Shown here piece after piece: positions 1 through 64,000 of a DNA stretch of 64,000 nucleotides (its first letter is position 1; the number at the start of each line of letters is the position of its first letter). The stretch comes from Unio delphinus (taxonomy: Eukaryota; Mollusca; Bivalvia; Unionida; Unionidae). The DNA lies in contig JAQISU010000115.1 of assembly GCA_029339505.1 (NCBI GenBank), forward strand, positions 11,681,001-11,745,000. Direction: 5' to 3'. Made by a program: the position numbers and the translations under genes. Below the pieces are notes generated by a model. It saw nothing but the letters and a program-made list of their open reading frames with translations. It searched no databases and had not been told where the DNA came from.

Positions 1-1764
1 CATTAAATTAAGTGATAAAATGCCATACCAAGATTTAATTCCCTTTTCTGTACTTTTCATTTATAATACCATCCACGTTGTCTGCACGTCCTCTGCGTCA
101 CACGCAAAATTGGTCACACAATTCGCTTCAGTGTTCTTAATCGCGAGGATGAAGGCATATACACAAATCACAACATCATTTCTGATTTATAACATGTACA
201 TTCCAGGCATGCACAATGGAACTTGATTCTGGGGAAAATAAAAATAGCATCCTCCCCAGTGTATGGATAGTGTTAGTATTGGTTTCCTCCCTGAATCAAG
301 CGGAATAATGTGCCTGTTGACACTGAACACAGTTAACGGGCTGAGGGGATAACTCACTCCATTTTGACGCATCCCTATTTTGACACTGTGTCATAAAATA
401 GATTTCTTGAGAGCAGACATCTCTGAATGACGTCACAACCAACATATGTTTAGACGCCAATCAGAATCAAGTATTGCAGACAAAAATATTGCAAACCATA
501 TCATTATCAGTTGTAAAATGTAACAGACATATATACCATGGAAAAATACATTTTAATAATAATCTTTTTTTTCCTCCAATCAGTAAGTCTTCATAAAAAA
601 AATCTTTATCATCTATTATTACGGAACAATTCAACTTCCTGTCATAATAAACAGCCAGTCTGCTACCCATCCTGTGTTACCCACGTGACTTACTTCGGGT
701 AACTGCATCAGTAACAAACTTGACTACCCCATGTAAACTTATAATTTGAGAAAATTTACCAATTACATTATATATACCACGAGATGTAAATATTTTTACA
801 ACGCGCTGAATAGCATTTTTACCGCGTACCTAATATACATAAATTTTATTTATATCACAAATAAATACACATGTTTGCACTTTAAATTGAGTTACGATAT
901 GTTCCTAGCAACTGCGAGTGTGTCCGCTACAAAATGTAGTTCTACGATTTTTTTTATCTTGTTCACAAGCACATATGCAAATTGATCAGCTGATTCTTTT
1001 CTTTTTTCATTTTTTTTTTTATTCAGATTTATTAAATCAGTATAAGACACTATCGTGATTTAAACATGAAATATGGTTTTAATGAAGAATATACTGCACT
1101 GCAAACATGGTTAGATTCTTATACCTTTAACCTGTACTGTCACGAATTAACGTGTTGTATGGAATATTAGTATGGAATAGAAACTAAGCGAAATAACGAA
1201 CCAACAAGATGTAATTAAATATTGTATATATTGACTGCTCTTGTAAGTCATTGTTCTGCTTTAATCAACATTTCTAAAAACTATAATTAAAAAAAATTTA
1301 AAATACTTTTTCCTGTAACTGTATGCCTTATGTCTGATTATTTACATTTTAGGCCTATATTCTGAATTCTGATTTAACTGTCTATAAGTCTTTACAATGC
1401 ATTCTACTTACCAACATTGCCGAATTTCTGCGCAGGCTCTACTTTACGCATCGCAAAATATGGGTCAAACCTTAAAGTAAAAAATATATTTTTTTTAGAT
1501 AACATTAAACAGAAAGAAAGATGTATTGCTTTCGCACGTCGATTCTCCTCATAATATGATATTCCTATCAACGGAGGTTTTATGGCTGTGCTGTCCTGTT
1601 GCGAAATGAGAAAAATTGGCCTCCAAAATATAATTTAAATGTCAATGAAGAAATTCTATGAATTTTTTTAAAATAATAAATAATATGCTTTAATTATAAT
1701 CTGTTTTAAACAAACAAACAAATGTTCGCCCCCTCCCCCCCCCACACACACACACACCCGTCCC

Positions 1765-1814
<50 letters not shown>

Positions 1815-2994
1815 AGCGTGTTACTCGCTAAGGCCGCTACTGTTGTATTGGTTTGATTGAAACTAAATGTTCAACTTTCATCAGTATTTACCACGATTAA
1901 CTGTATCACATCGAATCATTATCTTTGAGAGCACACTTATAATAACAGATATTTATAGGATTGTAGTTTCCTATCGACAATAGATGGTACCCGATGGCGA
2001 TGGGGCTTATTTGCAACATTATTAGCTTAGATTATACTTCGTACAAATTTACCATAATTATTTAAAAAAAGAGATAAAAGACAGATGAAACCATTATAAA
2101 ACTTAAAACTTCTTTTCAGTTGTTCCAGTGACGTATCAAATCTATACTAAGTGTAAAATCAATCTATCCTTTAAAATTACTAGCCTCAATAAACACAAAA
2201 CAAAAATGGTCACCAAGGCATCCACGACCTACGTGAAACTACATATAACCGCAAACGTTGTTTCAACTAATTTGTAGTGGTGGGCTAGGGGTGGGGTGGG
2301 GGATTATCCACATTGGGGTCTGTTAGATTAACAATGAAACACATACCCTGGTTTACTTTTGGTGGGCCCAGTGAAATCCTCTTGCACCAAAACCTTGTGT
2401 ATTGTACCAAGCTCGTCGTGAAAATGAAGGGTCTTAAAAGATATTAAATGCAAGTAGTTTTAATTTTCTTCAAAGATGCATGTTCCAGTTTAGTTGACGC
2501 AAATTCTAAAAAGTTTATATTATATTTATTTTTAACAAAACCTCATCTCTCTCTCTCTAAAAAATAAAGTAACACTTATACAAACTGCAAATCACCGAAG
2601 TCATGATCCAGAAACGATTCAATTTGATATTTAATTAATTTCTTTCTTTTTTCCAAAACGAGCTGCGATATATGAAATAATTTTTGCATGAACGATACCT
2701 CACATACAGGACATATCAAAAGTATAAAAGTATTCAAACGTGTAAAATATTTGTATACTAAGACTCTGAGAAAATATAATTACAAATACTTGAAGTGGAT
2801 GTAGCTATTCTCCCTGTTCAATAATCATTCTAAGTACAAAAGTTTATGATGTGAATATGTATACTCTCTCTTTCATCCATGAATTTCTTTTTCTTTATTA
2901 AATTACATTTGAAATATCGAGAAATAATGATGAACTTGATAAAAGAAAAACAAATAGTCGATTTATTTCAAACCTTTTCAAAATTGGATTTCAC
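1..2994. other. Non-coding, AT-rich stretch; no gene seen
   Basis: Reading both strands shows only short chance ORFs with no recognisable domain. A C-run followed by a CA dinucleotide array lies at about 1735-1814. This DNA lies downstream of the last recognised exon of the minus-strand lipid-transfer-protein gene, so it is probably intronic. One stretch with good splice signals is listed separately at 1412-1470. Confidence 0.6.
1412..1470 (-). other. Possible exon with good splice sites, unassigned
   Basis: On the minus strand a pyrimidine-rich tract ending in TTTAAG precedes a 59-nt open stretch, which ends in a good donor (TTG, then GTAAGT). One frame is open and would read FDPYFAMRKVEPAQKFGNV. 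That frame does not match the phase at which the exon at about 2995-3086 ends. If it belongs to the same gene, another exon is missing in between. It may be a false exon. Confidence 0.22.
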
Positions 2995-3086
2995 ATTTTC
3001 TACTCGGTGGTCAAAACTGGTTCGAGTTTTCTTGAACGCCTTTCCATCTGCTGTTGGAAAGACAAGATAGTCCGCAGTGTGTGGGC
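2995..3086 (-). CDS. LLTP gene exon 6 (Vitellogenin_N domain)
   Basis: The minus strand shows a strong acceptor (CTTATTTTCAG) followed by an exon in phase with exon 5. It adds a segment beginning GPHTADYLVFPTADGKAFKK. A 'GHEG-H' step followed by 'KT+' is typical of the Vitellogenin_N domain of large lipid transfer proteins. The donor is uncertain: GTAGAA after 3004 or GTGAAA after 2995 both keep phase 0, and an in-frame TGA follows shortly if neither is used. Later exons were not found in the window, so only the N-terminus is visible. Confidence 0.6.
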
Positions 3087-3392
3087 CTGAAAATAAGATT
3101 CAACATATATAAGTACAATTATGAATCTTCGTTGGGTGATGTATTCAATCCTAGTATACACTTTATATTTTGAAAAACATGTGACAATGATTTTATTATA
3201 AGAGAGAAAGTTATATAAAAGAAGTATATTTTCATAAAGTATAAATGTCATCAAGGTCATATGCTTTTTCTTCCTGTATATCGATATCTTGATCCTACAA
3301 GTTGTTAGTGTTGTTTTGATGGTGGTTGTGGCTGTGGTTATGGTGATTGTGGTGTTGAGGATCATTTTAAAAAGATATGTTCATCCACACAC

Positions 3393-3453
3393 CTTCGTGT
3401 CCAACTTCTTCTGTAGTGTAGCTGTAGTGATCTCCCTTAGTAGATACAGGTAC
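3393..3453 (-). CDS. LLTP gene exon 5 (Vitellogenin_N domain)
   Basis: This 61-nt exon on the minus strand has acceptor ACTGCAG and donor GAAG then GTGTGT. It enters in phase 0 and leaves in phase 1. It encodes VPVSTKGDHYSYTTEEVGHE. The junctions to exon 4 (which ends LHSEDE) and to exon 6 (which begins G-PHTADY) are both in frame. Phase agreement across four consecutive introns is the main support for the model. Confidence 0.7.
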
Positions 3454-3499
3454 CTGCAGTAGCAAATAATAAACTTTTTAAATTATTTTATTTTGTTCC

Positions 3500-4386
3500 A
3501 ATACATACATACATACATACATACATACATACATACATACATACATACATACATACATACATACATACATACATACATACACAGAGAGACAGACAGAAAG
3601 ACACACACACACACATACACACACATACATACATACATACATACATACATACATACATACATACATACATACATACATACATACATACATACACATACAC
3701 ACACATGCATACATACATACATACATACATACAATACATACATACATACACACACATACAATACATACATACATACATACATACATACATACATACATAC
3801 ATACATACATACATACATACATACATACATACATACATACATACATAAATACATACATACATACATGCATGCATGCATATATATGCATACATACATACAT
3901 ACAATACACACACACACACATACATACATACATACATACATACATACATACATACATACATACATACATACATACATAGACAGACAGATATACATACATA
4001 CAGACATACACACAGAGACAGACAGAAAGACAGACAGAAAGACACACACATACACACACACATACATACATACATACATACATACATACATACATACATA
4101 CATACATACATACATACATACATACATACATACATACATACATAGACAGACAGATATACATACATACAGACATACACACAGAGACAGACAGAAAGACAGA
4201 CAGAAAGACACACACATGCACACACACATACATACATACATACATACATACATACATACATACATACATACATACATACATACATACATACATACATACA
4301 TACATACATACATACATACATACATCCATACATACATACATACATACATACATACATACATACATACATACATACATACATACATA
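3500..4386. repeat. TACA tetranucleotide array (~890 bp)
   Basis: A long (TACA)n array is interrupted by blocks of CACAGAGACAGACAGAAAGACA and ATAGACAGACAGATATAC. The interrupted block at about 3977-4050 recurs at about 4143-4220, a 166-bp higher-order duplication. All six frames stay open because the unit is 4 bp and stop-free, so the Cys/Met/Tyr-Val and Thr-Tyr-Ile-His 'proteins' here are not genes. It sits in an intron of the LLTP gene. Confidence 0.95.
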
Positions 4387-4878
4387 ATACCATGCCTCGT
4401 TAAACAATAAATCAGTTTGGAAAAAATAATTTGGTAATCAATTATATGGCATTTCAACTAGTTTCAACCAATATTTGATAGGTCAGAAAATATACAAAGG
4501 TTTAAGACAATTATGGCCTAATTCTATATGAACCAATTAGATTTAAAGTTTCCGCAATATAGTCTATGAGAGAGTCGAATGCAATTCTGTCTGCTTTTGT
4601 TTATTGCGCATGAAATGGCCTCATCGCGAGTTTGTCGAAAATCATGACTGCGTAGATTTATTATGGTAGGCATTCGTGAGGGGCAACAAAAAAGTAAGAT
4701 GCACTTGAGCTTCTTTTTGCTTTTTTTTTTCTATTTTGTTGCTTGTTGTTTTATATTTATCATCCTATAATTTCACTTTCAAACAGACTAAATAAACTAT
4801 GTCCACGCTGTTTCCATTAATATATCAGCAATTAGCCCAGACGAAAGCTGTATAACTATCGAATATTAAATAATTCAC
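4387..4878. other. Intron DNA, no feature seen
   Basis: This is the AT-rich remainder of the intron between LLTP exons 4 and 5. It holds only a poly-T run near 4720 and no ORF or repeat of note. Confidence 0.5.
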
Positions 4879-5011
4879 CTCGTCTTCCGAGTGAAGCTTA
4901 GCAGACAGAAGTCCTGCGATCCCTTTCTTTATAGCGATAACTTCGTCCGGGTCGTCCTCATCATGGTACACTCGTAAGATGACGCCATGCTTCGTGATGA
5001 CGAAGGAGAAC
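4879..5011 (-). CDS. LLTP gene exon 4 (Vitellogenin_N domain)
   Basis: This 133-nt minus-strand exon has acceptor CGTATTTAG and donor GACGAG then GTGAAT. It enters in phase 2 and leaves in phase 0. It encodes FSFVITKHGVILRVYHDEDD and then PDEVIAIKKGIAGLLSAKLH. The combination 'F.+T+hG.i..VY...-p-..+IKKG+...L...L' is the signature of the N-terminal beta-barrel of large lipid transfer proteins (vitellogenin, apolipophorin, MTP family). It is the most diagnostic exon of the gene. Confidence 0.82.
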
Positions 5012-5083
5012 CTAAATACGAAACGAGGTTAGAGTTAAATGCAATACAGCATCCAGTATCCAACGTGACTCTGGTGTTTTCTC

Positions 5084-5084
<1 letters not shown>

Positions 5085-5150
<66 letters not shown>
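5085..5150. repeat. (TA)n array
   Basis: Pure TA dinucleotide array of about 66 bp inside the LLTP intron. Confidence 0.97.
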
Positions 5151-5152
<2 letters not shown>

Positions 5153-5576
5153 GCAGTTATAGGAAATATATTTGTACGAATCTTTAGTTTGGGTTGAAAT
5201 AAGCTACGATTCAGAATTCGACATGTCCTTACTACATAATTTGAATTTAGATATTTTAAAATAATTAAAACATAATAATTGTAGACTTTCCAAAAATAAT
5301 AATCAATATTGTACTGCTTGTTCTTTCGATTTGCTCGGTTTAGCTGTTATGAGACTTAATTTGCAGCTTCTAAAGAGTCGTATAGTTTAATGTTATTTCA
5401 GTTTATCTACTATTAAAGGTTTCAGTACAAGGTCGTACGGTCAAATGTTGGATCATAGATGTCTTGAATTGCGTTAAAGAAACACAAACCTAGCGAGCTT
5501 TAAGAACTGCCTGACCTAATAATGTATAACAATGAAGTAGTGCAGTCCTATAGCCGTTCCTCCCCTACAGTTCTCG
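5151..5576. other. Intron DNA, no feature seen
   Basis: AT-rich intronic sequence between the TA array and the CTAT array. No coding or repeat signal is visible. Confidence 0.5.
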
Positions 5577-5578
5577 TC

Positions 5579-5657
<79 letters not shown>
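5577..5657. repeat. (CTAT)n array
   Basis: About 20 uninterrupted copies of the tetranucleotide CTAT. Confidence 0.97.
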
Positions 5658-5658
<1 letters not shown>

Positions 5659-5737
5659 AAGTATGCATATCCAACATGGAGCTCGTGGTACATACTTTTG
5701 TGAAATATAATAAGTTATTATTAATGCAAATTTCAGG

Positions 5738-6095
5738 AGGATGAGCGCCAGTACTGCCTCAGTGGTGTATTTGATACAACTTGGACATGGACTGTCTCAG
5801 TGGCGTATTTGGTACAACTTCGACATTGGGACTGTCTCAGTGGTGTATTTGGTACAAACTCGACATGGACTGTCTCAGTGGTGTATTTGGTACAACTTTG
5901 ACATGGGACTGCCTCAGTGGTGTATTTGGTACAAACTCGACATGGACTGTCTCAGTGGTGTATTTGGTACAACTTCGACATGAGACTGTCTCAGTAGTGT
6001 ATTTGGTACAAACTCGACATGGACTGTCTCAGTGGTATATTTGGTACAACTTCGACATGGGACTGCCTCAGTGGTGTATTTAGTACAACTCGACA
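5738..6095. repeat. 39-bp minisatellite, ~9 copies
   Basis: Tandem copies carry GACTGTCTCAGTGGTGTATT, TGGTACAA and (CTT or ACT)CGACATGG. Two variants, CAACTTCGAC and CAAACTCGAC, largely alternate and give a roughly 78-bp higher-order period. The frames stay open because the unit is 39 bp and nearly stop-free, so the overlapping short ORFs are artefacts. The array lies in the intron between LLTP exons 3 and 4. Confidence 0.93.
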
Positions 6096-6203
6096 TATAA
6101 TTGATATGCATAACTCGAGTTGCCCTTACTAAATATGAAGTAACAATTCTTAATAGTACCAAACAAGTTTAGGTAATTGAAAAAACAGAACAAATGCTCT
6201 TAC

Positions 6204-6237
6204 CAGCTGGAAAAATCGAAGTCATGACCTCGAACAT
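6204..6237 (-). CDS. LLTP gene exon 3 (34-nt small exon)
   Basis: A very short minus-strand exon has acceptor TTTTTGTCAACAG and donor AGCTG then GTAAGA. It enters in phase 1 and leaves in phase 2. Joined to its neighbours it reads D-VRGHDFDFSS-W, linking ...SPIGQP in exon 2 to FSFVITKHG in exon 4 without a frame break. It is too short to be an ORF by itself and is accepted because both splice sites and both phases fit. Confidence 0.68.
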
Positions 6238-6565
6238 CTGTTGACAAAAATAAAAATAAAGCTGTAGCTACATACGGCAATTACTACATTTAATAAAGAG
6301 GACATCAAAGAAAAGGTGTAAATTTTTTTTTATTAAATTCAAGCTAAAGTGATCTTAACTAAACAATACTACTTGCAGAACATGAACTATGCAGCCAACT
6401 AAGTGTCCTTGCCTAGCACGTGTAACCACTTATCTACAAAGTAAACATAGGGAAGAGCTTAGCGTAAACAACACTCCAATGTTTTTTTTAAAACACTCAC
6501 CCTTAAGTCCTTCTGAAATAATTTCTAACATTGACATCTCTGTCTGTTTGTCTTTTTCTCCCTCA

Positions 6566-6915
<350 letters not shown>

Positions 6916-6983
6916 TACGGTAGTCAAGTTTTTTTCCCAGCGAGAAACATTATACACCGAAAAAAATACGTTGTCAAGACTCG

Positions 6984-7148
6984 GGTTTAGATCGCTGGTT
7001 ATCAATCAGTCAGGAATTATAACGGGTTTTGATTGCTGGTTATCAATCAGTCAGGAATTATAACGGGTTTAGATCGCTGGTTATCAATCAGTCAGGAATT
7101 ATAACGGGTTTAGATCGTTGGTTATCAATCAGTCAGGAATTATAACGG
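6984..7148. repeat. 41-bp minisatellite, 4 copies
   Basis: Four near-identical units carry GGGTTTAGATCGCTGGTTAT followed by CAATCAGTCAGGAATTATAA. Confidence 0.93.
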
Positions 7149-7374
7149 AGATAATACATCGGATTTGTTCTCAATATACTTGTCATTTGCTTATCGAAAT
7201 AAATTATTAAATATGCAATTATTCTCTCTTTTCAATTTTGACTATATTTCCTTCAAAAAGTAAAAGTGTGCATATATGAATTGGAATCAAAATCAAAACC
7301 TTTTGAAGTATAAGTTTTAGAAAAATCTGGTTTATTTCGTATTAGTGAAAACAAGGACCTGCCTGAGGAATTTA

Positions 7375-7510
7375 ACAACGTACTTTGTTATGTAGTCTGA
7401 AATTCTTTTTGCCACCTTATGTAACGTAATTTGTTATGTAGTCCGAAATTCTTTTTAACAGCGTAATTTGTTATGTAGTCCTAAATTCTTTTTGCCATCT
7501 TATGTAACGT
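7375..7510. repeat. Short tandem duplication, 3 partial copies
   Basis: The phrase TTTGTTATGTAGTCTGAAAT followed by TCTTTTTGCCA...TTATGTAACGT occurs three times with deletions. It is intronic. Confidence 0.75.
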
Positions 7511-7544
7511 TGTAGCCAGGGCCAAGGCTTGATAAGATATCAGT

Positions 7545-8105
7545 GAAAGAAAACAAAGTCATCGCTACAGTTATCGCTCAGATTTTAAAAGAGAGTATGA
7601 TACAGAACGTTTTGTCATTTTGTATTTTATCTTCTGTCCTCTTCATAAACAGCCGTCCTTTTATTAAAGCAATGATAACATATCTGCGACTATATGATTT
7701 TCAAATCAAGAGACAATATTATCACTCGACTCGAGAACTCAGACGATTATGTTAACTTTCAGGTTCACGTTTAAGCAGTTTGTTTTTGATAATCCTTAAC
7801 TCAGGCGTCCATGAATAATGTCGATTTTGAGTAGGGAAAAACATGGTTTTGCACCGGGCTAAGATAAGAGAGTTAAATAAATTAAAGCAAACGCTGCAGA
7901 TTTTATTCAGATTTCAAAACAGAGTGTGATGCAGATACGTGTTGTCCTTTTTTTTTCTGTCCTCTTCGAAAACTACGGTCCTTTTATTTAAACAATGATA
8001 ACATACCTGCAACTCTATGATTGTTAAATCAAGAGACAATATTATCACTAGACTCAAGAACTCAAGACGATTGTGTTGACCGTCAATCTCACGTTTAAGC
8101 ATTAT
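7545..8105. repeat. Diverged direct duplication of ~210 bp
   Basis: The segment at about 7575-7790 matches about 7900-8105. Both contain CTGTCCTCTTC, TTTAAA/TTAAAG CAATGATAACAT, AAATCAAGAGACAATATTAT and a shared end with ...CACGTTTAAGCA. They lie in the same orientation about 340 bp apart with many substitutions. Neither copy shows a conserved reading frame. Confidence 0.8.
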
Positions 8106-9255
8106 TTATTTATTTATTTATTTTGATATGCCTAACCAGGAATAATGTCGACATTCAGTGGTGAAAGACGTGGTATTGTACTGGGTAGACGGAATCCATA
8201 CGAGTATCTTATTAACATTGGAATAATCTGCTAAAAGATTTTTAATTTAAAGCTAAACTACAACGTATGTTTTATTTACTGTCAGTACGCTATCACCTTC
8301 CAGATACGTTTACGTACAGCAAAGAAAATTTAAAACAAAAAAACGAATGTTTTCAATTTATGTCTTCTTGAAGGAAAAACAAGGTTGTAAAAAGTCGAGC
8401 AAAGCTGTTTAAAATATGCTTCAATATGTATTTCAATAAATCAATACGTTATATGCGTTAATCAAGGGAAAAAAGCATGCACATTTACAACGAATTAGAA
8501 AGAGACAAACAGGTGCACGAACATTTAGGCATACGGATAAAAATATAGACTGATATAAAGAACGCTAAGATGACAACACTAAAAGACTGTCAGAATTATT
8601 GTCTGACAATACTTAGATCACTGAATCCATTAAGTGGTCCTATGCTTGAATAGTATTACTTAGATTACTGAATCCATCATGTGATTACAACATAATATTA
8701 TTAACAGGTGAGCAAAGCAAATACAAGCTCTTTAAGTTAAGTTGTATGTCAACACACGAACGCACCCGTTCACCCCAAGAGTGACATAATCAGCATTTGG
8801 AACCTTTGGATAGATTTTTAGAAATTGAATCACAGTATATAATACGACAGTGATCATCACGCAACAAATTTACTCTGTGTGTGTGTGTGTGTGTGTGTTA
8901 AGAATACCACTGCATCAATAATACGTTAAACATGTGCAATGGAGAAAGTGACAATATTTTACAGTATTCTGATATTTTGGTCTGGAATATTGATTGTTGA
9001 CTGCAAATAATAACATCAGAGCTGTTGCATTTTTATGCGGAAGACGAGATAAAGAATGAGTGTAGCCCTGAAAGGCCAGATTCACAGTATATGGACGTCT
9101 TTGAAAATAGTTACTTGTATAAATCAGGTATACTGTGTTATGTGGTCGGTTCGGAATTTTACTTATTAGAGGCGTTACCTTAGAGAATGGTTGAAGTTTT
9201 AAACCTTTTTTTTTTATTTTTATTAGTATATATAATACACAGGATACAGTCTTAC
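8106..9255. other. Intron DNA, mostly featureless
   Basis: AT-rich intron between LLTP exons 2 and 3. It contains a small direct repeat at about 8605-8680 (TTAGAT-ACTGAATCCAT twice) and a GT run at 8875-8899. No coding exon was found. Confidence 0.5.
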
Positions 9256-9346
9256 CAGGCTGTCCGATAGGGGAGAACTGGAAGCCAAACACTCTCAATA
9301 GAAGCTCTTGACTGTCCAATAATTCCTGGATGTTTGTGTAGCTGAT
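9256..9346 (-). CDS. LLTP gene exon 2 (Vitellogenin_N domain)
   Basis: This 91-nt minus-strand exon has acceptor TTCTCCTTGACAG and donor CAGCCTG then GTAAGA. It enters in phase 0 and leaves in phase 1. It encodes ISYTNIQELLDSQELLLRVF followed by GFQFSPIGQP. It joins exon 1 as ...FLLRAK-ISYTN, giving the expected beta-strand run near the start of a Vitellogenin_N domain. Confidence 0.72.
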
Positions 9347-9529
9347 CTGTCAAGGAGAATAAATTGCATTAATTACTGCTACTATACAGTCTCTGTAAAA
9401 TGAAGAGAAAAAAAAGGAAGAAATATTAAATGATATATGAGCTTTGCTCTGAGCGATGACATTTAACATCATTGAACTTTACAATGAAACCAGAAGCCAG
9501 CCCAAGAGTTTTCGGACCCATTAGGCGAC

Positions 9530-9619
9530 ATATGAATTTGGCGCCCCCCCCCCTTAATGTGGCACCCGTAAAAGCCTGGCGCCCAAGCCGGCCGCCTAGT
9601 TGCCTATATGGTAAGAGTC

Positions 9620-9678
<59 letters not shown>

Positions 9679-9789
9679 AAATTATAACAGTAACAATAAG
9701 AACAAGAATAATGATATAACAATAACGACAACAACAATAATAATAATAATTATCATAATTATTATTATTTTCATTATTATTATTATTAT

Positions 9790-9833
<44 letters not shown>

Positions 9834-9834
9834 C

Positions 9835-9875
<41 letters not shown>

Positions 9876-9895
9876 TTGTTCAATATGGCTATCCA
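9530..9895. repeat. ATA/TAG trinucleotide arrays
   Basis: A C-run at about 9544-9553 is followed by (ATA)n at 9618-9676, an imperfect AAT/ACA region, (ATT)n, and (AGT)n at about 9790-9874. Poly-Asn, poly-Ser, poly-Thr and poly-Ile frames arise from the repeat and are not genes. Confidence 0.95.
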
Positions 9896-10115
9896 TCACC
9901 TCAAAAGTTTAACATGTTCATCCAGATCATGTAATTTTTTTTAATATAAACAAAACATATCTCTCATGTGTTCAGCTATTCGAATTTTGTTATTTTATTT
10001 ATATACCTAATTACGTATGCCGACTCTGGAGCTACGCCATCGTCTCACGTAGACGGACGGATGCAAAGGAATTATGTATAAAGTGATCATAGTATTTTGT
10101 TACTTTTTAACTGAC

Positions 10116-10292
10116 CTTTGCTCGAAGAAGAAATTTTCCAACACTGATGACGTCAGCTGTAGCATTTAGTCGGTAGATGTATTCGTATCCAGGCCGGAAG
10201 TCTATGAAACCGCTTTGTACTTGCGTCAATACAATCAAAAGACACAAATGCAGAATCCACCAGCGGCCGAGATGGCCGGATGTCACCTCCAT
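10116..10292 (-). CDS. Large lipid transfer protein, exon 1 with signal peptide
   Basis: This exon encodes the first 59 residues of a secreted lipid-carrier protein. The start is the ATG at 10292; the longer open frame upstream begins without an ATG. Residues about 10-27 (WWILHLCLLIVLTQVQSG) form a hydrophobic signal peptide. They are followed by FIDFRPGYEYIYRLNATADV, the usual opening 'F+PG.EY.Y...' of the Vitellogenin_N domain in vitellogenins, apolipophorins and MTP. The donor (GCAAAG then GTCAGT) is in phase 0 with exon 2. The visible protein, exons 1-6, is only about 170 residues of a protein that in this family is usually 900 to more than 3000 long. Which LLTP subfamily it is cannot be told from this part. 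Confidence 0.78.
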
Positions 10293-10634
10293 TACTGTTT
10301 TCAATGCTTCACAGCATAAGGTTCGAGGTCTAAATGCTTTGGTTTTGAGAAGAAGAGAAAAAAAAAGACAACTATAACTATTGAAGAAAAGAGTTCTTTC
10401 AAAAGTTTTTTTTAAAAATTATTACTTTAACATTTATGTTTAGGAAATTATTATATCCGGCTAAAATGTGTCATTTTATACCAGTATTTTCACTTGCGAA
10501 CCATTCGACATGAAGACAGACAGATGCTTACTTCCAAACAAAATTATACATTCATACATATATGCATCTATTTGTCTATTTATGCAGTCAACCATAGAGA
10601 GACACAATACATATAGGCAAAGACGCTGAGAAAG

Positions 10635-10636
<2 letters not shown>

Positions 10637-10716
<80 letters not shown>
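10637..10716. repeat. (TA)n array
   Basis: Pure TA dinucleotide array of about 78 bp. Confidence 0.97.
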
Positions 10717-10719
<3 letters not shown>

Positions 10720-10974
10720 CAGCTTATCTCTTTCCAACTTTATTGCTTCCCTTGTCCATTTAGTTAAAGTTTCTCAGTCGCCAGAAGTAATAGAAATAAA
10801 CAGTTTTTGTAGCGCTTATTAAAACAGCTAATATAGTGTTATTGGAATCCACCTACAGGTACTAGAACCCTGAGCTATGGATAAAACATGCACAGATTAT
10901 TAGGTTTGTTATTTATTTTTTTATACTGTTTTCCAGCTATTAATGTGTGCATAGCAACCAACAATCACTATTGT

Positions 10975-11132
<158 letters not shown>

Positions 11133-11560
11133 ATTTGACTTCCTAATCTCCTTACACCAATGGTACGAAATATCATTCAATACCGATTTTTAAACATTAG
11201 TTACGTATTTTCTCAAAAAGTTGCATAATCAATAACAGTAGTATTAAAATAAGTATCTAGTATTTTTTTGCACAATATATGCACCACACGAAACGTGAAC
11301 CTGTGCAAAAATATGTTAAAATTGTGGATATTTTTGACCGATCAATGTATGTAAGAAAATAGCCGAACTCATATATAAATTAAGAAAGAAAACAGTTTTA
11401 ACATTAAACATTTAAACTCAAACGTATTGTTGACAACATAATGGTTAATACAGAAGAAGAAAAGCAATGCTATAAAAATATTGAAAAGAAAATAACTGCT
11501 GGAATCGAACCGATCTGTTATTTGTATCCCTTTATTTAAAAAACATAAATGTTCACTTAC

Positions 11561-11660
11561 CGGGTGTATGTTTCTGTAATCCAGTTTCAGGATTGTGACT
11601 GGTTTGCGATTAGGTTTGCGGAATATACTTGTGATTTCTCAACAGCTGATAAGGGTGGGC
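11561..11660 (-). other. Possible 5' untranslated exon of the LLTP gene
   Basis: On the minus strand the sequence ending ...CATACACCCG is followed by a consensus donor, GTAAGTG. There is a pyrimidine-rich tract and AG just before the leader of exon 1 (near 10339). This suggests a non-coding first exon ending at 11561. The exon's 5' limit is a guess and no convincing core promoter was seen. Confidence 0.35.
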
Positions 11661-11876
11661 TGTGATTAAGCACATGTTTCAAGAACCAGACCAATACCGC
11701 TTATCGTAATCGACATGTTCTTGCACGTTTGTAGTATTTACTGCATGCACCTGAAGAGGGGGTCGGTCCCATATATTTGATAAATTAATCTGCATGCGTG
11801 TTGTTATTTGAAGATTTTAAAAAGCTATCATACTTCCTAGATTTCCCACGAATGTTTAAGAAACCGTCTATGTGTG

Positions 11877-11880
<4 letters not shown>

Positions 11881-11920
<40 letters not shown>
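11881..11920. repeat. (GT)n array
   Basis: About 20 GT units. Confidence 0.95.
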
Positions 11921-11922
<2 letters not shown>

Positions 11923-11993
11923 TGTACACGTTAACGCATACCGAGAGAATCAAACACATGCTTATGCGTGGCTTGATAGCCAATTTTTTTTAT

Positions 11994-12300
11994 TTGTTTG
12001 TTTGATTATGATTTTTAACGTAGCTTTAATAATTTTTCTTTCATATCGCTACGATGTCTGTAGTGAGGCTGTTTATAGTGATGTCTAGCACCGGGGCATC
12101 ATGATGCAGACACGTAGCATGATGTCGCTCCCTGTCACATTATCCTGACACCAGGCCAACCAGTCCTAACAGTAACCTCTTAATGCTGAGAGCCAAGCGA
12201 GGCAGCTGTTAGTACCATTATTGTAAGTCTTTGGTATGACTCGGCCGGGGATCGAATCCACGACATCCCGCTTTCGCTAACCACTAGGCAACCGGTTGCT
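11994..12300 (-). mobile_element. tRNA-derived SINE copy 1
   Basis: On the minus strand a decayed tRNA-like head (CTAGTGGTTAGCG A-box region; GGATTCGATCCCCGGCCGAG B-box region) leads into a body shared with copies at 24553, 34577, 36350 and 36665. The body includes the phrases AGCTGCCTCGCTTGGCTCTC, GTGTCAGGATAATGTGACAG, GCATCATGATGCCCCGGTGC and a tail ending GCTACGTTAAAAATC. Confidence 0.85.
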
Positions 12301-12635
12301 TGATAGTCAATATTATCCATTATTTCTGAAGAAAACAGTTATTGTCAACTGAAATGTTCTTAAACGCGCAAATGATAAATTAGTTTTTATAATCAGGTAA
12401 ATTACCGCACATCACGAAACTCAAACTTGACACATGCATTTTTTGTCTTGTTTCACATTTGTATGACTTAATAGAAAGCATTTTGAGCCGAATGTTAGAA
12501 CGTCACGCCAAACGATATTAACAAGACCTAAACATAATACAAAGAATTATTTTTGTCTCAAATTACTAAACACTAAAAATATCAAGATAATTTATCTTGT
12601 GAAGAAATTTAGGAGGGTCCATTTTGTGAAACTAG

Positions 12636-12690
12636 TCTAAGCTGACAGAGAACTAGTCTATGCTGACAGAGAACTAGTCTATGCTGACTC
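12636..12690. repeat. Short tandem repeat, 3 copies of ~22 bp
   Basis: GAACTAGTCTATGCTGACAG is repeated three times. Confidence 0.85.
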
Positions 12691-12925
12691 AAAGGTGCTC
12701 GACGCGAGCTTGATGTGGGAAAAATAACAAAAACAATAATCTAAAGTAACAAAATCATACAGAGTGACAAAAATACCTTAGATTACCCTTATGACCCATT
12801 CTGACATAGGATCGTCTCTATCATACTATATAAAAAGAGAAGGTTCGTAACTTTCAAATACTTGGTTCCACCTGTGACCTTCGATTTCATTCTGCTATAT
12901 CCGTATTGAATTACATACAACCATT

Positions 12926-13010
<85 letters not shown>
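12926..13010. repeat. (TA)n array
   Basis: Pure TA array of about 84 bp. Confidence 0.97.
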
Positions 13011-16661
<3,651 letters not shown>

Positions 16662-17121
16662 TGCTTTTGGACATATCGTGTCAAACTGAACGAATACATC
16701 AAACTTATGCATAACAAAATATTTAATTTGCAATTACAAGGACTTGTCGACCTTGAGCATTTTGATCCGAGACTCGATCATTATTACATCAGCATGTAAT
16801 GTTCAGTATGACGAAAAATTGTAACTGTATTAAAAATATTACGTGTGTCAGACATTCAAACTAAATTTCGTCTTAGAAATTAAATATGTAACTACGTCAG
16901 ATACAAAACATATCTACGCATTTTTATCAGCTAAAATGAAATATGTCACGAGTGATGTGGGAAACATGTATTATCACGATTAAAAAATGCCATGAGTAAC
17001 AATATAAAAGTTTCGACTTCACTTGTGAAATATGTCATTATATACTTAACACGATTTTTACTTTATTGCTCATTTTTATGGCAGATATCGATTTGCATGG
17101 AATATTGTATCCATACTGTGC

Positions 17122-17226
17122 CTTTGCTACATTACTACATAGATATAACCAAGACATCAAACTTTGCTACATTACTACATAGATATAACCAAGACATCAA
17201 ACTTTGCTACATTACTACACATATAT
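17122..17226. repeat. 40-bp minisatellite, left part
   Basis: About 2.5 copies of TTTGCTACATTACTACATAG followed by ATATAACCAAGACATCAAAC. The array resumes at about 18036 after an insertion. Confidence 0.93.
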
Positions 17227-17228
17227 GA

Positions 17229-18032
17229 CTGTTACGTGCTTAGGCTCGAATAAACAGTAACATAGAAAGCGTGAAAATAACAAGCTTGTAAGAATTTAAC
17301 AAACAATTTATTGACTACAAATATTTTCATAAAAGAAAAATAAAATGACGGTTTTAAAAATCAAATCCAAAGTTAATCCAAAAAGAATTCACAATATAAT
17401 CCACTAGTGGAATTGCAAAAGTCATGGTAATACAATGTTCTAAATAATTCCCGGTTCGAATCTTGACGAAGCAATCCAAGTTTGAAGACGATGTCACGTG
17501 ATGAAGTCAGTTCTAATTTTATGATAATTCAATGAGCACAAATATTTTCCAGATAAATAACACAACAAGTCCTCTTGATCCAAACGAATTGAAATAATTT
17601 CCCGCACAAGGTAATTCAAAATAACTCAAACAATAATAAACATCTTTGTATTTTAAAAGACCAATCTTCTATTGAACAGTTCTCTCTCAAAACATTATTT
17701 ATATACCTATTTTTACGTAAACAGGGAAAGGGGTCACAATTTCTAGAACCTTCAGAACAAATGTACGATCACAAATACGGAATGATCCAGATAAGAATTA
17801 GTTATTTTTACTAAAAATAGAAAGATGTTCTTGGAATCAGCCAATCATTTAAAAGCTTGTTTACATTCTGAAACAAGGTCAGAAATGAGGTCAACATCTG
17901 ATGTTTACTTTTAGAGTATATAGGTCATCCCAATTTTCTAGAAAATATCTCCCAATTAATGAATTTTAAATCCAAAATGTCAAATTTGAATCTGACAAAA
18001 ATAAATAAATGACTTAAATCAATATACGTAAC
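17229..18032. mobile_element. 0.8-kb insertion splitting a minisatellite
   Basis: Unique sequence interrupts the 40-bp minisatellite. Its ends carry a short inverted repeat: TGTTACGT on the left (about 17229) and ACGTAACA on the right (about 18032). It has no ORF of note. The layout fits a non-autonomous DNA transposon with short terminal inverted repeats. The target duplication is not clear because the flanks are repeat variants. Confidence 0.55.
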
Positions 18033-18035
18033 AAT

Positions 18036-18176
18036 AACAAAGACATCAAACTTTCCTACATTACTACATAGATATAACCAAGACATCAAACTGTGCTACA
18101 TTACTACATAGATATAACCAAGACATCAAACTTTGCTACATTACTACATAGATATAACCATGACATCAAACTTGTA
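18036..18176. repeat. 40-bp minisatellite, right part
   Basis: About 3.5 copies of the same 40-bp unit as 17122-17226, in the same orientation and register. Confidence 0.93.
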
Positions 18177-18263
18177 AATGTTTACCTTTATTCTTTTTGT
18201 TGACTAAAAAACTGTATAGTAGACCATATACAGTCATGACGCATCTTTCTTATATGTTCATCC

Positions 18264-18265
<2 letters not shown>

Positions 18266-18348
<83 letters not shown>

Positions 18349-18371
18349 AGAAGAAGAAGAAGAAGAAGAAG
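18266..18371. repeat. (GA)n then (GAA)n array
   Basis: Pure purine tract of about 105 bp, GA then GAA units. It is homopurine/homopyrimidine with mirror symmetry, a typical triplex-prone sequence. Confidence 0.96.
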
Positions 18372-18399
18372 GAAAACTAGTTACTTCTTAAATGTGGAA

Positions 18400-19130
18400 A
18401 ACAATATTACAAAACTGATATTGCCTCTGTGGTGATAAAAGTGGCATCGTCACTCTAGCGATATGCTTTTCTCGAGCCGATATATTTTAATACCTCATTA
18501 TAAAATGTATGACAATTGTGAAGCAACTACTGCCCGTTTAAAGACTGTCGTTGTTTAATCATCAGGCAATTAATATGAATATTTGTTATTAGATTGCGTG
18601 AAAAGCAAATATAATATAAAATAAATTTCGTACAAGTTTCAATCTTTACTTTCCAAATAATCTAATCAGCAATTATCTTTATATTCACTATTTTTCTGAG
18701 TTTTATTTTAATATATCTACTTAAGGCACGGTTTATCCGTCTGTCCTGGACCATATCCGTCAAAATGACAAACAAGCTACATAATCATGCTATGCTGACT
18801 ATTGTTTTTGTATTAATTAGCATTATGCAGATTATTTTGTGCAATACTATTGATCGCAACTACTGTACTACTTCTAGATGTCTTTGATGTGAATACACTG
18901 AATGTATCGCATGGTACCGTTTGCCAAGATAAGGGTATTGCCTTTCAGCTACTCGGTGATAATCTTATCAGATCAATCGAGAAGCCACATGAAAAAGAAC
19001 TCTCCACTGTGATTTATATAGTCTTTATGTTTGATTGAAGTCCGGTCGCTTTGACCTAAAGTAAACGTATAGTTCATGATATGGTTTTCCTTGATCTTTC
19101 AAGAGATTTTATAACTTTATCTTTCCTACA
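18400..19130. other. Non-coding stretch; no gene seen
   Basis: AT-rich sequence with no recognisable feature. Confidence 0.45.
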
Positions 19131-19137
19131 GATCTGG

Positions 19138-19330
19138 TTAGCTACGGTAACTCAGTAGTAAGAGTGACGAAGCTGCAACGGAACTATAGTTGGAATCTTG
19201 ACCAAATGAACCAATCGGCTGTTATTTTGTCTTTTTCGTGTCTGTATGTAAGGTAGTTTGTAACCACAGCCTGTCATAATGAACTTTCTTGTTTAAATCT
19301 TGCTGTGCCGTTAAAAAAACAACCAAGGAA
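19138..19330 (+). mobile_element. Decayed tRNA-derived SINE of a second type
   Basis: A tRNA-like head (GGTAACTCAGTAGTAAGAG A-box-like region and GTTGGAATCTTGACC B-box-like region) is followed by a body ending TTGCTGTGCCGTTAAAAAAA and A-rich sequence. It is different from the main SINE family in this window and quite degenerate. Confidence 0.45.
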
Positions 19331-20625
19331 ACAACAAGCCTTAAAAACCAAGCAAGCAAACGGCAAGAATTATAGACAAGCAAGCAAACAAAAAGCATAT
19401 GGAAAGAGGAATAATATACAATATCTTATATAAACTAAAATTAATGAACCCACACCTGCTTGAAATAGAAACATTGGATAAGGTGGAAAAAATCGGCAAT
19501 AATAATATTTAATCAGCATAAAATGTTTTATTCCTGCTTGATAAGCTCGTATATATTAATATTTTGGCTTTCGAATTAGGTTTTAATTTAAGTGCAATGT
19601 GGCACTTTGTTTTTTTAAAGCGTTAACTAAAACACACTAACATCTTATCCCTTTATCTACATGTCACTAATATAATTCTTGTTTGCCAAATGCTCCGTTT
19701 GGTCTAATACAAGGACACATTAGAATCCTTTGTAATTCTGCTACGAGTCCCTGATATAATTAATTATTCCTCTCAGTTGGTCTCGTGACCTTTTTGTTTA
19801 GTTCAGAGATCGCTCGACTTGAAATTAGATATGTTTCACATTCAATATGTACTTTTCTAATTTTTTTATTATATGTAAGTAAATTTTGTTTGCTGTAGAA
19901 TTGGGTCGACTTTCGGCAGAAGAGAGATGATATGGAAGATATTCAACAAGAGTTTCTCTTTAATCACTCCAAAGGAACGTCTTAATTTGATCGTCTTAAA
20001 TACCAAACTAGTACAACGTATTCAAACGCTGCGTTTACAATCGCTAATCACATTATGACGACCTATCATATCTCGAGAGTTGATGTTTGAGTAAAAAATA
20101 TTTATAATCTTTGTACCGGACAGAAAAGCTGAGATTTAATCATAAAAAGTGCGTGCATCTCATCTAATATTACAATTGGACAGACAATTCTGGAATTGTA
20201 TTTACTTACACACATATATACATAGTTATTACTAATATGTAGTTCGACAGATATATAGATTGAAGCACAATAACTAAACAAACCAGTGTGTTGGCCCAAC
20301 TTATTTTACCTTTTTTAATCGCGCTTAAAACTGTTAGGACGCAAACAGCACAATTTTAATTTCACTCAAGAAGTAGTTAAACACACTTCTGATAAACATT
20401 CAGTTTTGTTCCATTTAAAAAACTCATTTCGACAGGTATACTTCACTTAAAAAACTCATTTCGACAGGTATACTTCACACCGTGCTCTGGTGTACATAAC
20501 ACTTATAATATTTTATATCGCATACTAAAATGTCTAATAATTGGAACGCAAATGGATATTAAAATTATAATTTATCGTTCTTCATAATTTCATCGTTATT
20601 AATATTTTCCAGGTTTCTGTTATTT
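19331..20625. other. Non-coding stretch; no gene seen
   Basis: AT-rich sequence. A 30-bp direct duplication (AAAAACTCATTTCGACAGGT ATACTTCAC) lies at about 20417-20478. Nothing else is supported. Confidence 0.5.
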
Positions 20626-20629
20626 TTAA

Positions 20630-21266
20630 TGCCATGGCATTCAACATGAAGTAATAATATGTTTGGCATAGTTCGTAATGCAATGGCATTTAACATGAAG
20701 TAATAATATGTTTGGCATGGTTCGTAATGCAATGGCATTCAACATGAAGTAATAATATGTTTGGCATGTTTCGTAAAGCAATGGCATTCAACATGAAGTA
20801 ATAATATGCTTGGCATGGTTCGTAAAGCAATGGCATTCAACATGAAGTAATAATATGTTTGGCATAGTTCGTAATGCAATGACATTCAGCATGAAGTAAT
20901 AATGTTTGGCATGGTTCATAAAGCAATGACATTCAGCATGAAGTAATAATGTTTGGCATGGTTCATAAAGCAATGACATTCAGCATGAAGTAATAATGTT
21001 TGGCATGGTTCGTAAAGCAATGGCATTCAACATGAAGTAATAATATGTTTGGCATGGTTCGTAAAGCAATGGCATTCAACATGAAGTAATAATATGTTTG
21101 GCATGGTTCATAAAGCAATGGCATTAAACATGAAGTAATAATATGTTTGGCATGGTTCATAAAGCAATGGCATTGAACATGAAGTAATAATATGTTTGCA
21201 TTGGTTCGTAATGCAATGGCAATTAACATGAAGTAATAATATGTTTGGCATGGTTCATAAAGCAAT

Positions 21267-21270
<4 letters not shown>
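20630..21270. repeat. 49-bp minisatellite, ~13 copies
   Basis: Tandem copies carry AACATGAAGTAATAATATGT, TTGGCATGGTTCGTA and AAGCAATGGCATTC. Shorter variants lack 'AATAT' in the middle of the array (about 20890-21000). The open frames in it are repeat artefacts. Confidence 0.94.

Positions 21271-21350
<80 letters not shown>
21271..21350. repeat. (TA)n array abutting the minisatellite
   Basis: Pure TA array of about 78 bp that begins directly within the last minisatellite unit (GGCA then TATATA). Confidence 0.97.
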
Positions 21351-21351
<1 letters not shown>

Positions 21352-22200
21352 CAAACTCGCTAATGTATGTAAATAATAATAAAATATAGTAAAATTAATC
21401 ATAAACTACACTACATTCCACCTCATATAATTTATAATAGCATATATAATCAATTCAATGTAATAATGAATGTTCAGTAATTATTGTTTGTTGTTATTTC
21501 TATGAAGTACAGTCCAAAATTGATAAATTGATTAAATTGAATAAGGTTAAAAAGAAATTAATCAAAACGGTATTACGAACGTCTATAAGAGTTATGTTCT
21601 GCGTCAATTTGACTTTATTTTGGCAATGCATAAAATGAAAGCGAAAAGTTCATAATCACATATTAATATACTTATGTTTTGCATAATCAAGATATTGAAA
21701 CTACCCTTATAGCGCCTCTGTGTTAACTGAGTTAAAGGTAGCGCGTCTGTCTACTCACCTGCACGTGATTGTAACACGCATTAACGCGTAAATCGAATTA
21801 CAGTAGCACTTCACTACCACATGCATTAAATTTTACATCAACAGTAAATATTTTCCAGTATTGTAAGATTAGAAACGTTTTAATCTTTGTACTAAATTAA
21901 ATGGATCATGAAAAAGAACGATCATTGACTAAGCAAACATTTTCTAATTCTTTTATATTTATTGGTATATATTTTTATATCAACACTACGTATATTTTCC
22001 GTCATTGCCATGTAAAGTAGGACCGATACGGTATACCAAAATAAGCCATATTATATATTTGCTAAATTGCTTGGGAAAAAAATATTAATTATCGTGATAA
22101 AGAATATTCATCTAAAACGTTCACGATCCTGACATTCCATCCCTCACCCCGACATTTTGATGGCCAACACCTTTATTGTAGATGATTTTACAATACATCG
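21351..22200. other. Non-coding stretch; no gene seen
   Basis: AT-rich. A faint tRNA-head-like phrase (GTTAAAGGTAGCGCGTCTGTC) at about 21731 is too weak to call. Confidence 0.45.
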
Positions 22201-22201
22201 T

Positions 22202-22275
<74 letters not shown>
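22201..22275. repeat. (GCT)n then (AAT)n array
   Basis: About 10 TGC/GCT units followed by about 14 AAT units. Confidence 0.95.
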
Positions 22276-22975
22276 TGCGTTACTGGCAAATTACACACCT
22301 TTAAGAATAAGAAAGGTACAAACACAAAATATATCAATTCTAGGATTAATCAATGTACAGAGCATAGCACAGTTGATTCTAGGAATGACTTAAAGCACGA
22401 ATAGCAGAATTTCAACAGGAAAAATTCAACAGCCCGCCCCCCCCCCCAAAAAAAAAAAGATCAGTTATATGGCAAAGTAAAACGCAAAACAAAACCTTGA
22501 TGAGGATCAAGAATTCATTGTTCTAAAAGGAGTTTGGAACTTTGTTAACATAAAGTGCGTGACGGCAATCATGTGCTATACTTTCAAAAAAAAAACACAA
22601 AGTCCATGAAAAAGTTTCTCATCACACACAATATGATTAAATTAGACTCTATCCATTCCGTATGAAACAGTAGATTCTTTACTTTAATAGTTTACTGAAC
22701 CGATACACCGTTAATCTGGTAAGGAATATGTCTTTAGTTTAGAAATCATGAAAACAAAAAGGTGATAAAACACACTGTACCGGCCAGGCAGGTATATATT
22801 TTTGCAAGCTATTTGGCGTTTTCACATAAACGTTGGCAATTACATATATGGGTTTTTAGTATAGTAAGCTTTTACTACTATTTTTATTTGCTCATTTATG
22901 ATAAGTGTTTCTGTCAATACGGTTAAACGCTTTTTCATAATCAAACTAGTAATAGTAGTAGCAGTTATAACAATA

Positions 22976-22978
22976 ATG

Positions 22979-23032
<54 letters not shown>

Positions 23033-23055
23033 TAAATAATAATAATAATAACATA

Positions 23056-23121
<66 letters not shown>
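22976..23121. repeat. (AAT)n array with two CATA interruptions
   Basis: About 145 bp of AAT units. The poly-Ile frame on the minus strand is an artefact. Confidence 0.95.
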
Positions 23122-24540
23122 CTGATTTATCCTATTCATTACACTTTCATAGTTGTACACTTCACCGTCGGCTATGCGACTGCTCACACGACATTCATAA
23201 GGGTATTGTCTAGAAATAGTTTTAAAATTATCAATTGTCAAACCATCACGTTTTGCGTGCATCCAACACTTGCAATTATTACAAGCAAGGGATCCAACAC
23301 CACAATTGTCCGCATACAGCACAGGGCTAGTTCGTCTTTTGTCATTTGTAATGTAAACTTAAATATGATGCATGTTAAATATAAACAAGAAATATATTTC
23401 AGAGAGATGTTATTAATAGCCAATGACGTTAACGTGTAGTAATTCTTTGAATGATAAACCAATATGTACGTGTCCCCTAGTATAAATAAGAATCATTTGG
23501 CATGTTTTTAATTGCCTAGCTTTTCAAATGTATACATATGTTACATTCTGGGGATTTACTCCGGGAACCGTTAAACGCAATGTCTAATTAAATGTTGTGC
23601 GGTGGTTGTTTTGAACATAACAAATGTTGTTTGTTTTTTTCTTTCTCAGCCATCAAGCGATCTTTCCACAATACCAGACTGACTTCTGTTTGAAGATTTA
23701 CGTCAACAAAGACACAAACCTGGCTTAACCAAAAAAAAAACCCATCCAAAAGAATATGGAGCAATTTTTATTTTTACTAATGAATTGAGATCACTAAAGA
23801 TAACTTTCCATGATTATAAGAAAAATAAAACCACATGCAGTCAGTCTTCACAGACTATATCGGTATATAATAATTCTAAGCATATATTTATTAACACAAC
23901 ATTACAAAACAACAAACAACAGAAAGTGTCACATAATTTATTTATAATCGATTTCAGATTTCTATCAAATATGGCTTGTCTTGTCGCTAACTAAACATTT
24001 ATTAATATATACAAAGATTATTGTTCAAAATCTTGTGAAGCATATTTTTAAAACATGAAAAAAACTGTATCAACATGAAACTAATGAATTTCATCTCAAC
24101 TGTATTTTGCATATTATAACATATATTAGAAAATTGAATTTTCTTTCCATAATCAGTAGAAAGAACAATTTATTAAATTATAACAAACATTTTTAACATG
24201 ATATTGTCATAGTTTATCAATACTTTATGATTGTTTGAAATTCGAACTTTGTCGCCAAATTCTTGGTCATTTAAATCTGCAATAATATATTGAAAATTAG
24301 TATTTCGCCTAATATAATTGTTTCATCAATATAATGAACAATAACAATATACACACCTTTTTAATCTGACTTCGCATGGCTTTGTGTGGCTTTGTCAGGC
24401 TTTGTGTGGATTTGTTGGGCTTTTTCAGGCTTAGCAGTGTTTAGTAGGACCGTACCGGATGCCACGTGTAGCTCAAAAATGGCGTTAAAACCTATAACAG
24501 TCATTCGGTAGTCCTTGCCTGGGGCTACTTTAATCTGATG
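23122..24540. other. Non-coding stretch; no gene seen
   Basis: AT-rich sequence. A run of GGCTTTGT(G/C) phrases lies at about 24378-24425. No gene. Confidence 0.45.
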
Positions 24541-24542
24541 AC

Positions 24543-24892
24543 CCAGCTTTCCGTTTGTTTGTTTGTTTGATTAGGATTTTTAACGTAGCTTTAACAATTT
24601 TTCAGTCATATCGCAACGATGTCTGCTGTGAGGCAGTTTATAGTGATGTCTAGCACTGAGGCATCATGCCGCAGACATGTAGCATGTAGACATGTCCCAC
24701 CCAGTCACATTATCCTGACACCAGGCTGACCAGTCCTAACACTAACCTCTTAATGCTGAGCGTCAAGCGAGGCAGCTGTTAGTACCATTTTTGTAAGTCT
24801 TTGGTATGACTCGGCCGGGGATCGAACCCACGACCTCCCGATTCCGCGGCGAACGCTCTAACCACTAGGCCAACGGAGCGGTCCAGCTTTCC
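24543..24892 (-). mobile_element. tRNA-derived SINE copy 2 with target duplication
   Basis: The minus strand begins with a clear tRNA-like head: TTGGCCTAGTGGTTAGAGCG (A box) and GTGGGTTCGATCCCCGGC (B box), then the shared SINE body and a tail of GCTACGTTAAAAATC plus CAAACAAA repeats. The element (24553-24882) is flanked by a perfect 10-bp target-site duplication, CCAGCTTTCC, at 24543-24552 and 24883-24892. It is the best preserved copy in the window. Confidence 0.92.
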
Positions 24893-25700
24893 ATACGGCA
24901 AACCATTGAGTCGTTCGTGCTGCAAACGACTCGATGAATGAATGATTAAAATACGAAATTTGTGATAAAATATTTAGGCAGAGACGTTAATTTTAAAAGT
25001 GAATACGAGGATACATACCGGAGATAAATCATTCAAATGTGATGTTTGGGATAAGGTCTCACTGGACAGTTGTTTTGGCAAATTTATGTCTGACAATGAC
25101 CTATAGCATAAAAATGATAATACTATTACATTAAAGACACAAATAAAAGTGAACTAATGATTTTTGTTGCACTGATGCTTGTAAGATTCTGACTGAGGGA
25201 TTAAAGTTAATTCCTTATGCAACTAGTGGCTTGTATACTGAATCAACACTGCCTCCCCCAACCCCTCTTTTTTTACATTCATTTTTTACAGAAAGGGGGT
25301 ATTTTTGAATATTTTCCTGTGACAAGACAGCTAAAAGAATTGGTATGTGCCTTATACATGAATAAAGTTCACTAGTACTGTAACAAATCAGCATACTTTT
25401 CATCACCCCTCAACCATCTAGATTTTTAGATATTTACCTCTGTAGCAGACACATGTAAATACGCAAGACAAGTTCGCGGCTCATTTGAAGCCCAAGTTAC
25501 TCATTTGATCTCCTGTGCTAGTCTAACTGTGCTAGTCTAACTGTGACAGGCAGTAACCAAGAAGTCAACCAGTTTCAAAGCCTAACTCAAAGTAAATTTA
25601 AACCACATTACAGATTTAGCTTATGTGTGAACTGAAAAATGCTAGGCTGGTGATAATTAGGCCCATGCCTTCTACCTAAAATATTAGGGAGGTGTCAAAA
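24893..25700. other. Mostly non-coding; trace of a zinc-finger repeat
   Basis: At about 25008-25090 the phrase ...ACCGGAGATAAATCATTCAAATGTGATGT resembles a C2H2 linker and first Cys codons (TGDKSFKCDV) but frames break at once. It looks like a decayed zinc-finger unit related to 25715-26100. Otherwise nothing is seen. Confidence 0.45.
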
Positions 25701-25714
25701 TTCGAAACTGTCCA

Positions 25715-26935
<1,221 letters not shown>

Positions 26936-26947
26936 TGCACTTATTTT

Positions 26948-27184
26948 TTGTTACATAGTTGAAGAACATAGCGTCATAACATGTCACTGTTACATAGTTG
27001 AAAAGCATAGCGTCATAACATGTCACTGTTACATAGCTGAAGAGCATAGCGTCATAACATGTCACTGTTACATAGCTGAAGAGCATAGCGTCATAACATG
27101 TCACTGTTACATAGTTGAAGAGCATAGCGTCATAACATGTCACTGTTACATAGTTGAAGAGCATAGCGTCATAACATGTCACTG
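26948..27184. repeat. 39-bp minisatellite, 6 copies
   Basis: Six nearly identical units carry TGTTACATAGTTGAAGAGCA and TAGCGTCATAACATGTCAC. The unit is a multiple of three, so both strands show spurious open frames. Confidence 0.95.
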
Positions 27185-27399
27185 ATGCAGTAAGCTGGAA
27201 AAGCCAGATTCATTATATATGAAGCACATGCCAACATGGTGGTCGTATAATACTAGCAACAAATGCATTGACATGTGCACTGTGCATGATGAATCTGTCA
27301 ACAAATGCAAGAAATAACGAGTGTTGCTCTTGCAGTTTCTTTTTAGGTGAATCATCTTCCTGTCAGTTTGATGTGGTTGGGACTCAGTGTAAGGTCATT

Positions 27400-28790
27400 T
27401 AGATTTGCAGGGTTCTGTATTAAGTAGCTATTCTATGTAAGTACCACACAGTTTGGGCAAATACTAACGTTTCGGCTGTCATAAGCTTTGACTTCACTGG
27501 GACACAGCTCTATGATGTCTCTCATGAGAGACAGCAAGATGCTGGTGGTGGTCAAGTTCGAAGGTGGAACTGGCATTTCTGGTTAGGGCTTGCTATTGAC
27601 TTCTGTTAGAAGCAGCACACTCGAGCTGGTGGGGTTGAAGGTTTGCCAATTTGATGTGTGTCTTTGAGATTGTCTTTGTACTTCTTGTGAGGGCGGACTT
27701 TGTTTCGGTTTTCCTGGTCTAGATATCCAAAGAACAGCTGCTTTGAGATTCTGTTTTGATCCATGTGTATGATATGGCTAGTCGAACGAAGCTGGGCCTG
27801 GATTAGTGTGGCTTCGATGCTTGTTGCGTTGGCTCTATCAAGGACTTCCTGGTTTGTGATTTGGTTCTGCCACTTATTCCAAATGATGGATCACAGGGAG
27901 CTCTGGTGGAATTGTTCCAGCTGACTCATATGCCTTCGGTACAGTCTACATTTCACAGCCATTCAAGAGAGATTTGAGGACAACTGCATCGTACACCATC
28001 ATCTTTGTTGACAGGCGTATGTATTTGTGCTGCATGACATTGGTTTAGAGTCCGAGTGCCTGACATGATTTTGGATCCTTAAAGTGATCTCTTTGTCCAT
28101 TTAGCCATCACAGGCTATTGTGCTGCCTAGGTATTTGAAACTGTTCTCATTCTTTTGCTGCATATCGCCAATAGTGATGTGAAGGGACAGTATTTGGAGA
28201 GGGCTGGGATAGGACTTCTATCTTTCCTAGACTAATTGTTAAGTCCACATAAGTTGGAGGCTTCATAGAACCTGTCCACGATTGCCTGTATCTTCGTCTC
28301 TTCTTGGGCCATGAGAGCATAGTCATCTGCAAAGAGTGTTTCATTGATGAATCTCTCTAGCATCTTGGTTTTTGCGCTAGGCGATGTAGATCAAACACTG
28401 ATCCATACAAGCGATATATAATGTAGATACCATGGTGACGATCACGGATCGCGGGGAGCAGTACCTGTGTGAAGAAGATGTTGATGAGTATCAGTGGATT
28501 ACAAAGCCCTGTTTGACACCTTTAGATAAGAGGAATTTATCAAAGGGTTCACCATCTGGAAGAATATCTCCAGTCTTGTCATCGTGTAAGAGCCAGATGT
28601 GGTTGGTAAACTTCTGAGGACAACCACGCTTCTTGAGTACTACCCACAGTGCGTCTCTGTTGATTGTATCGAAAGCCTTTGTCAGGTCCAAGATTACGGA
28701 ATACATGTTTATGTTCTGCCCAAGGCACGTCTCTTGGACTTGTCTCACTGCAAAAAGCATGTCAATTCCAATTATGTATAACCTATAAAA
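27400..28790 (-). pseudogene. Dead LINE: reverse transcriptase and 3' part
   Basis: Minus-strand fragments recall a non-LTR retrotransposon reverse transcriptase. At about 28760-28495 they read SVILDLTKAFDTINRDALW and KKRGCPQKF, then SKGVKQG (fingers and palm). Near 28310-28345 the sequence ...TLFADDYALMAQEE carries the FADD form of the catalytic motif. Downstream, a region with 'NATSIEATLIQAQLRSTSH' and 'HMDQNRISKQLFFGYL' resembles the C-terminus after the polymerase domain. Several stops and frameshifts separate these blocks, so it is inactive. The clade cannot be fixed from the fragments. Confidence 0.82.
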
Positions 28791-28799
28791 CGACCGATC

Positions 28800-29180
28800 A
28801 TAACCACATTATACACTGATAACTTTTTCATTACTCTTTTTGTTATTACGTGCCGACGAACAAAATATGCAATTTTTATGTAGTTTTTCAAATCAGATTA
28901 AAATGGAAATATGATATATTCTTTTGAGGATTTGCTGTCACGGTTGGTTTTACCAATGTGACGTAATAACCTTTTTATACAGTCATAACTTCTTTCATTA
29001 CACTATTTGTGATTAAGTGCCAAAGAACAAAATATGCAGTTTTTTCGAGTCTGATTTCAAGGGAAATAGGATGAATTGTTTTGAGGATTTGCAGTCATGG
29101 GTAGTTTTATTGTAAGTAATGACAATGTTATGTTCGTCTTACAGGCTCCACTCACACGTAGTCCGTAAAATCGAATTTGA
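28800..29180. repeat. Dispersed repeat family, two tandem diverged copies
   Basis: Copies at about 28800-28985 and 28986-29180 share CATAACTT..TTCATTAC, TTGTGATTAAGTGCC(A/G)A(A/C)GAACAAAATATGCA, and GAGGATTTGC(T/A)GTCA. A third diverged copy lies at about 42655-42915, with GTGTATTAAGTGCCGAAGAA and the shared end TTGTCTTACA..CTC..CACAC. No coding potential is seen. Confidence 0.65.
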
Positions 29181-30570
29181 GTGTTTGTTTTTAGCCAATA
29201 CTTCGATAAGAATTTAATGATTTGTTTTTTTTTTTATGGTGACCCAGGATTACCCTTTGCTTGTAGCAGTTAAAGAATTCCTGTGAAGTTCGTCGAGTAA
29301 CTGTAAAACTGAGCCCTATATATTTTTACTTTTTCAGATATTGGACTGTTGAAGATAAAGAACAAAACGTATTGTTGCTCTACTAAGACGCGTCGATAGA
29401 GTGAATGATAATTCTCATAAAGTTTATTCGTTTAATCATTTATAAATAGTTTCAAACTATCTGACGCAGGTAATGTATATTAGGGTTGTTTAGAGTTTGA
29501 AGCATATTTAACAACCATTCACTTGAATGTCCTTAATGCTAGCTTTTGTCACGTATTCTCAGTGGGGGATGTAATTTTATTCACATTGCTAAAATGAAAC
29601 AGTATACTTACAAAAAATGTAGTTACTAATGGTTAATTCTACCTTTCCACCACCACACCTAACGTTTGTTGTTGTTGACATTTGTTAAACATCAAAAAAA
29701 AAAAAAACTTCAGTATTATAGGTCACATAATTAAAGACTAATATACATCTTGGTTCATCGTAATTATGATTACACACGGACAATCTGAACTGTTGACGTC
29801 ATGATTCTACTTGCTTTTATTAATGTAGGAAAATATAATCCTCTGCAAATTTTATTATAATTTTTAAAGTGTGATCTAAAATGATGTGACTACATTGAGC
29901 AGATCGATGTAACATTTGTTCTTCATTACTTCTGTAGAGAGTTTGAAAACAAGTAAATCCAAACTGGCTCAGTACTTCTCATAAATCCGGTTCGTGTTTT
30001 AGAATGAACGATGCAGTTATTTAAAAACAAAATTGCTTATTTTTAGTATGCAATAGGACTCGTGTGTTCATTAGTTTATCCTTCTTTCGTTGCGAAGAAA
30101 TGAGTGATTGTTTGGTTTTTGTGACCGAGGATTGCCCACTGTTTACAAACGTTCAAAAAAAATAATGTGAAGTTCTTACACGTTTATTGTAATGTGAATC
30201 GGAAATAATGGAATTTACTAGCATGAAGCAATATGCATCATCATACTGTTCAAAGTTCTCTCGTAATATAATATTACCACAGATCGACTTATTTTTGTTC
30301 AATGTCTGTATATAATTTATATGTTTAAGATTTAATTTTTTTAAAATTTACTAAGCATTTTACATTTAAATCATTTGAGCTCTCGTCTGAATAATGTTTT
30401 ATTACGAAGGGTAAATTTAAAAATCGTTTCAGTAATTGTTGATAAATCTTGCATTGGTATGCATTTTCTAGAATCCGAATATTTTAAAACAAAATATATA
30501 TCGCTAATAACTCTAACCCTGTTTTGCTTTTAGTCTATGTATTTTCCTTGCTCCAGGTATCACCCTGATT
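29181..30570. other. Non-coding stretch; no gene seen
   Basis: AT-rich. The phrase GAAGATAA(A)GAACAAAAC followed by TTATTCGTTTAATCATTTA (about 29350-29450) has a diverged counterpart at about 42262-42360. This indicates that the dispersed repeat family at 28800 and 42655 extends over about 0.8 kb. Confidence 0.45.
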
Positions 30571-30579
30571 TTTTTTTGT

Positions 30580-30825
30580 GGTAGGGTTTAACGCCATTTT
30601 CAGCACACGTCAGGCTATACATGGCAGCCAGTATTAATAGTTGAGGAAGAACTCGACAAACCCCCAAGAAATAACTACCGACCCACGAGAGTGGCAAGCT
30701 TTCTCACATACCATCCACTGATTGACCGAATCGGAGACTAGAAACCACGCAGACAGCAGTTAGATGGCAATGATCCGTAACGGAGAACACTTTAGACCAC
30801 TCGGCCACTCGGGGGCCTCCGGTAC
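30580..30825. repeat. Dispersed repeat (SINE-like) copy A
   Basis: The sequence with TTTAACGCCATTTTCAGCAC, CATGGCAGCCAGTAT, TTGAGGAAGAACTCG, GGCAAGCTTT.TCACATAC and CACTCGGCCACTCGGGG has a diverged relative at about 35615-35835. The ending 'ACCACTCGGCCACTCGGGGGCC' is typical of repeats carrying a tRNA-like or zinc-knuckle-free 3' module. The class is not established. Confidence 0.5.
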
Positions 30826-31905
30826 CATCCTTATAGTAATGTAACTGTAACATAGAACAATGCATGAAATAAGTAAAATAAACGCTAACATGTTACAAAC
30901 GGATGAAAATTTTAATATTCCTTTATACTCAAAAGTACAGGAACACTGATTAATTGAGTACAGCCTAAAACCGATGCAAGCGCACTAAGATAAGAACAGC
31001 TAACAAGAGGGAAAAAACCCTGTACCTGAAGTGGTTGTTTACTCGTACTTGGATTTCTTGCAGTCAGTGTCATTCAACAGATTAAACTTATCTACTTATA
31101 TTTTGACCTCTCTTAAAACATACAAATACGGGGGTGGGTTGGGGTGCAGTAATTTATACCATTGCTTTTGTCACTTTATGGATTATGTTTTGCCATTTTA
31201 CGGATATAAATAAATATAAGTACTTATTACTCAATTATCAGCGATCTCATTCATCACTGCCTACCCACCTTCTCTCCTTTACCAAATTAAAATTTTCATA
31301 AAATGGTTTTGTTGGTCGAAAACATATTATATTTACACAAACCAAAGCGGCAACTATTTTACTCTATCGCGACACAATTATAAACTGACTAAAGGGTAAG
31401 AAAAATAATGTGTATCTTGAAATAATAATTTGTCCAATAATACCAGTAATATTTCGTTCTCTTGAAACAATTGTTCTGCTATATAGAATACATGTATTTT
31501 AATTAGGGGTGTTTCTTTAAGTTGTTGAAATGAATAATATTTTCTAGTCCCTGTAACATGTATTGACCATGGGGGCAAACCAATTAAGACGACAAAGTAC
31601 AAGAGTTATTCAATACAAATATCTTTATGAAGATAGTATTTTTTATTTTAGTTTCTGGTTGAATTTATAAACGTCTCCGAATACTACAGAAGTTAGAAAA
31701 TTCAATAATAGCATTTAAATTGGACAGGAAATAGAGAATTACACTTTTGGCAGAGGGATGACCAAGCTAAACTAGATTATTATCAGGGAACATTTATAAT
31801 TGCAACCACAAACAAACTCACTTTATTCAACCGATATGACGACTATTCGATTAAATGTATGTGCATCCTAGAATTTTCATCTAATCCATAGTCTAGATGG
31901 ATAGC
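30826..31905. other. Non-coding stretch; no gene seen
   Basis: AT-rich sequence with no recognisable feature. Confidence 0.45.
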
Positions 31906-31909
31906 ATTA

Positions 31910-33030
31910 TCATTCAATGATAGGCCTTGATGAATACCACTAATATCCAGTCCTAAGCCTTGGTGAGTAGCATTATGATTCAATGTTAGGTCTTGATGAA
32001 TACCACCAGTCCTAAGCCTTGATGAGTAGAATTATGATTCATTGTTAGGCCTTGATGAATACCACTAATATCCAGTCCTAAGCCTTAATGAGTAGCATTA
32101 TGATTCAATGTTAGGCCTTGATGAATACCACTAATATCCAGTCCTAAGCCTTGGTGAGTAGCATTATGATTCAATGTTAGTCCTTGATGAATACCACTAA
32201 TATCCAGTCCTAAGCCTTGGTGAGTAGCATTATGATTTAATGTTAGGCCTTGATGAATACCACTATTATCCAATCATAAGCCTTGATGAGTAGCATTATG
32301 ATTCAATGTTAGGCCTTGATGAATACCACTAATATCCAGTCCTAAGCCTTGGTGAGTAGCATTATGATTTAATGTTAGGCCTTGATGAATACCACTATTA
32401 TCCAATCATAAGCCTTGATGAGTAGCATTATGATTCAATGTTAGGCTTTGATGAATACCACTAATATCCAGTCCTAAGCCTTGGTGAGTAGCATTATGAT
32501 TCAATGTTAAGCCTATATGAATACCATTAATATCCAGTCCTAAGCCTTGGTGAGTAGCATTATGATTCAATGTTAAGCCTATATGAATACCACTATTATC
32601 CAATCATAAGCCTTGGTGAGTAGCATAATGATTCAATGTTAGGCCTGGATGAATACCACTATTATCCAGTCCTAAGCGTTGGTGAGTAGCATTATGATTC
32701 AATGTTAGGCCTTGATGAATACCACTAATATCCAGTCCTAAGCCTTGGTGAGTAGCATTATGATTCAATGTTAGGCCTGTATGAATACCACTTATATCCA
32801 GTCCTAAGCCTTGGTGAGTAGCATTATGATTCAATGTTAGTCCTTGATGAATACCACTATTATCCAATCATAAGCCTTGGTGAGTAGCATAATGATTCAA
32901 TGTTAGGCCTTGATGGATACCACTATTATCCAGTCATAAGCCTTGTAACGTTTGGCATTGAATATCACTATTGACCAATCATAAGCCTTGATGAGTAGCA
33001 TTATCATTCAATGTTAGGCCTTGATGGGTA
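31910..33030. repeat. 66-bp minisatellite, ~16 copies
   Basis: The unit reads CCTTGATGAATACCACTAAT, ATCCAGTCCTAAGCCTTGGT and GAGTAGCATTATGATTCAAT, then GTTAGG. Each unit contains two related half-motifs (CCTTGATGA and CCTTGGTGA), so it probably grew by duplication of a ~33-bp unit. The length is 22 codons, which gives minus-strand frames repeating GIHQGLTLNHNATHQGLGLD. Stops interrupt them and no start or signal supports a protein. Confidence 0.95.
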
Positions 33031-33655
33031 GCATTTACATACTATTAAGAAGAAAAAAATGAGAATGCTCTGATCTAGTATAATATTATACAAATACGTA
33101 CAATAGGTCTGGGTAACATTAATGGGATGTTCTATTTAACATCATGTTTGCAGTAAGTGTCACGGAATTGCATAAACCCTCTTTATTTATGTATTAAATT
33201 CGTGTACTAGTGTTTCGTTTTTGACGTACAACGATACCAAAGGGTGCATATTGTATATTGTATCGTATTTCAAAGAATGAGTTCAGTTCATCCTATGCTG
33301 CACGTGCGAAGTGCTTTTGATAAGATGAACCGAATTCCTTCGATGCACAGTCAATATATGTGTATAAAGCTTGTTACATTACAACACGTCTTGTCAATTT
33401 CTGCATGATCTGTAGCTTTGGTTTATGTAGAATAATGCACACGTTTATTTTCTTGTTTAGGACTTAGCCAAGGATTTATATTATTAACATAAGACTACAT
33501 TTTTAAGGAATGTTTAGTACAGTAGGATTTTATTATCAAGCAGGGTTAGGTTTATATCTGAACTTGTTGTTTTGTAATTATTGTGCCAGTAATATAATAA
33601 GTATAATCGTGCATAATGTTATTACGTTTTTATGCCCATGTCACATACAGTAAAC
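33031..33655. other. Non-coding stretch; no gene seen
   Basis: AT-rich sequence with no recognisable feature. Confidence 0.45.
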
Positions 33656-33659
33656 GGTA

Positions 33660-33860
33660 CTGGACATGGTGTCAGTTGCCCAGTGTCTGGAAATGTAGTG
33701 TCCGATGTTGTCCTGCGTTGTCCAGTGTCTGGTGTATCCATTGTCTGGAATGTCCAGTCTTGGGAGTGTCCCAGCTGTAGAGCTGTCCAGTATATGGAGT
33801 GTCGGGGAATGTACAGTATCCGGTGATGTCCAGTATCTGGAGTGTCCAGTGCTGTCCAGA
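33660..33860. repeat. Degenerate GTCCAGTGTCTGGA tandem repeat
   Basis: About 15 imperfect copies of a 12-18 bp phrase such as TGTCCAGTGTCTGGTGT. The core CCAG..CTGG is itself palindromic. Frames on both strands remain open by chance. Confidence 0.8.
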
Positions 33861-34576
33861 GTGACTAGAGGGACCCGAGCATTCCAAGCATTGGCGGAAT
33901 GGAGGTTTTCGTGGTGCAAGCTGTAAAGTCAACCACAGGAATTGTAGCAGCTGTAAAACTGAACGTTAGCAGCCATGGAGCTGAAGTAAAGTGTTCTGAC
34001 AACTGAGTTTATCACCTTGCATATAATCTTGTAGCTGTGAGCTAAATATTGGGGTTCATTAAACCCATTGTATCGTTCGAGACTGTAAAGATACGTTGTC
34101 TTTTTTCACTTGCATAATTTCAATATGAGTAAATTCGTTTTAGTACATGAGTAAAAAAATCTACATTGTTTGCTAGCTAAGTAAACTATATCCATCTTTC
34201 CATTGTTTAGTCACTGTGAATCATTCACACCTCGTGTTTGTCTTTTTTAGAGTAATTTACATGTATTTGTATTTTTCTTTATTAAATTTGTGCGTTATTA
34301 CGTTATTAATCCAATATTTGGATTAGATATATACGCACGTATTCCTAATTTCATTGCTCATTCAAGTCATTCATTATTCAAAGTGTTATGTTGTGAATCC
34401 GAAAATCCCACCCGATTATCTTGTTACAGTCAGAATCACGCGTATAGTCAGCCATTGCCTATGATGGATCGGTACCATAATGGCTGTCATATTATCCTGC
34501 ATATCAAGCTAACATCACTGCATCGAAAAGTTGCATGTTACAAGCGTGACATATCTTTAGTCAATGCACGTTTACC

Positions 34577-34890
34577 GCTTCGGTGGCTTAGTGGTTAGAG
34601 CTTCCGCCTCTGATGCGGGAGGTCGCTGGTTCAAACCCCGGCCGAGTCATACTAAAGACTTTTTAAAAACTTTTTACTAACGGCTGCCTCGATAGACGCT
34701 CAACATTAAAAGGTTAGTGTAAGGACTGGTCGGCCTGGTGATCGAATAATGTGGCAGGGTGGGAGATCATGCTACATCTCTGCGGCATGATGCACCAGTG
34801 CTAGACATCACTATAAACTGTCACAATGCAGACATCGTAGCGATAAGGCTGAAACACTGTTAAAGCTACGTTAAAATTTCAAAATCCCCC
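34577..34890 (+). mobile_element. tRNA-derived SINE copy 3
   Basis: The plus strand starts with a well-kept tRNA-like head: GGTGGCTTAGTGGTTAGAGC (A box) and GCTGGTTCAAACCCCGGCC (B box). The shared SINE body follows (CTGCCTCG, ACGCTCAACATTAAAAGGTT, GACTGGTCGGCCTGGTG, GCATGATGCACCAGTGCTAG) and the tail is GCTACGTTAAAATTTC with poly-C. Confidence 0.9.
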
Positions 34891-35600
34891 CTCCCCTCAC
34901 ACATACTAGCGCACAATTTTACTTCCTTTCATACAGATATACGCAACACATACATTAATACGTACATTTATCCACTCAATAATCCAGTCATGCATTACTA
35001 CACTAAGCAGTAAGCTTTTTTGCTGTAACTCGGAAACTATGGACTTTCATTGTCTCAATAAGATTTTGACAACTTTACTCGAGTATCTACAACGATTATT
35101 ATATATACATTATCGATCCAGTCTTTAATAAAATTGACAAAAATAAGTTCAGAATGCCAAATTAGCGGTATTATTTGTTCTTCAGAAATGTACTAACTGC
35201 CCCTGTGGCTTGCGAAAGGATCAAGACTTGGGATTTTTTGGAATAGCTGTGACCTTGACTCGCACAAGCGTGCTTGACTATTTAAAATCTGATGTGTCAA
35301 CGTAAAGTTGCAGACATGTCACAAACCGTTTAAGATCAGTACTTCGTACCTTTAATATCATTAGTGAGAGTTAGCAAACCACATAAGGAGTTACAGTTTC
35401 TATGTTATTTGGGCGAAGGAATTCAGATTTCTCAAGGGTTGATATTGACAGTGAAAAGTGAGTTATTTTTCGGAGAGTAGTTTTAAATTTATTTCACATT
35501 AAAAATCACAATCCCCCCCCCCCCCGTCAAATACAATAAATAAACACTATGTATTACATTTTGAAAGTGTAATAATTCTGTCCAAGAAGAGCTTTGGGAT
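34891..35600. other. Non-coding stretch; no gene seen
   Basis: AT-rich sequence with a C-run at about 35515-35525. No feature. Confidence 0.45.
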
Positions 35601-35609
35601 TATAGAAAT

Positions 35610-35838
35610 CCCACGTGTTGTTAGCACGTGCTGGGTTGTTCATGGCAGCCAGTATGTTTGGTTAAAGAAGAACCCGGAAGCAATCAACGATCACCTGGAA
35701 ACTATTGGCAAGCTTTGTTCACATACGCTCGTTGGCCGTGGTGGCAATTCAATCCCACTCGGAAAGAAGTGAGATGTCAGCGATATGTATATGTGAGAGC
35801 CTTGGACAACTTGACCACTAGGGTCCCCAAATATAATT
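35610..35838. repeat. Dispersed repeat (SINE-like) copy B
   Basis: A diverged relative of 30580-30825. Shared phrases are TGTTCATGGCAGCCAGTAT, AAGAAGAACCCGGAAGCAA, TTGGCAAGCTTTGTTCACAT, and the ending TTGACCACTAGGGTCCCC. Confidence 0.5.
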
Positions 35839-36169
35839 TTTGATTGTATTCTTTGTGATTCGTTCCATATCCGACACAAGTAAATAATAAACGATCTATG
35901 GTGCTAGTTCGCTCTTGGAAAATTGATAGATAGCGTGGCAGGAATAATATTACGACAATCTTTGCTATATTGCATCATACCTAACGGCTTGCTATATCAT
36001 AATTGCTAGTGAGGTGAGAATAATTTGTATATAAATATATATTAATATAAATTAATACTGCTTGCATACACACAATTTATAAGTGTAGCAAGCAGTTTAA
36101 TCTTCGATAAAGTAAAAGAATAGGATTTTTGAAGTAATATTTGAAAGCATATTATTGAAAACTTATGAT

Positions 36170-36252
36170 TTGTTTGGCCACAGGGGGTATTGAACGCATG
36201 ATATGATTTTGATTACATGTAGGACGACCAACCAACTGAGCTATGGCGATTC
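36170..36252 (-). mobile_element. Isolated tRNA-like sequence
   Basis: The minus strand reads GCCATAGCTCAGTTGGTTGG (A-box-like) and later GCGTTCAATACCCCCTGTGGC (B-box-like, closing the acceptor). The middle is A-rich and does not fold as an anticodon arm. It is a tRNA pseudogene or SINE head rather than a working tRNA. Confidence 0.4.
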
Positions 36253-36349
36253 CAGCGTAAAATACGATTAACGATATTACTTTCTCGCCTCAAAGTTTTC
36301 AAGACGAGAGTTTACTTCTACCGCCTTATTGTATACTCTAAAGTTAATG

Positions 36350-36528
36350 AACAAGGTCGTGTTATGCCTGGTATCAGGATAATATGACTGGTTGGGACAT
36401 CATGCTACAAATCTGCGGCATGATGCCTCAGCGCTGGATGTCACTATAACCTGCCACACTACAGATATCGTAGCGATATGACTGAAACAGTGTTAAAGCT
36501 ACGTAAAAACTCCAAAACCACACACATT
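36350..36528 (+). mobile_element. SINE copy 4, 5' truncated
   Basis: This is the 3' body of the main SINE family without its tRNA head: TATCAGGATAATATGACTGG, CATCATGCTACAAATCTGCG, GCATGATGCCTCAGCGCTGG, tail AAAGCTACGTAAAAAC. Confidence 0.8.
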
Positions 36529-36667
36529 TGGTAATTTGCATGTTCTAGAACCATGGTCTAAACAGATTTAATTGACGTCGCGAACGAGCATGATTAGATG
36601 TTTTCTTACCTGTTGTATTTTATAAGCATCAGATAATGTATGCGTATTTTGCACATTGCGTACCTTC

Positions 36668-36925
36668 TTGATCCGCGGCCGAGTCATTCCAAAGACTTAC
36701 ACATATGGTACTAACAGCTGTCTCGCTTGACGCTCAGCATTAAGAGGTTAGTGTTAGGACTGGTCGGCCTGGTGTCAGGAGAATATGACTGGGTGGGACA
36801 TCATGCTACATGTATGCGGCATGATGCCCTAGTGCTAGACATCACTATAAACTGCCTCACTGCAGACATCGTAGCTATATGACTAAACAAAAATTAAAGT
36901 TACGTTAAAAATCTGAAACAAACTG
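36668..36925 (+). mobile_element. SINE copy 5, truncated in the head
   Basis: Starts within the B-box region (TGATCCGCGGCCGAGTCATT) and continues through the whole SINE body to GTTACGTTAAAAATCTGAAA. It lies only 140 bp from copy 4 in the same orientation. Confidence 0.85.
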
Positions 36926-36956
36926 TTACACAAAACACCTTGAAATTTGAGAGAGC

Positions 36957-37035
<79 letters not shown>
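36957..37035. repeat. (TA)n array
   Basis: Pure TA array of about 78 bp. Confidence 0.97.
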
Positions 37036-37038
<3 letters not shown>

Positions 37039-39230
37039 ATTATGCGTCTGATTATATCTGACGTTAGACTGGAAGTTATTTTAAAATGGGATTGTTATAT
37101 GGAACAGATTCCATTTTTATGGTCTCAAATCTTCAACACCCTCACTGTAAATTTTCAATAATTCGTGTAATTCGTGTATTTGCCCAAGTGGAGAGAAATA
37201 TCAATAAGTTCGTAGGCGTTATACAAATGCTTTCCCTGACCAAGACTGCCTTAACACCAGTAAATGAAATGTACTTGCTTTATCCAATTTTATGAATATT
37301 AATGTGTCAGCGGAAGAACAATGGTCTTGTCTCGCTATGACCATGTCGCCCTAATGTTCACCAAATTACCAGACGCCGTATTAAACTGATAGTATGGTAA
37401 CTGTTTGTAATTTTAACAAGAACCACTGATACAATTCAATTTTTGATCACTCTGAAGGAATAACATGTCGAATGTTCCTCTTCGATATAAAAATTCTTAA
37501 CATATATTCAACCATTCCACTTACATTATTTACAAGAATGAACACTTACGTATTCTGCATATATACAAATTATCAAGCATTTAGTGCTTTGTGTGTACCT
37601 ATCCAAAATATAAGAAAACAAGTGTAAAATAAATGTTACTAAAAAAACTACACACCATAGCAACAGTCCAAATTCATTAAGATCAAAACAGTCCTTATTC
37701 ATTAAGACATATGGTAGCTTTGGAGTTTATACGGTTGAAAACAATTTAGTTTTTGTAAAAATAATTCCCTGGATTTTGGCGTATCAAATGAATTGTTCTT
37801 ACACAGTATCAATTACTGACGTACACACATCGAATGTCATACAACCATACATACAGGCAGACAGACGGACGGACGGACAGACGGACAGATAAATGCACCA
37901 TATCTAACCAACAATAACTTAACTTGAACTTCAGCCTAATTGATTGATTTATTGGATTAGCGTGATGTTTGCTCGTAATGAGCATGTATCACGGCTTTAT
38001 ACACGAACAGCGTGATTATTAATTGCTCCTGTGGAATTAAAGAGAGCCACATCCCCCAGGCTTTTATATGTCCAGGGAACACTTATTAATTTTAGCCGTC
38101 AGATCGTAGGACTATTCGAGTCTCTAACAGCCTGGCTGTAAGCGCTATTCATGAAGGGGAATATATCCACATACACTCATTGTTTCAGTTTCTATCAATG
38201 GCAGGTGTATATTAGTGGATTAGATCCAACACACACTCATATGACTAAACTGTATTTGTGATCGTGCACTGCACACGTGTTGTTTAAGTGTCCAGCTACG
38301 GCAAAGGAGGAGCAGGTGTTCGGAGGGAGGCGATTTTCTTGGTAAAATGTTGGCGTTCCAAGGCTCTAGGGTGTTGGTTGAAAAGGTGTTGTCTTACACG
38401 ATTTTGAAAATAACTCTGCTGTTTTTGAGTTGGTTTAGACAAACGAAGACCTAGGTTGATAGCTATTGGAATTTAATTTTGGTCTTGGTTTTTTTTTATT
38501 GACCACCTTGTTGGTGTAAATTTGGGGTCTTATCGTTCTGATTTGTAATTTCGTTTTGCAGCCTTGTGCTGCAGAGCCTGATGGTATTTGGAGTTTAGAC
38601 CACCTTATATGCACTAACTTAATGTTTTATATCCTAAAAACATTTGTGTACTTTTCGTTTTGCATTTGGGACCACCTTATAGGTTCTAATTTTGGGGCCC
38701 TAATTGTAGTCTTGTACAGGTATGGTTGTCCCCTAGGTTTAAGAGGTGGAGTTCTTAGAGCAGGTAGTATGTTAATATGGAGACCGGATGTTATTTAAAA
38801 GGGATGTTATTTATTAGGTAGGTATATTATTGGTGGGACAGAGTAACGTATGTAATAAGTGACCTATGTTAACCTATAATTCTACTTTATATTACCCTAT
38901 TTTTAGTTATTTGTTTAATTAAATAAATTGAAAGGGAGTCTATTCATTAGCTTATACACTTTATACAGTGTATTGATAGTCAATGAACCCATGTGAAGAG
39001 CAGTGTTCGTAGTATGTGGACGATTAAGTTGGGGGTAATTCTATTTTTTTCTAATTTATACTAGTTTTGTTGTTTCCTATTGTGGTTTGAGAGTGTCAAG
39101 TGAAGGTGGTAGTTAGAATTCTGCATTATTCTTTATTTTGTTATATTTTATTATACAGTCCTGTTTTTCGTTAGAAAGAATATTTTTATACGTAATATTT
39201 AGGTTAGGGTTTGTTTCATTATGATTTCTG
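37036..39230. other. Non-coding stretch; minor repeats only
   Basis: It contains a GACGGACGGACAGA run at about 37855-37890. The phrase CGTTTTGCATTTGGGACCACC at about 38657 recurs at about 39715, so part of this region is a duplicated piece of the neighbouring dead LINE. No intact gene is seen. Confidence 0.5.
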
Positions 39231-39249
39231 GGTATGTGACAGAGTATCC

Positions 39250-40440
39250 AATTTTATTTTCTTCTAATTGAAGTGTTTCTCTTTCTTTCTTAATTCGGTG
39301 GCGATCGTTTAAGATGTGGGGTAGGTCTTCCGGGACCCTGAAGTAGTAGCAGTTAGGGTTGTGAGGAAAATGTCCTATGTATTGCCCAAAGCTGTTGGCC
39401 AGCTTGGTTTTGTCTGTATGAATTCTGTTTATGACTGTTTGGTCTACACGTTTTATTTTGGGTGGTTTCTTACTTCTGTTAACTTCATTTATGATGGTTT
39501 ATAATTTCCTGCCTTTATTTTTGTTTCGCTCCAGTTACCTTGCCATTTATTATTTATTAGTTCAGTCGTTAAGCTATAGATTTCGCTGATACTGTAGTTG
39601 ACTTGTATATAATTTGCTTTGTTAAGCTTTTACTTGGCTTTTATGTCGTCTAAATCGTTTCCTCGTATGTTAATATGGGATGGTATCCACAAGAATTTGT
39701 TAATTGTTACTTTTCGTTTTTGCATTTGGGACCACCTTGATTGTTATAGTTTATTTTTTTTAGTATTAGGTTGGTGTGCCTAAGCAATGTTTCTCTTGAA
39801 TTGGTGTTATTGTTGAGTATTGAGGATCAGACGCTAAGCGAGTCACTTATTATCACCGCCATGTGTATGTTGTTTTCCTCGATCCATTAGAGGGCGTCTG
39901 TAATTACCTAGAATTCAGCTGTGAAGATAAGAGCGGTGGTCATTTAACCTTTGTCCTGTTTTAATGTTTGCTTCTGGAATAACGTATGCGGTTGCTGTTA
40001 TAGGTGGTTCCGTATTTTGGAGCCATCAGTATAGATATTAATAAAGTTGGCGTATTTAGTGTTTATTTCTGCTGTTATGATTTTATTTAGTTGGTGTTCT
40101 AGCTCGAAATATTCAGCAAGCGATGTGGATGGTAGTGCGCAAGTGCAGATAGTTAATGCCTTCCTCTGTATGCTATCTAATTTATTTAGGTCTGTTTAGG
40201 GGCTGAGTTATAAATTTGCTACTCGTAGTCTAATTTATATCTAAATTGTTCTCTGTATAATGTTAGCAGGGGTTCTTGATTGGATCCCAGGTGGTTCCTT
40301 TAAGATTTTTAACTTCAGCCTAGCATATTTGATCTGTATATCACAATCAATGCTTTCAAATGTACCTTTCTTACTTGGAAAACATATTAGTAAGTCTACT
40401 CCATACAGATTCGATAAGTAGTTGACAAACACTTGAGATA
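39250..40440 (-). pseudogene. Dead LINE: RNase H domain and 3' part
   Basis: Minus-strand fragments in order recall the end of an I-superfamily LINE. A post-RT segment reads KLDSIQRKALTICTCALPST followed by LAEYFELE (about 40190-40090). An RNase H domain shows IYTDGS (about 40030), FTAEF.VITDALQWIEE and IISDSLA (about 39930-39830), then WIPSHINIRGND (about 39690). A C-terminal module reads VDQTVINRIHTDKTKLANSF and HNPNCYYF (about 39450-39350). The RNase H acidic residues are recognisable but stops and shifts interrupt the frame, so it is inactive. It is a different element from the LINE at 27.4-28.8 kb. Confidence 0.78.
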
Positions 40441-41831
40441 AACCTTCAACTGCATTCCATTTGAAAATATGTCATTGTTGTCTGTATACACCACAGCGCT
40501 TTATTAAATGATTTATGTTGTATTCAACTTACTAATATCTCCTAAGCGTTAATGAATATTGTCGTTATCACTGCTCTTTCTTTGCAATATAATTGATAAT
40601 TTATAATTATCTTTTTTGCGCGATTTATCTTTTAAATTCAATAGGCAGTTAAAAGTCTAAAGTAGGTTTATATAGTAATGAAATATCTTCGAAGATGATT
40701 GAAAACGTATCTCGATAGAAACGAGAGTAGACACGTTTCACAGTTTTCATATTATCATTGATATAATATTTTCCAAGCTTCCTGGAAATAGAAAAATATT
40801 AACTTAATACAATGGTGGAATAATTCCCGAAATATTTGTACCCAACCTTCACAATAAGCAAACTCAAACTAGGCTAAGAAACTAAAGACAAGGAACTTAC
40901 ATAATTTAGATGCAGATTACAATTGGTGTACCGTTGCTAGGATACGAATCTTACTGATTAAAAACACGTTAATATTTTTTAAAAATGTTGGAAATAACTG
41001 TATGAGGTATTATATGCACAAATAAAAGACTAATACGTTTTTGAGGGTAATGTTTTGTTTAACGTCTGTTCCCGTCTATTAATGATATGAGTTACACCAT
41101 TATACGCATGGTGTTGTACTATACTTTATATCTGTTCTAAATCTGGTTATATTTTACTATTAGGGTGGAATATATTTTGAAATCCAAAATTGTTTTATGG
41201 ATTTTGACGTCGACAACTATTGTGGTTTGTATCTCTGAATTCGTTGCATAACTTATTAATGACCCAATGTCATTGTCCGCTCCTTTTTATTGTCAATTTG
41301 AGATAAATATACAAATGCAATAAGCATGTGTGTCAGTTTAAGTAAACGAACAACACACACTGATACTCATTTTTTATTTATTAGGAAGAAAAATTGATAA
41401 CGAAAACAAGAAAAACGGTAAAACCAAATGCTTTTGGACTCTGTCGTGCTTAAAGAGTACATCTTCTTTCATGACAATGATTGATAGACGTGCTTATTCT
41501 TATTGCCTTTGTATGACTAAGGCGGTGCTGCTATGGAAAATTAAAATTGGTTTTAAGAATTCGCCCCGACTCGATTTGGACTTGCGTTTTATTTATAGTG
41601 AGAGCCGTAGAAAACAACTTCATTATTTATAGTTCTTGGAATTGATAGATCACCTTTGGGATATTAGCTGAGATATTCCGAATGATTTGCTAAACTCATA
41701 CCATACATTTTCAATAATGTATCCCCAAACCGTCACTTGTGAGTAACGTTAGATATGGAATGTCCAATTTGATCAGAGATCGTAGCTGTATTGAATTTAT
41801 TAAATGTGTTCGACATTCAACATAAAATTTG

Positions 41832-41835
<4 letters not shown>
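40441..41835. other. Non-coding stretch; no gene seen
   Basis: AT-rich sequence with no recognisable feature. Confidence 0.45.

Positions 41836-41836
<1 letters not shown>

Positions 41837-41912
<76 letters not shown>
41837..41912. repeat. (TA)n array
   Basis: Pure TA array of about 76 bp. A short (GT)n follows at 42055-42080. Confidence 0.97.
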
Positions 41913-41914
<2 letters not shown>

Positions 41915-42047
41915 CTGCTTTTATGATACCAATCAAACTGCGTCATTGCTCCTTTAATGTTTCATTAACTGAAAGACAATATGCAATATGGCCAAATGAG
42001 AAGATAACGTAATAGTTAAAACTAATCATTATAGCATCATCACTTGT

Positions 42048-42078
<31 letters not shown>

Positions 42079-42654
42079 TTGTTTGAAAGAAAGAGAAAGA
42101 AAGAAAAAGGTAAAGAAGAATGGGAAGTGGGAGGGCAAGGCTATGAAACGGCAGATAATAAGTGCTATTAGGTAAAAGCAGTAAAACCAATTCCTTTGAA
42201 GTTTGTTATTTACCTTGAGAACTGATCTTAATAGATTTAAGTTTTTTTCACACAGCTCACTGCTGAAGATAAGAACAAAACTTGCCGTTCCTTTAAGAGG
42301 CTTTGATCAAAACGAAATATTTATGCACGTAATGTTTAGCTGTTTAATTATTTACTATTGGTCCCAATTCAGGTAATGCAACTAATAAGTTTGGGTGGAA
42401 GTTGATTGTTTAAACTACCTCCAGCAGTCCTTTACTTGCATTTATTTAATAGCTACACTTTTAACTTCTGAGGCATGTTCCAATTTTTAAATCTAAAAAA
42501 ACCCAGCAGGAATGTTAGAATAAATGCTCTCACTGAAACCTGGTTCCTTCTTCACCCCCGTAATATATTCAACCGTTTGTAAACATTTATCAACGTTTTA
42601 TTTCTAATTAGTTGAACTTTAACAAATGTGACTGTACTATGCACGATATACAGT

Positions 42655-42915
42655 ATTACCATATTTGACACCATTATGCCAAGACCTATTTGTGTATTAA
42701 GTGCCGAAGAAAAAAGTTTTTATTTGCAAATTTTGATGTAGTTTTTTCAAGTCATACTAGCGTGAAGATAACAGTGTTTGAGGTGTTCAATGGTTTTATT
42801 GTAGGTAATGAAGATAACAGTGTTTGAGGTGTTTAATGGTTTTATTGTAGGTAATGAAGATATTATATTTGTCTTACATGCTCTGTCCACACACTCGTCG
42901 TCTATAAAACCGAAT
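42655..42915. repeat. Dispersed repeat copy with internal 54-bp duplication
   Basis: Related to 28800-29180. Inside it, AATGAAGATAACAGTGTTTG, AGGTGTT(C/T)AATGGTTTTAT and TGTAGGT occur twice in tandem at about 42766-42855. Confidence 0.65.
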
Positions 42916-43500
42916 ATGCGACAGAAAAACAACTAATTGTATTATCATATTTTCAAATACAAAACCTTAACTCTGCAAGCTGCATTTCTTAAAATTGATT
43001 ATTAATATACTTTTGGTTAAATGAATATACTTGTTTATATGGATCTCTAGGAACAATGACATATCAGAAAAAAAGAAATAATAACATTTCATCTTCGCTT
43101 TATCCAGATTACACTGATGCTCAGTAAATTATCGGCCCATCTTATTAAAGTGGTAGAGTAGTAATCATTGGTCATTCTCAATCTTTCATGAACCAACGAC
43201 AAAATTAAATTGATCCTGTTTATCTCGCGACCATTTTGTTTGTAAGGAAAGACCAGATCTTGAAATTACTGTTTTATTTTATTCAACATGGTATGTTCTC
43301 TTTCTCTTTTAGTTTTGTTTCCTCATTAAGAACGTCAATTTTGGGAAAAAGAAAATGATATGGAGGAGAAATCCCTTGCGTTTTTTTCTATTTGATCACT
43401 TTGAAGGAATAACAGCTTTTTTTCTTCAATATCAAAATGTTGTATAAACTTTCAAAGCTCACGTGCTGTCTTGACCAAGATAAACACTTCATCCAGTATG
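42916..43500. other. Non-coding stretch; no gene seen
   Basis: AT-rich sequence before the 48-bp minisatellite. No feature. Confidence 0.45.
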
Positions 43501-43506
43501 CTGACC

Positions 43507-44035
43507 CAATCCCTACATTGCTAAAGCCTTCAAGGCTATGACACTCATAAAGGCCAATCCCTACATTGTTAAAGCCTTCAAGGCTATGACACTCATAAAG
43601 GCCAATCCCTACATTGCTAAAGCCTTCAAGGCTATGACACTCATAAAGGCCAATCCCGACATTGTTAAAGCCTTCAAGGCTATGACACTCATAAAGGCCA
43701 ATCCCGACATTGTTAAAGCCTTCAAGGCTTTGACACTCATAAAGGCCAATCCCTACATTGTTAAAGCCTTCAAGGCTATGACACTCATAAAGGCCAATCC
43801 CTACATTGCTAAAGCCTTCAAGGCTATGACACTCATAAAGGCCAATCCCTACATTGTTAAAGCCTTCAAGGCTTTGACACTCATAAAGGCCAATCCCTAC
43901 ATTGTTAAAGCCTTCAAGGCTATGACACTCATAAAGGCCAATCCCGACATTGTTAAAGCCTTCAAGGCTATGACACTCATAAAGGCCAATCCCTACATTG
44001 TTAAAGCCTTCAAGGCTATGGCACTCATAAAGGTT
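43507..44035. repeat. 48-bp minisatellite, ~11 copies
   Basis: The unit carries AAAGCCTTCAAGGCTATGAC, ACTCATAAAGGCCAATCCC and (T/G)ACATTG(C/T)T. It is exactly 16 codons and one plus-strand frame (43538-44047) is open through the whole array, repeating MTLIKANPYIVKAFKA with few changes. There is no signal peptide, splice context or unique flank to support a protein. Variants fall mostly at Tyr/Asp, Val/Ala and Met/Leu codons. The array lies about 350 bp outside the Polinton end. Confidence 0.93.
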
Positions 44036-44381
44036 TCATGCATTTAGTACTTCATGTAAACATTTCAAACGTGTGCCCCAAATCTACGCAAATAATCTTT
44101 GCTACACAAGAACAAAACGAACTAGGAACGAGTCATAATCATATATGAGGAAAACATACCATATCTAGGAATTATGCATCTGAGAGGAAAAAAAACTAAT
44201 TTATTTTCTAAAACAATAATCGGGAGATTTAATTGCAGCAAATGGATAGATTTTATTCAGTATGAAAATTTCGCTCACGACCATCAAATCTCATACATCT
44301 ATGAGTGTACATAGATTGACGGACGGACACACATACAGCCAGACACACAAACACAGACAGACACACATACACAGATAGATA
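44036..44381. other. Host flank of the Polinton
   Basis: AT-rich DNA ending in CACACA/GACA/GATA microsatellite-like sequence (about 44315-44381) directly next to the element's end. No gene is seen. Confidence 0.5.
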
Positions 44382-44660
44382 AGTAGTAATAGGGGGCACT
44401 ATAGCGTCAAGGGAAAATCCAGTCAAAAAGTGCTTGGGGCACTATGGCGTTAAGATTTATAGCGTCAAGGGAAAATCCAGTCAAAAACAGCTTGGGGCAC
44501 TATAGCGTCAAAACAGCTTGGGGCACTATAGCGTCAAGGGAAATGGAACAGGGTGGGTCTGTATAGCGTCAAGGGAAATGGAACATAGTGGGTCTATATA
44601 GCGTCAAGGGAAAGATAACAAGGGAAATATAACATGGGAAATAAAACAAGGGAAAAAAAG
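44382..44660. repeat. Left terminal/subterminal repeat region of the Polinton
   Basis: The phrase ATAGCGTCAAGGGAAA recurs at about 44401, 44459, 44528, 44561 and 44599, several times preceded by GGGGCACT, with a partial copy at about 44502. TCCAGTCAAAAA occurs twice and GGGAAAT/GGGAAA is further repeated at 44620-44655. Such iterated motifs at the end suggest binding sites for integrase, terminal protein or PolB. That they form part of a terminal inverted repeat is inference, since the other end is not visible. Confidence 0.7.
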
Positions 44661-44678
44661 GGCGGCAATGAAAGCTAC

Positions 44679-44692
44679 TATCTTTTCGAGAC
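44679..44692 (-). promoter_or_regulatory. Histone-downstream-element-like purine tract (gene 194 aa)
   Basis: On the minus strand CTCGAAAAGATAG lies about 10-20 nt after the stem-loop at 44701-44716. Its position and purine-rich core (GAAAAGA) match the element that base-pairs with U7 snRNA in histone pre-mRNAs. Confidence 0.55.
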
Positions 44693-44700
44693 CTATGAGT

Positions 44701-44716
44701 GGCCCTGAAAAGGGCC
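44701..44716 (-). terminator. Histone-type 3' stem-loop after the 194-aa gene
   Basis: Minus strand GGCCCTTTTCAGGGCC has a perfect 6-bp stem and the loop TTTC. It is preceded by CCAAA and followed by ACTCA. This equals the consensus of replication-dependent histone mRNA ends, including both flanks. It begins 17 nt after the TAA stop of the 194-aa gene. Expected function is SLBP binding and U7-guided cleavage without a poly(A) tail; that is inferred from the motif. Confidence 0.85.
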
Positions 44717-44733
44717 TTTGGATACTTCTTCTT

Positions 44734-45318
44734 TTATTTTCTGCCTTTGTTCCACCACCTTTTGATTTTACCAATAATTCCCTTCTTCTTCTTTTCTTCC
44801 TCGGGAATCCAGTCAGGATGTCCCATAGCTCTAAACTTCTCTTGTATCTTTATCCAATTGTTATTTAATCTTTCAAAGTCCTCTTTCTTTTTTTGGTTTT
44901 CATTGTCCTTTCTTTCCTTTCTCTCCTTACTCCAGTTATCTTTTATCTTCTTCACTTCTTCTAATAGTTCCTTTCTCATCAGTTCTTCAGCTTTCTTGAG
45001 CGGGTCCAAACCCTTTTGGACATGGGGGTACTCTGTCAAGATATTATCCAAAAAACACTTGACGTTTTCGACAATATCTATCACTTGCTTCAATGTCCCC
45101 ACTCTAACATAGGGTGGATTAATGCAGCCTCGTAACTTTTTGGCTTCTTCTTCTAGCATTCCTCCTAAGAGCTCCCTGGCTATTTTCAGTCTTTTTGCAA
45201 AGTCCAAACTCTTCGTAATCTTCCATTTATGATGTAGTTTTTCCACTTCATATTCCCCGTCTAATATCCAGAAATAGCTGTGTCTTAAATTGTTGAATAA
45301 ACTTGATGCTTTCGCCAT
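44734..45318 (-). CDS. Accessory helical Lys-rich protein, 194 aa
   Basis: I do not recognise this protein. It is predicted to be mostly helical and charged. Residues about 20-110 are a mixed region (YFWILDGEYEVEKLHHKWKI; KIARELLGGMLEEEAKKL). Residues about 110-165 are rich in Lys/Glu (KKIKDNWSKERKERKDNENQ), and the C-terminus is basic (KGIIGKIKRWWNKGRK), a possible amphipathic or nucleic-acid-binding tail. The start is the ATG at 45318, behind a TATATA box and the shared upstream element at 45378-45406. Its mRNA would end in the histone-type stem-loop at 44701-44716. It is the outermost gene at the left end. A regulatory, nuclear or host-interaction role is possible but not shown. Confidence 0.75.
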   Translation of the reverse strand: MAKASSLFNNLRHSYFWILDGEYEVEKLHHKWKITKSLDFAKRLKIARELLGGMLEEEAKKLRGCINPPYVRVGTLKQVIDIVENVKCFLDNILTEYPHVQKGLDPLKKAEELMRKELLEEVKKIKDNWSKERKERKDNENQKKKEDFERLNNNWIKIQEKFRAMGHPDWIPEEEKKKKGIIGKIKRWWNKGRK

Positions 45319-45362
45319 CTTCTATGGTTATTCCGTGGAATGGTTCTAATGTCAGTCACTTT

Positions 45363-45410
45363 GAGTATATATCTCTTAAGCACGGACGTGAAAGTAAACA
45401 CCCCCCTACA
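45363..45410 (-). promoter_or_regulatory. Promoter of the 194-aa gene: shared box plus TATA
   Basis: Reading the minus strand, GGGGGGTGTTTACTTTCACG followed by TCCGTGCTTAAGA precedes GATATATACTC. The box (GGGTGTTT...CACGTCCG.GCTT) matches the copies at 47701-47727 and 48480-48507, which also stand directly upstream of TATA-like sequences. Confidence 0.7.
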
Positions 45411-45424
45411 TTCACTTTTCATAT

Positions 45425-45547
45425 TATATACTATCCACAAACCATACTATATACTATCCAAAATCACACCCTATACTAACCACACACACGGGGAAGCAGC
45501 CAAAACACACCATACTATATACTATCCAAAATCACACCCTATACTAA

Positions 45548-45581
<34 letters not shown>

Positions 45582-45775
45582 GGAAGCAGCCAAAATACAC
45601 CATACTATATACTATCCAAAATCACACCCTATACTAACCACACACACACACACGGGGAAGCAGACAAAACACACCATACTATATACTATCCAAAATCACA
45701 CCCTATACTAACCACACACACGGGGAAGCAGCCAAAACACACCATACTATATACTATCCAAAATCACACCATAAG
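45425..45775. repeat. Minisatellite inside the Polinton
   Basis: Four to five units carry CATACTATATACTATCCAAA, ATCACACCCTATACTAACCA, (CA)n and CGGGGAAGCAG(C/A)CAAAACACAC. The internal CA run varies from 4 to about 14 units. It lies between the stem-loop of the 154-aa gene and the promoter of the 194-aa gene, and has no plausible coding function. Confidence 0.92.
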
Positions 45776-45831
45776 AGTCAGTGTTTATAATCACACTACT
45801 CCTCTCTCACACCCATTGGCAATTGACATAG

Positions 45832-45848
45832 TATTTCTTTTCTTGTTA
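45832..45848 (-). promoter_or_regulatory. Histone-downstream-element-like purine tract (gene 154 aa)
   Basis: Minus strand AACAAGAAAAGAAAT lies 8-23 nt beyond the stem-loop at 45856-45871. CAAGAAA(A)GA is close to the classical histone downstream element. It is the clearest of the three. Confidence 0.65.
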
Positions 45849-45855
45849 TTTGGGT

Positions 45856-45871
45856 AGCCCTGAGAAGGGCT
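45856..45871 (-). terminator. Histone-type 3' stem-loop after the 154-aa gene
   Basis: Minus strand AGCCCTTCTCAGGGCT has a 6-bp stem and the loop TCTC, keeping the conserved first and third U of the histone loop. It is preceded by AAAAAC and followed by ACCCA, the standard cleavage site. It starts 27 nt after the stop codon at 45899. Confidence 0.83.
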
Positions 45872-45898
45872 GTTTTTAAAACTTCAAATTGCACCTGG

Positions 45899-46363
45899 TT
45901 AATGCTGGCATCTCCCAGGTCTAGCCCCACACACACATCTCCTACTCCAATCATTCTCCCAATTCACTCTTGTGATTGGGAGTGCAGAGGGAGAATGAGT
46001 GGCTTCACTATCCCAATCTTCTGTTTGAGGGATAGTGAAAGTCTCTTCATTTCTGCCTCTATTCCGCAACCGTGGATGAGGCTGTGGTTGTTGCGGCTGA
46101 GGCAGTGGGGGCTGCGCCTGTAGTGGACGAACTGGTTCTGGTGAAGGTGTCCTCACTATAGGCTTGACTTCACTAGTTTGCCTCATCATGCGGTGAGGCA
46201 AAATTGACATTTTCATTTCCTTCTCCTCTTCTTTCTTTTTCCTCTCCTCCTCTTCTTTAATTCTGGTCTCTTCTTCTTCGGCCTCCATTGCCAGTTCGTC
46301 CAGGAGACGTCTAGCATTCTCCAGATGCATTTGAAGTTCTCTTAATTTCTGTACTCTATTCAT
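45899..46363 (-). CDS. Accessory coiled-coil protein, 154 aa
   Basis: I do not recognise this protein. Residues 1-55 form a strongly predicted coiled coil (KLRELQMHLENARRLLDELA followed by a Glu/Lys run). Residues 75-105 are Pro/Gln-rich (PLQAQPPLPQPQQPQPHPRL), and the C-terminus ends with a Cys-containing tail (RRCVCGARPGRCQH). The start is the ATG at 46363. The leader contains GTCTGGCTACC, shared with the other two left-end promoters, but the GGGGTGTTTTC box is not obvious here. The mRNA would end at the histone-type stem-loop at 45856. The N-terminal heptads weakly resemble those of the 121-aa gene (R..KL.E....L...R..L), so the two may be paralogues. Confidence 0.72.
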   Translation of the reverse strand: MNRVQKLRELQMHLENARRLLDELAMEAEEEETRIKEEEERKKKEEEKEMKMSILPHRMMRQTSEVKPIVRTPSPEPVRPLQAQPPLPQPQQPQPHPRLRNRGRNEETFTIPQTEDWDSEATHSPSALPITRVNWENDWSRRCVCGARPGRCQH

Positions 46364-46390
46364 CTTTGGTGTTGATGCGCCAACGATAGG

Positions 46391-46402
46391 TAGCCAGACT
46401 GA
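46391..46402 (-). promoter_or_regulatory. Shared leader motif TCAGTCTGGCTA
   Basis: Minus strand TCAGTCTGGCTACC lies upstream of the 154-aa gene. The same CAGTCTGGC occurs at 47667-47675 and 48445-48453, about 20 nt after a TATA-like sequence in those two cases. TCAGT(C/T) fits an initiator, so this may mark the transcription start. Confidence 0.5.
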
Positions 46403-46419
46403 TTGATTGATTGATATGA

Positions 46420-47660
46420 TAAGTTTAAAGTGAATCGTCCACTTGGGCTCTTTTCACTGTTTTATCCCTCAAAGGAGGGTTATTTACTTTATCCTGAGGG
46501 GAAGGAATCGTGCCACATCCCCTGCAGGCATTTATGCACTCATAGAGTGCTATTTACTTAGGCCATCACCACTGGGCAATACATGTACTGCCTCTGGGTG
46601 TGACTTCGGCCGTCACCACGGGCAATAATTGTACTACCCGGGTGAGTGTAAGGCCATAAGCCATAGGCCATAGGGTGGGTAGGAATGGAACCTACTCACA
46701 CCCACCCCTATCATTCTGTTACCTACCGATCTGCAAGAGCAGTGGAGCGAGAGAAAATTAGTTTTCTCATATCGCTTATGTCGGCGTAATGTGGTCGTGC
46801 AAGCACGAGAAATTACGGCAGCAGGGAGTAAAGGTGATGAAAGCCAAGCGCTCACCTGTATATCAAATTCAGTCCAGTTATACTAATGGACAACCTAACA
46901 ACCAATAATGTGTAAGCCACCTGTGTAATTTACCAAATATCTAAGTTATAAAAAATATTGTTTAACCATCCTAGCAAAAATAGGGACTAGTACTAAAGCG
47001 TACATACGTAAGTCCCTATTGTATTTAACTAAGGTGTCTAAGCGACACATATAAGTGTAGTCAATGGTAGGGAATTTTGGTTATGAATTTGTTGCAGTAG
47101 CCAATAAGGTCAAATTATTCCTTTCAGGGCCATAAGGTTAGTCAAAGAGGGCTACTCGATACCAAATGAGTACCCTATTTTTCCGGCAATTGAAAGCAGC
47201 GAGATTGAGGGTCATCTGTGCTCCGCAGCAGGCTTCGACGTCGGTGTGCAGTCGGTGGTGGTCACAGTGTTTCTATGGCCTCCTGTTATCCCTCTGCAAT
47301 TTGGTCTTCTACTCCGTTGTTATCTGGTTCGACGAAAGGTTTAGTCCACATGGAGTTCCGCCATTTTCGCCCAAGCAGTAGTGACTCTGCCAAACGCATG
47401 CAGAGTCGTGCTTGAGCGGCCATCTTGTTCGTCCACGTGGTGCCATTTCTAGTCAACGAAGTAGAAGATTCCACAGCGGTCTTTCTGGCGGCTGGATTTA
47501 CAATGGTGAAGTCTCAGCTCCTTGCTACTCCTTGGGTGCTTTCTGTTTAGTCACTCCTAATGGGTAGCATTTATCCATTGTCCCATGCTCACTCTTGAGA
47601 GCCCGCTGTCCCGGTCCGTCCTGCTCGGTGTTCAACTGCTGAATGTATGTATGGTATGGT
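46420..47660. other. Polinton region without a clear gene
   Basis: This 1.2-kb stretch follows a complete shared promoter (47660-47730), yet no long ORF or domain is seen. Short minus-strand frames exist (for example MDKCYPLGVTKQKAPKE near 47575-47525, and a frame beginning MAPRGRTRWPLKHD near 47442). Imperfect repeats GGCC(A/G)TCACCAC(T/-)GGGCAATA lie at about 46561 and 46607. An imperfect inverted repeat with arms AATAGGGACT/AGTCCCTATT lies at about 46978-47031. It may hold a decayed accessory gene, a spliced gene or a non-coding transcript. No intact histone-type stem-loop was found on the minus strand here. Confidence 0.5.
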
Positions 47661-47730
47661 ATGGTAGCCAGACTGACGAGTGCTTTTTTATATATAGCAC
47701 AAGCGCGGACGTGATGGAAAACACCCCCTA
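47660..47730 (-). promoter_or_regulatory. Orphan copy of the shared accessory promoter
   Basis: On the minus strand GGGGGTGTTTTCCATCACG and TCCGCGCTTGTGC are followed by TATATATAAAAAAGC and, about 20 nt later, TCAGTCTGGCTACC. It matches the promoter of the 121-aa gene almost base for base across the box, TATA and leader motif. A further partial box (GGGGTGTTTTC, then TAAGTCCGCG) lies just upstream at 47775-47802. No convincing ORF follows. Confidence 0.7.
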
Positions 47731-47968
47731 GATCCAAAAACTTACATTATCCCTATCATTACCAAAAAAACAAAACACGCGGACTTAAAAGAAAACACCC
47801 CACACTTTTATACTTGACTCATAATAATTATACATTTAACAAGTTATTTTGAAAAAAAAATACGCTGTGCTTATAGACGCACTTCAAAACAAAAGTAAAA
47901 TGAGATAGTGATTATAGACTCACTTCTATTTTTTTCTAACTTCCTCACATACCATGAGCAAATTGAAT
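47731..47968. other. Spacer between accessory transcription units
   Basis: AT-rich spacer that contains the partial box at 47775-47802. It ends at the downstream-element-like tract of the 121-aa gene. No gene is seen. Confidence 0.5.
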
Positions 47969-47987
47969 GATTAATTCTTTTCGAGAA
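47969..47987 (-). promoter_or_regulatory. Histone-downstream-element-like purine tract (gene 121 aa)
   Basis: Minus strand TTCTCGAAAAGAATTAATC lies about 10-25 nt after the stem-loop. The CTCGAAAAGA core is the same as that behind the 194-aa gene. Confidence 0.55.
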
Positions 47988-47995
47988 TATTGGGT

Positions 47996-48011
47996 AGCCC
48001 TGAAAAGGGCT
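47996..48011 (-). terminator. Histone-type 3' stem-loop after the 121-aa gene
   Basis: Minus strand AGCCCTTTTCAGGGCT has a 6-bp stem and the canonical TTTC loop. It is preceded by CAAAAC and followed by ACCCA. It begins 36 nt after the stop codon at 48048. Together with the loops at 44701 and 45856 this makes three of three left-end accessory genes. Confidence 0.86.
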
Positions 48012-48047
48012 GTTTTGTGTGTGTGTACGAGGAAGGATGGCAATCTT

Positions 48048-48413
48048 TTATCGTCTAAGATTGCGTCCTCGTTTGGCTACACGATAGGGTCTGCTTCTTC
48101 GGAAAGAGAAAGAGAACTCTTTCGTATCCACACGACAGTCGACAAAACTTCTGTCTGGGTCCTGTTGCTGTTGTTGCTGTTGCTGCTGCTGCTGCTGTTC
48201 TCTCTGCTCTCTCTGCTGCTTTTGAAGTCGATACTTCTCAGTCCATTCATATTTCTCTTTTGGAATTTCCTCTCTGAAGAGTTCTTCTATGAGGTCTTCC
48301 GTTTCTTGTAGCATTCTCACATTCTCTATCTCTTCAGGCTTTGGCATCAGATTGTGTCTGATACGATGCAGAGTGACATAAGCTTCGTTCAGCTTAGCTA
48401 ATCTTGAGCACAT
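48048..48413 (-). CDS. Accessory poly-Gln coiled-coil protein, 121 aa
   Basis: I do not recognise this protein. The start is the ATG at 48413; the open frame extends upstream but that part lies across the promoter. Residues 1-60 are helical with heptads (RLAKLNEAYVTLHRIRHNLM; VRMLQETEDLIEELFREEIP). A Gln-rich run follows (QREQREQ then about 12 Gln, a CAG/CTG-type microsatellite at about 48163-48198). The C-terminus is Arg-rich (FRRSRPYRVAKRGRNLRR), a likely nuclear or nucleic-acid-binding tail. It has a shared promoter upstream and a histone-type stem-loop downstream. It is the first of the left-end accessory genes after the protease. Confidence 0.74.
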   Translation of the reverse strand: MCSRLAKLNEAYVTLHRIRHNLMPKPEEIENVRMLQETEDLIEELFREEIPKEKYEWTEKYRLQKQQREQREQQQQQQQQQQQQDPDRSFVDCRVDTKEFSFSFRRSRPYRVAKRGRNLRR

Positions 48414-48440
48414 CTTCGTAGGAGGATGAGTCAAACAATG

Positions 48441-48508
48441 GATGGCCAGACTGGAGACTACCCCTGCTTTATATGGTTCAAGCGCGGACGTGATGGAAAA
48501 CACCCCTC
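48441..48508 (-). promoter_or_regulatory. Promoter of the 121-aa gene: shared box, TATA, leader motif
   Basis: On the minus strand GGGGTGTTTTCCATCACG and TCCGCGCTTGAAC precede CATATAAAG and, about 20 nt later, CCAGTCTGGCC. It is nearly identical to the orphan promoter at 47660-47730. Confidence 0.75.
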
Positions 48509-48632
48509 GACGGTTTAGGGTTTTGAAACGTTTAGATAGTTTGATGTGAGGGATAGAAAGAAAAGTCAAAGAGCATTTATATGAATACAAATATAAAATA
48601 AACGACAGACGCATTGGTTTTCAAAACACAAC

Positions 48633-48725
48633 ATTTTTATTCAAATAACAAACATTATTTCAAACAACAAACATTATTTCAAAGAACAAACATTCTTCCA
48701 AAGAACAAACATGTTTTTCTTCCAT
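48633..48725 (-). terminator. Poly(A) signal of the protease gene and short repeat
   Basis: On the minus strand AATAAA occurs at about 48636-48641, after four copies of an ~18-bp repeat (TTTGAAATAATGTTTGTTG variants, 48647-48710). The capsid/protease transcript thus appears to end by ordinary polyadenylation, in contrast to the accessory genes to its left. Confidence 0.55.
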
Positions 48726-48737
48726 AACACTAATACA

Positions 48738-49295
48738 TTATCTTTGACATGGTTGACAACGTTGTGAATTAAATTGAGATTTCCACTGTTGGAAGTCATT
48801 GGGCGATTGATGTACACTACGTTTCCTAGCTAAAGACAACAGATAGCCATAATGGTCACAAAACCATCGATCTACTTTGTCATCGTTTCGAGACGAATGA
48901 CGATCAAAATAAGTCACTAAATGTTCTAAAGAATATCCAAGACTGCGATGATGCAGATAATAGATACAATATTGTCCACACACCATAGAATCTGTGCTTT
49001 GTAATTTCACATTATTGAATCGTGTCGTCTGGGCATTTCTTCTCATAAAGTCGATGATATCATCTTCGAAAGGAGGAAATCCATACGAATCAAAATACTC
49101 CGCACATCCCTCTTGAGGAAAGTAGACTGCTACCCAGTGAGTTCCTGGAAGATGACTGTCATCTGTGTTGATGACATAAGCTTGATTCTCTTGAGGTTTG
49201 CGATGAGGTAGTTCATCTTTAGCACACACCACAGGATTCCAAGAAGCAGTGTACGAACTACGGTTCAAAAGATAATAAAGTTCCCAAGTATCCAT
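48738..49295 (-). CDS. Adenain-like cysteine protease, 185 aa
   Basis: This is the Ulp1/adenovirus-protease-type (C5/C48-like) maturation protease of Polintons. It is expected to cleave capsid and core precursors inside the particle. The start is the ATG at 49295; the longer frame to 49334 begins with GTG. The catalytic set is visible: His53 in GTHWVAVYF, Asp69 in EYFDSYG, Gln99 in KLQSTDS, and Cys106 in VCGQYCIYYL. The Gln-to-Cys spacing of seven and the His at position 53 closely match adenain (His54, Gln115, Cys122). The C-terminal third (RKRSVHQSPNDFQQW) is divergent. It is the last gene of the capsid cassette and is followed by a poly(A) signal. Confidence 0.93.
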   Translation of the reverse strand: MDTWELYYLLNRSSYTASWNPVVCAKDELPHRKPQENQAYVINTDDSHLPGTHWVAVYFPQEGCAEYFDSYGFPPFEDDIIDFMRRNAQTTRFNNVKLQSTDSMVCGQYCIYYLHHRSLGYSLEHLVTYFDRHSSRNDDKVDRWFCDHYGYLLSLARKRSVHQSPNDFQQWKSQFNSQRCQPCQR

Positions 49296-49330
49296 TTTTT
49301 GTTGTGTAGCCTTGTGTTTTTTCCTTTTTT

Positions 49331-49828
49331 TCACAGGTGATGATAAGTCATCAATTCAATCCAGACTTTTTGTTTGAAACGGTCTGACAAGTAACTGATG
49401 GTTTGCTTCGTCTCTTTACTTTTGGCCAAGAGAGCTTCGATGCGATCGATTTCTCGAGCAAACAATGGAGGAGAGGAATGATCACGTAAGCCTTTATACC
49501 ACTGAAGTAACACGTCTTCTTCGGAGATGAGACTCCAAGCTTCGTTCAGATAATCGTCCAATTTTTCTTCTTGACTCATCATCATACATTTATCGTGTTG
49601 AATTTGACTGGGATGATCGATTTGACATCCATAACAATCTTTTTTAATCATGTCCCTCATTTTATCTTCCAAGTGTTGTGCAAAACAAGCCACTAACTGT
49701 TGTTCCTGCTCTGGCCATCTGGATTGCATGATCACTACTTCTTCTTTTTGGTCTTGAGGGTTTGCTTTTTCTGTAACCTTCCATTCCATGGATTCTCCAC
49801 TATTCAAAGAAGGACAAGAGTTTTCCAT
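49331..49828 (-). CDS. Polinton conserved Cys/His protein, 165 aa
   Basis: Function unknown. This small protein regularly accompanies the major capsid gene in animal Polintons. Its signature is the Cys/His cluster CYGCQIDHPSQIQHDKC (Cys65, Cys68, His72, His78, Cys81), which could bind a metal. It is flanked by helical stretches (QQLVACFAQHLEDKMRDMIK; EKLDDYLNEAWSLISEEDV). The start is the ATG at 49828, six bases after the capsid stop at 49834, and its end overlaps the GTG-start extension of the protease frame. The tight spacing suggests it is expressed with the capsid genes. Recognition is from memory of the family, not from a search. Confidence 0.78.
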   Translation of the reverse strand: MENSCPSLNSGESMEWKVTEKANPQDQKEEVVIMQSRWPEQEQQLVACFAQHLEDKMRDMIKKDCYGCQIDHPSQIQHDKCMMMSQEEKLDDYLNEAWSLISEEDVLLQWYKGLRDHSSPPLFAREIDRIEALLAKSKETKQTISYLSDRFKQKVWIELMTYHHL

Positions 49829-49833
49829 AGTGT

Positions 49834-51183
49834 CTAATAGTCTAGAATGACTTCTCTCAAACTGTTGATTTCTATGGTATTATCGAATTCGGCATACAGA
49901 ATGACATTCACCGTATGGAGAAGAGCTGGTGAAAACTGAAGTTCCACACGTATCTGCCCAGATTTTATAGGGTGGAAATGTCCCTCGTCACTGCCTTGGT
50001 CTGGAGTGAAATCAAAAGCCCACAACGCGTAACCTCCTGCATAATCGTCGTAGGAAATACCGTGACTGGTGTTGGTTCCTAACTGTCCTGTGGCTTCGTA
50101 CAGTGACAAGTACGACCTCAAGTAATTCTTCGCGGCAAACTTGGGTTCGAAGGGCCTGGTACACAAAGTTTTGCCATCGCGACTGACTTCGATTTTGGAT
50201 ACATTGTAGTGCTTAAACTCGAAAGGATTTTGAGTGTAGGCACCGTTGAAGGCTGCATTGCTGACGATACCAATGAATAAACGTTTGGGTAACTGTCCTT
50301 GGAACAGATGATCTTCGATCTTAGATTGGAGTCCAGCGGCAATGGTGAACGTTTTGACTTCCACGCGTCGTATCGGATACTTGGCTGTCGTTCTGCTCAA
50401 AGTGTGACTGATATCATTTCCCACTTTAGGTAACACTTCCACACGACGCACGTATAACTTGGCTTCTTGGATACTGGTTTTACAGTGGTGAGTGTGCTGA
50501 TTAGGATCAGCAGGTTCAGTAGCCATGAAATGGAAAGCAGCACTGCTACGATTTAGTCTCAAGCGAATATCCACCCCGTTCAGCAAATACTTCTCTTGAA
50601 ACCACATGTCCAAATGCAAACGATCGCACAGTTCTAAACTACGTCCAAGAATTTTTTTTCGACGATCGTTAAAACCCACATTGTGAGAGGTAACAGTGCC
50701 ATTATCTGCTACTACGGTCAAGGCTGTGTCGTTAAACTTTTCTGCGGTGTCAGGTTTCCATACCACGCAAGCATCTAAATGAGTGTTCTTGGCTTCTTTT
50801 CCGTACGTCAAGAGATTTTCGAGGTACGCTCGGTAAGGGTAAGTATCCATGCTACTGCTGACCAGTTTGTTATTCATGTACAAATCCACTTCGCTGAACA
50901 AGGAATGCATGAAATTGTTGACGGGAGCTGATTGGGTATCGTCTGCTAGAGCGGAGCCGTCCGTTTTGGTGACTTTCACTTTCAAATACAAGTAACTGTT
51001 GTTGAGATCGATGTAATCTTCGGGTTGTCCTTTGATTTCAAACTCGATGGGAGCTGAATCAGTCAAAGAGGAGACGGGATGAAATTCGACCCATTGGGCT
51101 TCTTGCATGGTCGTCATGGTGGGTGGCATGGCAAAGAGATCTAGTTCCGACTTGGAACAGGCACAAGATTCTTGGTGCATCAT
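49834..51183 (-). CDS. Major capsid protein, double jelly-roll (hexon-like), 449 aa
   Basis: This is the main capsid protein of the Polinton/adintovirus lineage, widespread in animal genomes as 'F54H12.2-like' proteins. The typical N-terminal pattern is seen: EFHPVSSLTDSAPIEFEIKG, then YIDLNNSYLYLKVKVTK, VNNFMHSLFSEVDLYMNNKL and SSSMDTYPYRAYLENLLTYG. Later come WFQEKYLLNGVDIRLRLNRS and a C-terminal YDDYAGGYALWAFDFTPDQG with HPIKSGQIRVELQFSPALLH. The length is in the usual 450-600 range, at the short side. The ATG at 51183 is followed by a second Met. It should assemble as trimers into an icosahedral shell with the penton-like protein at 51659. The frame is complete. Confidence 0.92.
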   Translation of the reverse strand: MMHQESCACSKSELDLFAMPPTMTTMQEAQWVEFHPVSSLTDSAPIEFEIKGQPEDYIDLNNSYLYLKVKVTKTDGSALADDTQSAPVNNFMHSLFSEVDLYMNNKLVSSSMDTYPYRAYLENLLTYGKEAKNTHLDACVVWKPDTAEKFNDTALTVVADNGTVTSHNVGFNDRRKKILGRSLELCDRLHLDMWFQEKYLLNGVDIRLRLNRSSAAFHFMATEPADPNQHTHHCKTSIQEAKLYVRRVEVLPKVGNDISHTLSRTTAKYPIRRVEVKTFTIAAGLQSKIEDHLFQGQLPKRLFIGIVSNAAFNGAYTQNPFEFKHYNVSKIEVSRDGKTLCTRPFEPKFAAKNYLRSYLSLYEATGQLGTNTSHGISYDDYAGGYALWAFDFTPDQGSDEGHFHPIKSGQIRVELQFSPALLHTVNVILYAEFDNTIEINSLREVILDY

Positions 51184-51210
51184 TTTTTCTTTATGTTTTT
51201 TTCTTCACTT

Positions 51211-51651
51211 TTAATAATCAAAAATGTCTAAGTCTCGAGAGGTTCTTTTTTTCTTCGTCTTTCTCACTTTAGAGGTACGGAGACTTTTGAAAGGGTGCCT
51301 TCGTCGTCGCTTTCTACCTTGTCCTTGCTGTGTCGTCAGGGAAGCAGGAATGTCAGACTCGGTACCGTTCAGGGCATTTATAGGACTTTCTCGTCGACCC
51401 AAAATCTCTTTGCCCGTTTGAAGCAAGACATTTTTGCCTGCTCTCAAAAAAGCTTCTTTGGGGTTTTGTTTGTCAATGAGAACATTGTGAAGAAAATCTT
51501 TGCCGTGAGTCAATGCGGCATCTTTTAAGGCGTGCAATCCTCGTGTCACCATCGGTTTCAAAACAGGGACCACAGAACGAAAGGCTGATTTAAACATATC
51601 TCCTAAACCATGTCCTCGTTGTCGAGCGACTCCTCGGTACACAGGATACAT
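51211..51651 (-). CDS. Small capsid-associated protein (pVI/pX-like), 146 aa
   Basis: This protein belongs to the Polinton family with the opening 'YPVYRG..RQRGHGLG' (residues 2-17). An amphipathic helix region follows (FKSAFRSVVPVLKPMVTRGL). A middle part contains DKQNPKEAFLRAGKNVLLQT, and the C-terminus is highly basic (GRKRRRRHPFKSLRTSKVRK). By analogy with adenovirus minor proteins, the first part may act on membranes or hexons and the tail may bind DNA; that is inference. The start is the ATG at 51651 (the frame to 51654 begins with GTG). It lies between penton (7 bases away) and major capsid genes and is a likely protease substrate. Confidence 0.82.
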   Translation of the reverse strand: MYPVYRGVARQRGHGLGDMFKSAFRSVVPVLKPMVTRGLHALKDAALTHGKDFLHNVLIDKQNPKEAFLRAGKNVLLQTGKEILGRRESPINALNGTESDIPASLTTQQGQGRKRRRRHPFKSLRTSKVRKTKKKRTSRDLDIFDY

Positions 51652-51658
51652 CACTTTT

Positions 51659-52597
51659 TCAGTTGTTCGAGAATCGTTTTTGAAAATGGAGTTTCACTGT
51701 GACTTTCCCTTTGGTAAATGGAATATTTTGTCCTAGTTCTCCTTTTATAGTAATGTTGACACTGTCGAAATACGACTTACTCACAGGTAAATAATGAGGA
51801 TGTACAAATTCACGGTGAACGTGATAGGTATTTCCACCTTCCTCGTCAGCGGTGACGGCAGAATCCACTTTGAAAGGAATGACACGTAGTAACGGTACAG
51901 AGGTGTGTCCTACCACGTTGTACTCTACCACATCGGAGTACACAAACATCAAGTTGAGTCCTTGGTTCAATTCTACAGGGAATCGAAAATATCTTGCAAA
52001 CATGATGTTACTGGTTATGGATGGTATTTGCTTTTTGTTCTTGAGCATCTCGACGTCTCCACCTAAAATCTCAAACAATTCAGGACAAAAGGTAATGCCT
52101 ATCATTTCATCCTCTGGAAATTTGATCATGAGACGACGAGCCACTGAATAGTACTCAAAGGTAACACTTTTTCTGACGGGTAGTTTATCCAGGGCTTTAC
52201 CAAACACAGCATTAAACCTGGCAGCAAGTGTAGTCACTAAATGTTGACCACTAAAATAATAGCCTGGAGGAATGCTGATCACATGTTTGGACAGGACTTT
52301 AGTTGTGGGTCCATCTGATTTCTTTGTGTCAATGCCAGTGATGCCTCGTTCGATTAAGGCTTGTTGCAATTGCTCGTCTTTCACTTCTACTGTAAAACTG
52401 TTTTGATTTTCGACGATGTTTTTGATTTGTGACGGGTGTATTATTTCCACTAAAGCCACTTCCCAATGAGCATCTTGATCCAAATGCATGGCTTGAGGTA
52501 ATTTAGCTGTGTAACAGCACAACGTGTTGTTAGGAAACACCTTCATGGAACTGTCACTGGGTAACGTTAAGTAAAATTGGTTAATAGTGTTGTTCAT
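51659..52597 (-). CDS. Minor capsid protein (penton-like), 312 aa
   Basis: This is the single jelly-roll vertex protein of Polintons/adintoviruses. Family hallmarks are the N-terminal FYLTLPSDSSMKVFPNNTLC followed by YTAKLPQAMHLDQDAHWEVA and LVEIIHPSQIKNI, the middle YYFSGQHLVTTLAARFNAVF, and the C-terminal VHREFVHPHYLPVSKSYFDS with INIKGEL-like and KVTVKLHFQKR. It is expected to form pentamers at capsid vertices with the major capsid protein at 49834. The start codon overlaps the stop of the upstream membrane-protein gene (ATGA, 52597-52594), an arrangement suited to reinitiation or a shared transcript. Confidence 0.88.
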   Translation of the reverse strand: MNNTINQFYLTLPSDSSMKVFPNNTLCCYTAKLPQAMHLDQDAHWEVALVEIIHPSQIKNIVENQNSFTVEVKDEQLQQALIERGITGIDTKKSDGPTTKVLSKHVISIPPGYYFSGQHLVTTLAARFNAVFGKALDKLPVRKSVTFEYYSVARRLMIKFPEDEMIGITFCPELFEILGGDVEMLKNKKQIPSITSNIMFARYFRFPVELNQGLNLMFVYSDVVEYNVVGHTSVPLLRVIPFKVDSAVTADEEGGNTYHVHREFVHPHYLPVSKSYFDSVNITIKGELGQNIPFTKGKVTVKLHFQKRFSNN

Positions 52598-53013
52598 AAT
52601 TCCAATGTTGTTCTGTCCGAGGAGTCACTCGAGGTTAAAGGAGTATCTAAAAGAGGATTGTGATTGGAAGGGTGACTGTCAGGAGAATGACTAACGTTGG
52701 ACGCAAGGCTCCCAATATTGTTACTGTTGTTCCCGTTGTAAGAGTATTTCAGGGAAGGATTGGGAAGAAGATACCCGATGCAACTGCTGAGTAAAATAGT
52801 CCACAATTGTTTGTCTCCTTGTTGCAAACTCAAATTAGCAATGGCTGCACCGATAACACAATACACCACAAAGATTTGACAGAAAAAGACGATTTGGGTT
52901 TTAGGGACACGTTCTCCACACCACACCCACAAGGGTTGCTTTTGTAAATCTTGCAGAGATGACGTGGGTGAAGGAGTAGTCACTGTGGTTGCTGAAGCTG
53001 TATTGAAGGGCAT
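52594..53013 (-). CDS. Two-helix membrane protein of Polintons, 139 aa
   Basis: Function unknown, but the core region recurs in animal Polintons: VPKTQIVFFCQIFVVYCVIG followed by AAIANLSL (membrane segment about 36-63), a short polar loop, then LWTILLSSCIGYLLPNPSLK (segment about 70-88). The N-terminal 20 residues are Ser/Thr/Pro-rich and the C-terminal 50 residues are Asn/Ser-rich and probably disordered. The start is the ATG at 53013; the frame to 53022 begins with GTG. A TATAAAAAG box lies at about 53024-53033. The stop overlaps the penton start. It may sit in an internal membrane or help assembly or exit; this is not shown. Confidence 0.82.
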   Translation of the reverse strand: MPFNTASATTVTTPSPTSSLQDLQKQPLWVWCGERVPKTQIVFFCQIFVVYCVIGAAIANLSLQQGDKQLWTILLSSCIGYLLPNPSLKYSYNGNNSNNIGSLASNVSHSPDSHPSNHNPLLDTPLTSSDSSDRTTLEL

Positions 53014-53018
53014 GATGG

Positions 53019-54131
53019 TCACTTCTTTTTATAGTCGATGACTTGGGCAGCGTCAATCCAAGAATCAAAACTAGAAGGATATCCTTTCCAACGTACTTTG
53101 ACTTCTTTGACACGACGTTTTCCTACTTTACGGGTTCTTCGTTCGAGAATGCTTTCAATGTCGTACACGTCGTCTTCTTTTTTGGTGACACGTTGTAACT
53201 CAGGCAAGTAAAACGTTCCTTTTAATACTTCTCCGTTCATGTCTTCCAATTTATAGACGGTAGGATGACGGCCACGCACTCGTTCAGTAACACGAAACAA
53301 TTCGGTGGTCCAATTGGGTAAGTAACCTTTGTCGAAAGTGCGTTTGGTTTTACCAATGCGTACCCAATCTCCCGGGGTTAACACTTCTCCACCTTTCTTG
53401 GGGACAGCCCTCGTTCGGGACGTACCAAACAGACGCTCAAAAACAGTCACTTCGTTGTCGGGTGTCACCTCTTGTGGGGCACGTCCAATGCTTCTATGGT
53501 AAGATTGATTGTAGGCTTGGACTAAGTGCGGTAAGACGTCGATGTACTTGAGAGTGTGTTGATGCGTAAAATATTTCCACATGCGTTCTTTCAAGGTACG
53601 TTGAAAACGTTCCACGATACTGGCTTTGGTTTCAGGATTTTCGGTGGTGAAAAAATGAATGTCACGTTTCTTTAATTCTCGTTGGAAAGCTTGGTTTAGA
53701 AATTCGGTGCCTTTGTCGGTTTGCCATCGAAGAGGGTGACGACCACTTTGTTTCAACACCAGTTGCAAAGCTCGTACTAACTCTCCGCTCGATTTGGATG
53801 TCAATGGTACGACCCAGGCAAATTTAGAAAAGACGTCGATGACACAAAACAAATATTTGTAGCCACGATTGTAGGTGGCTAAATGAGAGACATCGGCTAA
53901 ATCGGCTTGCCATTGATGATCGATGCCTTCCACTTGAGTGCGACTTCTGTGAAATTTTCGTCGAATGGGTTTGTGTAAAGTGTACGTCGCTTGTTCTTGT
54001 AACCATCGTTGTACTGTAGGTAAACGGAGCTTTTTCAAGCGAGTTTTGGCAGCACGATACAATTTCTGAATGCCTCCGTAACCTGCAGGGTGAGCTGGAT
54101 CGTAATAAATGCTGGCTAAGACCTTCTCCAT
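53019..54131 (-). CDS. Retroviral-type integrase with chromodomain, 370 aa
   Basis: This DDE-superfamily (rve) integrase catalyses insertion of the element's linear DNA. The catalytic triad is visible: Asp77 in WQADLADVSH, Asp139 in WQTDKGTEFL, and Glu174 in KASIVERFQR, with Asp-Glu spacing of 35. An N-terminal helical part (residues 1-65, GYGGIQKLYRAAKTR) precedes the core. An SH3-like part (about 250-315, GDWVRIGKTKRTFDKGYLPN) follows, and a C-terminal chromodomain (about 320-368) carries YDIESILERRTRK and VRWKGYPSSFDSWI. The chromodomain suggests targeting to modified histones. Start ATG 54131, nine bases from the preceding gene. No key residue is missing. Confidence 0.95.
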   Translation of the reverse strand: MEKVLASIYYDPAHPAGYGGIQKLYRAAKTRLKKLRLPTVQRWLQEQATYTLHKPIRRKFHRSRTQVEGIDHQWQADLADVSHLATYNRGYKYLFCVIDVFSKFAWVVPLTSKSSGELVRALQLVLKQSGRHPLRWQTDKGTEFLNQAFQRELKKRDIHFFTTENPETKASIVERFQRTLKERMWKYFTHQHTLKYIDVLPHLVQAYNQSYHRSIGRAPQEVTPDNEVTVFERLFGTSRTRAVPKKGGEVLTPGDWVRIGKTKRTFDKGYLPNWTTELFRVTERVRGRHPTVYKLEDMNGEVLKGTFYLPELQRVTKKEDDVYDIESILERRTRKVGKRRVKEVKVRWKGYPSSFDSWIDAAQVIDYKKK

Positions 54132-54139
54132 GGTTTAGG

Positions 54140-54874
54140 TTAATAAGTGACCCACTCTTCGAGGATATTGCTTTGGGTGGGACGAAATGCGGGTTGTTTG
54201 GAAACGGTTTTACGTGTCCGATGTGCCACAGGAGTTGACGTCGAGGGTGCTGGTGGTGGTGGTGGTGGTGGCGGAGGTAATGAGATAGCTTTGGTCTTCT
54301 TTTCTTTTCTCACCTCTGGTTTCCTTTCTTTCTTTTTCACTTCTGTTGAAGCAGGAGTAGCCATCATCTTTTTAACCCAAGTTTTGAGTTCTTCTCGTTG
54401 GGGCGTGGGAGAAGGGGTCAATAAGGAAGCGGCAATCTTACTCGGAATGGGAGTAGCAGTGGGTGTTTGAAAGAGATCATGGGGTTCTTTTTCTTCCTTG
54501 GGTAATGGTGGGGTGACGTCTGTTTTGGCTACTGTAGAGGGTAAAGGCGACGGATTATTCATTAGTGCCTTCAAATCGGACAGTGTGGGTAGAGCTGTTT
54601 GTTCCACAGCTTTTCGATGAAAGAGTTGTAGTCGTTGCAGAAGTTGACCGTACTTTTGCGATTTTTCGGTTTCGGACAAATCGTGGCGATGCAGCAAGGA
54701 TTGCAATTCGTGTTGTAATTGGGACATCTCGTTCAAATCAGGGTTGGGTGGTAAATGGGGGGTACGTTGTTCTTGCCAACGATGGTATTCCATCCATCGT
54801 TTGTAAGGAACTAAAGTCAGTTTTCGTCCTTCCATGGGCTTCCAAAGGTTACGTCTGAGATCGTGGTGCTTCAT
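54140..54874 (-). CDS. Polinton conserved Pro-rich protein, 244 aa
   Basis: Function unknown. The N-terminal part is a recurring Polinton module: RRNLWKPMEGRKLTLVPYKR, then WMEYHRWQEQ and DLNEMSQLQHELQSLLHRHD with LSETEKSQKYGQLLQRLQLF (helical, about residues 45-95). The middle is Pro/Thr/Ser-rich. Residues about 165-205 are Lys/Glu-rich, a run of nine Pro follows (codons near 54255-54281), and the tail ends ILEEWVTY. It stands just before the integrase gene in the same direction. A GATAAAAGG box (about 54881-54890) lies only a few bases from the ATG at 54874. A virion-associated role is plausible from context only. Confidence 0.8.
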   Translation of the reverse strand: MKHHDLRRNLWKPMEGRKLTLVPYKRWMEYHRWQEQRTPHLPPNPDLNEMSQLQHELQSLLHRHDLSETEKSQKYGQLLQRLQLFHRKAVEQTALPTLSDLKALMNNPSPLPSTVAKTDVTPPLPKEEKEPHDLFQTPTATPIPSKIAASLLTPSPTPQREELKTWVKKMMATPASTEVKKKERKPEVRKEKKTKAISLPPPPPPPPPAPSTSTPVAHRTRKTVSKQPAFRPTQSNILEEWVTY

Positions 54875-54911
54875 GGATCCCTTTTATCTTCTGGAAGGAT
54901 CATACATATTG

Positions 54912-55400
54912 CTACCCATACCTTGGGGCCATCCCTTGGTGCATCCCTGGGGCCATCCCTTGGTGCATACCTGGGGACATCCCTTGTGTCATCCCTTGTA
55001 AAAAACCTGGTAATATGCTGGATAGGATACCGGATTTCGCTAATCCTCCCAACACAGGAAGAAGAAAAGGTAAAATTCCTCCGCGTTGCACCAACATTTT
55101 TTTCTTTTGACGGACGGGTATTTTCTTTTGGACCATTTGACGAAGAACGTGTCGATGTTTGGCTAAGCATTTTTTCTGGTGTGAAGACAAAGGTATCGTG
55201 CCTTTCAAGACATTCAAACAACATTCGCACACGGTATCGATGATATCTTTGGAAGCCGTTTTAATGATTTGTTTTCGCATGGGTGGAGAGGCTTTGGACA
55301 GGACAGACAACACGTCTCCGTGTTTGACCAAACGAGGAGGTAGTCCTTTCTTTTTCTTTCCTTTGTGAGGTGTAGAAAAATATTTTCTGCGAGGTGACAT
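54912..55400 (-). CDS. Core-like GG-motif protein with Gly/Met tail, 162 aa
   Basis: This basic protein belongs to a Polinton family marked by a helix and 'KKKMLVQRGG' followed by a hydrophobic stretch. Here that is HRHVLRQMVQKKIPVRQKKK then MLVQRGGILPFLLPVLGGLA (about residues 98-135). The N-terminus is MSPRRKYFSTPHKGKKKKG. A middle domain contains MRKQIIKTASKDIIDTVCEC, and the tail is an imperfect repeat of GM(A/S)PGMHQ. The start is the ATG at 55400 (the longer frame starts with GTG). A GATAAAAGAG box lies at about 55454-55463. It is a paralogue of the 76-aa gene at 55458-55688. A DNA-condensing core role, like adenovirus pVII/pX, is inferred from the charge and context. Confidence 0.8.
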   Translation of the reverse strand: MSPRRKYFSTPHKGKKKKGLPPRLVKHGDVLSVLSKASPPMRKQIIKTASKDIIDTVCECCLNVLKGTIPLSSHQKKCLAKHRHVLRQMVQKKIPVRQKKKMLVQRGGILPFLLPVLGGLAKSGILSSILPGFLQGMTQGMSPGMHQGMAPGMHQGMAPRYG

Positions 55401-55457
55401 CTTTGCTTGTTCGTTCCACAATACCACTGACGTTCATGACTTGAAACACACCCTCTT

Positions 55458-55688
55458 TTATCTTTTTTTTTGTTGTGCCATCACTTGATTTATAAGCGGT
55501 ATCACTTTTTCTGGAAAGAGATCATGGGGTAGGAAAAATCCTCCGCGTTGTACCAGCATCTTTTTCTTTTGACGGACGGATATTTTCTTTTGGGTCTTTG
55601 GACGATGAACGTGTCGATGTTTGGCTAAACGTCCTTTCCTTTTCTTTCCTTTGTGGGGTGAAGAAGAATGTTTTCTGCGAGGTGACAT
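55458..55688 (-). CDS. Core-like GG-motif protein, short paralogue, 76 aa
   Basis: This gene starts with MSPRRKHSSSPHKGKKRKG, almost the same as the neighbouring 162-aa protein. It jumps directly to LAKHRHVHRPKTQKKISVRQ and KKKMLVQRGGFFLP, so the middle domain of the longer paralogue is missing. The C-terminus (HDLFPEKVIPLINQVMAQQK) is different. The leader and TATA-like region (GATAAAAGAG at about 55742-55751) also match the upstream region of the 162-aa gene. It therefore arose by tandem duplication with internal deletion, or the reverse. Very basic; probably a particle core protein. Confidence 0.78.
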   Translation of the reverse strand: MSPRRKHSSSPHKGKKRKGRLAKHRHVHRPKTQKKISVRQKKKMLVQRGGFFLPHDLFPEKVIPLINQVMAQQKKR

Positions 55689-55763
55689 CTTTGCTTGTTC
55701 GTTTCACAATATTACTAGTGTCAATGACTTGGTACACACTCTCTTTTATCTACTTTTTGGGAA

Positions 55764-55991
55764 CTACCGCTTCGTCAAAAAGGTAACAATGTCTTTCACA
55801 AAATTACCAAAGGATCCTCCTTTTTGGTGACTCTTCTTTTTCTTTAAAAGACTACGTCTTTGGAGGAAAGGACGTTGATGTTTGGTTTTAAAGCTTTTGG
55901 TACGATGACGAGATTGTCTTTTTCCTTTTCCTTTTTGGGCAGCAGAACGACGAGGGTGGTGGTGGTGGTGTGCACGTTTTTGAGGAAGCAT
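55764..55991 (-). CDS. Small His/Lys/Arg-rich core-like protein, 75 aa
   Basis: A short, extremely basic protein: MLPQKRAHHHHHPRRSAAQK, then KGKRQSRHRTKSFKTKHQRP and KKKKSHQKGGSFGNFVKDIV with TFLTKR. It ends in a GG followed by a short amphipathic helix, the same layout (basic, GG, hydrophobic) as the other core-like genes, though without the VRQKKK motif. A TATAAAAATA box lies at about 56051-56060, well placed for its own transcript. It resembles protamine or adenovirus mu-type proteins in composition. Homology cannot be claimed by eye. Confidence 0.7.
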   Translation of the reverse strand: MLPQKRAHHHHHPRRSAAQKGKGKRQSRHRTKSFKTKHQRPFLQRRSLLKKKKSHQKGGSFGNFVKDIVTFLTKR

Positions 55992-56055
55992 CCTTGAGTG
56001 TTCAGCAGTGGTACAGAAAAATACTGATTGACGTCGTGGTCTTCAAGTCATATTT

Positions 56056-56955
56056 TTATACTGGAATGCGACGCCACTGATTATCTTTGCGTCGTATCAA
56101 CTTCATGGCAGGTAACACACGTCGTGAAGGAGTTCGCAATGGACTCAATCGGGACAGTTCTTGTTTGGACAAATCTAGTAAACTCTTTAACATGCCAGAT
56201 CTTTCTTGGACTTTGACTTTCGGGGCAGGTACTTTGTGAGCAGCTGCTACTGCCGCTAAGGTGGACGAGGGTGTCTCCGGTGGAGGAGACGTTTTGGGAG
56301 ACGCAGATTTCCAATGTTTCATCAAATTAGGAAAAATGGGTGCCAAATTGGGTTTGGCTGGCATCACCCGCAACGGAGAAGTGGCAGTCCCTGAGGCTAC
56401 TGGCAACGTAGTCCCTGCCAAACGTCCTTGTAGATCTTTTCTTACAGGTCGTGGTTGACGAAGGTAAGGTTGTGTCCTGACCGAAGTGCCTCTTTTGCGG
56501 GTGACCGCTTTTGTCTGTGGACTTTTCTTTTTCTGTGTTTTGGTCTTGGATCCCTTGTTCTTTTTCTTTGGGGCTTGTTTGGCTTTTTTTGTTTTCTTCT
56601 TGGGGTGAACTTTGGGAGTATTGGGATCCCATTTTAAAAGGGAACGAATGATGACACGTCCTAGAGAACCACTACCTCCAGGTTTCAATATGATTTGCTT
56701 TTTGGTGTGAGTGTCAATGCGAGGATTGGCCAGTTGCGTCAAGGCTACTTTGTTTCTGTCAAAAAAGCGTTTGGTTTGATGTGGAATGTGAATGATGCCT
56801 TGCAGTATTTGACGTGCTGTCACCGTAAACCATCGTAAGACTTCTTTGAGACTGGCTTCTAAGACGTGAGCACGTCTTTGTGGATTTTTTTCGCGACTGA
56901 TGCCGTACAAGGCACGAATCAATTTGATCGGAAGATGAGACTGAAGGGACGTCAT
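56056..56955 (-). CDS. Large basic core-like protein with GG motif, 299 aa
   Basis: A three-part protein. Residues 1-95 are a folded-looking helical domain: SHLPIKLIRALYGISREKNP, RRAHVLEASLKEVLRWFTVT, RQILQGIIHIPHQTKRFFDR. It ends in VALTQLANPRIDTHTKKQII and LKPGGSGSLG, a match to the 'K+..L...GG' motif of the smaller core-like proteins. The middle (about 110-175) is very Lys/Thr/Pro-rich (PKKKTKKAKQAPKKKNKGSK). The C-terminal part is Pro/Ala/Ser-rich and ends basic. The start is the ATG at 56955 (the longer frame begins with TTG). A TATAAAAACC box lies at about 56993-57001. Probable DNA-binding virion component, by inference. Confidence 0.75.
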   Translation of the reverse strand: MTSLQSHLPIKLIRALYGISREKNPQRRAHVLEASLKEVLRWFTVTARQILQGIIHIPHQTKRFFDRNKVALTQLANPRIDTHTKKQIILKPGGSGSLGRVIIRSLLKWDPNTPKVHPKKKTKKAKQAPKKKNKGSKTKTQKKKSPQTKAVTRKRGTSVRTQPYLRQPRPVRKDLQGRLAGTTLPVASGTATSPLRVMPAKPNLAPIFPNLMKHWKSASPKTSPPPETPSSTLAAVAAAHKVPAPKVKVQERSGMLKSLLDLSKQELSRLSPLRTPSRRVLPAMKLIRRKDNQWRRIPV

Positions 56956-57024
56956 GTTGACGATGTATGAGACCAGGTCAAAGTAACCCAAGGTTTTTAT
57001 AGATTTTTTTAGTGCTTCATAGTG

Positions 57025-57756
57025 TTATGTCGACGAGGAGGACGTGTACACGACAGGTCCTCCGTCTTGACACCAGTCGTGAAACAAATCGGTACGAAAT
57101 CGCAAATAATCAGGGGTAGTGGGTTTTAAATCCACGAGTAAATAGGCGTGTGGCGTTTGAGTGGCATCATCGTACGCATGAGTTAGCCAAGGTGTTCCTA
57201 ACTGTTTGGCTAAAACTTGCACTTGTGATTTATCTCGAGGACTTTTAAACAAGACCACGTAATGAGCATTAAGACTAATGGTACGATGGGCTTTACTTTG
57301 TTGAAATAAATTTTGTGTAATGTAAATGACACTGGCATTACGATGATGCCCTTTACGCGTAAACCACAGTTTAATTTCTTCTTCGTCTTCTCCTAACATG
57401 TCGTCAAAAATAACCCAATGAGTTTGACTAGGGTCAGACACGATCCCTTCGTCTTCTTTAGGAATGCCTGCTACAAACACAATGGAATCACCTTGACTTT
57501 CTTTCAAGAGGCTGTATGCCGATTGCCACTCTTTGTAACACCACACGATGCGTTGAGGTGGACGATCGATCAAATGATGTTTATGTTCGATCAAACGTTT
57601 GACAAATTCGGTTTTGCCTGAACCGCTCGGTCCAGCAATTAACATGTTAAAAGGATGACGAAGATACAAGGCTTTCCAACTAGCCTGATCTAAGTGTTCG
57701 TCAATGACTTTGAATGTGGAGGAGGAAGGAGTAGTAGAAAGAGTAGAGTGAGCCAT
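57025..57756 (-). CDS. DNA-packaging ATPase (FtsK/HerA, A32-like), 243 aa
   Basis: This P-loop ATPase pumps the genome into the preformed capsid in Polintons, adintoviruses and related DNA viruses. Walker A is GPSGSGKT at residues 42-49 (within HPFNMLIAGPSGSGKTEFVK). Walker B is WVIFDD at 114-119, and the following ASVIYITQNLF (about 141-151) holds the sensor polar residue. The region IVWCYKEWQSAY between them is typical of the Polinton branch. The length is normal. The start is the ATG at 57756 (the longer frame begins with TTG). A TATAAAAACC box is at about 57801-57810, inside the 3' region of the preceding gene. No key residue is missing. Confidence 0.95.
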   Translation of the reverse strand: MAHSTLSTTPSSSTFKVIDEHLDQASWKALYLRHPFNMLIAGPSGSGKTEFVKRLIEHKHHLIDRPPQRIVWCYKEWQSAYSLLKESQGDSIVFVAGIPKEDEGIVSDPSQTHWVIFDDMLGEDEEEIKLWFTRKGHHRNASVIYITQNLFQQSKAHRTISLNAHYVVLFKSPRDKSQVQVLAKQLGTPWLTHAYDDATQTPHAYLLVDLKPTTPDYLRFRTDLFHDWCQDGGPVVYTSSSST

Positions 57757-57800
57757 AGTCGTGTAGTGGTATGATACGATTGACACAAAAACAGACAAGA

Positions 57801-57833
57801 GGTTTTTATACTTTTTTCAAGACACGTTTATTT
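57801..57833 (-). promoter_or_regulatory. Overlapping poly(A) signal and TATA box
   Basis: On the minus strand AATAAA (57828-57833) serves the 120-aa gene that ends at 57844. TATAAAAACC (57801-57810) serves the ATPase gene that starts at 57756. The two signals sit about 20 bases apart. Confidence 0.55.
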
Positions 57834-57843
57834 GAATGCATGT

Positions 57844-58206
57844 TTAAATTTGAACAACACGAAAACATAAAAGCCAAATGGATAAATACAGGAATAAAAT
57901 ACCTAGGCAAACGATCAAAGTGGAATATAAACAAGTCACTGTACAACGTGGTTTGGGTAACGAAGGTGTTCTAGAGGTAGTATGTAATGTTCTTATAGTC
58001 TCCTCTACAGGGGGTACAGTCACATAGGTGTCTTCTCGAAAGGGTCTTTGTGGGGGAATGTCCATGACAGTTCTGTCTTGAACAGAAGGATTGTCTTGGG
58101 TGATAGATTCTTTTTCTTCTTCTTCTTCTGGTACTGTTACTAACACAGGATTAAAAGTGACTTTTTTCACACGACGATGAATTTTAGGAACACAACGCTT
58201 GGGCAT
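57844..58206 (-). CDS. Small tail-anchored-type protein, 120 aa
   Basis: I do not recognise this protein. The start is taken at the ATG at 58206; the open frame extends to 58287 but that part overlaps the 82-aa gene. The N-terminus is basic (MPKRCVPKIHRRVKKVTFNP). An acidic Glu run follows (PEEEEEKESI), then a Pro/Thr-rich stretch. The C-terminal 25 residues are a strong membrane helix (LYSTLIVCLGILFLYLSIWL) ending FRVVQI. This topology fits a tail-anchored membrane protein. It overlaps the end of the 82-aa gene by 23 bases and is followed by a poly(A) signal at 57828. Confidence 0.65.
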   Translation of the reverse strand: MPKRCVPKIHRRVKKVTFNPVLVTVPEEEEEKESITQDNPSVQDRTVMDIPPQRPFREDTYVTVPPVEETIRTLHTTSRTPSLPKPRCTVTCLYSTLIVCLGILFLYLSIWLLCFRVVQI

Positions 58207-58432
58207 AATGGGATACTTCGTTTGTCCAAGCCTCAAAATCCCAACTTTTCCAGTCACGTACATCTGTCCAATGAGGGTGTAAATCACAAGCTACACACAC
58301 ATCTTCGTACACTGCTTCCGTACGTAAAAGTTGACGAATCTTTTTTTCTTGGAAAGGTCGAGACGTATCCAAATGAAAGCGTAAGGCTTTGAACAGAATA
58401 AGTCTCTCGTGGACATTTAAAGGAACCACCAT
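58184..58432 (-). CDS. Small hypothetical protein, 82 aa
   Basis: I do not recognise this protein. It is a soluble, mixed-charge protein with HERLILFKALRFHLDTSRPF, then CVACDLHPHWTDVRDWKSWD (Cys-x2-Cys and three Trp) and a helical C-terminus. It begins six bases after the stop of the 72-aa gene and overlaps the start of the next. That suggests a run of small genes read from one transcript whose TATA box is at about 58671. Confidence 0.55.
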   Translation of the reverse strand: MVVPLNVHERLILFKALRFHLDTSRPFQEKKIRQLLRTEAVYEDVCVACDLHPHWTDVRDWKSWDFEAWTNEVSHYAQALCS

Positions 58433-58438
58433 ACTGTC

Positions 58439-58657
58439 TTATTTTTTTGATAGGCAGTGTTCGTAAAGTGTCCACAAGGAATCGGCAGGTAAACGAAATC
58501 CCAGAAAGCAAGTCACTAAAACACACACGACACGTCGACCCCAATTCATAGGGTATAGTTCTTGTAATAAGTGTTCGTAATCTTTCACCGTGTGAATCTT
58601 CTCATTGATATCCTTCCACGGAATCTGTTGGATCACCAATGATAAAGGTTGTGGCAT
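58439..58657 (-). CDS. Small hypothetical protein, 72 aa
   Basis: I do not recognise this protein. It has a helical start (PLSLVIQQIPWKDINEKIHT), then YEHLLQELYPMNWGRRVVCV and a short hydrophobic stretch LVTCFLGFRLPADSLWTLYE. A clear TATA box (TATAAAAGAG, about 58668-58677) lies about 15-20 bases from the ATG at 58657. It is the first of three closely packed small genes. Confidence 0.55.
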   Translation of the reverse strand: MPQPLSLVIQQIPWKDINEKIHTVKDYEHLLQELYPMNWGRRVVCVLVTCFLGFRLPADSLWTLYEHCLSKK

Positions 58658-58697
58658 GGTCGTTCTCTTTTATACTTCTTTTTTAGGTCGAAGACTA

Positions 58698-59084
58698 TCA
58701 GTGTAGATTCAACCCAGAATTAAACACAGAATTGAATTTGCACAAAAAGCAAAAGTGATTAATATAACGTGTAATTTCGTCCCACTGCCATTCAGGGTAA
58801 CGGTCAAGAAGGATCAAAACATCTTCAGAGGTAAACGTAGTAAATTGGTAACAGAGCAAAAAAATACCCTTAATCCAGAGAAATCTAATACGTTGGTTAA
58901 TTTTTGTCACTTGCCTCTTGTGAATTTCACGACACAAATGTTCTACAGTCACCCATTGAGATTTTTCTTTAGCAAGACCTTGCCAAACGTCCTTGTAGAT
59001 CTTCTCTTGCAATTCGTATGGTAATCCTTGAATATTATGTTTTAGAGAGGGCTTATATACTGGTATAGGTGTGTTACACGACAT
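58698..59084 (-). CDS. Small hypothetical protein, F-box-like start, 128 aa
   Basis: I do not recognise the family with certainty. Residues about 17-45 (IQGLPYELQEKIYKDVWQGL and following) resemble the 'LP.EL..KI' opening of F-box or related helical adaptor motifs. The rest is helical and rich in aromatic residues (FLWIKGIFLLCYQFTTFTSE; YPEWQWDEITRYINHFCFLC). The gene starts 12 bases after the BIR gene stops. If the F-box reading is right, it could recruit host ubiquitin ligase, which would suit a neighbour of a BIR protein. That is speculation. Confidence 0.5.
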   Translation of the reverse strand: MSCNTPIPVYKPSLKHNIQGLPYELQEKIYKDVWQGLAKEKSQWVTVEHLCREIHKRQVTKINQRIRFLWIKGIFLLCYQFTTFTSEDVLILLDRYPEWQWDEITRYINHFCFLCKFNSVFNSGLNLH

Positions 59085-59096
59085 GGAGTAGTAGTG

Positions 59097-59762
59097 TCAC
59101 TTCCAATCACTAGGTCCTACTAAAGGTAGGTATTGACAATTCGGAGACCATCGAGCATGTTCCAAGTAAGCTGAATCTTTCTGTTCCCACTCGTAAATGG
59201 ATACACCACAACTGAAATACTTGACTTTATCTCCTTCGCCCAAGTAGAAAAATCCAGCTCTGGCTAATTCTTCAGGAGTTGGTCCAGGCAGATATTTTGG
59301 CCATTTATCTTTGAAGGTTTGGAATCGACTTTTAAAGTGACAGTATTCAGGCAAACTCGTCGGGAACGAATATTCGACTCTCCTCACTTCTGTTCGATGC
59401 AGGTACGGTGAAATTCCTAGGAGTCCACGATAACGTGTGGCACCGCTTTCGCATCCCTCAGGTTTGACACGCACAGCATCACTTTCCACGGTAGATATAG
59501 GGGTAGTAGTCATAGCAACGTTCCCACGATATCCAGCTGAATCGCTAACGTCACAGCGTCTGGCATCACTACAATCGTAAGGTTCACCATCGCACTCTGT
59601 AACGCAATTACAGTGCATACCGCAAGGACACTTACAGTTTCCTTCCGGACAACTTCCGTTGCAATGCATGGGTCTTATCCATCCAGTACTTTTCACACTC
59701 TGGAAAGGTACATTTGTTTTACAATCACCAAACTTGAATGATGTCTGTTTAAATGGATTCAT
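59097..59762 (-). CDS. Cys-rich plus BIR-domain (IAP-like) protein, 221 aa
   Basis: Two modules are visible. Residues 34-70 form a Cys-rich, metallothionein-like segment with about ten Cys (CNGSCPEGNCKCPCGMHCNC). Residues about 142-212 form a BIR domain of the inhibitor-of-apoptosis family: FQTFKDKWPKYLPG, LARAGFFYLGEGDKVKYFSC, then EHARWSPNCQYL. The expected zinc set is Cys-x2-Cys-x16-His-x6-Cys. Cys185, His202 and Cys209 are present, but the first Cys is replaced by Tyr182. There is no RING domain. A TATAAAAAGG box (about 59818-59828) lies inside the 3' end of the polymerase gene. Blocking host cell death is the usual role of viral BIR proteins; whether this variant still folds around zinc is open. 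Confidence 0.85.
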   Translation of the reverse strand: MNPFKQTSFKFGDCKTNVPFQSVKSTGWIRPMHCNGSCPEGNCKCPCGMHCNCVTECDGEPYDCSDARRCDVSDSAGYRGNVAMTTTPISTVESDAVRVKPEGCESGATRYRGLLGISPYLHRTEVRRVEYSFPTSLPEYCHFKSRFQTFKDKWPKYLPGPTPEELARAGFFYLGEGDKVKYFSCGVSIYEWEQKDSAYLEHARWSPNCQYLPLVGPSDWK

Positions 59763-59797
59763 CTTCTTTTTCGCTTGGCTGTGTTAGTCACAATGAA

Positions 59798-62700
59798 CTA
59801 TTGGTCTTGGACAATGTCCCTTTTTATATGCTGCCCAATTTCGACGTGACCGTACGGGAGAGTGAAGTGATTGGGAAGTCGTACTCTTTTTTGGTACACG
59901 ATTTGATAGACTTTTTCCAAAGGTCGGCTAACGATTTGGTGTGTAGGTAAACGGACAATCTTGTGCGGTTCGTGGGTAGTCACTTGAAACGTTTCATCCT
60001 GTCCCGACTGTAAGGCTTCTTGTAGCACGTTAAAGTTCACCACTCGACTGGTGCGATAATTGAGAGTCAATCCTTTCACTTTACATTCGGTGTGCATTTC
60101 TCCTTGTGGGTCTCGGTATTCGTAGCCGTAATTTTTAGGACCGCCACTTGCAAAACATAGAATCTTGTCATCGGGATGTTCATCGGTCCAGGCTCCTAAA
60201 CGGTCTCCTTCGATGACAGGGTTACACTGGTTCGGTCGGTGAATGTAGATGCAACTGTCCGTGTCAAAATACAACACACGATCTCCTAACAGTTCTAACA
60301 CTTCGTACAATTTTAAACGAGCGTGGGCTGTCACGTAAGCCGCAATGATGACATTTCCAAATTTGTCGGCTTCTACAAAGTCTAGTTCTTCTTCGTAATT
60401 GACTAAGATCAAGTCCTCACGAATGACGTCCACGTGTTTCATGACTTTGGTTGGGTCGTGAATCATCTGGAAGTAGCGGGAAGGTTCGGACAAATACTCC
60501 GTCTTGGGTAAAGACGGTCGTTGTGCCATTTTACCCCACAAACAATTGAGCATCACTTTGGCAAACGAACGCCTTCCTTCGTTTTTCTCGATGTGGTCTA
60601 AAGTGATGCCTTCCTGCTCCCGATATTTTTCTTTGAATATATTTTGGTCTTCGGGAGTGTGGCACCAGGTCGGATAGCCGCTAGCTTCTTGTTTTAGTTT
60701 TAAAAAGGCATCCACGTAGTCTGCAAAAATACCTTTCTGTGTCTCGTCGCCCTTGCGGTATTGTTGTGTCTTGGGAAAGTGATAAATTTCGTACACTTCT
60801 AACAGTTGGTAACCCAGGTCCAGAGCTTTAAACAATTCCACGCTCACCCACGTTCCTGTCAAGGCACGTTCTTCCTGAGTGTGCTGACAAGGTTGGTCTT
60901 GGTTGCACGTTTCGGCACATGTGCGACACAAAGGAAACATCAGTTTTCCTTGGCAATGGTGAGGTAAAACGGGATGGTACAAGTCTGTGGGAGGTAAGAC
61001 TTTGCACTTGATCAATCCTTCGTACTGACGAATGTGGTCCAAGTCAATGTGTTCTGTCATCAGTTCTGGATGCCCTACGGGAAAGTGACAATATTTGCAC
61101 ACGTAAGGATACAGCGAACACACATCCAAGTATTTGATTTCTTCTCCTTTCTCTTCATCCGCTTGGTACAGCAAACAAGTAGCATTCGTTCGTCCTCCGT
61201 ACAAACTATCCCGAGGGTTCAATGGGTCCACCCACTTGTAACTTTCTACGATGCGTTTAAACTCGGGATCGGTTTTCAAACGCAGATCGTACTCGTGTTC
61301 CCACATTTCCACTACCTGGTATCCTTGTTGTTCTAACTTCAAACGTCGTTGACAAGTGGTCTGGTACAAATCTTCCATAGTTCGTTGTAAAAACTGATTT
61401 TTGGTGTTACGCTGAGGGTAGCATAGGGGACATCCGTGAAATAAACATCCGTTAAACTCGTACACGATCTGAGGGTTTTCTAAGTCCCAACCATCTACCG
61501 AATACACTCCGATGGTCTTTTCGCCTCCTCCGTTGCGAGCGTGTTGGATCCATTTGTCTTCCTTGTCGCACAAGTAATGGAGCCAGCGTAGGGCTTTAAC
61601 CGAGTATTGACGTTTGACAAAATTTGTCGTTTGAGGACTGATGACCGCTAGAGTATTTTCGGGCATAAAGCGTTTTCGGTACACTAAGGAACATGCTTTG
61701 GCAATGGTACAAGCTTCTTTCAAAGGATCGATCCCTCCGTATTCCATGAACAGTTCTCGAAATTTTCCACAACAGCGTCGTAAAATGTCCACGTCAGATC
61801 GACAATACTTTAACATTTCTTCTTGAAAGTCAAAGGGGTCCGAGGCGTGAGTCTGGTACCAAGCATGGAAAGCTTCTCGTTGTTCGGTGCGCATGTTGTC
61901 GGGGTCGTAGTCGTCAACCTCAGGCAAATGGGGTAGAATGGCATGTTGATTGGCTTCGGTATTAAAAAAGTGTGGAAAATAACCTTTGGCCATTTCTGTC
62001 ATTCCAAACGTTTTAGGCATGCGACTCAAAGGCATGGCCAAGTAACACATCGAATCTTTAAACTGTACTTGTCCTACTTGCATAGAAATGATTTTGGCTC
62101 CGTTCAAAGTCACTTGAGGCCGTTCGGTACTTTGTTCCGCATAGTATCTAAGCAGAAATTGCCCATCGTATCCCGAGAAATTGTGAGCCATGACCGTGGC
62201 ATGGCAATGACACTCGCCGTAACGTTCGATGTCTTCTGGACTCCACGTTTCGTCGATGGGGTTTAGGATCCATTGGGCAAAATCGGCTAGCGTATTTGAC
62301 CCTCGAAAGATTTTTTCACGTCCTCCAGGAATCTTGCTGCAGTAAGGGCAATGACTAAAGATAGGTTCTTGGATGCACTGCTCGCACGCACGGTGAGCCA
62401 CGCAGAAATTAGGAATGTGAATACCAGTTTCTTGCATGCATTCGAAATCAAAAAAGATAAAATTCCCTTTCTTCTGGGTATCTTTTGGTTGGGGTTGATA
62501 TTTTTGAATGAAGCATTCGTGCTCCAAGTCCACAATTTGGCGACAAATGTGACATCGTTTCTTCCCTCGACAAACGTGTAACTTAACACTATTGGTACGT
62601 ATGCCTTGTCCACAAGTAGGGCACAATCTCAGGAGTTGACAAGCACTTTTCTGCTGTGAACCTTGCATCTTCAAATGTTGTTGGTAACAGGTAAGACTGA

Positions 62701-63868
62701 CAAAAGTGCGCTGACACACAGGGCAATGCACTCGTATTTGTCCTTGGTCCAGACAAGGTTGAGAGGCCAAACATCCCTCACATTTCGATCCACAATGCTT
62801 GTGTTGTTCTCGATTGTTATAACCATAGTCACATTTTTCACAGTAGTAACTGTATTTCAGAAATCCAGTGATACTGGTAATGGTATCAAAATGACCATCG
62901 TGATGATAGACGTGAATGTATTTTCCGTCTTTGAAATCGTGGCCTCGAAACAAAAGTGGACCACGCACTTCTTGAGGGTGTACTTTCAAGGTGTAACGAG
63001 GAGCCAAGACGTCTTGCAATTGTTGCATTTCTGGAATGCCGCAAGGGGTGTCTTTGGATATCCCCGCTTGCTGTAACAGGAGTTCTGCTTCACTTCGTTG
63101 TTTGGCTCGGTCCGATTGTTGAATAGTTTTCCAGGCTCTTTTCCATTCTATCGTCTCGTTCTTGTTGACATACATTTGTCCCACGACGATGGCACGGGCT
63201 AAACACATCTGGTCTTGAGGATTGTTAATTCGGACGAGGCTTCGCTTCATGTTACGAAGGCTGTCCACCAATAACACTTTTTTGCGTCCGGTCCCCTCAG
63301 GAAGAGACACGTGGGTCATGAACAGTGTGGCTTTTCCATCGGTGATGTGAAACTTGTCGTTGGATTGTTGCACATGTTGAATTTTGTCAATGACTTTGGA
63401 AGGTGTTAATTGTGATGGGCTAGTAAACTCGATCCAAACGGGAGACTTTAAATTATCGTGATGAATAGAAAGTCTCAAGCGATCGTCTTCTTTGGCTTGA
63501 CATTGCTGTTTCAATGCAGTTAACACAGAATCCCACACCTCGGTAATGAACCCTTCTGTATTCTCCAAAGGTACATTGGCCTTGAAATCTTTAAACTTTA
63601 CGGCATACGTGTAAGCCGATGTTTTAAATTTTCGAGAGGAACGCTTTTCTGTCTCTCGAATGTGATAGTAATTTTCAGGGTTTACTAAGGGTGGTGCACT
63701 TTGCTTGGAAGTCGATTGTCTGGGTGTAGATTCGGGCTCACTCATGTCATCTTCAAAATCACTGGCATGAATTTGAGCCAAGACTTCAGCTACTGTGCTA
63801 GGCGATACATTACGTTTCTGTCTCTTACTGTCTTTTCCTTTCTCCACAACATGATGTGGTCTTTTCAT
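59798..63868 (-). CDS. Protein-primed family B DNA polymerase, 1356 aa
   Basis: This is the replicative polymerase of the element. Exonuclease motifs are IFFDFECMQ (Asp474, Glu476), HNFSGYDGQF (Asn563, Asp568) and YCRSDVDI (Tyr688, Asp692). Polymerase motifs are YLDVCSLYP (Asp915, motif A), AKVMLNCLWGK (Lys1104, motif B) and VLYFDTDSCIY (Asp1202/Asp1204, motif C), followed by KVKGLTLNY. The N-terminal 340 residues match the long N-terminal region of animal Polinton polymerases. Between about 340 and 460 lies a cluster of zinc-finger-like Cys/His pairs (YYCEKCDYGY, CPVCQRTF...H, CHICRQIVDLEHEC). The length is normal to long. All catalytic residues are present, so the gene looks functional. Confidence 0.96.
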   Translation of the reverse strand: MKRPHHVVEKGKDSKRQKRNVSPSTVAEVLAQIHASDFEDDMSEPESTPRQSTSKQSAPPLVNPENYYHIRETEKRSSRKFKTSAYTYAVKFKDFKANVPLENTEGFITEVWDSVLTALKQQCQAKEDDRLRLSIHHDNLKSPVWIEFTSPSQLTPSKVIDKIQHVQQSNDKFHITDGKATLFMTHVSLPEGTGRKKVLLVDSLRNMKRSLVRINNPQDQMCLARAIVVGQMYVNKNETIEWKRAWKTIQQSDRAKQRSEAELLLQQAGISKDTPCGIPEMQQLQDVLAPRYTLKVHPQEVRGPLLFRGHDFKDGKYIHVYHHDGHFDTITSITGFLKYSYYCEKCDYGYNNREQHKHCGSKCEGCLASQPCLDQGQIRVHCPVCQRTFVSLTCYQQHLKMQGSQQKSACQLLRLCPTCGQGIRTNSVKLHVCRGKKRCHICRQIVDLEHECFIQKYQPQPKDTQKKGNFIFFDFECMQETGIHIPNFCVAHRACEQCIQEPIFSHCPYCSKIPGGREKIFRGSNTLADFAQWILNPIDETWSPEDIERYGECHCHATVMAHNFSGYDGQFLLRYYAEQSTERPQVTLNGAKIISMQVGQVQFKDSMCYLAMPLSRMPKTFGMTEMAKGYFPHFFNTEANQHAILPHLPEVDDYDPDNMRTEQREAFHAWYQTHASDPFDFQEEMLKYCRSDVDILRRCCGKFRELFMEYGGIDPLKEACTIAKACSLVYRKRFMPENTLAVISPQTTNFVKRQYSVKALRWLHYLCDKEDKWIQHARNGGGEKTIGVYSVDGWDLENPQIVYEFNGCLFHGCPLCYPQRNTKNQFLQRTMEDLYQTTCQRRLKLEQQGYQVVEMWEHEYDLRLKTDPEFKRIVESYKWVDPLNPRDSLYGGRTNATCLLYQADEEKGEEIKYLDVCSLYPYVCKYCHFPVGHPELMTEHIDLDHIRQYEGLIKCKVLPPTDLYHPVLPHHCQGKLMFPLCRTCAETCNQDQPCQHTQEERALTGTWVSVELFKALDLGYQLLEVYEIYHFPKTQQYRKGDETQKGIFADYVDAFLKLKQEASGYPTWCHTPEDQNIFKEKYREQEGITLDHIEKNEGRRSFAKVMLNCLWGKMAQRPSLPKTEYLSEPSRYFQMIHDPTKVMKHVDVIREDLILVNYEEELDFVEADKFGNVIIAAYVTAHARLKLYEVLELLGDRVLYFDTDSCIYIHRPNQCNPVIEGDRLGAWTDEHPDDKILCFASGGPKNYGYEYRDPQGEMHTECKVKGLTLNYRTSRVVNFNVLQEALQSGQDETFQVTTHEPHKIVRLPTHQIVSRPLEKVYQIVYQKRVRLPNHFTLPYGHVEIGQHIKRDIVQDQ

Positions 63869-63884
63869 CTTGTCTGCAAAAAGT

Positions 63885-63925
63885 CAAATGACTACCTTTT
63901 AAAGACCATAACCCCTATATATTCA
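63885..63925 (-). promoter_or_regulatory. Promoter of the polymerase gene
   Basis: On the minus strand TATATAGGGG (about 63913-63921) is followed about 32 bases later by the initiator-like GTCATTTG (A at about 63889), 21 bases before the ATG at 63868. TTTAAAAGG at about 63894 is an alternative. Confidence 0.5.
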
Positions 63926-63940
63926 TGTTCGATCCGTGCA

Positions 63941-63975
63941 TATATAAAGGGTGAGTGTCTAACCTTTCAGTATTC
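63941..63975 (+). promoter_or_regulatory. Divergent promoter toward the right end
   Basis: On the plus strand TATATAAAGG (63941-63950) is followed 26-28 bases later by the initiator TTTCAGTAT (A at 63969). The spacing is textbook. This predicts at least one plus-strand gene or transcript beyond 64000, the only rightward one in the element. Confidence 0.55.
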
Positions 63976-64000
63976 ATTTCACTCTCACATTGACCAGAAC

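Follow-up and report, generated by a model that had tools for sequence, protein, structure and literature searches.

The left end of a Polinton in the genome of Unio delphinus raises the question of why genes that encode no histone should end in the 3′ stem-loop of replication-dependent histone mRNAs. The window analysed here is the whole stretch of DNA of 64,000 nucleotides, for which a sequence-only reading had proposed that a mobile, virus-like element has put a gene set under host S-phase 3′-end control. The element extends from 44382 to 66228 (about 21.85 kb). It is recognized as a Polinton by its terminal inverted repeats of 335 bp, the 6 bp target duplication TAGATA on both sides, a Family-B DNA polymerase of the viral, protein-primed type and a retroviral-type integrase with a chromodomain. 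Its borders and core features are as follows.

44376–44381, no strand: left copy of the target-site duplication TAGATA, whose right copy adjoins the right end outside the window
44382–64000, minus strand: Polinton, running on to 66228 (L032 position 3228), outside the window
44382–44716, no strand: left terminal inverted repeat, 335 bp, with identity to the right repeat
48636–48641, minus strand: AATAAA, 96 nt beyond the protease stop
48738–49295, minus strand: adenovirus-type protease (Pfam match below cut-off, E 0.008; homologue in L077)
49834–51183, minus strand: putative major capsid protein (homology to L077 4113–5399, 31% identity)
53019–54131, minus strand: integrase (rve and chromodomain; rve E 1.5e-12)
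57025–57756, minus strand: A32-type packaging ATPase (Pox_A32 above cut-off)
59097–59762, minus strand: BIR-domain (inhibitor-of-apoptosis) protein
59798–63868, minus strand: Family-B DNA polymerase (DNA_pol_B_2; PF03175 E 5.6e-42)

Relatives of the polymerase are 42–58% identical to it (best 120 of 2273) and occur in oyster, mussel, sea cucumber and insect genomes, among others. We take the product of 49834–51183 to be the putative major capsid protein from the usual gene content of Polintons. Outside this core lie five end genes with histone-type 3′ ends: g1, g2 and g3 on the left, given below with their signals, and g4 and g5 at the other (right) end, beyond the window.

44681–44687, minus strand: GAAAAGA core (histone downstream element) of g1, 13 nt past the stem
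44701–44716, minus strand: g1 histone-type 3′ stem-loop GGCCCTTTTCAGGGCC (pattern and RF00032)
44734–45318, minus strand: g1, 194 aa, predicted helical
45380–45401, minus strand: g1 histone-type promoter module, 3 mismatches
45836–45842, minus strand: GAAAAGA core of g2, 13 nt past the stem
45856–45871, minus strand: g2 histone-type 3′ stem-loop AGCCCTTCTCAGGGCT (pattern and RF00032)
45899–46363, minus strand: g2, 154 aa, without a meaningful Pfam match
46402–47662, no strand: 1.26 kb interval in the g2 5′ region, flanked by two copies of CAGTCTGGCTACC
47703–47724, minus strand: g2 histone-type promoter module, exact
47777–47798, minus strand: second copy of the g2 module, 4 mismatches
47976–47982, minus strand: GAAAAGA core of g3, 13 nt past the stem
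47996–48011, minus strand: g3 histone-type 3′ stem-loop AGCCCTTTTCAGGGCT (pattern and RF00032)
48048–48413, minus strand: g3, 121 aa, no Pfam family
48482–48503, minus strand: g3 histone-type promoter module, exact, followed by a TATA-like box

The three 16-mers reported earlier are present at these positions on the minus strand, 17, 27 and 36 nt beyond the stops of g1, g2 and g3. Against the Rfam Histone3 model RF00032 (curated cut-off 34 bits), a check set beforehand for the window, the hairpins of g1 and g3 score 34.9 and 34.9 bits (E about 2e-6 in 64 kb), whereas that of g2, with 33.2 bits, falls 0.8 bit short. As a calibration, H2A (two copies), H1, H3 and H2B exceeded the cut-off in 10 kb of the host histone cluster, and H4 was absent from the matches above it. 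The 16-base pattern with up to three mismatches occurs at four sites in the window (the three exact ones and one with three mismatches), a number reached by none of 100 shuffles. The window holds five GC-rich 6 bp hairpins with a TxT loop start, and GAAAAGA follows 10–25 nt downstream only for the three of g1–g3. The encoded proteins had been described as non-histone, and no histone family occurs among the family matches of g1–g5. The gene set had been given as three; all three are borne out, but the set is one of five, because g4 and g5 sit past the end of the window.

In all five of these outermost genes the histone 3′ stem-loop is followed by GAAAAGA, 13 or 14 nt on (exactly +13 in g1–g3 and +14 in g4). 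Of the five genes in the host tandem histone unit, four (H1, H3, H4 and H2B) have GAAAAGA at +13/+14, and H2A has GAAAAAGA at this position instead; a purine-rich downstream element at the host spacing is present in g1–g4 as in host histone genes. From this likeness we infer that U7 would pair with GAAAAGA. Genome-wide, the hairpin with GAAAAGA occurs at 3574 sites versus 2 in the control. Among six unusual sites, five are diverged copies of g2, g3 or g4, and the remaining one, L206, is unassigned.

The promoter module of g1–g3 is that of host H1, H2A and H2B, and an exact 22-mer is common to host H1, g2 and g3. A Markov control gave one match in 20 × 64 kb; the module has 3607 sites in the genome and none in the reversed control. 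It is absent from g4 and g5, and likewise from host H3 and H4. Since the g3 module occupies 48482–48503, the start of g3 is probably 48413 and not 48614, as had been proposed. The 1.26 kb stretch at 46402–47662 is probably a later insertion.

No histone-type 3′ ends were found among the core genes of the Polinton, and the CCHC gene next inward at the right (L032 1002–1460) has no hairpin. No AATAAA lies within 400 nt of g1–g3; one separates the core block from g3, and in 12 of 12 copies it is found upstream of the g3 module at a constant distance. AATAAA follows within 400 nt of only two of the 15 core ORFs, so the contrast between end and core genes rests mainly on the absence of hairpins from the core.

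Copies of g2 and g3 were located by coding sequence and not by their own hairpins. Every one of the 17 distinct 3′ regions of g2 has the hairpin (six with one or two mismatches), as have 11 of the 12 of g3 (one with a mismatch), copy L025 being without it. For g4, the hairpin is intact in only two of six distinct copies; one copy lacks the 3′ arm and three copies from one contig have no hairpin in the stretch read. All 20 copies of g1 and all six of g5 have the hairpin, counts that are not independent because these copies were found through it; GAAAAGA is intact in 17 and four of them, respectively. In g2 the hairpin and GAAAAGA are less variable than their flanks (p 9e-5 and 1e-5), so that hairpin conservation is clear for g2; it is not significant for g3 (p 0.29 against flanks, with p 0.06 for GAAAAGA) and is patchy for g4. 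Across 17 distinct hairpins, 93.1% of the pair cells pair and eight pair cells are changed on both sides (each 0/500 shuffles); two-sided changes fall on three of the six stem pairs, a number that 40 of 500 shuffles reached.

Purifying selection acts on both g2 and g3, with dN/dS values of 0.24 for g2 and 0.23 among 11 copies for g3. Only copies whose start could be matched, whose frame is open and whose sequence differs from the others entered these values (three of 12 for g2 and 11 of 12 for g3), and pairs with dS ≤0.02 were omitted. For g1 there are 13 relatives, on short contigs, and a PDB search with its structure model (helical, mean pLDDT 80) gave no match better than E 0.068. A conserved acidic–aromatic motif and a basic stretch in g4 suggest a nuclear regulator.

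A distant Polinton from another source (L077) contains a zinc-finger gene with the same histone-ended arrangement. A PolB alignment search for other Polintons yielded two IMG/VR and seven GTDB loci, with an RF00032 match in one of the nine and none in the other eight, several of which are short contigs that need not reach an element end. Viral contigs searched with the PolB of the window, the g1 alignment and the exact hairpin pattern gave no match. The bare 16-mer occurs in 36 and 89 IMG/VR stretches; these look like chance because histone-like flanks accompany none of the 116 examined out of 125, and they were rejected as further histone-type ends. Comparison of 50 nt flanks with each host histone gene was too noisy to name a donor. 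Literature searches (with subscription papers mostly outside their reach) found no prior report of a Polinton with a histone stem-loop, and nothing on point among the papers listed for a non-histone, virus or transposon gene with a histone stem-loop or SLBP. The part of PMC11071296 consulted makes no mention of histone-type promoters or 3′ ends on Polinton end genes.

It is very likely that the five outermost Polinton genes, none of which encodes a histone, are built for expression by the histone route. At the sequence level, the proposed histone-type 3′-end control of a mobile-element gene set gains support from the GAAAAGA spacing, the shared promoter module and the addition of g4 and g5, and further from the thousands of genome copies, the g2 and g3 copies found without their own hairpins and the distant L077. 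We infer that the end-gene mRNAs are cleaved, lack poly(A) and are timed to S phase. SLBP would bind the hairpin, U7 snRNP would pair with GAAAAGA and cut between the two, and the mRNAs, without poly(A), would accumulate in S phase as histone mRNAs do. The end genes would then act during host DNA replication, a time that would also favour replication of an element equipped with its own polymerase. The genes of this Polinton would fall into two classes, regulatory end genes of the histone type and a core of ordinary genes. The histone-like end, with part of the start signals, suggests that the element borrows the host gene programme of DNA-replication time. With moderate confidence, we extend this to more than one lineage of animal Polintons: a set of their regulatory genes would be disguised as replication-dependent histone genes, by the 3′ end and partly by the promoter, and SLBP, U7 snRNP and perhaps the histone locus body would confine the regulatory phase of the element to S phase.

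The histone-type end could instead be a poly(A)-free terminator that keeps transcripts compact, stabilizes them, aids their export or frees them from poly(A)-dependent control, with expression not limited to S phase. The 3′ end and the timing are separable in principle, and g4 and g5 bear the former without the histone promoter module; the host module on g1–g3 is nevertheless hard to explain by a terminator alone, and we consider this account unlikely. It is highly improbable that the hairpins work at the DNA level, as components of the terminal repeats that serve transposition or replication, with an incidental likeness to histone ends. The hairpin of g1 and g5 does mark where the terminal repeat stops on its inner side: identity between the left and right repeats ends together with the g1 hairpin, on the side facing the gene, and this hairpin and its downstream element therefore lie inside the repeat. 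However, the hairpins of g2, g3 and g4 are internal, on the coding strand just past the stop, and GAAAAGA follows each of them at the +13 or +14 spacing of host histone genes.

We give as little credence to a captured host histone 3′ end that was spread by copying as a functionless passenger. Five unrelated genes bear the histone-type end, with paired stem changes, the hairpin and GAAAAGA of g2 are conserved, the genes are under purifying selection and a distant Polinton shows the same arrangement on a different gene, even though the copies share common ancestors, some stems have decayed and g3 lacks significant extra conservation.

If expression by the histone route is correct, the histone 3′ end would serve non-histone animal protein-coding genes in element copies estimated at one thousand or more in this genome; their occurrence in a virus-like element would breach the histone-only rule. 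A selfish element would be reading the host S-phase programme, with signals at both gene ends in three genes, and nature would thereby have set up a test of what sequence is enough for expression of the histone type. A testable gene-timing scheme would also follow for Polintons, about whose life cycle in animals little is known.

The end genes resemble animal replication-dependent histone genes in their 6 bp stem, 4 nt loop, A-rich 5′ flank and AC past the stem. They share with host histone genes the purine core at +13/+14 and, in g1–g3, the lack of AATAAA within 400 nt, and the promoter module of g1–g3 is like that of H1, H2A and H2B. Unlike replication-dependent histone genes, g1–g5 encode products that are not histones and lie within a mobile element. 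The element resembles Polinton/Maverick elements (and the related adintoviruses) in its PolB, rve integrase, A32-type ATPase, likely protease and capsid protein, terminal inverted repeats and 6 bp target duplication, but differs from those described in the literature searched in having end genes with histone-type promoters and 3′ ends. Some DNA viruses tie early regulatory genes to the host cell cycle; the cases known to us rely on promoters or themselves drive the cell into S phase, and do not use the histone 3′-end signal. As in such viruses, the regulatory genes of the element would be on during host DNA replication.

The element and the genes at its ends are laid out as follows (L032 is a locus covering the right end).

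44382 to 66228, running 2.2 kb past the window end: Polinton, bounded by terminal inverted repeats and flanked at each end by TAGATA.
44701-44716, 45856-45871 and 47996-48011, minus strand: hairpins of the left-end genes g1, g2 and g3.
Right end, past the window end: g5, 77 aa, basic, ending in the terminal-repeat hairpin.
Adjoining g5 and oriented oppositely: g4, 214 aa, which has a hairpin and GAAAAGA of its own.
L032 1002-1460 (window 64002-64460), opposite strand, between PolB and g4: CCHC zinc-knuckle gene, the next inward on the right.

The sequence-only reading had placed histone 3' stem-loops at the left end of the Polinton, and the three 16-mers were found exactly there on the coding strand, 17 (g1), 27 (g2) and 36 nt (g3) after the stop. 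With RF00032 at a cut-off of 34, two of the sites were recovered (34.9 and 34.9 bits), whereas the middle one (g2, 33.2 bits) fell short. This shortfall is not telling, since the host's own H4 is likewise absent from the RF00032 listing of its histone cluster, in which H2A (two copies), H1, H3 and H2B exceed the cut-off. Over the element core (PolB, integrase, ATPase, protease, putative capsid, BIR protein and others) no Rfam histone matches were reported. The terminal repeats are identical over 335 bp, from the tip through the hairpin up to its gene-side edge; the hairpin and GAAAAGA, the purine core of the histone downstream element, therefore lie inside the repeat, serving g1 at one end and g5 at the other. 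Because g4 and g5 carry hairpins besides g1–g3, all five outermost genes have histone-type ends; the CCHC gene is without a histone hairpin. An AATAAA lies 96 nt past the protease stop; within 400 nt downstream, however, the motif follows only two of 15 core ORFs, and it follows none of g1, g2 and g3. In all 12 copies that were examined, AATAAA lies 137–138 nt upstream of the g3 promoter module. The core block also holds a BIR (inhibitor-of-apoptosis) domain protein (window 59097-59762), and the g2 5' region contains a 1.26-kb insertion-like stretch (window 46402-47662) flanked by two copies of CAGTCTGGCTACC.

A genome-wide RF00032 search gave at least 74 matches, a lower bound as 75 of 434 796 candidates were scored. 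Of the 30 best loci, 29 have no core histone match within 3 kb (the sole exception, L009, has a partial H2B) and 27 match a gene of this element. Six further matches, spaced ∼6.8 kb apart on one contig, led in 10 kb of sequence to a tandem host repeat of 6817 bp (H2A, H1, H3, H4 and H2B), in which H3 and H4 match the query sequences exactly. GAAAAGA lies 13–14 nt after the hairpin in H1, H3, H4 and H2B, its place being taken in H2A by GAAAAAGA. The element genes share this layout, with GAAAAGA at exactly +13 in g1, g2 and g3 and at +14 in g4. A TTGC stretch is seen 12–14 nt past GAAAAGA in g1–g3 and, in three of the five host histone genes (L031), beyond the downstream element.

The promoters of g1–g3 also resemble those of host H1, H2A and H2B. 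With five or fewer mismatches allowed, the only window sites of a shared 22-mer module are 48482, 47777, 47703 and 45380, all preceding g1–g3; a Markov control gave one match in 20 × 64 kb. The g2 and g3 22-mers are the same as that of host H1 (one position being A or C), and differences number one in H2A, two in H2B and three in g1; no match was found in host H3 and H4. A TATA-like box closely follows the module in g3 and H1. The module is missing from g4 and g5, which share a divergent promoter with CCAAT-type boxes and TGACGTCA (L032 2415-2632; window 65415-65632). Elsewhere, a retroelement-like open frame (L042, around 1300-1800; CCHC knuckles by eye) has a repeated ADVVENT-type peptide whose coding DNA closely resembles the module.

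To lessen circularity, copies were identified by coding sequence among the loci retrieved, dropping matches that were missing more than the final 12 residues or had less than 90 nt beyond the stop. The hairpin is present in 17 of 17 distinct g2 3' regions (six with 1–2 mismatches; GAAAAGA in 16), in 11 of 12 for g3 (one with a mismatch; none in L025) and in two of six for g4, where copy L013 has lost one hairpin arm and three copies from one contig show no hairpin in the stretch read. Counts for g1 (hairpin 20/20, GAAAAGA 17/20) and g5 (6/6 and 4/6) are not independent, as these copies came in largely through the hairpin. Among 20 g2 sequences, minority letters (hairpin 14/320, GAAAAGA 1/129) are rarer than in UTR, spacers and downstream sequence pooled (p = 9e-5 and 1e-5, ignoring copy relatedness); no significant difference is seen for 15 g3 sequences, including the decayed L025 (p = 0.29 and 0.06, relatedness likewise ignored). 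Across 17 distinct hairpins from element, host and the distant Polinton L077, 93.1% of cells pair and eight show two-sided changes (each 0/500 shuffles); such changes affect three of six stem pairs, which 40/500 shuffles reached. For dN/dS, 11 g3 sequences (46 pairs) give 0.23 and three g2 sequences (two pairs) 0.24.

In the 2.5-Gb genome there are 3607 occurrences of a 20-base form of the module (none for the reversed control) and 3574 of the hairpin core with GAAAAGA (two for its control). The first 30 module sites fell in 11 elements and one other locus, which suggests an element number on the order of 1300. All 11 have the g3 hairpin, and in seven the g2 hairpin also stands at its expected spacing; the other four show no g2 3' end within their loci, resembling the window with its 1.26-kb displacement of g2. 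A hairpin and GAAAAGA site in L206 (around 1381) matches neither element genes nor core histones. L033 (1423-9251) is a shortened or rearranged element: two outward-facing g1-type ends lie ∼7.8 kb apart and enclose what by eye are reverse-transcriptase-like frames. In L040 (257-436) a Polinton end adjoins a degraded H4-like sequence (41% over 80 aa), many of whose differences resemble, by eye, T-to-C changes.

Relatives were found for g1 (13; 48–85%), predicted to be helical by a structure model that has no clear structural relative, and for g4 (19; 58–98%). In 17 aligned g4 sequences, including 16 of the 19 relatives, an acidic-aromatic stretch (NWD.VDFL.SQEF.P) is invariant and a basic one (PKR.RPSRAK) conserved, which suggests that g4 may be a nuclear regulator. 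Among the PolB matches listed, many of the named relatives are bivalve.

A one-off origin of the arrangement is disfavored by L077, a Polinton in which another gene is arranged in the same way, and the only one of nine PolB-bearing loci from other collections with an RF00032 match (35.8 bits). It is filed under a Bacteroidia bin, presumably as animal DNA carried along, and its identity to the window is 42% for PolB (C-terminal piece), 34% for integrase, 31% for the putative capsid and 30% for protease. Its hairpin lies near the contig end, 28 nt past the stop of a gene for a C2H2 zinc finger (Pfam E = 3.5e-11), with a purine-rich stretch downstream; upstream of the gene (L077 7870-7970) are a CCAAT-type box (ATTGG) and TGACGTCA, a pairing also seen in the g4/g5 promoter.

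The end genes thus carry histone-type sequence signals, and the best reading of these signals is that the genes are probably expressed as mock histone genes. A passage of PMC7026596 has the U7 snRNA 5' end pairing with the histone downstream element and cleavage falling between it and the stem-loop. By the same scheme, SLBP would bind the end-gene hairpins, U7 would pair with their downstream element and the transcripts would be cleaved, giving mRNA without poly(A) and expression limited to S phase.
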